From contig CACGIS010000009.1 of assembly GCA_902573175.1 (NCBI GenBank), forward strand, positions 1 to 33,796: a stretch of DNA of 33,796 nucleotides, written 5' to 3'. The position numbers were made by a program, and so were the translations under genes. This stretch comes from Paracoccaceae bacterium (GTDB lineage: Bacteria; Pseudomonadota; Alphaproteobacteria; Rhodobacterales; Rhodobacteraceae). Position 1 is the stretch's first letter; every line of letters begins with the position of its first letter. A model generated the notes under the pieces. The model was not told the DNA's origin. It searched no databases and saw nothing but the letters and a program-made list of their open reading frames with translations. Shown in pieces: positions 1 to 33,796 of this stretch.

Positions 1-377
1 TTGGAGAACGAAAAAACCCTAAAATTGTATTCGAGCACCCAGGAGAGGCCACATTGCCAACATCTGGGTTTATATGTGACACAGGTGGAATGGTAGTAAT
101 TTGTGCCGGTACTACGGGATATAATATAACTATGGACTTGCGCTATCATTGGATGATGCAAAAACGTTTTCAAGGATCCCATTTGGCAAATGATGAACAG
201 TCCGAAGCCGTAAATGAGTTACTTTTGGCAGGAAAAGTTGATCCATGTTTATCAGGCACTTACAGTTTTGACGAAATAGGGCATGCGCATCAATTGATGT
301 ATGAAAATAAACACCCTTATGGAAATATGGCTTGTTTGGTGAATGCTACAGAAACTGGACAGGGTGCAACAAAGTAA
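1..377 (+). CDS. ccr: Crotonyl-CoA carboxylase/reductase, C-terminal part (5' end outside window)
   Basis: The reading frame is open from base 3 to the TAA at 375-377, giving about 124 residues of a protein that begins before the window. The stretch with [11 protein letters not shown], then [14 protein letters not shown], then a [11 protein letters not shown] segment and a final [10 protein letters not shown] matches the C-terminus of crotonyl-CoA carboxylase/reductase, an MDR-superfamily enzyme. Known role of the family: NADPH-dependent reductive carboxylation of crotonyl-CoA to ethylmalonyl-CoA, the key step of the ethylmalonyl-CoA pathway for acetyl-CoA assimilation, in the cytoplasm. The TTG at 54 is not a real start, because the family-like sequence continues upstream of it. 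A strong terminator follows, so the gene probably ends its transcription unit. Confidence 0.9.
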
Positions 378-391
378 ATGTTGATGCTTTT

Positions 392-419
392 TAATAAAGG
401 CCCTTGGGGGCCTTTATTA
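392..419 (+). terminator. Rho-independent-type hairpin after ccr
   Basis: A perfect 12-bp inverted repeat (TAATAAAGGCCC at 392-403, GGGCCTTTATTA at 408-419) has a 4-base loop and lies 14 bases after the ccr stop. The GC core is followed by T-rich stem ends rather than a long U tract. It probably separates ccr from the next cluster. Confidence 0.75.
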
Positions 420-458
420 CTGCAACAGATTATTTTATTTGACCAAAAAAAATTAGGA

Positions 459-484
459 TAGATCGTAAAAATAAATATGATCTA
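459..484. promoter_or_regulatory. Inverted repeat upstream of the aminotransferase-photolyase-cfa cluster
   Basis: TAGATCGTA (459-467) and TATGATCTA (476-484) form a 9-bp inverted repeat with one mismatch and an 8-base AT-only spacer. It lies about 43 bases before the likely start codon of the aminotransferase. The geometry suits a dimeric repressor or activator site. No regulator is visible nearby, so the role is inference. Confidence 0.3.
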
Positions 485-526
485 CAATGGAGTGCTTATA
501 AAAGACTTGTATAAATGAGGCCAAGT

Positions 527-1741
527 ATGGACTTAGACATTAATTTTGTTCGCAATCAGTTTCCAGCATTTTCGGAAAATAGTTTAAAGGGTAAAGCGTT
601 TTTTGAAAATGCTGGAGGGTCATATGCTTGTGGGCAAGTAATTAATCGCCTTAATCGTTTCTATAAAGAAAAAAAAGTACAGCCTTATGGCGCATTTGAG
701 GCCAGTATTTCTGGCGGTAATGAAATGGATGAAGCTAGGGTTGGGCTTGCACGTTATTTGGGTGTCAAAGATTGCGAAGTAAGCTTTGGGCCATCTACAA
801 CTCAAAATACATATGTGCTAGCGCAAGCTTTTGCGGAATGGTTAGTGCCGGGTAACGCAATAATTGTTACAAATCAGGATCATGAAGCAAATACTGGCTC
901 TTGGCGAAGGCTTTCTAATCGGGGAGTTAATGTTAGAGAGTGGCAAGTAAATAAAGAAACTGGCGAGTTAAATTTAGAAGATTTGGAAAACTTGCTAGAC
1001 GATAATGTGAAATTAGTGTGCTTTCCACACTGCTCAAATATAGTTGCACACATTAATCCTGTTAAAGAAATTGTATCTCGAGTGCATTCTGCTGGCGCTT
1101 ATGTTTGCGTTGATGGAGTTAGTTATGCTCCACATGGATTACCAAATGTAGAAGATTTAGGTGCAGATATCTATCTTTTCTCAAGCTATAAGACTTATGG
1201 ACCTCATCAGGGTATCATGATTATCAAGGAGAAACTTGCCGAATTACTGCCCAACCAGGGTCACTATTTTAATGAAAAATTTTTAACTAAAAAATTTACT
1301 CCTGCTGGGCCAGATCATGCCCAAATAGCCGCATGTGCGGGCATTGTTGAATACTTTGATTCCTTAGCATCACATCATGGTATAAAGTATTCAGATGCTC
1401 CATCTGGGGTTCATAAACTATTTAGGAACTATGAGAAAAAAATTCTTCAGCCTTTATTAGATTTTGTTAAAGCAAAGAACTCTGCAAGACTGTTGGGCCC
1501 CTCTGATGCCTCTAAAAGAGCACCAACTGTAGCGCTAGATTTGAAATGTAATTCATTTGAAGTAGCAAAAAAACTGTCATATTTTAATATACTAGCCGGA
1601 GGCGATGACTTCTATGCAGTGAGACTTTTAGAAGCATTGGGTGTTGATATGAAACATGGAGCCTTGAGAATAAGTTTTGTACACTACACAAAGCAAGAAG
1701 AGATAAAAGCTGTAATCCAAGCCTTAGATGAGGTTTTATAA
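527..1741 (+). CDS. PLP-dependent class V aminotransferase / cysteine desulfurase-like protein
   Basis: This is a fold-type I PLP enzyme of about 404 residues. It resembles the cysteine-desulfurase-like subfamily typified by VC1184: it opens with NFVRNQFPAF and FFENAGGS, has the helper region NQDHEAN, the PLP-contacting VDGVSYAPHG, and the Schiff-base lysine in SSYKTYGPH (about residue 222 from this start). I chose ATG 527 over the in-frame ATG at 515 because GAGG (517-520) sits six bases before 527. Members of this subfamily have no well-established substrate; generic cysteine desulfurase activity should not be assumed. It is followed closely by the photolyase gene, and the cluster may be co-transcribed. 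Confidence 0.85.
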   Translation: MDLDINFVRNQFPAFSENSLKGKAFFENAGGSYACGQVINRLNRFYKEKKVQPYGAFEASISGGNEMDEARVGLARYLGVKDCEVSFGPSTTQNTYVLAQAFAEWLVPGNAIIVTNQDHEANTGSWRRLSNRGVNVREWQVNKETGELNLEDLENLLDDNVKLVCFPHCSNIVAHINPVKEIVSRVHSAGAYVCVDGVSYAPHGLPNVEDLGADIYLFSSYKTYGPHQGIMIIKEKLAELLPNQGHYFNEKFLTKKFTPAGPDHAQIAACAGIVEYFDSLASHHGIKYSDAPSGVHKLFRNYEKKILQPLLDFVKAKNSARLLGPSDASKRAPTVALDLKCNSFEVAKKLSYFNILAGGDDFYAVRLLEALGVDMKHGALRISFVHYTKQEEIKAVIQALDEVL

Positions 1742-1790
1742 TTTCTTTAAACTGGCTGAAATGTTTTGCCAAACTATATTCACTTATACT

Positions 1791-3206
1791 ATGAAAAAAC
1801 CAATAATTTACTGGATCAGACGTGACTTCAGGATTCATAATAATCCTGCCCTTAAGTTTGCTGTAGAGTCTAAGCAACCAGTAATACCAGTTTTTATAAA
1901 AGATGAGTTTGTCGATAACCTCGGAAGCGCTCCTAAATGGAGACTTGGTTTAAGTTTAGAATATCTTTCCGCGAAATATAAAAAATATGGTGTGGATGTT
2001 ATTTTTAGAACAGGATCTGCAGAGAAGGTTTTAACTGATCTAATTAATGAAACTCAAGCAAATCAGGTGGTTTGGGCGCGAACCTACCTACCTCCAGTAA
2101 ATAATAGAGATACGCACATTAAGTCCTTGTTAAAGCAAAAAAGGCTCTTGGTTAAAAGTTTCCCTGGGCATCTTTTGTTTGAGCCTTGGTCAGTGTCACC
2201 AAAGTCTAGTGAGTTTTTCAAGGTCTACACGCCGTTTTGGAAAGCAACCCGGTTGAAAGAACCAATCGGATTTGAAACAAAAGTTTCTAAGATCATGGGA
2301 ACTGACAAAAACCTGAAGACGGAAAATTTAGATGATTGGAGCCTGGGAAAGGGTATGTCACGTGGTTCATCTGTTGTTCGTCAATTCGTCCGCTTGGGGG
2401 AAGATGCAGCTCGAGAGCGATTAGGTAATTTTATTTCGAACAATGTGATGCATTATTCTACTTCTAGAGATATTCCATCAGTGGATGGAACCTCTGGTTT
2501 ATCCGAAAACTTATCTTTGGGCGAAATTTCTCCAATTGAATGTTGGAATGCCGGCCTTAAGGCTTTTCAAGAGGGCCACGATGCCGCCGAAATATTTTTG
2601 AAGGAACTTGTTTGGAGAGAGTTTGCTTATCATTTAGCTCACCATACGCCCCGTATCTTAGATAGTAACTGGCGTCCGGAATGGAATGGTTTTCCGTGGA
2701 ATACAAATGAAGAAGATGAAAAAGTTATTCGGTGGAAGCAAGGTCGTACTGGAATTCCCTTTGTAGACGCCGCAATGCGAGAATTATACGTAACCGGACG
2801 AATGCATAATAGAGGTCGAATGATCGTTGCTTCGTTCTTAACGAAACATCTGATGACTCACTGGAAAATTGGACAAAAATGGTTTGAAAATTGTTTAATC
2901 GATTGGGACCCTGCAAGCAATGCAATGGGTTGGCAGTGGTCTGCGGGATCAGGACCGGACGCAACACCATATTTTAGAGTATTCAACCCAAACACACAAC
3001 TAGAGAAGTTTGATGCAGATTATAAATATAGAGATAGATGGCTTGCTGAATTTAGTGGTGAAAATTCAAAAAAAGCTCTTTCTTTCTTTGACGCGATCCC
3101 AAAAAACTGGAAAATATCAGCAAAAATGGAGTATCCTAACCCTATAGTTGATTTGTCAAAGGGAAGAGCAATAGCGTTGGATGCTTATAAAAACCGGGAG
3201 TTTTAA
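1791..3206 (+). CDS. phr: Deoxyribodipyrimidine photolyase (cryptochrome/photolyase family)
   Basis: The 471-residue protein has an N-terminal alpha/beta antenna domain (starting IIYWIRRDFRIHNN) and a C-terminal helical FAD domain. In the FAD domain are ELVWREFAYHL, the FAD/substrate segment WKQGRTGIPFVDAAMREL, RMHNRGRM, and DPASNAMGWQW. Asn377 aligns with E. coli PhrB Asn378, which touches FAD N5 and is typical of photolyases, and Trp381 with the proximal Trp of the electron-transfer triad. The family repairs UV cyclobutane pyrimidine dimers using blue light. An upstream in-frame start near 1728 would overlap the previous gene and adds residues the family lacks, so ATG 1791 is preferred, though no clear Shine-Dalgarno is seen. 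The cfa gene follows 10 bases later. Confidence 0.92.
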   Translation: MKKPIIYWIRRDFRIHNNPALKFAVESKQPVIPVFIKDEFVDNLGSAPKWRLGLSLEYLSAKYKKYGVDVIFRTGSAEKVLTDLINETQANQVVWARTYLPPVNNRDTHIKSLLKQKRLLVKSFPGHLLFEPWSVSPKSSEFFKVYTPFWKATRLKEPIGFETKVSKIMGTDKNLKTENLDDWSLGKGMSRGSSVVRQFVRLGEDAARERLGNFISNNVMHYSTSRDIPSVDGTSGLSENLSLGEISPIECWNAGLKAFQEGHDAAEIFLKELVWREFAYHLAHHTPRILDSNWRPEWNGFPWNTNEEDEKVIRWKQGRTGIPFVDAAMRELYVTGRMHNRGRMIVASFLTKHLMTHWKIGQKWFENCLIDWDPASNAMGWQWSAGSGPDATPYFRVFNPNTQLEKFDADYKYRDRWLAEFSGENSKKALSFFDAIPKNWKISAKMEYPNPIVDLSKGRAIALDAYKNREF

Positions 3207-3216
3207 GAGTTAAGTT

Positions 3217-4422
3217 ATGTTAGAAACTACAATAGGGCAGAAAAACTTGCCGCGTTATTTTGCGCAAGTATTTGAAATGACGAAAAAAATGAATACTGGC
3301 AGACTAGATTTTGAGTTGCCTGATGGTCGGATTTTTCGAGCACATGGGAAGAATCCTGGTCCCGTAAGTAAGCTTAAAATCAACAATGTTGATGTTTTTG
3401 CAAGACTTATTAGGGAAGGGGATCTTGGCTTTTGTGATGCTTATCTTGATGGTTGGTGGTCTACGCCAGATTTACAAACGTTCTTAGACCTTGTTCATGC
3501 TGACAATGATGAGATGTATGATTCTTTTCCAGGTATGGGCATGGTAAGGGCTTGGGAAAAACTTCGATTTTGGTTGCAATCTAATTCTAAGTCTCAAGCT
3601 AAGAAGAATATAAGCTATCACTATGATCTTGGAAATGATTTTTACAAATTGTGGCTAGATGAAACGATGACTTACTCATCTGCAATTTTTAAAACTGGTC
3701 AAGAAAGTACTGAAAAAGCTCAAATTGAAAAGTACTCTTCATTAATAAATCAAATGGGTGCAAAAAAAGGTGACCATATTCTTGAAATAGGTTGTGGTTG
3801 GGGAGGATTTGCTGAGTATGCGGCAAAAGAGCGAGGACTTAAGGTTACAGGATTAACAATTAGTAAAGAGCAGCTAAAATATGCTGAAAAGCGCATCAAA
3901 GATGCTGGTCTTTCAGATATGGTTAATTTTAAGCTTCAAGATTATAGAGATGAGCGTGGAAAATATGACGGAATAGCAAGTATAGAAATGTTTGAAGCTG
4001 TTGGAGAAAAGTATTGGCCAGCCTATTTTGATTGTGTTAATAACTGCCTTTATCCTGGTAAACAGGCTACACTGCAGATTATTACCATTCAAGAGGCTAG
4101 GTGGGAAATATATCGTCGTGGCGTAGATTTCATCCAAAAATATATTTTTCCAGGTGGAATGTTGCCCAGTCCATCTGCGCTTAGGTCAGAAGTTGAACGT
4201 GCGGGGTTAAAAGTTGTGAATTCAATAGAGTTTGGAGAAAGTTATTCTCAAACCTTGCGACGTTGGCATGAGACATTCAATGCTAAATGGGATCAAATTT
4301 CTGAAATGGGGTTTGATGATAGGTTTCGAAGAATGTGGAACTTTTATTTAACCTCATGCGCTTCTACTTTTCATTATGGCAATTGCGATGTTACACAAAT
4401 TACAATTGAGAAGCCATCTTAA
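3217..4422 (+). CDS. cfa: Cyclopropane-fatty-acyl-phospholipid synthase family methyltransferase
   Basis: The 401-residue protein matches the CFA synthase family over its whole length. The middle has YHYDLGNDFYKLWLD (134 onwards) and MTYSSA, then the SAM-binding motif ILEIGCGWGGFAEYA (188-202). Further family features are EMFEAVGEKYW, the IQKYIFPGGMLPS segment and a C-terminal SQTLRRWHETF. Known role: transfer of a methylene group from SAM to double bonds of membrane phospholipid acyl chains. Related alphaproteobacterial enzymes make other modified fatty acids, so the exact product is open. It starts 10 bases after the photolyase stop, so the two are probably one operon. In Rhodobacter both photolyase and cfa-type genes belong to the singlet-oxygen response, which is consistent with this pairing. 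Confidence 0.92.
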   Translation: MLETTIGQKNLPRYFAQVFEMTKKMNTGRLDFELPDGRIFRAHGKNPGPVSKLKINNVDVFARLIREGDLGFCDAYLDGWWSTPDLQTFLDLVHADNDEMYDSFPGMGMVRAWEKLRFWLQSNSKSQAKKNISYHYDLGNDFYKLWLDETMTYSSAIFKTGQESTEKAQIEKYSSLINQMGAKKGDHILEIGCGWGGFAEYAAKERGLKVTGLTISKEQLKYAEKRIKDAGLSDMVNFKLQDYRDERGKYDGIASIEMFEAVGEKYWPAYFDCVNNCLYPGKQATLQIITIQEARWEIYRRGVDFIQKYIFPGGMLPSPSALRSEVERAGLKVVNSIEFGESYSQTLRRWHETFNAKWDQISEMGFDDRFRRMWNFYLTSCASTFHYGNCDVTQITIEKPS

Positions 4423-4450
4423 GGTTTGTGGCTTAGGTTATTAGCTTTAA

Positions 4451-4960
4451 ATGACTAATATTTTTCTTTATGGAACGCTTTGCGATAAAGAACTTCTTGA
4501 GATTTGCCTCGGTAGATCTCTTTCCTCTATCAACTTAGTAAGTGCAAAGCTAGAAAATCACTCAGTATTCTGGGTTAAAAATAGAAATTTTCCAGTAATA
4601 AAGTTTGATCATGGCTCATTTGCCCAAGGGCTTGCTGTTCTTGATCTTAAAGATCAAGATTTGGAGCAATTAGATTTTTATGAAGGTGGGTTTGATTACG
4701 AATTAAGAAAGGTCCGCATTATATTGAAAAATAATGGGTTATCCTCAAAAAATAGTACAATAGAGGCTTATGTTTACTTTAATAATGATGATAACATTGA
4801 TGTAGACAAAAATTGGGATTTGGACGAATGGCAGCGTTGCCACGGTTTAATTTCACGATTAGTGGCAAAGGAATACATGAAACTGCAAAGCAGCTACAAC
4901 GACATTGATCTATTGTCTGAATATGAGAAAATCTATCATCGTATATCCAAAAATTTATAA
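4451..4960 (+). CDS. Gamma-glutamylcyclotransferase-like (AIG2/GGCT fold) protein
   Basis: The 169-residue protein begins with the family signature IFLYGTL (YGTL at 7-10), which lines the substrate pocket. It later has LDFYEGGFDYELRKV, whose Glu78 matches the catalytic glutamate of GGCT-like proteins. Members cyclise gamma-glutamyl groups or gamma-glutamylamines, but many bacterial members have no known substrate. It lies 28 bases after cfa on the same strand and could be the last gene of that unit. The C-terminal tail after about residue 125 is lysine- and tyrosine-rich and not recognised. Confidence 0.75.
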   Translation: MTNIFLYGTLCDKELLEICLGRSLSSINLVSAKLENHSVFWVKNRNFPVIKFDHGSFAQGLAVLDLKDQDLEQLDFYEGGFDYELRKVRIILKNNGLSSKNSTIEAYVYFNNDDNIDVDKNWDLDEWQRCHGLISRLVAKEYMKLQSSYNDIDLLSEYEKIYHRISKNL

Positions 4961-5072
4961 ATCATACCTTTAAATCTCCTAGAAATAGAAATAGTTGTTC
5001 AATTAATGTAATATAGTTAAAAGAAATTTTTCTGTTTTTCGGTTTAAATTGAAAAAAATAAGGCTTCTTTAA

Positions 5073-6104
5073 ATGGACTACGCTTCTGATCTAGCTTCAG
5101 TAATAGGAAACACGCCATTAATAAAATTAAGGCAAGCTAGTGATGAAACAGGTTGTACTATTCTTGGAAAAGCGGAGTTTCTAAATCCTGGTCAATCTGT
5201 AAAAGACAGGGCGGCGTTAAGTATTATCAAAAGTGCTGTAAATGCGGGTCACCTAAAACCTGGTGGAACTATTGTTGAAGGAACTGCAGGCAATACAGGT
5301 ATTGGATTAGCTCTAGTAGGCGCATCTATGGGGTTTAAAACTGTGATTGTTATCCCTGAAACGCAAAGTAAAGAAAAAAAAGATATGATCCGGCTCGCAG
5401 GAGCTGAATTGATTGAAGTTCCGGCTGTTCCCTACAAAAATCACAACAATTATATTAAGTACTCTGGGCGTTTGGCCGAAAAACTATCTGAAACTCTTCC
5501 TCAGGGCGCCATGTGGGCCAATCAATTTGATAACGTAGCAAATAGGCAGGCTCACATTGATACTACTGGACCAGAAATATGGCGGCAAACTGACAACCAA
5601 GTTGATGGTTTTATTTGTGCATGTGGATCTGGTGGAACATTGGCGGGTGTAACTGAGTTCCTTAAACCTAAAGGAGTTAAGGTTGGTTTGGTTGATCCAA
5701 TGGGAGCTGCACTTTTTTCTTATTTCACGGAAGGTGTTCTTGCCTCTAACGGAGGCTCAATTACAGAGGGAATAGGTCAGGGTAGAATTACTGAGAATTT
5801 AAAAGGCTTTGTTCCCGATTATGCTTATCAAGTTGAAGATAAAGAAGCGCTTAACATTGTTTTTGATATGATGGAAAATGAAGGTCTTTGTTTGGGGAGT
5901 TCTTCCGGAATAAATATTGCCGGCGCGAAACGATTAGCAACTGATTTAGGAAAAGGATCCACGGTTGTTACAATTTTGTGTGATTTTGGTACTCGTTATC
6001 AGTCAAAGTTATTCAACCGAGAGTTTTTGGAGTCTAAGGGTTTGCCAACTCGTAATTGGATGAATACTGTGCAAAGTGATCTCCCAACTGTTTTTGAGGG
6101 ATAG
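5073..6104 (+). CDS. cysK: Cysteine synthase (O-acetylserine sulfhydrylase)
   Basis: This is a fold-type II PLP enzyme of 343 residues. It has the substrate-side IGNTPLIKL start, the PLP lysine in NPGQSVKDRAA (Lys44), the loop EGTAGNTGIGLA and the phosphate-binding CGSGGTLAG. Known role: O-acetyl-L-serine plus sulfide to L-cysteine plus acetate, in the cytoplasm. The C-terminal segment LGSSSGINIAGA is also typical. A C-terminal extension (about residues 310-343, with TRNWM) is often seen in alphaproteobacterial members. The channel gene begins two bases after its stop with GAGGGA inside the cysK end serving as its ribosome site, so they are translationally linked. Confidence 0.93.
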   Translation: MDYASDLASVIGNTPLIKLRQASDETGCTILGKAEFLNPGQSVKDRAALSIIKSAVNAGHLKPGGTIVEGTAGNTGIGLALVGASMGFKTVIVIPETQSKEKKDMIRLAGAELIEVPAVPYKNHNNYIKYSGRLAEKLSETLPQGAMWANQFDNVANRQAHIDTTGPEIWRQTDNQVDGFICACGSGGTLAGVTEFLKPKGVKVGLVDPMGAALFSYFTEGVLASNGGSITEGIGQGRITENLKGFVPDYAYQVEDKEALNIVFDMMENEGLCLGSSSGINIAGAKRLATDLGKGSTVVTILCDFGTRYQSKLFNREFLESKGLPTRNWMNTVQSDLPTVFEG

Positions 6105-6106
6105 CT

Positions 6107-8404
6107 ATGAGATTTATTTTAGTTTTTATCTTATTAACTTTATCACCACATTTTGGTTTTTCTAATTCAGAAGTTGCGCAGAGTGACTTATCTTATGAAA
6201 ATTGGGAAAGTACAGTTAGTAGAGCAGAATCTGTTCTATTGGCAGGGCGAGCTTCGGAAAAATCATTAGAAATTTTAAGGGATGAAATTAGAAACTGGAG
6301 AAGTATTTTCAAAACTTCTACTGGTATTAACTCCGACCGTATTTCTTTAATACAGACACAATTCAATGCACTCCCAGTAGCTCCAGATGAAGGTTCTGAG
6401 GACCCATTAAAGATCAGAAGAAATGAATTAAAGGATCTTCTTAATGAATTAAAAACACCCGGTCTACGGGCAAATGATGCGTTTATTCAGGCCGATACCC
6501 TAATAAGTGAAATAGACTCATTATTGCGAGCTCGGCAAACGGATGCTCTCTTAACCAGTGTGGAAAGCCCATTGCGTCCAAGCATTTGGACCCAGGCAGT
6601 ATCGGAAAGTTTCGATGCTTTATTCGCACCAATAAGAGAGTTTCGCGTGATTGAAATTTCAGATGCTCAAAAAACAAATTTTAAAATACAAGCAGTGAAC
6701 ATTTTTGCGCTGGTTTTTGGAGCGGTTGCCTCTTGGTTTGTTGGTGTAAAGTTAACGAATTCAGTCGTTAGTATTGCTAATAAAACTCCTGCAAAAAGGT
6801 TAGGAGTAGTAAAACTTCCTATTTCATTTCTAGAACTTTTATTAAAGTTTGTCTCGATATTGTTAATTGTGAGAGCCTTGCATCTTTCCGGTTTGGTTGG
6901 TTTGAAAGGTTCTCTCTTTTTAGATCAGGTGCCTTACTTCAGTGCTTTGTTACTTTTTGCCTTGTGGATCCCAAAGCAATTATTCAGTGGTGACGTGGGT
7001 TTTTTGTCATCTTTAAATCTTAATAATCAAGTAGCTAATAGTTCTAATTTTGCCGGGGCTGCACTTGTTTTAATTTTATTTGATTTAAGTGCGACGGGCC
7101 TAGCACAGACTAGCATAACTCAGGATACATATTCGTTTACAGTATTGATTATAACGATATTAGCTTCATTAATTTTATGGCGCGTTTGTAAGTCAATCAA
7201 AGAAATAGAAAACTTACTGTCACAAAAACAAGAAGATGATGAGCAATTTAGAATAAGTTTCTCCCGGCGCCTTGCAAACATTATCCATCGTTTGTTGTTA
7301 TTATCTTTATTTTTGGCACCAATTTTAGTGGCTGTTGGGTATGTAAATGCTGGTCAGGAGCTAACTAAATCCGTTATCTTGTCATTGGGCTTGGTAATAA
7401 CAGTAATTATTGTCCAAGATTATGTAATTGATTTTTACCTTATGGTTTTGGGTGAAGAAGAAGATAATAGAGATCAACTTATCCCAATTTTGTTATCTTT
7501 TGTTTTACTACTAGTTTCCCTGCCGTTTTTTGCTGTGATTTGGGGAGTACGACAGCAGGAACTATTGGAAATTTGGTCTAATTTTCAAAGTGGTTTTGAG
7601 CTTGGGACGATTAAGTTATCACCCGGTTTAATTCTAGGATTTTTAATTATTTTCACAATCGGGTATATGGTAACCCGTTTTGTCCAATCAGCTTTACAGT
7701 CAACAGTACTTCCTCGAACAACAATGGATAGTGGAGCTCAAACAGCAATTATATCGGGAGTTGGTTATGTTGGTATTTTCTTATCAGCTATAGTTGCGTT
7801 TTCAACGACAGGCCTGGACTTATCATCTCTAGCGATAGTTGCTGGTGCACTCTCTGTGGGTATTGGTTTTGGGTTGCAAAATATTGTCTCTAATTTTGTG
7901 TCTGGCATTATTTTACTTATCGAGCGTCCTGTTAGTGTTGGAGACTGGATCGAAGTTAGTGGTAAAATGGGATATGTCCGTGATATTTCTGTCAGATCAA
8001 CGCGTATTGAAACTTTTGATCGCTCAGATGTAATAATTCCAAATGCAGATTTAGTTTCCGGCGTTGTTACTAATTACACTCGTGGTAATACAGTTGGACG
8101 TCTCATCATTCCAGTAGGCGTCGCATATGGCTCCGATACGAAGACTGTGGAAGCGATATTGAAAGAGATAGCCGAAGCCCACCCAAAAATTCTTGAAGAT
8201 CCTGGACCGTCAATAGTTTTTCAGGGATTTGGTTCGGATAGTTTAGATTTTGAAATCAGGGCCATCCTTGGGGACGTTAATTGGATGCTCTCGATAAAGT
8301 CTGAGATTAATCACCAAATTGCAGAACGGTTTGCAAAGGAGGGGATTGAAATCCCATTTGCCCAAAGAGATATTTGGATTAAAAATCCTGAAAGTTTGAA
8401 ATAG
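6107..8404 (+). CDS. Large MscS-family mechanosensitive ion channel with DUF3772-type periplasmic region
   Basis: The 765-residue inner-membrane protein opens with a signal peptide (about residues 1-19). A soluble helical periplasmic region follows to about residue 190; its layout fits the DUF3772-type channels of alphaproteobacteria. There are then roughly eleven hydrophobic segments. The MscS core lies from about 550: the pore helix AGALSVGIGFGLQNIVSNF, then SVGDWIEVSGKMGYVRDI and VIIPNADLVSG in the beta domain. Known role: a tension-gated channel that releases solutes on hypo-osmotic shock. The pairing with cysK just upstream is tight, and the reason is not evident. No Shine-Dalgarno lies outside cysK. 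Confidence 0.9.
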   Translation: MRFILVFILLTLSPHFGFSNSEVAQSDLSYENWESTVSRAESVLLAGRASEKSLEILRDEIRNWRSIFKTSTGINSDRISLIQTQFNALPVAPDEGSEDPLKIRRNELKDLLNELKTPGLRANDAFIQADTLISEIDSLLRARQTDALLTSVESPLRPSIWTQAVSESFDALFAPIREFRVIEISDAQKTNFKIQAVNIFALVFGAVASWFVGVKLTNSVVSIANKTPAKRLGVVKLPISFLELLLKFVSILLIVRALHLSGLVGLKGSLFLDQVPYFSALLLFALWIPKQLFSGDVGFLSSLNLNNQVANSSNFAGAALVLILFDLSATGLAQTSITQDTYSFTVLIITILASLILWRVCKSIKEIENLLSQKQEDDEQFRISFSRRLANIIHRLLLLSLFLAPILVAVGYVNAGQELTKSVILSLGLVITVIIVQDYVIDFYLMVLGEEEDNRDQLIPILLSFVLLLVSLPFFAVIWGVRQQELLEIWSNFQSGFELGTIKLSPGLILGFLIIFTIGYMVTRFVQSALQSTVLPRTTMDSGAQTAIISGVGYVGIFLSAIVAFSTTGLDLSSLAIVAGALSVGIGFGLQNIVSNFVSGIILLIERPVSVGDWIEVSGKMGYVRDISVRSTRIETFDRSDVIIPNADLVSGVVTNYTRGNTVGRLIIPVGVAYGSDTKTVEAILKEIAEAHPKILEDPGPSIVFQGFGSDSLDFEIRAILGDVNWMLSIKSEINHQIAERFAKEGIEIPFAQRDIWIKNPESLK

Positions 8405-8497
8405 ATTATTTTAACCAACTAAAATCTAAAACTAACGGGTTGCTATTTTTAATTTGAGACCTTGTCCTCATCGAAACAGATAGTTAAACCGGTCGGT

Positions 8498-8587
8498 GGA
8501 GACGTGGCCGAGTGGTCGAAGGCGCACGCCTGGAAAGTGTGTAGGCGAGGAATCGTCTCGAGGGTTCGAATCCCTTCGTCTCCGCCA
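8498..8587 (+). tRNA. tRNA-Ser (anticodon GGA)
   Basis: A 90-base class II tRNA. The acceptor stem GGAGACG (8498-8504) pairs with CGTCTCC (8577-8583), followed by discriminator G and an encoded CCA. The anticodon stem CACGC/GTGTG encloses the loop CTGGAAA with GGA at 8532-8534, reading UCC/UCU. A long variable arm follows, then the TTCGAAT T-loop. It stands alone between the core-like block and a region of small accessory genes. Confidence 0.97.
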
Positions 8588-8675
8588 CCTACTTTTAAAT
8601 AAGTGAATAATAACAATACTTTGAGAGGGTAGGGGTAAACTGTATCCCCCATTTTATCCCCCAACAGGTTTAAGC

Positions 8676-8783
8676 TTAGAAACTCCCTACAAAAGTGCCA
8701 TCAGCCCAGTAAATCCTATACAGCTTCTTTTTGGGCTTAATGTCCTTTTCTAGCTTACTTATTTTTGCTTTGAAGTTACGCAT
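8676..8783 (-). CDS. Small basic protein ending in a WADGTFV motif (possible)
   Basis: A 35-residue frame starts at the ATG at 8783, inside the last codons of the FkbM gene, with an 8-base overlap that would allow coupled translation. The product is rich in lysine and ends [12 protein letters not shown] longer frame to 8861 exists, but it would lie further inside the methyltransferase. The same DNA motif recurs at 9776-9796, where it encodes WAEGTFV. I do not recognise a function, and it could be a relic of a duplicated gene end rather than a working gene. Confidence 0.3.
8689..8709. repeat. Short repeat copy 1 (encodes WADGTFV on the minus strand)
   Basis: This 21-base stretch matches 9776-9796 at 19 of 21 bases, in the same orientation. 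On the minus strand both copies encode WA[D/E]GTFV in frames of otherwise different small proteins. The two mismatches are at bases 6 and 12 of the unit. A shared protein ending or a duplicated fragment would explain it. Confidence 0.6.
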
Positions 8784-9600
8784 CTTTTTTATTTTTTTTG
8801 CGATGGCACAGGTAATTCCAATAACCTTCACCATAGTCGCCCTCAATAATTTCAATTTCAAAATATTTTTCTAAAAGGTCGTGAAATATCTTTGGATTTC
8901 CATTTGAGGCTTCAATATATTTTGGATAATATTCGCAGATCATAATAAGGTCGGGATTATTTAAAAATATTTTTTCCAAACCTTGGATAGCCCAAGGCTC
9001 TGCCCCATCAATGTCCATTTTGATAAAATCAATTTTTGTAATGCCTCTATCTGATAAAAACTTATCTATCGCAACTCCATTTGCCCATTGTTTATTTGAA
9101 GCATAAGACGACATAGGCATCTGAACTAGATCTTCGTGGCTCCAAGCCGCAAGGTTAAATGGATTAACATTAGTAGCTTCATTAGCTAGCCTATTTTCAC
9201 ATAAATACTTGAAGCCTTCTCTTGTAGGTTCGAATGAATAAACCCTACCAGACAAGCCAACACACCGTGATAGAAGCATTGAAAAATAACCAATACTTGC
9301 GCCTATATCGATTGCAATATGTCCAGGTTTTACTAATTCTTCGACTATCTTAGTTGTTACTGGCTCATACTCATTTGACATTAAATAGTTTTGCATCCAG
9401 TTTCTAACGTGTCTCAGTGGTTCGTTAGGGTCTACTAAAAATTTCATATTATTTATTTGGTGAAAGAAATATTTTTTTGGTGCCGCTAATCTGAAGAAAA
9501 AGTCATATAACCGCCATAGAAAAGGAAACTTTTTTCCAAGGCCTTTTCCTCCAACTATTTTTAATACTAAGTCGACCAACTGTTGATATATTTTTAGCAA
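8776..9600 (-). CDS. FkbM family SAM-dependent methyltransferase
   Basis: The 274-residue protein has the FkbM methyltransferase layout. AIDIGASIGYFSMLLSR is the SAM motif I (around residues 94-110), VYSFEPTREGFKYL is motif II, and IDFIKMDIDGAEPWAIQGL holds the characteristic DIDGAE. Known family role: O-methylation of sugars or small molecules; in bacteria such genes often sit in surface-polysaccharide loci. No glycan genes are nearby here, so the substrate cannot be named. The N-terminal 50 residues are hydrophobic and basic and may associate with membrane. It is the only large gene between the tRNA-Ser and 10 kb, and its AT-rich composition does not stand out from its neighbours. Confidence 0.88.
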   Translation of the reverse strand: MLKIYQQLVDLVLKIVGGKGLGKKFPFLWRLYDFFFRLAAPKKYFFHQINNMKFLVDPNEPLRHVRNWMQNYLMSNEYEPVTTKIVEELVKPGHIAIDIGASIGYFSMLLSRCVGLSGRVYSFEPTREGFKYLCENRLANEATNVNPFNLAAWSHEDLVQMPMSSYASNKQWANGVAIDKFLSDRGITKIDFIKMDIDGAEPWAIQGLEKIFLNNPDLIMICEYYPKYIEASNGNPKIFHDLLEKYFEIEIIEGDYGEGYWNYLCHRKKNKKDA

Positions 9601-9684
9601 TATCTTTCCTCTAAATATTAAAAAGCCATTTAAGTTTTGAGAAATATCAAAAACTATTTTAATCTAATAATAATATTTGGACGT

Positions 9685-10017
9685 CTATTTTAGTCGAAGT
9701 TCTATGTAAACTAAAAACGTTTGACCTTTTTTGAAATAAATTCTTAAATCGAAAATTGATCTTAAACATTGACTAACAAATGTGCCTTCAGCCCAGACGG
9801 CTGTGAGAACGCTACTAGCGGCTTTAGATGCATCCATAGCATCTGTCATTTCAGGTAAGGATACTGATTTATCTTTAGGTGCAAGGGCTATGCGTTCCAT
9901 ACAGAGGCGTGGAGCTAGACCATCACCTTCTAGTGCTTTGGAGATTTCTGTTTGTGTAAGAGGAACAGACTTAATTGTCGTAACGTAATCAATTACAGCG
10001 TAAAAAAGATGTATCAA
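9685..10017 (-). pseudogene. Unrecognised small frame with only a TTG start, possibly a gene remnant
   Basis: An open frame of 110 codons has no ATG near its 5' end. The only possible upstream start is a TTG at 10017, and a stop codon lies three codons before that. The central part, with PLTQTEISKALEGDGLAPRL and DAMDASKAASSVLTAVWAEG, is helical, alanine-rich and GC-richer than its surroundings. The C-terminal 30 codons are AT-rich and basic. That contrast suggests the middle is a fragment of an older gene. The opposite strand is also open over 9782-9988, a common shadow effect of GC-rich codons. I assign no function. Confidence 0.3.
9776..9796. repeat. Short repeat copy 2 (encodes WAEGTFV on the minus strand)
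   Basis: This is the partner of 8689-8709, 19 of 21 bases identical and in the same orientation, about 1.09 kb apart. The two copies flank the FkbM methyltransferase gene. Confidence 0.6.
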
Positions 10018-10116
10018 TATCGAAATTTACAATTTATCGCAAACATGTTGTCAACTCTTTTGCTAAAGTATGAGAGTTTAGGTTAATTGTTTGATAAAAT
10101 TTGAAAGGACCAAACT

Positions 10117-10446
10117 ATGTCATTGCACGAAAAACTTAATGCCACGATGATTAATAGAGATACAAACGCTTATGCAGAACTACTTCACGAAGACTGTGTA
10201 TTTGTTTTTCATAAAAGTGGTAACGAATTTGGTAAAGCAGAGTGGATCTCCATGGTGGAGGGCATGATGGGTAACGAAAAGTTTGTTAACGAGTCATCTC
10301 GCTGTGTTTATGAAAATGATGAAATATTAGTTAGTCATGACTTCATGTCATACCCTGACGGTACTAGAGAAGCAGTTATGGGTGTTGCAAAGCTTAAAGA
10401 AGGCAAGATTATCCGCTTTGAAACTGGTGCAACCTTACTAGATTGA
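10117..10446 (+). CDS. NTF2-like / SnoaL-like small protein
   Basis: The 109-residue protein has the pattern of the NTF2-like alpha+beta cone fold: an N-terminal helix (LHEKLNATMINRDTNAYAEL), then LLHEDCVFVFHKSG, a middle helix around EWISMVEGMM, and C-terminal strands ending KEGKIIRFETGAT. Known family members include small isomerases, cyclases and binding proteins, so no reaction can be assigned. A good ribosome site (GAAAGGA) lies eight to ten bases before ATG 10117. It is monocistronic as far as can be seen. Confidence 0.7.
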   Translation: MSLHEKLNATMINRDTNAYAELLHEDCVFVFHKSGNEFGKAEWISMVEGMMGNEKFVNESSRCVYENDEILVSHDFMSYPDGTREAVMGVAKLKEGKIIRFETGATLLD

Positions 10447-10482
10447 TACTAATTGAAGACTGTTTCTTTAGGATTAAAACGA

Positions 10483-10674
10483 CTACTTAGATAGCGGTAA
10501 GGCTCTCTGACGATCCCCTTTTGTGAAAGCTACATATAAACATATCGTATGTGCCCCGAATGACCATTGCGGGGTGGTGCGTTTCGATATCATATTACCT
10601 TTATGCGGGATAGTTGGATATTTTGCGGGTTGCTCTCTGGCTTTGAAGTTAAACCAAAGAGGTTTCTTTGACAT
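10483..10674 (-). CDS. Hypothetical 63-residue basic protein (uncertain)
   Basis: A frame from ATG 10674 encodes a cationic, aromatic-rich peptide starting MSKKPLWFNFKAREQPAKYP and later TTPQWSFGAHTICLYVAF. No Shine-Dalgarno precedes it. It fills most of the 273-base gap between two plus-strand genes. I do not recognise it. The composition (Trp, Pro, Arg, His) is unusual for random AT-rich sequence, so it may be real or a relic. Confidence 0.25.
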   Translation of the reverse strand: MSKKPLWFNFKAREQPAKYPTIPHKGNMISKRTTPQWSFGAHTICLYVAFTKGDRQRALPLSK

Positions 10675-10719
10675 TTCATTTAAGTGACTTTAAAAATTAT
10701 TAGGTTTTGGAGACTTTAA

Positions 10720-11391
10720 ATGACGCGCTTTGTTTTTTTCTTGACAATAATGGTAAGCCTTTCGGCTTGTAATTTCAATATAACGCCAACTTTTTACATA
10801 CGAGATATCCAAGACGTAATATCTGATAAACAAGATATTGAAATTCCAATTTTTATAAAGCTTCCTGCATCAGATGTGGATAGCTGTAACTCAGAAATAG
10901 GGCAGGTCATAGGAATACTGGATACTTATGGTATTGATGGAATACTGCAATCTTGTACCGCAGATGAGAATAATTTATTCGCTACTGCTAATGTCGAATT
11001 TATCGCAAGCGTTGTTTATTCGGAAACCTCTCAGGTCCAGAATTTTAAAGGTATTGTTGGCTTAGTTGTCGATGAAGCGGGGGACGGTGTTTATTATTTA
11101 AATCTTCAAGCCAATCCAAACTTGCCAAAAGCCATGAGCGATATTGAGGGTGCATTGATTTTTGCTACTCTTGATGCTTCTCAGGTGGGCTTCATTATTA
11201 CTCTAAATAATGATACCCGTCGTACTATTACTTTCAACATATATGATAGCTTTGTAAACGGGGTTGCCACCGACTATAATACATTTGAACTAGGGCCGCG
11301 ATCAGAGTTAGAAGTGCGTGCCTCGGACGTCGGTGCGAATTTATTTTTTAATCGAGGTTGGTTTGGTATAGGCGACTTCACGAATAACTAG
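10720..11391 (+). CDS. Hypothetical lipoprotein
   Basis: The 223-residue protein starts with a lipoprotein signal peptide ending in the lipobox SLSAC (Cys17), so it should be anchored in a membrane after lipidation. The rest is predicted beta-rich: alternating hydrophobic strands, two cysteines around 55-80 that could form a disulfide (DSCNSE and QSCTAD), and a C-terminal segment with FNIYDSFVNGVATDYNTFEL. GGAG lies seven bases before ATG 10720, which supports the start. I do not recognise the family; small phage- or island-encoded lipoproteins of similar layout exist, but this is only a resemblance. Confidence 0.7.
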   Translation: MTRFVFFLTIMVSLSACNFNITPTFYIRDIQDVISDKQDIEIPIFIKLPASDVDSCNSEIGQVIGILDTYGIDGILQSCTADENNLFATANVEFIASVVYSETSQVQNFKGIVGLVVDEAGDGVYYLNLQANPNLPKAMSDIEGALIFATLDASQVGFIITLNNDTRRTITFNIYDSFVNGVATDYNTFELGPRSELEVRASDVGANLFFNRGWFGIGDFTNN

Positions 11392-11534
11392 AACTTTTAT
11401 GCAACATATAAGTTACTGTATTTTCCTAGACCTGAAGGTTTTTCTCTATCGCTGTCAGCTCCAGAGCGCGCAAAGGACTCTGCGTAAATAAACGGTCGGT
11501 TGGGCTTTTCGCCAAGCTTATTATAAAAAATAAA

Positions 11535-11900
11535 TTAATTTTTCTGATCTGATATTAAATCTAGAGCAATTTTTAGGTTTGCCCAAAACCCACTACAACT
11601 ATTTTCTATGCATTTTTTAAACCAATGATCAGAAAAGTTCGGATCTTCTTGACCTACATCATATGCGTCTAAAACAATTTCCATCGCTACCGGACTGGTG
11701 AAGTTAATTTGCTCATAATAACTCAGAGGCCTCGAGGCTTTTCTTTTTTCCATGACAGTTTTTGCAAATTTTTTTGCGTAATAGCAATTTTGTAAAGAGA
11801 TCTCTAATTCGTGAGATCCTGCCCTAAGTTTGTTAGCAGGCAAAATAGTTATAAGTGTACTAACTGATAGAAATGATATGGTGAGCAGGTTGTTTTTCAT
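11535..11900 (-). CDS. Hypothetical exported protein, third gene of a minus-strand set
   Basis: A 121-residue protein with a probable signal peptide (MKNNLLTISFLSVSTLITIL, cleavage near AGS). The mature part has three cysteines (ISLQNCYYAKKF, KKCIENSCSG), which may form disulfides in the periplasm. It starts 13 bases after the stop of the Sel1-repeat gene, with GGA eight bases before the ATG, so it is likely co-transcribed. I do not recognise the family. Confidence 0.6.
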   Translation of the reverse strand: MKNNLLTISFLSVSTLITILPANKLRAGSHELEISLQNCYYAKKFAKTVMEKRKASRPLSYYEQINFTSPVAMEIVLDAYDVGQEDPNFSDHWFKKCIENSCSGFWANLKIALDLISDQKN

Positions 11901-11913
11901 TTAATTGATCCAA

Positions 11914-12351
11914 CTAACATCCCTTATAATTCTTAATCACGCATTCTTTTCCTAGCCTACGAGCCTGTTTAACTTGGGTTTTGGTCATTAATTCTGATAG
12001 CAGTTCTGTCAGTTCTGAGCCCATCTCAAAACCATTTGATGAAGCTTGATTAGCCCACATGTGGGCGTACACTAGGTTCTCGGGCACACCCTTTCCCAAA
12101 TAATACAATCGCGCAAGATTATACTGAGCAAGAGCATTGCCTTGTTCTGCTGCAAGAGTATACCATTTTACTGCTGTCTTGTAATCTTGATTTACACCTA
12201 TTCCTTTTCGATAAGCACTTGCTAACTCAATCTGAGCAGCAAGGTCACCTTGTTTAGCCAAAGTTTCTAAGCCTTTGAGGTTTGTTCCATTCTGAGCACT
12301 AACAGAGATAGAGATTATGAAGAATGAAAGTAGTAGAACTAACTTCTTCAC
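11914..12351 (-). CDS. Sel1-repeat (TPR-like) exported protein
   Basis: The 145-residue protein has a signal peptide (cleavage near SAQN) and two Sel1-like repeats: LAAQIELASAYRKGIGVNQD with YKTAVKWYTLAAEQG, then ALAQYNLARLYYLGKGVPEN with YAHMWANQASSNG. SLR proteins fold as alpha-solenoids and serve as protein-protein scaffolds, often in the periplasm. The start is a GTG overlapping the previous gene's stop by four bases (GTGA, 12348-12351), a sign of coupled translation. C-terminal cysteines (KECVIKNYKGC) may form a disulfide. Its partner is unknown; the two neighbours in the set are candidates. Confidence 0.85.
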   Translation of the reverse strand: MKKLVLLLSFFIISISVSAQNGTNLKGLETLAKQGDLAAQIELASAYRKGIGVNQDYKTAVKWYTLAAEQGNALAQYNLARLYYLGKGVPENLVYAHMWANQASSNGFEMGSELTELLSELMTKTQVKQARRLGKECVIKNYKGC

Positions 12352-12641
12352 TTTTTACTCGCATCTCTGGCAGCATTATCTTCTGTTAAGTAACATGCGG
12401 AATTTAGATAACTTTTTCCAGATGCTGCTATAAAATTGTTTCCTATAGTACAAATAAAAATGCGCCCCTTGTAAGCTACTCCGACTTCTGCCTGGCCCAC
12501 TGCATCAATAAAAATAGTTGCCTCAGATTTGCTATAAAGGATTTTACCATTTTCCAAAATTGTAGAAGACATTATTTCTTGCGCAGAGGTGGAAGTATTT
12601 AGTCCAATAATTATAGAAAAGATGAGAAGTAGTTTTTTCAT
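12348..12641 (-). CDS. Hypothetical exported protein, first gene of a minus-strand set
   Basis: A 97-residue protein with a signal peptide (MKKLLLIFSIIIGLNTSTSA, then QE). The mature part is a short beta-rich domain with two cysteines (RIFICTIG and NSACYL) that could pair. The C-terminus is charged. Its TGA overlaps the GTG of the Sel1-repeat gene, so both should be made together. A related arrangement, a small exported protein upstream of a Sel1 protein, hints at a periplasmic partner pair, but I do not recognise the family. Confidence 0.6.
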   Translation of the reverse strand: MKKLLLIFSIIIGLNTSTSAQEIMSSTILENGKILYSKSEATIFIDAVGQAEVGVAYKGRIFICTIGNNFIAASGKSYLNSACYLTEDNAARDASKK

Positions 12642-12688
12642 TTTATTCTTCGTATTGGTTATTAACCGATTACAACAAAGCAGTTGAG

Positions 12689-12952
12689 TTATCCGGATAT
12701 TTCATCCATCGTATAGATTTTATAAACACAGCCATTGTCTTTGTCCCACTGAATTTCTTCTTCAGTACTAAGGAAGGCACCCATTCCATCCATATTGGTA
12801 ATCTTGCCTAACCAAACAAACTCATTATTGCCAGCATCAGTTAATTGCCATTCAGAACAAAACTCACTGGCACCGCGTGCCATATTATGTTCAACTCTCG
12901 ACCTTAAGGTTTCAACACCGGTATCAATCGTTCCATGAATACACATATTCAT
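12689..12952 (-). CDS. Hypothetical small protein
   Basis: An 87-residue acidic protein without a signal peptide. It has a helix (VETLRSRVEHNM), a strand-rich middle (ASEFCSEWQLTD, EFVWLGKITNMDGM) and an acidic end (EEEIQWDKDNGCVYKIYTMD). The layout resembles the ferredoxin-like dimeric alpha/beta-barrel proteins, as do two other small genes in this region, but sequence support is weak. AGAAGGA lies about ten bases before ATG 12952; an in-frame ATG at 12946 is also possible. Confidence 0.5.
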   Translation of the reverse strand: MNMCIHGTIDTGVETLRSRVEHNMARGASEFCSEWQLTDAGNNEFVWLGKITNMDGMGAFLSTEEEIQWDKDNGCVYKIYTMDEISG

Positions 12953-13160
12953 CTTAGGATTATCCTTCTCAAATTAATATTGTTACTTAAACTAGCATAG
13001 TGTCGTTACGGACCAACCAAATAATAAATGACGCATCGTCAGTTATCCGTCGGTATTCGTTTTTCAAAAATTCTAGAATCTAACCAAACGTAAAAATCCA
13101 CTACTACTTGTATTTTCTCTATTAACTTTTTTCAGGTTTCAAAATTTCATTTTAACTCAT

Positions 13161-13508
13161 TTAATCGAGTTGCATTGTTATTATTTTTAAGAAATATCCA
13201 TATAGCGGCGCGAGAAGTGCTACAGCTAACGCTGGCATTATGGTAGAAAAATCCATTTTGGCAGCATAATCTGTTCCAGCTATTAGAGTTATGCCCACGA
13301 GTAAACCTAACCATCCACCTCGAACACATCCGTCGCCAAAGCGTGTAACTGTATTGTCTCCATCTTTTGCTCCGAAAGCATGCCCAATACCAACGCCAAT
13401 GACAAAAATCAATGATAGCAAGTCTACAGCTCTGTCAAGACCTCCTCCCATTGTGATACCACCACCAATTACTAGCAGGATGATTAGTGCGCCTAGATAT
13501 CTATTCAT
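13161..13508 (-). CDS. Small inner-membrane protein with MotA-like N-terminal region
   Basis: A 115-residue protein with about four hydrophobic helices: YLGALIILLVIGGGITMGGG, DLLSLIFVIGVGIGHAFG, GWLGLLVGITLIAGT, and ALAVALLAPLYGYFLK. The glycine-rich start followed by AVDLLSLIFVIG recalls the first two helices of MotA/TolQ-type proton-channel subunits. The gene is far too short for a full MotA, and no MotB partner is seen. GGAAG precedes the ATG, which supports the start. The function is unknown. Confidence 0.6.
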   Translation of the reverse strand: MNRYLGALIILLVIGGGITMGGGLDRAVDLLSLIFVIGVGIGHAFGAKDGDNTVTRFGDGCVRGGWLGLLVGITLIAGTDYAAKMDFSTIMPALAVALLAPLYGYFLKIITMQLD

Positions 13509-13684
13509 TTCACTTCCTTTTTTAGCTTTAATTATAAAATTTAATCTATTTTCTTTGAATCTAAACGTAGTAGCGTAATGATATTTTGTTAAGCCGCAGC
13601 TTGATCATTTATATTATTGTTGACGTAAGGTTTTCTTATGCGTTCACTATGAGTAGGTAATTAAAATTTTTAAGAGGGGTTATA

Positions 13685-14011
13685 ATGGCTGTTTATTTAA
13701 TTGCAGAAATCAAAGTTACGGATGATACATGGGTTCCAGATTATGCTGCGAATGTTCATCCAATTGTTGAAAAACACGGTGGGAAGTACTTGTCTAGAAG
13801 TGCCAATATAAAAGTTTTGGAAGGAGAGGATAGAGGTAATACATTTATCGCCATCCTACAGTTTCCCGATGCTGCTTCTTGTGAGGCATTTGCAACAGAT
13901 CCAGATTATGCTCCGCATGGCAAAGCGAGACAAGAAGGTGCTATAAATAGCTTTCAATTAATAGACGATACTGATGCGGCTGGAACAATACCCTATTTAA
14001 CGGCCGGTTAA
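13685..14011 (+). CDS. DUF1330 family protein
   Basis: The 108-residue protein matches the DUF1330 family: AVYLIAEIKVTD as first strand, the helix WVPDYAANVHPIVEKHGGKYL, the strand IKVLEGEDRG, and then FIAILQFPDAASCEAFATDPDY. The fold is a ferredoxin-like dimeric alpha/beta barrel; the biochemical role of the family is not established. A strong Shine-Dalgarno (AAGAGGGG, about 13671-13678) supports ATG 13685. A short inverted repeat (14037-14061) follows the gene. Confidence 0.9.
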   Translation: MAVYLIAEIKVTDDTWVPDYAANVHPIVEKHGGKYLSRSANIKVLEGEDRGNTFIAILQFPDAASCEAFATDPDYAPHGKARQEGAINSFQLIDDTDAAGTIPYLTAG

Positions 14012-14036
14012 CTGTTCGTTATAAAATTTTGAGCTG

Positions 14037-14061
14037 CTAGCCTATTATCTTTATAGGCTAG
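14037..14061 (+). terminator. Hairpin after the DUF1330 gene
   Basis: CTAGCCTAT (14037-14045) and ATAGGCTAG (14053-14061) form a perfect 9-bp stem with a 7-base loop, 25 bases after the stop. The downstream sequence is only moderately T-rich, so termination efficiency is uncertain. Confidence 0.45.
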
Positions 14062-14156
14062 TTCCGTTCAATTTATAGTTTATAGAGTTTCGATATAAGT
14101 CAGATGTAGTAGGCTCTTTTGTTGTTATAGTAGCACTTCGACGAAGCTTCTCCTGA

Positions 14157-14178
14157 TTTTACCATCCAATTGGTAAAA
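14157..14178. repeat. Perfect 8-bp inverted repeat in the intergenic gap
   Basis: TTTTACCA (14157-14164) and TGGTAAAA (14171-14178) flank a 6-base loop. It could be a bidirectional hairpin or an operator half-site pair. Nothing decides between these. Confidence 0.3.
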
Positions 14179-14442
14179 GAATTCCATACATTTTTCATTT
14201 TTCAACTCCTATCAATTCAGCCTTTATTCATAAAACTATAAAAGTGAACCGAGTAGACATAAGTTTGCATTACTGCCATGCATTTAACGAAGGGCTAATT
14301 CATTTTGATTTGTAAATTTTTCGCTAAAAAGGCGTCACTATTTGGATGAGGTAGTAATACTGGGTTGCCTTTAACACTATTTTAAACAATAGCGTAATGA
14401 TCAGCTTGAATAAGAATAAGTAAATTTAAAAAGGCCTTATTT

Positions 14443-14778
14443 ATGAAAAAAATTCTCACTTCTTTTCTTCTTTCTTTGATAGTATCTTCTGGTGCTTCTG
14501 CTAATTCTGCTGTCTTAGGGTTGGGGTTGGATAGTTGTGCAAAAGTAATTGAAAACGTTGAAAAAAACGAAGATCTCGGTGCCGCATTTAAAACTGCTTA
14601 CACATCTTATGTTATGGGTTTTTTCAGTGGTGTTAATGTAGTTTATGAAGATGACACGGGACTGGAGGGGTTTGAGGGCCTTTATTCAGAGGTTTTAGCA
14701 AACTGTAAGGCTGCTCCCGACGCAAGCTTTATCGCCGCTATAATAAACCTTTATGCGGAATTAAAAAATAAATCTTAA
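14443..14778 (+). CDS. Hypothetical small exported protein
   Basis: A 111-residue protein with a clear signal peptide (MKKILTSFLLSLIVSSGASA, then NS). The mature domain is helical with two cysteines (GLDSCAKVIENVE and VLANCKAAPD) and a middle helix AYTSYVMGFFSGVNVVYE. The layout, with a cysteine, then a YVMGFFSG helix, then a second cysteine-Xn-Pro and a final helix, recalls small periplasmic immunity or stress proteins of the Rap1a/HdeA type. Sequence identity is too low to claim membership. AAGG lies about eight bases before ATG 14443. Confidence 0.65.
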   Translation: MKKILTSFLLSLIVSSGASANSAVLGLGLDSCAKVIENVEKNEDLGAAFKTAYTSYVMGFFSGVNVVYEDDTGLEGFEGLYSEVLANCKAAPDASFIAAIINLYAELKNKS

Positions 14779-14804
14779 TAAGTTGTAGGTTTGATTAATG
14801 TTAT

Positions 14805-15089
14805 TTAATTGTAAGAAGCCAAAACTAATCCAGAGCAGGCGTCTGTTCTGCTTTTGCCGAAGAATTCCAACATATGTTCGATGCTATCCAACCATTCGAC
14901 GCCTGATATCTCATCATCGCCAGTTTTATCTATCTCATCATACTCCATAATACTTAGATACTCATCATTTCCAATTGAAACCAAGCGCATCATAATTGAA
15001 TTTGAATAATTATAGGTATTAATTGCCTTGATAAATTCATCTTCAAACCCTGATTTAAGTTTATATCTTACAACAGTTATGATGTTCAT
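14805..15089 (-). CDS. Hypothetical small protein, possible dimeric alpha/beta-barrel fold
   Basis: A 94-residue protein starting NIITVVRYKLKSGFEDEFIKA, the typical first strand plus helix of monooxygenase-like (ABM) ferredoxin-fold proteins, followed by strands MMRLVSIGND and YLSIMEYDEID and a helix around WLDSIEHMLEFFG. No catalytic residues can be named. GAGGT lies about nine bases before the ATG at 15089. It is convergent with the preceding exported protein gene, only 26 bases apart. Confidence 0.6.
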   Translation of the reverse strand: MNIITVVRYKLKSGFEDEFIKAINTYNYSNSIMMRLVSIGNDEYLSIMEYDEIDKTGDDEISGVEWLDSIEHMLEFFGKSRTDACSGLVLASYN

Positions 15090-15244
15090 TAGTTTTTGAC
15101 CTCTATAATTAAAATTGTCATTTATAAGAATTTTTTGACGGGCTAACTATTTAAAACATATCAAATTTGACAGAACAGGGCAAAATTTAGTAATATAGAA
15201 AAAATATAAAAAAATATTGAGTTTATTGAGCAAAAAGTTTGAAC

Positions 15245-16051
15245 ATGATTAACTATAATGATGCCTTTAATAGTGCAAAGTTAATTCCTGGAGCTCACCG
15301 TTATTTGCCTGGTTGGAAAACGAAGTCCAGAGCATTTCGGGACATGATGAGCGATCAAAGCAAGTCACAAATCGACGTCGTTTATGACGAGGAAACCAAT
15401 CTTTCGATGGATGTGTTTAGTCCTGGTCCCTATGTTGAGGCAACGGTTGTTTTTTTATATGGTGGTTTTTGGACAGATTACGAAAAATCAATATTTTCTT
15501 ATCTGGCTATGGGGCCAGTATTAAATAACATGCGCGTAATTATACCGACTCTTCCAAAATGTCCTGATGCAACTATCCCTGAAATAAATAAATCTTTTCA
15601 TAGATGTCTTCGAGTAGTTTGCAGAAGGTTTACAGGTGATATTTTGCTTGTTGGTCAGCAAAGTGGTGCCCATGTTGTTGGTCGAAGCATTATTAAAGGC
15701 GAACTACCGAAGCCGATTTTAGAGCGAATTAAACACGTAATGTTACTTTCTCCGATATCGGACTTAAAGCCCCTTCTTTATACCGATAAGAAGGATGAAT
15801 TACACCTCACAGAAGAAGTTGCCGACGCAGAAACGTTGTCCAGTCTGGATCCGGCTGAGAAAATGAATGTAACGATTTGGGTTGGAGCAGATGAAAGGCC
15901 GATATACTTAGAGCAAGCTCAGGAATTAGCGACTGCATGGCGTTGTAGCTGGGTTAAATCGAGAAATAGGCATCACTTGGATATAGCTGACGGGCTTGGA
16001 AAAAACACCTCACAGCTCATGAATACGCTAATGGCTTATAAACTTAAATAA
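15245..16051 (+). CDS. Arylformamidase-like alpha/beta hydrolase lacking the catalytic serine
   Basis: The protein (268 residues from ATG 15245; a TTG lies two codons earlier) follows the KynB-like alpha/beta hydrolases of alphaproteobacteria along its length: NSAKLIPGAHRYLPGW at the start, LSPISDLKPLL in the middle, WVGADERPIYLEQAQELA and RHHLDI near the end. Two key sites have changed. The oxyanion motif HGGxW is Y72-GGFW, and the nucleophile elbow, normally GHSAGGH, reads GQQSGAH, placing Gln139 where the catalytic serine belongs. Ser140 is one position off. The acid region (Asp216/Glu217) and His244 remain. The fold is clear; ordinary esterase activity looks unlikely. No kynurenine genes are adjacent. 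Confidence 0.8.
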   Translation: MINYNDAFNSAKLIPGAHRYLPGWKTKSRAFRDMMSDQSKSQIDVVYDEETNLSMDVFSPGPYVEATVVFLYGGFWTDYEKSIFSYLAMGPVLNNMRVIIPTLPKCPDATIPEINKSFHRCLRVVCRRFTGDILLVGQQSGAHVVGRSIIKGELPKPILERIKHVMLLSPISDLKPLLYTDKKDELHLTEEVADAETLSSLDPAEKMNVTIWVGADERPIYLEQAQELATAWRCSWVKSRNRHHLDIADGLGKNTSQLMNTLMAYKLK

Positions 16052-16144
16052 AATTTCAGCATTTTGATGCATCTTTCTGAAAAATTGACTCGTTTACGAG
16101 TGTTAGTTTAATCTCGTCGCTAGTTCGCTCTGGGGGGCAACAAA

Positions 16145-18991
16145 TTGTCTTTAAATCGCTTTCATATTGTGAGTCCTATCGCGTTGATGGCCTTTTCGGC
16201 GTGTCGTTCACCTTACACTCCAGGAAGCTCCGTTGGCGGTGCAGTAGTCAACGGTCCCTTAGATAGTGCTTTGGTCTTTCTTGATTATGATTTTGACGGT
16301 ATTTTGGATGCTAATGAGCCAAATGCCAGAACCAACGAGTTTGGTGAATATCAACTAACGGCGACACGTAATTTTTACGATCTGGTTGCGATTGCGGATG
16401 ACCAGACGGTTGATTCATCTTCCGGCGCAACATTTGCCGGTATCACGTTAAAAGCACCCTCTGGTTCGGGCGTTATTTCCCCGACATCCACGTTGATGCA
16501 GGAGGGCAATCTTACGGCTGCAGAAGTTGCGGAAGTATTGGGGCTTCCCGATGGAATTGATCCGCTTAGTTTCAACCCCTTTAACGTTGACGAGAACGAT
16601 GCAACGGCTGTCGCACAGGCCTTGGAAGTGGCAAAAATAAGTAAGCAGATTACGACGGCCATCTCTTCATTTGCTTCTGCAACGGAAGGGGCGGGCGCGG
16701 ATGCGGCGGACGCTTTTAATACAGCGCTTAACTCTGTGGTGGACGTTGTGAAGGCAAAAGCAGTTAATGCAAAAGATGCCAATGCGGCGGCGGCCGATAA
16801 AATAATCGATTTTACTGGTGCGGATGATTTAGATCTCATAAAAACTGAGGTCACCACGAAAGCGGCCGATCTTAGGGGGCTTGATAGAGCGACTTTTAAT
16901 ACTCTTGCTGCCGACACAACGGCCGCGATTAGAAATGTGAATGCCGAGATTAAGGCGGTCACAGACCTAAACTCTGATGCAACCAAAAATATCTTCTCAA
17001 CCACGCAGGTTTTGCGTGATCAGATTAAAGATGTGGCTGTCGCCCGAAAAGAGGGTAAAGCTGGCGATATCACCTTTAAAAATAGCTCGGCCGTTGATAC
17101 GGCTGCGCTAAACAAGGCACCCCAGGCCATCACACTTTCTGGTGACCGTCTCGTCACTGCGGATGGAGAACTGGTTGTCGGAACTGTAGCCACTATTGAT
17201 AACGACCAAACCAGCGGTGTTGCTTTTACCTATACTTTAGCGGGCAATGACGCTGCTTTTTTTGATTTTAATGCAAGTTCAGGAGAGCTTTCGCTGAAGG
17301 CAGCACCAGACTATGCCAATAAGCCTTATTACGAGATTACCATCATTTCCAAAGATGAAGGCGGCAAGAAGTTTGCGGAGACCTTTATTATTGATGTTGT
17401 TCCCGAATTTGGCGCTTTAGGCGATCCAGATCAAACCGTTGCCTCTGATTTTGATACAATCATGAAGCAAAACCCGCTCTTCAAGCAGATGAATAACGAA
17501 GTTGAACTCAAGCAGACGTCAGACGGGCAGCTTGTTCTTGTAGAAGTTACGCAATCTGGTAGCTATGGCTCCACTTCAGGAAGCCAAGCTGAAGGTCCCA
17601 TTGTTGCATTTATCAAGATCACAGACGAAGGCTATGCGCTTCATAACCCAGCTACGGACGAATATATGGGTGGGTTCTTTACGTATACGCAGGGGGATCT
17701 GACCTATACCGGCTATGAAGTCTTGGTAGATGATATGTCTATTCTGGCTGAGTATGATGCTAATCTGACAAAATACTTTGACCCAGACAGCACATATGGC
17801 ACCGGAAAACTCACCTATACAGCCCGGGATATTGAATATGTTGCAATTGTGGGAGCCAAGGCTGTTGATAAAAATGGTACCACTGTCCAGGATATGCTCG
17901 GCTTTAGCCACTATGACAAGAATATGGATGTATTAGGCAGCGCCGGAATTGATGTAACCAACTCCAGTGCGCCTTACTATATCGAGGTGGTGGGTGAATA
18001 TGATCCTGCCGTCACCACAAACATCACATCTACCGCCATAGATGCCTCTGTTGGCCAAACCATGCAAACGCTCCTCGACAACGCAGGACAAGCCATTCTC
18101 TATGGCGATGATCATAGTTCCGGAAGCACTACAACAGGTGGAGGAACTACAACAAGTGAAAATTCAACTGAGAGTGAGGCGATAATCGATAGCTCTGGCC
18201 CGATCTTAACAGACTTTGATTTAAAGACCACTGACCTTTCGCTAGGCGAAAAAATAAAAATTGAATTTAAAGCAACAGACGATACGTATGTAGGTTTTCT
18301 TAATGTTACTTTTTTTGAAGAAAATAACCCTTCTTCCAAGATTAATGTAGAAGCTCAGAACACTGAAAATATTGATAAACTTTTTGATCATTGGGATTTT
18401 TTCTTAAATTCTAGTAATTTTTTTGAATTGAGCATTCCATTGATCATCGAGGGTGAACTTAAATCTGGAAACTATACCTTAGAAAGCCTGAGCCTTTCTG
18501 ATGCTAATACAAAAACAAACCCCGTTTTAAACAACGAGACAATTTACAAGTCGGGGCAACTTGATAATCAAAACGCTGAGTTTTTTAGTAATTTAGAAAG
18601 TGAAAATAAGACTTTAGTAATTTCAATTCCCGTTTTGGATGATGATTTAGTTTTGCCTGAAATTGACGAGGCCGAATCCAATGCTCGTTTGGATTTGGCT
18701 AATCAAATTTTGCCAGATAATATTATAAAGGGCGACGTTTGGCCAACTGGCGAGGATTGGTTTAAATTTGATTTAACACAACCTGGAACAATCATCGCGC
18801 AGATGGATATCGGAACCGGATCAGCTGATCTAAAACTTTATAGCCCAAACGAAACTGAAATTATAAGTAAACGGGTTTCAGAAGTTGGTATGATTCATCA
18901 TACAACCTCCGATAAGGGCGAATATTATTTACTAATTGGAGATGGAAGCGTTAAGCGTTTAGAATATGAATTAATAGTTGATATTGTCTAG
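16145..18991 (+). CDS. Large surface-type lipoprotein with EF-hand-like loop, cadherin-like domain and PPC-like C-terminus (paralogue 1)
   Basis: The 948-residue product starts at a TTG, supported by a GGGGGG ribosome site eight bases upstream that is matched by its paralogue. The signal peptide ends in FSAC (lipid-anchor Cys20). A carboxypeptidase-regulatory-like stretch follows with a full EF-hand-like loop, DYDFDGILDANE (47-58). Next come an alanine-rich helical region (about 110-310), a cadherin-like domain (about 325-425, SGVAFTYTLAGND to YYEITIISKDEGG) and an unrecognised region to about 655. A Ser/Thr/Gly linker joins a C-terminal part whose last 80 residues (EDWFKFDLTQPGT, GEYYLLIGDG) resemble a bacterial pre-peptidase C-terminal domain. 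Codons are GC-rich up to the linker and AT-rich after it. It is probably outer-membrane anchored. Confidence 0.8.
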   Translation: MSLNRFHIVSPIALMAFSACRSPYTPGSSVGGAVVNGPLDSALVFLDYDFDGILDANEPNARTNEFGEYQLTATRNFYDLVAIADDQTVDSSSGATFAGITLKAPSGSGVISPTSTLMQEGNLTAAEVAEVLGLPDGIDPLSFNPFNVDENDATAVAQALEVAKISKQITTAISSFASATEGAGADAADAFNTALNSVVDVVKAKAVNAKDANAAAADKIIDFTGADDLDLIKTEVTTKAADLRGLDRATFNTLAADTTAAIRNVNAEIKAVTDLNSDATKNIFSTTQVLRDQIKDVAVARKEGKAGDITFKNSSAVDTAALNKAPQAITLSGDRLVTADGELVVGTVATIDNDQTSGVAFTYTLAGNDAAFFDFNASSGELSLKAAPDYANKPYYEITIISKDEGGKKFAETFIIDVVPEFGALGDPDQTVASDFDTIMKQNPLFKQMNNEVELKQTSDGQLVLVEVTQSGSYGSTSGSQAEGPIVAFIKITDEGYALHNPATDEYMGGFFTYTQGDLTYTGYEVLVDDMSILAEYDANLTKYFDPDSTYGTGKLTYTARDIEYVAIVGAKAVDKNGTTVQDMLGFSHYDKNMDVLGSAGIDVTNSSAPYYIEVVGEYDPAVTTNITSTAIDASVGQTMQTLLDNAGQAILYGDDHSSGSTTTGGGTTTSENSTESEAIIDSSGPILTDFDLKTTDLSLGEKIKIEFKATDDTYVGFLNVTFFEENNPSSKINVEAQNTENIDKLFDHWDFFLNSSNFFELSIPLIIEGELKSGNYTLESLSLSDANTKTNPVLNNETIYKSGQLDNQNAEFFSNLESENKTLVISIPVLDDDLVLPEIDEAESNARLDLANQILPDNIIKGDVWPTGEDWFKFDLTQPGTIIAQMDIGTGSADLKLYSPNETEIISKRVSEVGMIHHTTSDKGEYYLLIGDGSVKRLEYELIVDIV

Positions 18992-19107
18992 AATATTCTC
19001 TTCACAGCCTAAATTTTAAATTAATGCAGTTCTTTTGCTAAATAAATTTCAATCCCGCCGTTAACAATTGTGAGACATATCCAATATAGTCTTAACTTCG
19101 CAAATTA

Positions 19108-19141
19108 GGGGCAGAACTGTTAGTTCTGTCCCTTATTTTTT
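19108..19141 (+). terminator. Rho-independent terminator after paralogue 1
   Basis: GGGGCAGAACT (19108-19118) pairs with AGTTCTGTCCC (19122-19132) over 11 bp including one G-U pair, with a 3-base loop, followed by TTATTTTTT. It ends the first lipoprotein gene about 117 bases after its stop and isolates it from the second. Confidence 0.85.
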
Positions 19142-19226
19142 AAGAATTTGACATTAGTCAGATTTGTAGAATACGCTATTACCTAACGTCAATTTATTGT
19201 TGATGCTTTTTTTGGGGGTAACAAGC

Positions 19227-21815
19227 ATGAGTTTTAATCGTTTTTACGTCATAAGTCCATTGGCTTTAGTCGCTTTATCAGCCTGTAGATCACCTTATCA
19301 AAATGCGGTAAGTGGGGTTATCAGTAAGGGCCCTCTTAGCAATGCATTAGTATTCTTAGATTTAGATGGCGATAACGTATTAGACGCCAATGAGCAGTCC
19401 GTCAGAACAGACGCTAATGGTAATTTTTCCATAAATTCGGCGGCTTCTGCTTATAAAATTGTGGCTTTAACCGATGATAGTACCGTAGATTCTTCATCTG
19501 GAGCTACATTATCAGGAATAATGTTAACTGCGCCTCAGGGTGCTGCGGTTGTTTCGCCTACGTCGACATTAATGGCAGAAGGTGGTTTGACAGCTGATGA
19601 GGTCGCAGAAGTTTTAAACCTGCCAGACGGTGTAGATCCTTTGGCATTCAATCCATTTGCTGACGGTGTTGACGCTACTGATGCGTTGGCAGTTGAGAAA
19701 ATAAGCCAACAAATCATGACAGCAGTAAGTTCATTTGCATCTGCTGCAGAAGGAGCGGGTGCTTCTGAGGCAGGTGCGTTCGAGGCTGCGCTGACATCTG
19801 TTGTTGATGTTGTTAAAGTAAAAGCTGTAAATTTAACTGACGATACGGCAACTGCCGCAGAAAAATCGATAGACTTTACGGCCGCCGCTGACTTAAATTT
19901 GATTAAGGCAAAAGTTGCTGATGAAGCGGAGAAAGTTGTAACTGCGGAAGGTACATCAGGATTTAATAAGACGGCTTTGGCAGCTCTTGTTGACGATACT
20001 GCGACATCAATTAAAAATGTAAACGATCAAATTGAAGCTGTTGCAGATTTGACATCTGACGCAACCAAAAACGTCTTTTCCACCCTGCAAGTTTTAAATG
20101 AACAAGTGAAATCGGCAGCGGAAACGCAAGCGGGCGGTGGAAGCGGTTCAATAGCCTTTACAAACGCTGCAACTGTGCAAAGTGCAGCGAGCAATTTTGC
20201 ACCGCAAGATGTTACTATTTCTGCCAACTCAATTTTGGAGGGGACTAAAGATTTAGTTATAGGGTCACTTGCGACGGTCGATCAAGATCAGGGAAGTGGT
20301 GTCGCCTTTACCTACAAGTTAGCTGAGGCCGTGGGTACCGATTACGCCTCATTTGAAATTAATTCTAATAATGAATTAGTTCTCAAAGCGTCTCCTGATT
20401 ATAGTGCAAAGTCTTCCTATGAAGTATTTGTCGTGACGACAGACGATGGCGGTAAGACATTTTCTAAGAAAATAGAAGTTTCGGTAACACCTGACCCGCA
20501 CGAAAATTTTCTTGTGAAATTCACCGTCAATTATGTTGTCCCTGGCGACGTCGGAGCCGAGTATAATACCATATTAACTAGTTCAGAAACCAACTATGAA
20601 GAGTTTATGAGTAGGTTGCATACCAATATGGATTCGTTTGAGGGTGCAATGAGCATAATATTTCCCGACGACGGTCCAGGCGAAGGTGTTTCTGAAGGAT
20701 CAGGAGCGTACAGTGGCAACGATTTAGATTTCTCTTCAATGACTTATGCACAGCAATTTGCTCTTCTAGGCAGTGGTTTTACAGCGCCAACTGTTTCGGA
20801 GGATATATCTGCTGGTACATTTACTGTTACCTTTACTGAACCAAGTTCATCAGGCAATATTTTGCATAAATACACAGTAAAAATAGACGGTCTCACAGCG
20901 GTTTCGAGCAATAATTATGGTGGTCTTGATAAAAATGGGGATAGCGTTGACTACTTTGATCCTTTAACCTGGAAAGTTGCTGGTGGGCTTGAGCAAATGA
21001 TTATCAAAAAGGGTACCGCTAGCGTTTTTGAGGTTAATGTAACTGACACCTCAATGGAAATTGAAGCGGAGGTTGGTTTTGCCACTGACTATGCTAATGG
21101 TGATGTGGGTGCCATTTTAATGGAAGGTGATTTTTCTCAAACAGACGCAGACAGCTTTTTTGATATAATCGATCAATTGAGTTTAGATCCAAGTAGTTCT
21201 TCTAGTTCTTCTAGTTCTTCTAGTTCTTCTAGTTCTTCTAGTTCCTCTCATAGTCTGTCTGGCAGCAGCTATTCATCCAGTAGTGGTTCTTCTTCCAGTA
21301 GTTCAGCGCCTAACTACACCATAGCAACGGTTAAAATTTACGGGGCGGATAGTAGTCAATCAAATGGTTTGACAGCAGAGCCTGTCGGAATTGGTACACT
21401 AGGCACGGGATCGTTATCCCTTCAGTTAGGTGATTACACGATGTCGATTATTTCAGACGATTTACCTGATTATATTACAGCGGGAGATATTTTTGATTTT
21501 GCGGATGTGGATCTTCTCGACGTTGAGGATGTAATTCAGGAAGGCAATGACGGTCTATTCACTCTTAGCCATGCAACGCACGGCGAGTTGGTTATTATCG
21601 AGTCTGATATGTCAAATGCGCCAGCGGGAGGTACGGTCACAATTGGAGATGGCGATACTTTTGGAACTTACGAAGGAAACAGGTTCGTTTCTGACTCTAA
21701 CGACATCGTAGCCGCCTATTTTGATTTTGGTGAACTTACAGTCAGTGACGCTCAGTTTCAAACCTATTGGGAATCAATCGATGGCATTACTGATATGTTT
21801 GCGGAAATCGCTTAA
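19227..21815 (+). CDS. Large surface-type lipoprotein with polyserine linker (paralogue 2)
   Basis: ATG 19227 is chosen over an in-frame start at 19197, because it gives an N-terminus that aligns with paralogue 1 and lies 11 bases after GGGGG. The product is 862-863 residues. The lipobox is ALSAC (Cys20). The EF-hand-like loop DLDGDNVLDANE (45-56), the block VDSSSGATLSG, the helical region ending near 310 and the cadherin-like domain (about 325-425) all match paralogue 1. The middle and C-terminal parts do not. A polyserine linker (about 657-700), coded by a 9-bp tandem repeat, joins a C-terminal beta-rich domain of about 165 residues that I do not recognise. It is probably exported and lipid-anchored; the role (adhesion, matrix) is inference. 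Confidence 0.8.
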   Translation: MSFNRFYVISPLALVALSACRSPYQNAVSGVISKGPLSNALVFLDLDGDNVLDANEQSVRTDANGNFSINSAASAYKIVALTDDSTVDSSSGATLSGIMLTAPQGAAVVSPTSTLMAEGGLTADEVAEVLNLPDGVDPLAFNPFADGVDATDALAVEKISQQIMTAVSSFASAAEGAGASEAGAFEAALTSVVDVVKVKAVNLTDDTATAAEKSIDFTAAADLNLIKAKVADEAEKVVTAEGTSGFNKTALAALVDDTATSIKNVNDQIEAVADLTSDATKNVFSTLQVLNEQVKSAAETQAGGGSGSIAFTNAATVQSAASNFAPQDVTISANSILEGTKDLVIGSLATVDQDQGSGVAFTYKLAEAVGTDYASFEINSNNELVLKASPDYSAKSSYEVFVVTTDDGGKTFSKKIEVSVTPDPHENFLVKFTVNYVVPGDVGAEYNTILTSSETNYEEFMSRLHTNMDSFEGAMSIIFPDDGPGEGVSEGSGAYSGNDLDFSSMTYAQQFALLGSGFTAPTVSEDISAGTFTVTFTEPSSSGNILHKYTVKIDGLTAVSSNNYGGLDKNGDSVDYFDPLTWKVAGGLEQMIIKKGTASVFEVNVTDTSMEIEAEVGFATDYANGDVGAILMEGDFSQTDADSFFDIIDQLSLDPSSSSSSSSSSSSSSSSSSSHSLSGSSYSSSSGSSSSSSAPNYTIATVKIYGADSSQSNGLTAEPVGIGTLGTGSLSLQLGDYTMSIISDDLPDYITAGDIFDFADVDLLDVEDVIQEGNDGLFTLSHATHGELVIIESDMSNAPAGGTVTIGDGDTFGTYEGNRFVSDSNDIVAAYFDFGELTVSDAQFQTYWESIDGITDMFAEIA
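21195..21248 (+). repeat. 9-bp tandem repeat encoding polyserine
   Basis: Five perfect copies of AGTTCTTCT (21195-21239) and a sixth with one change (21240-21248) lie in frame and encode Ser-Ser-Ser each. Copy-number change would alter linker length without a frameshift. Confidence 0.95.
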
Positions 21816-21818
21816 AAT

Positions 21819-23330
21819 TCACGAAAACAGGCTTTTGAATTCTTCTCTAAGTATGTTTTTTTGTACTTTGCCCATTGTATTGCGCGGTAATTGATCGATC
21901 CAAAGAAGTTTTCTCGGGTGTTTATAGCGAGCTAAAGATTTACTTAGATTGCTCTCAATAATTTCTAAGTCAGGAGCTGTTTCGGTTTCTGATACAATAA
22001 CAGCGATTGGCGTTTCTCCAAAATCAGGGTGGGGCACTCCAATTACAGCACTTTCAAGTACACCTACTTGATCATCTATAATTTCTTCGAGTTCTTTGGG
22101 ATATATATTATACCCACCCGAAATTATAAGATCTTTATCTCTTCCAAGAATATGGACATAACCATCCTCATCAATTTTTCCTAAGTCACCCGTTATGAAA
22201 AAGCCATTTTCCCGTAATTCGGCTTTTGTTTTTTCGGGCATTTTCCAATAACCCTTAAAAACGTTTGGTCCACGCACTTCAATTTGCCCTATTTCATCAA
22301 TAGATAATTCTTTTGCTGTTTCTGGGTCGCTGATTTTTAATTCAACGCCTGGTAAGGGTAAGCCAACGGTTCCCGCGCGCCTCTCACCATTATATGGATT
22401 TGAAGTATTCATATTTGTCTCTGTCATGCCATACCGCTCAAGTATTCTATGGCCCGTTATTTTTTCGAATTGAATATGCGTCTCTGAAAGAAGCGGAGCA
22501 GAGCCAGAGACAAACAAACGCATGTGTTCAACTAAATTCTTGTTAAAACGACTATCGCCAAGTAACCGCGTATAAAATGTCGGCACACCCATCATCGCAG
22601 AAGATTTTGGTAAATTTTCGATAATATTATCTAAATCAAATTTTGGTAGAAATATCATACTTCCACCAGCGGACAGTATAACATTAGTGGCTACAAATAG
22701 CCCATGAGTATGAAAGAGGGGAAGTGCATGAAGCAAGATGTCGTTATTGGTGAATCCCCACTCTTTCATCAATGTATTACCATTTGATAAAAGATTAGTC
22801 TGTGTCAGCATTGCGCCTTTGGATTTTCCAGTTGTTCCGGAGGTATAAAGCAGTGCCGCTAAGTCGTTTTTTGATCGCGCCACCGTTTCAAAATCTTCAG
22901 GTGAGGAGGCTGCTTTATCAATGATTGAACCTGTTGAATTACTATTTAAAGTTTCAACAAGCACGCCAAGTTTTTGAGCTATAGTTGATAAATCTTTTTT
23001 ATTTTTTTCATCACAAATAATTAAACGGGCTTCGCTGTTTTCAATGAAATACTTAACTTCATCGACTGTGTAGGAGGGGTTAAGAGGTAAAAATACTAAT
23101 CCAGCCTGAGCGCATGCCGCATAGATATTGAGCATTTCAGGAGATTTTTCAACTTGTATCGCAACGCAGCACCCAGGTTCTAGACCCATTTCAACCAATG
23201 TATTCGCAATTCTTCTGCTCGTTGCCAAAAATTTCCTGTAAGTAATATTCTGACCGTCCAGCAAATATAAGAAAGGAGCATCGTTTTCTAAATGTACTCC
23301 AAATAGCTTATCATATAAAAGATTGTTCAT
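21819..23330 (-). CDS. matB: Malonyl-CoA synthetase (AMP-forming)
   Basis: The protein is an ANL-superfamily adenylate-forming ligase of 503 residues from ATG 23330. A GTG seven codons upstream is less likely, since GAGAG sits just before the ATG and MatB proteins start at MNNLLYDKLF-like sequence. The P-loop is LLYTSGTTGKSKG, followed by LPLFHTHGLF. The segment ERYGMTETNMNTSNPYNGER followed by RAGTVG is the MatB signature, where arginines bind the second carboxylate of malonate. The end has ITGDLGKIDEDGYVHILGR and PRNTMGKVQKNILRE with the catalytic lysine. Known role: malonate + CoA + ATP to malonyl-CoA. It is divergent from the tct operon, with 260 bases between them. Confidence 0.88.
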   Translation of the reverse strand: MNNLLYDKLFGVHLENDAPFLYLLDGQNITYRKFLATSRRIANTLVEMGLEPGCCVAIQVEKSPEMLNIYAACAQAGLVFLPLNPSYTVDEVKYFIENSEARLIICDEKNKKDLSTIAQKLGVLVETLNSNSTGSIIDKAASSPEDFETVARSKNDLAALLYTSGTTGKSKGAMLTQTNLLSNGNTLMKEWGFTNNDILLHALPLFHTHGLFVATNVILSAGGSMIFLPKFDLDNIIENLPKSSAMMGVPTFYTRLLGDSRFNKNLVEHMRLFVSGSAPLLSETHIQFEKITGHRILERYGMTETNMNTSNPYNGERRAGTVGLPLPGVELKISDPETAKELSIDEIGQIEVRGPNVFKGYWKMPEKTKAELRENGFFITGDLGKIDEDGYVHILGRDKDLIISGGYNIYPKELEEIIDDQVGVLESAVIGVPHPDFGETPIAVIVSETETAPDLEIIESNLSKSLARYKHPRKLLWIDQLPRNTMGKVQKNILREEFKSLFS

Positions 23331-23512
23331 TTTGCTCTCGGTTCTTTCCACATCTTTGCATTACAGGATTTGTTTATGAGGTCTATCAAGTTTTTAAATA
23401 TTTTTCATTTAAGTTACAGAAATCTGGCACCAAGGAATTATTAAAATATGTCCAGAATTATAATAATTTTTGTTGACTTTTATTAATTCAAACGCCCGAA
23501 TGCAGTTATACA

Positions 23513-23542
23513 TGTGCGATGTCAGTTTTATGTCATCGCACA
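23513..23542. promoter_or_regulatory. Perfect 9-bp inverted repeat upstream of tctC (candidate operator)
   Basis: TGTGCGATG (23513-23521) and CATCGCACA (23534-23542) are exact reverse complements separated by 12 bases. The site lies about 48 bases before the tctC start, in the divergent matB-tctC region. It is GC-rich in an AT-rich gap, as expected for a dimeric regulator site such as GntR or IclR types, but the regulator is not in the window. It could also form a leader hairpin. Confidence 0.5.
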
Positions 23543-23590
23543 ACGTGTATTATTAAAATCGAGTTATTAACTTTACGTTGGGAGGACGCA

Positions 23591-24619
23591 ATGAAGTTAA
23601 ACTTTAAAAAACAATTTTCAACATTAGCTCTTGTGACTGGTTTTGCAGCTACTGCAAGCATGTCACTAGCAGGCGAGTGTCGAGTGGCCGAAGCTAGCAT
23701 GGATAAGCCAGGTGGTTTTCCAGACCGAGCTTTAACAATGATCGTTCCTTATGGTCCAGGTGGAGGATCAGGACAGGTTGCAGCAGCAATGGCTGAAGCA
23801 GTAACAGGACTTACCGACGTAAGTATAAATAGAGATCACAAGCCTGGTGGTTCTGGAACAGTCGGAATGACTGCCTATATGGCTGCACCTGCTGATGGTT
23901 ACAATGTTTTAGAGCACATTGATGATGCGTCTTCAGCCCATGCGCTCGACTCTAGTCGACCTAACCCCGCTGAGGATTTAATACCGCTCGTGGTTTCACA
24001 GGTGACTTTTTCGCAAATTTACATCAGATCAAATGAAACGCGCTATACTGATTGGCCGAGTTTTGTAGAATGGGTACAAGCGCAAAATGGAAAAGCAACA
24101 ATCGCTAACGTATCTAAAGAAGGATCAATGGAACGCGTTATTATGAAGTTCATCACTGAAGCTTCTGACATGCAAATTCAGCAGATTTCTTTTGATAAAG
24201 GTGCTCCACGGTATGGTGCTTTATTAGGTGGTCAAGTTGATGCCTTATTTGAGCAACCTGGTGATGTTAGAAAATTTCTAGATGCCGGAAACTTTAAGCC
24301 TATCTTAACAGTTTTCAATGAGCGGCCTGGCGTCTTTAGTGATGTGCCTACTCATAGAGAAATGGGTATGGATTTTGAGCCGTTACTTCGTTTTAGAGGT
24401 TTTTACGTCCACAAGGATGCGCCTTCTGACCGTGTAGATTGGTTGAAGTGGGCTTTTCAAAGGGCATATTGCGAGGATAGTTATCAAGCATTCAATGATA
24501 GCAAGTTTATGAATGTTATTGATAGTTATCGGGATACGGCTGGTGCGATCGATATGATCAACGCAGCGATTGTTCAATATCGTGATGTTTATAAAGAAAT
24601 GGGTTTAGACGTTAAGTAA
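23591..24619 (+). CDS. tctC: TTT transporter periplasmic solute-binding protein (TctC family)
   Basis: The protein is 342 residues from ATG 23591, chosen because GGAGG (23581-23585) sits five bases upstream; an earlier in-frame start at 23519 lacks this and would bury the signal peptide. The signal peptide (cleavage near SLAGE) is followed by FPDRALTMIVPYGPGGGSG, the substrate-loop signature of TctC-type proteins, and PADGYNVLEHI. These proteins bind carboxylates or other organic anions in the periplasm and deliver them to TctA/TctB. The substrate cannot be read from the sequence; the genes downstream suggest a CoA-activatable acid, possibly an organosulfonate. A strong hairpin lies between this gene and tctB. 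Confidence 0.9.
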   Translation: MKLNFKKQFSTLALVTGFAATASMSLAGECRVAEASMDKPGGFPDRALTMIVPYGPGGGSGQVAAAMAEAVTGLTDVSINRDHKPGGSGTVGMTAYMAAPADGYNVLEHIDDASSAHALDSSRPNPAEDLIPLVVSQVTFSQIYIRSNETRYTDWPSFVEWVQAQNGKATIANVSKEGSMERVIMKFITEASDMQIQQISFDKGAPRYGALLGGQVDALFEQPGDVRKFLDAGNFKPILTVFNERPGVFSDVPTHREMGMDFEPLLRFRGFYVHKDAPSDRVDWLKWAFQRAYCEDSYQAFNDSKFMNVIDSYRDTAGAIDMINAAIVQYRDVYKEMGLDVK

Positions 24620-24638
24620 TATTTTCGTGGGAATTCAT

Positions 24639-24664
24639 CCGCTCGCGACAAATGTCGCGGGCGG
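24639..24664 (+). terminator. Strong hairpin between tctC and tctB
   Basis: CCGCTCGCGACA (24639-24650) pairs with TGTCGCGGGCGG (24653-24664) over up to 12 bp with one T-G pair; the innermost pairs must open for a 4-base loop. There is no U tract after it (TATTAAGTTATG). This fits a partial terminator or a 3' RNA-stabilising hairpin that raises binding-protein levels above membrane subunits. Confidence 0.65.
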
Positions 24665-24687
24665 TATTAAGTTATGTGAAGTGAAAA

Positions 24688-25245
24688 ATGGGAAAATTGA
24701 GTAGATCAGATATTTTAGAGGCATTTTTTTGGCTTTTAATTGCTGTTATTTTCTTTGCAGTGAGCTTTAGTTTTAATCAACCAATAGAAATTTATAAATT
24801 TGGTGCAACGGGCTGGCCTAGGGTAATATTATTTTTGATGGCTCTGGTCGCTTTAGGTAATTTTTACCATGCTTATTCTAAAGGCTCTAAGGCTCAAGAA
24901 GGTCGAGTGGGTGCAAAAGAAAATGATGAGCCAATTGAATACACGTCCACTGGTCAGTACTTCAAAACGGGTATGGTTTTAATATTACCTCTACTGTATG
25001 CCTTGTCATTAAAGCCAGTAGGTTTTTACTCGGGAACTCCAATTTTTATAGCTTTAATAATGATAGCGTGGGGCGAAAGAAGAGTTCGTTTCATACTAAC
25101 AAATACAATCTTGATTTATGCAATTCTAATTGGTTTGTTTATGCTTGTTTTAAATGCTCCATTGCCTCAGGGGAATATGTCTCCTTTCTATGATATAAGT
25201 GCATTTATGCTAAAAACGAAAACGCAATTAGATCAGATGTTTTGA
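24688..25245 (+). CDS. tctB: TTT transporter small membrane subunit (TctB family)
   Basis: The 185-residue protein has about four membrane helices: AFFWLLIAVIFFAVSFSF, GWPRVILFLMALVALGNF, GMVLILPLLYALSLKPVGF and NTILIYAILIGLFMLVLNAP. A hydrophilic loop lies around 75-92. Size, topology and position between tctC and tctA match TctB (DUF1468). With TctA it forms the ion-coupled permease in the inner membrane. It lies 9 bases before tctA. Confidence 0.9.
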   Translation: MGKLSRSDILEAFFWLLIAVIFFAVSFSFNQPIEIYKFGATGWPRVILFLMALVALGNFYHAYSKGSKAQEGRVGAKENDEPIEYTSTGQYFKTGMVLILPLLYALSLKPVGFYSGTPIFIALIMIAWGERRVRFILTNTILIYAILIGLFMLVLNAPLPQGNMSPFYDISAFMLKTKTQLDQMF

Positions 25246-25254
25246 TGGCTTGGT

Positions 25255-26745
25255 ATGATTGAAAATTTTTTAGCCGGTACTGCTACGCTTTTTGGAGATC
25301 CTTTCACCATAGGTATTTTTGTTTTTGGTGTTTTGGGGGGTATGCTTTTTGGAGCAATACCAGGTGTAAGTATGCTTACCCTAGCTGCAATTCTGCTTCC
25401 TTTTACAGCGGATCTTTCACCTGCTCAGGGTGTAATGTTGTTTGCTGTCATTTACTGTACAGGGACTTATGGAGGGGCCATTACGGCAATTTTGTTTAAT
25501 ATTCCTGGTGCACCGGAAAATGCGCCGACTGCGTTTGACGGTTATCCGATGACGCAAAAGGGTATGGCTGGAAAGGCTGTGGGTGCAGCGGTTCTATGCT
25601 CTGCAATAGGAGGTGTTGCTTCTGCATTAGTAATGATGAGCGCAACGGAGCCGCTTGCACAGTGGGCTATCATGAACATTGGGCCACCAGAAATTTTTGC
25701 ATTAGTTTTTTTTGGATTGGCGGTGGCGTCATCTGTTGGGGGAAGAACAATATGGAAAGGATGGCTTTCAGTTCTACTTGGACTCTTAATCGCTACTATA
25801 GGTCAAGATCCAGTAGGTGGAATTAATCGTTTTAATTTTGGATACTCTGATTTAGCGGCGGGAATAGCCTTTGTGCCCGCCATTCTAGGTTTTTTTGCGG
25901 TCTCAGAAATATTTATTCAGGCTGAAAAAAATGTAAGTGGAAAATATTCGGCTCCAAAGTTCAATGTTGATTTTCCATCATTTTTAGAATTATGGGCTCA
26001 TAAAATAGCTGTTGTTCGGTCTATTTTTGTAGGCTTTTTCTGTGGTATTTTACCTGGTATTGGAGCCACGTTGGCTGCTTTCATGGGGTATGGAGAAGCA
26101 GTTAGATGGTCAAAAAATAAATCTGAGTTTGGTACAGGAAAACTGGAGGGTGTTATTTCCTCCGAAACGGCGAACAACGCTGCAACTGGTGCGGCAATGA
26201 TTCCATTGTTGGCTTTGGGCCTTCCTGGTGGTGCATTGACAGCAATGATGGTCGCAGTTTTTCAAATGCATGATTTAGAACCTGGACCTTTGGTTTTTTA
26301 CAATTCTCCTGAACTTATTTGGATAGTATTTGCAGCTATGTTCTATGCAAATCTCTCAATTTTATTTGTTGGGTTAATAGAGACAAAAACAATTTTATAC
26401 TTATTGAAAATTCCTTTTCAGTTTCTTGCTCCTATGATCCTTATGCTGGCGAGTATAGGCGCTTATATAAGCCGTGGCTTAGTACTGGATGTCATCGTGA
26501 TGTTCATTGCTGGAATTATAGGATTTTTACTGCGTCGCTCAGGCTACTCAATTCCAGGTATTGTCTTGGGCTTAATTTTAGGAAAAATAGGAGAGCAGAA
26601 TTTTGCCCAGGGTATGCAAATGGTTCACTACGATTTGGGGACTTACTTTTCCCGTCCAATTTGTACAATATTGATTGTAGCTGGGGTTCTAACTCTTTTA
26701 AAAAGTTTGCATTCTGCGTTCTTCCAAAAGTCTAAAGTTACATAA
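25255..26745 (+). CDS. tctA: TTT transporter large permease subunit (TctA family)
   Basis: The 496-residue protein has the usual length and about 11-12 membrane helices. Typical TctA motifs are GAIPGVSMLTLAAILLPFT near residue 35, the YGGAITAILFNIPGAPENAP segment split around 75-95, and the second half-repeat GILPGIGATLAAFMGYG (about 263-280) with ALGLPGGALTAMM. This is the transport channel for the substrate brought by TctC. Its strand, order and close spacing make it part of the tct operon. Confidence 0.95.
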   Translation: MIENFLAGTATLFGDPFTIGIFVFGVLGGMLFGAIPGVSMLTLAAILLPFTADLSPAQGVMLFAVIYCTGTYGGAITAILFNIPGAPENAPTAFDGYPMTQKGMAGKAVGAAVLCSAIGGVASALVMMSATEPLAQWAIMNIGPPEIFALVFFGLAVASSVGGRTIWKGWLSVLLGLLIATIGQDPVGGINRFNFGYSDLAAGIAFVPAILGFFAVSEIFIQAEKNVSGKYSAPKFNVDFPSFLELWAHKIAVVRSIFVGFFCGILPGIGATLAAFMGYGEAVRWSKNKSEFGTGKLEGVISSETANNAATGAAMIPLLALGLPGGALTAMMVAVFQMHDLEPGPLVFYNSPELIWIVFAAMFYANLSILFVGLIETKTILYLLKIPFQFLAPMILMLASIGAYISRGLVLDVIVMFIAGIIGFLLRRSGYSIPGIVLGLILGKIGEQNFAQGMQMVHYDLGTYFSRPICTILIVAGVLTLLKSLHSAFFQKSKVT

Positions 26746-26760
26746 ATTAGGATAGTTTTT

Positions 26761-28170
26761 ATGACTAACTCTGCAGAGATTGATGAAATAGATCTTCTGG
26801 TTAATAGGGCACGAATTGCTCAGGAGAAATTTGAAAAAAATGGTTCACAGCAGCTTTTTGATTTAGCTTGTCAAGCGGTTGGTTGGGCCCTTATGAAACC
26901 TGAACAAAACCAAAGACTGGCGGAGATTGCTGTTAGGGAAACAGGTCTTGGAAATGTTCCAGATAAAATTAAAAAAAACCATAATAAAACTTTAGGACTG
27001 TTAAGAGATATAAAAGACATAAAATCTTTTGGCCATGTTTCTGAAGATAAGGAGATGGGTCTCAGTACATACTTAAGGCCGAAGGGTGTGGTTGCTGCTA
27101 TTGTTCCATCTACTAATCCATTAGCTACTCCCATAAATAATATTATAAATGCTTTAAAATGTGGAAACTCGATTATAGTTGCTCCATCACCAAAGGGCGC
27201 GCAGCCGCTTAAAGAGCTGTTGTTATTAATCCATCAAAATCTTTCGATGATAGGCCTAGATCAGGATTTGGTCCAAATGGTGCCGGTGCCTCCAACTAAA
27301 GGAAAAACAAATAGGCTTATGCAACTCGCTGACATGCTGGTCGTTACGGGTTCACAAAATAATGTTAAAGCTGGATATTCATCAGGAACCCCAGCTCTAG
27401 GTGTCGGTCAAGGTAATGTTGTCACAATAATCGATGAAACAGCTGATACGCAGGCAGCCGCTAAAAAAATAGCAATTTCAAAGACTTTCGATAATGCCAC
27501 CTCATGTTCCTCAGAAAATTCCGTAATTGCTATTGAAGAAGTTTATGATGAAACAGTGAAATTTCTTAGCGATGAAGGGGGATTGCTTTTAAATAAAGAT
27601 GAGGCCGACCGGCTTATCGATATCCATTGGGAAAATGGAAAAATGACCGCAGATCTTTTAGCTCAAGATATAGACGTAATAATTGATAAGGTTGGTTTAA
27701 GACAAAGAGCAGGCGAAAATACAAAGTTTCTTATTTTGCCTACGAATAAAGCTGGTCCAAGTGAAGTAGTTTGTGGAGAAAAAATGTCGCGTTTCTTAAC
27801 CTTATACAAAGTTAAGAAATTTTCTGAAGCTATTGAATTAGCTATAAAAATACAAGAATATCAAGGGGCAGGGCACTCTTTGGGTATACATACACAAAAT
27901 GAAGACAGAGCACATGAAATCGCCATGTCAGCCAAAACTTGCAGGGTTATTGTAAATCAAGCCCACTGTTTTGCTACTGGTGGGTTTTTTAATAATGGTC
28001 TTCCTTTTTCCCTGTCTATGGGATGTGGAAGCTGGGGCGGTAATTCAATAGATGGAAATCTTAATTGGGAGCATTTTGTCAATAAAGTAAGAGTTGTCCA
28101 AACAATAGAGGAAAATAAGCCAGATTTAGAGGAGATTTTTGGAAATTACTGGGGGGAAACTTCTCAGTGA
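26761..28170 (+). CDS. sauS: CoA-acylating aldehyde dehydrogenase, SauS-like (sulfoacetaldehyde dehydrogenase candidate)
   Basis: The 469-residue protein belongs to the CoA-acylating branch of the ALDH superfamily, seen from VPSTNPLATPINNIINALK in the middle, SGTPALGVGQGNVVTIID (about 208-225) and the catalytic cysteine in FDNATSCSSENS (Cys249). The FDxATSCSSENS form is the one I associate with SauS, the NADP-dependent sulfoacetaldehyde dehydrogenase (acylating) of Cupriavidus necator, rather than with AdhE or EutE. In that pathway it reduces sulfoacetyl-CoA to sulfoacetaldehyde. The ligase gene overlaps its stop by four bases (GTGA), and the TTT genes precede it. Other acyl-CoA reductions (oxalyl-CoA to glyoxylate, malonyl-CoA to the semialdehyde) remain possible. 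Confidence 0.75.
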   Translation: MTNSAEIDEIDLLVNRARIAQEKFEKNGSQQLFDLACQAVGWALMKPEQNQRLAEIAVRETGLGNVPDKIKKNHNKTLGLLRDIKDIKSFGHVSEDKEMGLSTYLRPKGVVAAIVPSTNPLATPINNIINALKCGNSIIVAPSPKGAQPLKELLLLIHQNLSMIGLDQDLVQMVPVPPTKGKTNRLMQLADMLVVTGSQNNVKAGYSSGTPALGVGQGNVVTIIDETADTQAAAKKIAISKTFDNATSCSSENSVIAIEEVYDETVKFLSDEGGLLLNKDEADRLIDIHWENGKMTADLLAQDIDVIIDKVGLRQRAGENTKFLILPTNKAGPSEVVCGEKMSRFLTLYKVKKFSEAIELAIKIQEYQGAGHSLGIHTQNEDRAHEIAMSAKTCRVIVNQAHCFATGGFFNNGLPFSLSMGCGSWGGNSIDGNLNWEHFVNKVRVVQTIEENKPDLEEIFGNYWGETSQ

Positions 28171-29717
28171 GCGAAATCAAGTTTCCAGAAACAATTGGCG
28201 ATCAGATTCTATATAATTCTTGTAAATTTCCTGAAGCGGTTTGGCTTATTTCACCAGAAACTAATCAAACAATAAGTTTTCGAGAAGTTAATGAAACTAT
28301 TTCCACAATTGGGCAAAAATTAATTGAGACGGGTATTGAGCGCGGCTCAAGTATAGCTATAGCTGCGCCCAATAGCCCTGCGTCTTGTTTAATGTTCATG
28401 GCTATCGTTTCTTCCGGATTTGTGGCTGTTCCGTTGAATTTAGTCGCTGGAAGTACAATTTTAGCTTATACAATTGAACATTCTGAGGCCAAATTTATTT
28501 TTGTAGCAGACGATTGCAGAGATCTGATCGCTTCAGCGGTAGCTCAACAAAACAATAGCGTGAAATTAGTAAAGCTTGATCCAGTTAGGGGGCCAGATTT
28601 GGCCGCACTCCCTTTGGAAGTAAACGATTTGAAATTAGAAGATATCAAGTCAAAAGCCAATGATATTGCTCTACTCATGTATACCTCAGGAACAACAGGA
28701 AAACCTAAGGGCGTTATGTTGAGCCATGCAAATTTACTGGCTGCAGGTCGATTTATTTCTACCGGTCATGAAATAGATGGAAATGATAGTGGTCTGTGTG
28801 TACTGCCAATTTATCATATAAATGGAATGTGTGTTACTGTCATGGGCACAATTGTATCGGCGAGCACGTTAGTTATTCCTCACAAATTTTCCGTAAATTC
28901 ATTTTGGAAGATTATAGCTAAGTTTAAGTGCTCTTGGTTTTCGGCAGTGCCTACTCAATTTTCCTATATTTTAAATTATGAGGAAACTCCGGAGGACATA
29001 TCATCCCTTCGTTTTGCTCGCTCTGCTTCTGCTCCATTATCACCTGATATTCATAAAAAATTTGAAAAGCGGTTTAATATCCCAATCATTGAAACTATGG
29101 GATTAACAGAAACGGGATCTCAGATAACGACAAACCCGATGCCGCCGGGAGAACGTAAAATTGGATCTCCAGGAAAGGCTTATGGTAACCAGATTATGAT
29201 TGGTGATGATCAATATAAAGCATTATCCGCAGGTGAAACGGGAGAAATATTGGTCAAGGGCGATAATGTTATGCAGGGGTATTTCAAACAACCTGAGGAA
29301 ACGCACGAAACAATTTTAGGAAATGGTTGGCTGCGCACAGGTGATTTAGGGTATTTGGATAATGATGGCTATGTATTTGTGTCGGGCAGAATAAAGGAAT
29401 TAATCATAAAGGGTGGTGAAAATATTGCTCCGAGAGAAATTGATGAAGCGCTGCTGACCCATCCAGGTATATTAGAGGCTGCGGCTTTTGCGGTTCCGTG
29501 TAAAGATTACGGAGAAAGAGTTGAAGCCTGCGTTTGTCTTAAAGAAAAAGTGTCTGTTGAGTTGGCCGAGTTAATAAGCCATTGTGAAAGTCAAATTGGA
29601 AAATTTAAGTCTCCTGATAACATTCATATCGTTGTTGATCTGCCCAAGGGACCGTCAGGAAAGGTGCAGCGATTAAAATTATTTGAATTGATTTATGATA
29701 ATCAAAATAAACAGTAA
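28167..29717 (+). CDS. AMP-forming acyl-CoA ligase, SauT-like (sulfoacetate-CoA ligase candidate)
   Basis: The 516-residue ANL-superfamily ligase starts at a GTG within the GTGA that ends the aldehyde dehydrogenase gene, so translation is coupled. The P-loop is MYTSGTTGKPKGVML (171-185), then LPIYHINGM, METMGLTETG-like ETMGLTETGSQ and NPMPPGERKIGSPG, and the C-terminal lysine motif LPKGPSGKVQRLKL. The family includes sulfoacetate-CoA ligase (SauT) and oxalyl-CoA synthetase. Paired with the SauS-like gene it would give acid to acyl-CoA to aldehyde. It is clearly different from the MatB on the other strand, lacking the RAGTVG motif (here RKIGSPG). Confidence 0.75.
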   Translation: MSEIKFPETIGDQILYNSCKFPEAVWLISPETNQTISFREVNETISTIGQKLIETGIERGSSIAIAAPNSPASCLMFMAIVSSGFVAVPLNLVAGSTILAYTIEHSEAKFIFVADDCRDLIASAVAQQNNSVKLVKLDPVRGPDLAALPLEVNDLKLEDIKSKANDIALLMYTSGTTGKPKGVMLSHANLLAAGRFISTGHEIDGNDSGLCVLPIYHINGMCVTVMGTIVSASTLVIPHKFSVNSFWKIIAKFKCSWFSAVPTQFSYILNYEETPEDISSLRFARSASAPLSPDIHKKFEKRFNIPIIETMGLTETGSQITTNPMPPGERKIGSPGKAYGNQIMIGDDQYKALSAGETGEILVKGDNVMQGYFKQPEETHETILGNGWLRTGDLGYLDNDGYVFVSGRIKELIIKGGENIAPREIDEALLTHPGILEAAAFAVPCKDYGERVEACVCLKEKVSVELAELISHCESQIGKFKSPDNIHIVVDLPKGPSGKVQRLKLFELIYDNQNKQ

Positions 29718-29753
29718 ATTCTCATCCTTAACGCTAGTTGAATATCAAGTGAT

Positions 29754-30524
29754 ATGAACGAAGATATTTGGAATATTTTGTTTCCTTCAAGTGATATAAA
29801 CATACTTGTTTTTATGCTTTTTGTCTTCTTTCTTTCTGGAATTGTTAAGGGTTTTCTGGGAATTGGGCTGCCTGCCGCTGCAATGGCACTGCTCACTTTA
29901 GTAATACCTCCCGCACAAGCGATTTCATTACTTGTTATCCCAATTTTATTTACAAACCTAACGCAATTTTCGCGCGCTAAATACCGGATTGAGTCAATTA
30001 AGACTTATTGGTTATTTGCCATTGCGATAATTTTTAGTATTTTTTTAACGTCACTTTTTCTATCAAAATACCCAACTGGACTGCTCACAATCTCTATTGG
30101 CTTAGCAATGGTAATTGTATCCTTAAATGGTCTGATCGGTATAAAATTAAAAATAAGCGAAAGGAGATCTTGGCAGGTTGGTTTTGGGGTTTTGTCTGGG
30201 GTTCTTGGTGGCTTAAGTTCAATTTGGTCACCAACGGTCGCAATTTATCTAATTGCGAGAAGGGTAGATAAAGACCGGTTTATTTCAGCAACAGGATTTC
30301 TTTTTTTAGCAGGAGCAGTGCCATTAATTTTTGGGCTAATTTTTGGTGGGGTGTTAACTAAAGAGGTGGCGATTCAGTCTATATTTGGGTTAGTATTTGT
30401 TCTCGCTGGTTTTAGGGTTGGTGAGATACTTCGAAATAAAACGTCCCAAAGCTGGTTCGAGAAAGCTGTTTTAATTGCTTTTCTTTTTATGGGAATACGT
30501 CTAATTGGTGTGGGTCTATTTTAA
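29754..30524 (+). CDS. TauE/SafE family sulfite/anion exporter
   Basis: The 256-residue membrane protein has about eight helices in two halves, each opening with a glycine-rich motif: LSGIVKGFLGIGLPAAAMAL (about 22-42) and VLSGVLGGLSSIWSPTVAIY (about 143-162). This fits the TauE/SafE (DUF81) family. Members export sulfite or other small anions, and are commonly found in taurine, isethionate and sulfoacetate operons to remove sulfite left by desulfonation; others have unrelated roles. It starts 36 bases after the ligase and its TAA overlaps the converging dehydrogenase gene's stop within a shared TTAA. Confidence 0.88.
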   Translation: MNEDIWNILFPSSDINILVFMLFVFFLSGIVKGFLGIGLPAAAMALLTLVIPPAQAISLLVIPILFTNLTQFSRAKYRIESIKTYWLFAIAIIFSIFLTSLFLSKYPTGLLTISIGLAMVIVSLNGLIGIKLKISERRSWQVGFGVLSGVLGGLSSIWSPTVAIYLIARRVDKDRFISATGFLFLAGAVPLIFGLIFGGVLTKEVAIQSIFGLVFVLAGFRVGEILRNKTSQSWFEKAVLIAFLFMGIRLIGVGLF

Positions 30525-33430
30525 TTATTCATTAACTGTCTATCTAATAGTCTGGCGACGTGGATAGGTTCCCTCTTAGTTCCATCTTTAATCTGACTTC
30601 TGCATGATGTACCATCGGCGATTAGAATGGTTTCTTTTTCTGCTTGTCTTATCTTTGGAAACAGATCTTTCTCAGCCATTTCTATTGAAAAATCTATAGT
30701 TTCTTTTGAGTACCCAAAAGCACCTGCCATTCCACAACAACTTGTCTCGATTTTCTCGACCTCAAGCTCTTGTATCAAATGAAGTACGTTCTCAACAGAT
30801 TTCAGCACATTAAAAGCTTTTTGATGGCAGTGACCATGCAATAAGGCTTTTGCTTTTAAGGGTTTAAGCTTAAGGAGTTTTTTGTCTTTTGATAACAGTT
30901 CTTCAAAAGTAATCACATTCTCTGCAACAAGCTTCGCGTCATTCGTTTTTAATAGGGATGGAATTTCATCTTTTAGTGCGAATAGGCATGAGGGCTCCAA
31001 ACCCACTATGGGTAAACCCCTTTTAGCGTAAGGAAGGTATGTTTTGACTAACCTTTCAGCAGCTTCTTTTGCTTTAGAAATATTTCCAACGGATAGATGG
31101 GTTTTACCACAGCATAAAGCTTTTTGACTTTTCTCTTCTGGTTTTGGATAGAAAGGTTGATAGCCTGCATTGCGTAAAACTCTCACCGCGCTCCGTAAAT
31201 TTTCTGGTTCAAAATATCTATTAAATGTATCAACAAATAATATAACTGGGTATTGCTCAACGGGATCTGCAGAAACTTCGTGGTCGCGATACCAATCTGT
31301 TCTCCATACTGGAAGATTTCTTTGCGCAGAAAATCCGGTGAGCCGTTCACTGATTTTGGCAAGAATTTTTGAGGAATTGCGCAAGTTCAAAATTTTATTG
31401 AACGAAGAAGCTAAAGGAGCATAGTCGGGAAGATAAGCGATTAGTCTTTCTTGAATTGATAAAGAATTATATTTAGCGTTTAGTGCCATTACTTCTAATT
31501 TCATCGCTGACATATCTACACTTGTGGGGCATTCACGTTTGCAAGCTTTGCAAGAAACGCATAATTTCATGGTTTCCAACATCTCTGTTGATGCCATCGC
31601 GTTTGGACCTAATTGACCAGACATTGCCAGCCTCAGGCTATTAGCTCTTCCGCGCGTACTATCTTTTTCTTCACCGGTAATTCTAAAAGAGGGGCACATA
31701 ACACCTCCCTTTAATTTCCTACAGGCGCCATTATTATTACACATTTCAACGGCGCCTTGAAAGCCGCTGGCACTACCTGGCCACCTAGACCAATCCAACT
31801 CTGTATGAAAGCCACTGACAGAGTAACCCGGTGAAAATCTGAACAGATGGCGGTCATCCATTTTTGGGGCATCTACGATTTTTCCAGGATTAAAAATTCC
31901 ATGTGGGTCCATTAAAGATTTAATTTCTCTAAATGCGTTAGTTAGCTTTTTTCCAAACATAACGGGATTAAATTCTGAGCGAGAAATTCCATCACCGTGT
32001 TCGCCCGAGTGCGAGCCATTAAATTTTTTTACAAGCTCGAAAGCTTCACTAGCTATCGAGCGCATTTTTATGATATCTCTGTCATCTTTCATGTTTAATA
32101 CTGGTCGTACATGTAAGCAGCCTACAGACGCATGCGCGTACCAGGTACCTGAAGTTTGATACTTATCAAAAATATCAGTCAAACCTTGCGTGTATTCTGC
32201 CAGATTATGCAGCGGTACTGCACAGTCTTCCACAAACGAAACAGGTTTAGCATCTGATTTCATTGACATCATAATATTTAAGCCGGATTTTCGCATTTCA
32301 GAAATCCGATTTTGTGATTTTTCATCCTCAATGACTACAATACTATTAATTGTATTATCTGATGTGTCTTTAAGTAAGACCTCTAAGTCTCTTACTTTTT
32401 TAAGATTTCCACTCCAAATATCCTCTGCAAACTCAACGACTAAAAGCGCCTCAGGATCATTAACAACAAAATCATCAATAGTTTTAGAAAAAATGGGTAT
32501 TGATCGCCCAAGCGAGATCATTGTGCTATCAATTAATTCAACAGCTATTGGGTCGAATTTAACAATGTGCTGGGCTGAATCCATTGCCTCATAAAATGTG
32601 GAGAAGTGACAAAGAGCCATAATCTTCGGTGGAGGTAGTGGAGATAATTTCAGTTCAATACTTGTTGAGTAAGCTAGGGTCCCCTCAGAACCGACAATCA
32701 AATGAGATAAATTTATATCGTTTTCATTACCGATACTACCTGGCCTAGAAGCAAGCGTATCAGGTAATAAGGCATCTAAATTATATCCTCCAACTCTTCT
32801 AAGAACTTTTGGGTACCTAGTTTCGATTTCCTTTTGATTTTTCTCAGCAATTTTTATTAATTTTGGAAATACTTTTTCTAATCCACTTAGATCCTTTCTT
32901 GCCAGTCCGAAGTGTGCCTTTGAACCATCCGATAAAATTGTATTTATCGACAATACATTGTCTCTCATTATGCCGTATCGAATGGACCGACCACCAGCTG
33001 AATTATTACCAGCCATTCCACCAATGGTAGCCCTGCTGGATGTTGAAACATCAACTGGAAACCAGAGGCCGAATGGCTTCAATTCTCGGTTCAGTTCATC
33101 GAGAATAACGCCAGGTTCCACCACACATCTCAGGTTTTTTTCATCAATCTCAATTATTTTATTTAAATACTTGCTATTATCTAAAACAATCGCTTGATTT
33201 ACAGTCTGTCCATTCTGTGAGGTTCCACCACCTCTTGGCAATATTGGGGTACTGTATTCTTGAGAAAATTGAATGGTTTTTTGTATATCCTCTACTGTTT
33301 TTGGCAAAACGACTGCCTCAGGCATTATCTGGTAAATAGAAGCATCTGTTGAATAACGTCCGCGGTCAAATTGTCCGTCCAGAAGATCGCCAGATAGAGA
33401 ACTTTTTAAAACTGAAATCTCCGATTTCAT
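30521..33430 (-). CDS. FAD- and Fe-S-dependent 2-hydroxyacid dehydrogenase (D-lactate / D-2-hydroxyglutarate type, YdiJ-like)
   Basis: The 969-residue protein fuses three modules. The first is a FAD-binding type 4 domain (about 35-215, with ILPRGGGTSQNG) and FAD-oxidase C-terminal domain to about 530 (SVGCLHVRPVLNM and HSGEHGDGISR). Iron-sulfur parts follow: CNNNGACRK..GGVMCPSFR and CVSCKACKRECPTSVD (Cys624 onward). The C-terminal CCG-type cysteine modules carry ALCCGKTHLS and CHQKAF..CCGMAGAFG. This is the layout of YdiJ/Dld-type enzymes that oxidise D-2-hydroxy acids and feed electrons to quinone. Start 33430 is chosen because GAAGGT lies just before it; an in-frame ATG at 33448 would place that site inside the gene. 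Substrate unknown; it may be D-lactate, D-2-hydroxyglutarate, glycolate or sulfolactate. Confidence 0.82.
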   Translation of the reverse strand: MKSEISVLKSSLSGDLLDGQFDRGRYSTDASIYQIMPEAVVLPKTVEDIQKTIQFSQEYSTPILPRGGGTSQNGQTVNQAIVLDNSKYLNKIIEIDEKNLRCVVEPGVILDELNRELKPFGLWFPVDVSTSSRATIGGMAGNNSAGGRSIRYGIMRDNVLSINTILSDGSKAHFGLARKDLSGLEKVFPKLIKIAEKNQKEIETRYPKVLRRVGGYNLDALLPDTLASRPGSIGNENDINLSHLIVGSEGTLAYSTSIELKLSPLPPPKIMALCHFSTFYEAMDSAQHIVKFDPIAVELIDSTMISLGRSIPIFSKTIDDFVVNDPEALLVVEFAEDIWSGNLKKVRDLEVLLKDTSDNTINSIVVIEDEKSQNRISEMRKSGLNIMMSMKSDAKPVSFVEDCAVPLHNLAEYTQGLTDIFDKYQTSGTWYAHASVGCLHVRPVLNMKDDRDIIKMRSIASEAFELVKKFNGSHSGEHGDGISRSEFNPVMFGKKLTNAFREIKSLMDPHGIFNPGKIVDAPKMDDRHLFRFSPGYSVSGFHTELDWSRWPGSASGFQGAVEMCNNNGACRKLKGGVMCPSFRITGEEKDSTRGRANSLRLAMSGQLGPNAMASTEMLETMKLCVSCKACKRECPTSVDMSAMKLEVMALNAKYNSLSIQERLIAYLPDYAPLASSFNKILNLRNSSKILAKISERLTGFSAQRNLPVWRTDWYRDHEVSADPVEQYPVILFVDTFNRYFEPENLRSAVRVLRNAGYQPFYPKPEEKSQKALCCGKTHLSVGNISKAKEAAERLVKTYLPYAKRGLPIVGLEPSCLFALKDEIPSLLKTNDAKLVAENVITFEELLSKDKKLLKLKPLKAKALLHGHCHQKAFNVLKSVENVLHLIQELEVEKIETSCCGMAGAFGYSKETIDFSIEMAEKDLFPKIRQAEKETILIADGTSCRSQIKDGTKREPIHVARLLDRQLMNN

Positions 33431-33570
33431 TTTTACCTTCAAACTCATTTATTTAAATAATATAAATTAGCATAACTGGCGGTATTGAAAGTACAACTTT
33501 TATCCTAATAATGCGGCGAAAGGGGCCAAGAGGCTCAGGCGCATTCAATTTAATAGAATGGTAATTCGAA

Positions 33571-33796
33571 ATGTCACAGAAATATAAAACAGGACGGCAC
33601 TTACTTCAAATACCTGGTCCAACGAATGTTCCAGATAGAATTTTAAGAGCTATGGATTATCCTACTATTGACCACCGTGGTGAAGAATTTTTTAGTTTGG
33701 CAAAAAAATGCTTATCTGGCATTAAAGATATTTTTAAGACTGAAAGCAATGTCATAATTTATCCAGCCTCAGGTACGGGTGCTTGGGAGGCCGCTC
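33571..33796 (+). CDS. Serine-glyoxylate aminotransferase-like class V enzyme (N-terminal part, cut by window end)
   Basis: The first 75 residues follow the SgaA/AGXT family: GRHLLQIPGPTNVPDRILRA, the strand and loop IDHRGEEFF, and IIYPASGTGAWEAA, which lines the cofactor phosphate. Known role: transfer of the amino group of serine or alanine to glyoxylate, giving glycine. The PLP lysine lies beyond the window. It is divergent from the 2-hydroxyacid dehydrogenase with about 140 bases between starts, and may share regulation with it. No strong ribosome site precedes ATG 33571. Confidence 0.85.
   Translation, partial: MSQKYKTGRHLLQIPGPTNVPDRILRAMDYPTIDHRGEEFFSLAKKCLSGIKDIFKTESNVIIYPASGTGAWEAA

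What the first reader, a model, noticed from the sequence alone, without database searches (positions are those of the whole stretch)
23591..30524. Candidate organosulfonate (sulfoacetate) operon that uses a TTT transporter instead of SauU
Seen: tctC-tctB-tctA, an acylating aldehyde dehydrogenase with a SauS-type FDNATSCSSENS site, a GTGA-coupled AMP-forming ligase, and a TauE/SafE exporter, in order on one strand. Known: in Cupriavidus necator the sau operon degrades sulfoacetate by SauT (sulfoacetyl-CoA formation) and SauS (reduction to sulfoacetaldehyde), with uptake by the MFS permease SauU; TauE-type exporters clear sulfite in sulfonate pathways. Inference: this is a marine version with a tripartite tricarboxylate transporter for uptake. 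I know of no described sulfoacetate system with TTT uptake, and sulfonates are abundant in the sea. The Xsc desulfonating enzyme would have to lie elsewhere.
Basis: partly seen in the sequence, partly recalled or inferred. Interest (0 to 1): 0.72.

Follow-up and report, generated by a model that had tools for sequence, protein, structure and literature searches.

The report
Marine sulfoacetate uptake and breakdown operon
A marine Rhodobacteraceae bacterium carries a six-gene set that most likely imports the sulfur compound sulfoacetate with a tripartite transporter and starts its breakdown; the arrangement is real and probably correctly read, but this type of gene set has already been described and is common in its relatives.

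Summary
In detail: tctC-tctB-tctA-sauS-sauT-tauE lie in order on the + strand at 23591-30524. The dehydrogenase passes NCBI's curated cut-off for SauS (625.5 against 600 bits). A sulfoacetate role is well supported by comparison. Related loci join a TTT and sauS to xsc (G177, G014, L125, L135). The nearest relative (97% SauS) has xsc and pta elsewhere. One TctA clade serves two separate SauS lineages, as expected if they share a substrate. Against: no locus of the window's own SauS lineage had xsc beside it, and Xsc is absent from the window's assembly; that assembly is 58.8% complete and lacks nearly all of the relative's 18-kb xsc region. The claimed novelty does not hold: sauST + TTT hybrids were reported from sponge symbionts in 2025 (PMC12625764), with a TTT (SauXYZ) in Bilophila cited there. 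Of the 80 best named SauS loci, 77 have a TctA gene nearby. New here: several TTT lineages, their exchange, a TauE companion of this lineage, and its spread to SAR116 and Rhizobiaceae. No biochemistry was possible.

The parts
23513..23542 (.). inverted repeat TGTGCGATG-12 bases-CATCGCACA upstream of tctC; candidate operator
   Evidence: 9-bp arms in the window; arms identical in L055, L058 and, read by eye, L056; one arm mismatch in L057 and L059 (by eye); lost in L060 and not seen in the more distant loci. Function not tested.
23591..24619 (+). tctC: periplasmic solute-binding protein of a tripartite tricarboxylate transporter
   Evidence: Pfam TctC; 78-99% identical in type A loci where it is present
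24688..25245 (+). tctB: small membrane subunit
   Evidence: Pfam TctB
25255..26745 (+). tctA: large membrane subunit
   Evidence: Pfam TctA 425 bits; in the 'type A' clade of the TctA tree, SH-aLRT 97
26761..28170 (+). sauS: CoA-acylating sulfoacetaldehyde dehydrogenase
   Evidence: NCBIfam NF047625 625.5 bits, cut-off 600; Cys249 of FDNATSCSSEN invariant in 12 of 12
28167..29717 (+). sauT: AMP-forming sulfoacetate-CoA ligase (inferred)
   Evidence: Pfam AMP-binding; HINGxC shared with 25 of 25 other SauT-type ligases aligned, two of them in loci with xsc
29754..30524 (+). tauE: TauE/SafE-family anion exporter, probably for sulfite (inferred)
   Evidence: Pfam TauE 77.5 bits; a relative lies beside the operon in 18 of 19 type A-like loci with room to see it
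30521..33448 (-). neighbour, convergent: YdiJ-like FAD/Fe-S dehydrogenase; probably not part of the operon
   Evidence: 540 bits to the YdiJ model, cut-off 1350; not found in L107, L110, L111, L112, L114
21819..23330 (-). neighbour, divergent: malonyl-CoA synthetase MatB; not part of the operon
   Evidence: NF005702 784 bits, cut-off 558; the listed ORF runs to 23351, the start at 23330 is my choice; not found beside the operon in L061, L062, L106, L107, L109-L111

Best explanation
The operon imports and begins to break down sulfoacetate. TctC catches sulfoacetate in the periplasm and TctAB carry it in. SauT activates it with ATP and CoA to sulfoacetyl-CoA (AMP-forming). SauS reduces this to sulfoacetaldehyde. 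Xsc, encoded elsewhere (seen in relatives, not found in this incomplete assembly), splits it into acetyl phosphate and sulfite; Pta makes acetyl-CoA. Sulfite leaves through TauE or is oxidised by a SoeABC-like enzyme. Shown: gene order, family membership, the relatives' genes. Inferred: substrate, direction, and the link to Xsc in this cell.
For: SauS equivalog cut-off met. In a family sample of 198, Xsc passes its cut-off in 29 of 33 SauS-positive genomes against 94 of 165 others (Fisher p 0.0007, not corrected for kinship). In G177 xsc follows sauT by about 40 bases; in G014 the order is tctCBA-sauS-two ADP-ligase genes-xsc. L135 (Paracoccus onubensis) has sauS-sauT-TTT-xsc; L125 has tctB-tctA-sauS-CoA transferase-xsc-pta on one contig. 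G203 (SauS 97%) has aminotransferase, MocR-type regulator, xsc, pta, TauE, molybdenum enzyme, Fe-S protein, DmsC in a row. Type A TctA is one clade while the SauS beside it falls in two; one SauS clade for all type A rows is rejected, p-AU 4e-6. A TauE gene accompanies the type A operon.
Against: No Xsc in the own assembly, in G205 (69% complete), or in the genomes of L107, L108 and L113 (completeness not told), all carriers of this operon type; nor over the cut-off in SauS-positive G032 (93% complete) and G181 (86%). In the genus Xsc does not track SauS: 7 of 9 carriers and 7 of 7 non-carriers have it. No locus in the window's SauS clade showed xsc beside it; the operons with xsc belong to other SauS clades. 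The window's SauS ranks 32nd of the 33 over the cut-off. The ligase meets no curated model among the 25 shown, and its best solved relatives are oxalate-CoA ligases. No assay.
Confidence: 0.78

Rival explanations
1. Oxalate use: the ligase makes oxalyl-CoA and the dehydrogenase reduces it to glyoxylate, which the neighbouring class V aminotransferase and FAD oxidase handle.
For: The best solved relatives of the ligase are three oxalate-CoA ligases. Next to the operon lie a YdiJ-like oxidase and an aminotransferase nearest BhcA (453 bits, cut-off 650, tested on the L055 copy); the oxidase is kept in the 8 genus loci and in L090 and L094.
Against: The dehydrogenase passes the SauS cut-off. All 26 aligned ligases, including those of L069 and L135 which have xsc nearby, read HING where the 3 solved oxalate ligases read HVHG. 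The oxidase is not found beside the operon in L107, L110, L112 and L114, where TauE remains.
Confidence: 0.07
2. Another small sulfonate or dianion (for example 3-sulfopropionate or malonate) is the true substrate of this lineage, with the same chemistry.
For: Identity of the window's SauS to SauS of xsc-linked operons is only 44-55%; no operon of its own SauS clade has xsc beside it.
Against: The type A transporter clade also serves SauS that lie in the clade holding the xsc-linked L069, L125 and L135.
Confidence: 0.11
3. The enzymes run the other way: sulfoacetaldehyde is oxidised to sulfoacetate, which a TauE/SafE-type exporter releases (compare the SqwD-SqwKL route in PMC12890257, passages seen).
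For: The TauE/SafE family is named for both sulfite and sulfoacetate export (recalled).
Against: The ligase is of the AMP-forming family, which favours CoA-ester formation (general knowledge); an importer stands first in the operon.
Confidence: 0.04

Closest known systems
Hybrid sauST + TTT clusters of sponge symbionts (mSystems 2025, PMC12625764; passages and section 16 seen)
   Same: sauS and AMP-type sauT beside a tripartite tricarboxylate transporter, read as sulfoacetate uptake and dissimilation; the paper also reports sauST in 4 of 99 non-sponge bins.
   Different: Sponge-associated; sequences not compared here, and the orders named there (Puniceispirillales, Rhodobacterales) may include close kin of this operon. 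TauE does not occur in its main text.
Bilophila wadsworthia sauSCD with SauXYZ (J Biol Chem 2023; not held; known through passages of PMC12625764 and PMC12890257)
   Same: SauS and a TTT for sulfoacetate.
   Different: ADP-forming ligase SauCD; isethionate and IseG cleavage instead of Xsc.
Cupriavidus necator H16 sau genes (J Biol Chem 2010; not held; known through passages of PMC12625764)
   Same: SauS and SauT.
   Different: MFS permease SauU instead of a TTT.
SlcHFG, TTT for sulfolactate in Roseovarius nubinhibens and Chromohalobacter salexigens (review PMC5812351, passages)
   Same: TTT assigned to a sulfonate in a marine roseobacter.
   Different: C3 substrate; sequences not compared here.

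Membership tests
Sulfoacetate (sau) pathway, C. necator type | acylating sulfoacetaldehyde dehydrogenase SauS | tested here: met
   NF047625 625.5 bits over cut-off 600
Sulfoacetate (sau) pathway, C. necator type | AMP-forming sulfoacetate-CoA ligase SauT | tested here: inconclusive
   AMP-binding family; shares HINGxC with ligases of loci that hold xsc; no SauT model seen and no characterised SauT sequence at hand
Sulfoacetate (sau) pathway, C. necator type | Xsc in the genome | tested here: inconclusive
   none over cut-off in the 58.8% complete own assembly; 14 of 16 genomes of the genus have it
Sulfoacetate (sau) pathway, C. necator type | MFS permease SauU | tested here: not met
   TTT genes in its place; none of the 8 proteins scanned is an MFS protein
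Sulfoacetate (sau) pathway, C. necator type | sulfoacetate-dependent activity and growth | not testable with these tools
   needs assays
Hybrid sauST-TTT cluster (PMC12625764) | sauS and sauT adjoining TTT genes | tested here: met
   (sauT by inference)
Bilophila-type sauSCD | two-gene ADP-forming ligase SauCD | tested here: not met
   the window ligase is of the AMP-binding family; SauCD-like genes follow sauS in L064, L067 and several loci
Oxalyl-CoA synthetase | HVHG of the 3 solved oxalate-CoA ligases | tested here: not met
   HING in the window ligase; that this residue sets specificity is inferred

The most novel reading that the evidence does not exclude
Sulfoacetate is a common food of marine alphaproteobacteria, taken up by several distinct TTT lineages that are traded between sauS enzyme sets with different activating enzymes (AMP ligase, two-gene or fused ADP ligase, and in one contig a CoA transferase). 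The type A set (TTT, sauST, TauE) is a sulfoacetate module shared by transfer among roseobacters, SAR116 and Rhizobiaceae.
Probability: 0.5. Interest if true: 0.5.

Novelty: new member of a known kind. Interest (0 to 1): 0.36.

Why it matters
It adds planktonic marine lineages to a sulfonate pathway tested in few organisms, and shows that a TTT, not SauU, is the usual companion of sauS in the loci examined. Once one TctC is shown to bind sulfoacetate, tctC next to sauS would be a practical marker for sulfoacetate use in ocean surveys.

Tried and rejected
Malonate: the divergent MatB is not found beside the operon in seven more distant loci and is on the other strand, so it was not taken as part of the system. 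Oxalate/glyoxylate: considered because of the oxidase, the BhcA-like aminotransferase, the IclR-type regulator of L090 and the solved relatives of the ligase; set low for the reasons given. SauS-like paralogs (L063, L096-L098, 33-37% where listed) were checked as a possible false family: they fall outside (SH-aLRT 99), with acetolactate-synthase-like enzymes beside L063 and L097. The listing for oxalate-ligase pocket residues showed no paper I opened, so the HING/HVHG contrast rests on alignments only. The plasmid search gave 33 records, all under 60% identity; the listing names none as a characterised SauS. A tree with C. necator SauS or SauT was not made: no such sequence was at hand. Statements on print rest on searches in an open-licence library; the two key J Biol Chem papers are not held.

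Choices and dropped rows: the trees used 50 of 132 SauS and 44 of 130 TctA rows, quick method; the ligase alignment used 26 of 128 rows. On re-checking, confidence was lowered from 0.80 to 0.78 because no xsc-linked operon lies in the window's own SauS clade.
Full report
What is there. The window is contig C9 of a 1.53-Mb assembly of 101 contigs, 58.8% complete. Six genes stand on the + strand at 23591-30524: tctC, tctB, tctA, an acylating aldehyde dehydrogenase, an AMP-forming ligase and a TauE/SafE protein. Gaps are short: 68 bases tctC-tctB, 9 tctB-tctA, 15 tctA-sauS, a GTGA overlap sauS-sauT, 36 sauT-tauE (coordinates). The TauE gene overlaps a convergent FAD/Fe-S oxidase by 4 bases; MatB lies divergent upstream.

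The enzymes. The dehydrogenase scores 625.5 bits against NCBI's SauS equivalog model, cut-off 600. It is a low scorer: of the 33 genomes over the cut-off in a family sample of 198, it ranks 32nd. The ligase meets no cut-off among the 25 best NCBIfam families shown. Its best solved relatives are three oxalate-CoA ligases, then malonyl-CoA synthetase. In the 26 SauT-type ligases aligned, including those of L069 and L135 which have xsc nearby, HINGxC is invariant; the solved oxalate ligases have HVHG and malonyl-CoA synthetase HTHG. This separates the window ligase from oxalate ligases by sequence; the role of the residue is inferred.

Where Xsc is. The own assembly has no Xsc: its two TIGR03457 matches, 281.6 and 113.8 bits, are far under the cut-off of 676.4. 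In the genus 14 of 16 genomes have Xsc and 9 of 16 a close SauS; 7 of those 9 have Xsc (not G000 and G205), and so have all 7 others, so Xsc does not track SauS inside the genus. In the family sample it does: 29 of 33 SauS-positive genomes pass the Xsc cut-off against 94 of 165 others, p 0.0007 without correction for kinship. The four exceptions are G000, G160 (Xsc in two pieces), G032 (93% complete) and G181 (86%). Among ten further genomes with the window's transporter type, seven have Xsc and three (of L107, L108, L113) do not. In the genus of L107, 7 of 8 genomes have SauS and 5 of those 7 have Xsc. The nearest relative, G203 (SauS 97%), has a class III aminotransferase, a MocR-type regulator, xsc, pta, a TauE protein and a molybdenum enzyme with Fe-S and DmsC subunits in a row. 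Of that 18-kb stretch the own assembly holds only one 370-base match of 67%, which fits missing sequence but does not prove it.

Links to Xsc in relatives. In G177 xsc follows sauT by about 40 bases. In G014 the order is tctCBA, sauS, two genes like those of L064, which carry ATP-grasp, CoA-binding and CoA-ligase domains, then xsc. L135 (Paracoccus onubensis) has sauS, sauT, a TTT and xsc. L125 (Thalassospiraceae) has tctB, tctA, sauS (696 bits), two CoA-transferase genes, xsc (927 bits), a PF03601 membrane protein and pta. Together these make TTT + sauS + xsc a repeated combination. None of them lies in the window's own SauS clade.

Transporters. I sorted loci by their TctA. Type A is the window's. 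Type B is the commonest. Type C stands with two-gene ADP ligases in L064 and L067 and with sauST in L115. Type D is a mixed remainder under 60% identity to the others. Of the 80 named loci 77 have a TctA gene within 6.5 kb of sauS on its strand: 12 A, 60 B, 1 C, 4 D; of the other three, two are cut by contig ends and L165 has room but none. A LacI-type gene (Pfam LacI on the L069 copy) lies near sauS in 63 of the 80. Of the 33 family genomes 30 have a TctA nearby (3 A, 23 B, 2 C, 2 others, one of them, L065, on the other strand); two loci are cut and L066 has none within 6.5 kb. A TTT beside sauS is ordinary.

Exchange of modules. In the TctA tree the 19 type A rows are one clade (SH-aLRT 97). 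In the SauS tree 16 of them fall in one clade (100) with L115 and L095, while L090, L094 and L152 lie inside a group of type B and D rows (98) that also holds the xsc-linked L069, L125 and L135. Forcing all type A SauS together is rejected, p-AU 4e-6. L115 has a type C transporter with a SauS of the window's clade, and type C also occurs with xsc in L067. So the same transporter lineage serves different SauS lineages, some of them xsc-linked. The simplest reason is a shared substrate, and sulfoacetate is the best candidate. These are quick trees; L115 and L096 have long branches in the SauS tree, and the program warned of long branches in the TctA tree.

TauE and neighbours. A TauE gene related to the window's stands beside the operon in 18 of 19 type A-like loci with room to see it (window, L055-L062, L090, L094, L095, L106, L107, L110, L112-L114; not in L111); in L090 and L094 it is on the opposite strand, and in L095 the transporter genes lie beyond the contig end. 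None of the 60 type B loci showed one at the tblastn threshold used, 1e-15. The YdiJ-like oxidase is beside the operon in the genus, in L106 and in L090 and L094, but not in L107, L110, L111, L112 or L114.

What is known. PMC12625764 (abstract, passages and section 16 seen) reports putative sauST clusters with a TTT in dominant Arctic sponge symbionts, calls them a hybrid type, and cites a TTT, SauXYZ, in B. wadsworthia. The two founding papers were not held. A TTT for sulfolactate is listed in a 2018 review (passages).

Verdict. A real operon, most likely for sulfoacetate (0.78), a new member of a known kind. The added points are the breadth of TTT use, the exchange of transporter lineages, the TauE companion and the variety of activating enzymes beside sauS.

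Noticed in passing
L125 98-10279: tctB, tctA, sauS, two CoA-transferase genes (TIGR02429 and TIGR02428 over cut-off), xsc, PF03601 protein, pta: a nearly complete sulfoacetate set with a CoA transferase where SauT or SauCD would stand. Seen in this one contig only among the loci (L192 is the same contig); nearest SauS relative L193 is cut. One literature search listed no paper that I recognised as describing it; none was opened.
   Followed up: partly
L066 10033-12150: sauS followed by a single fused ADP-forming-type CoA ligase (706 aa; ATP-grasp, Succ_CoA_lig, CoA-binding domains), with no TctA within 6.5 kb.
   Followed up: no
window 23513-23542: Inverted repeat TGTGCGATG/CATCGCACA about 50-80 bases before tctC, kept in the five closest relatives (two with one mismatch), lost further away; candidate operator, regulator unknown.
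   Followed up: partly
window 21819-23330: MatB is 79-83% identical in most pairs of the seven closest genomes while SauS next door is 85-97%; yet L055-L058 share 97% and L056-L057 91% MatB, which suggests allele exchange at this flank.
   Followed up: partly
window 16145-18991 and 19197-21815: Two adjacent large lipoprotein-like ORFs of similar N-terminal sequence; the second holds a long poly-serine run.
   Followed up: no
L063, L097 (also a second copy in G198): A SauS-like dehydrogenase (33-36% identity) followed by an acetolactate-synthase-like enzyme that meets no cut-off among the 25 families shown.
   Followed up: partly
window 30521-33796; L055 13275-17497: YdiJ-like fused FAD/Fe-S oxidase divergent from a class V aminotransferase nearest BhcA but under its cut-off.
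   Followed up: partly
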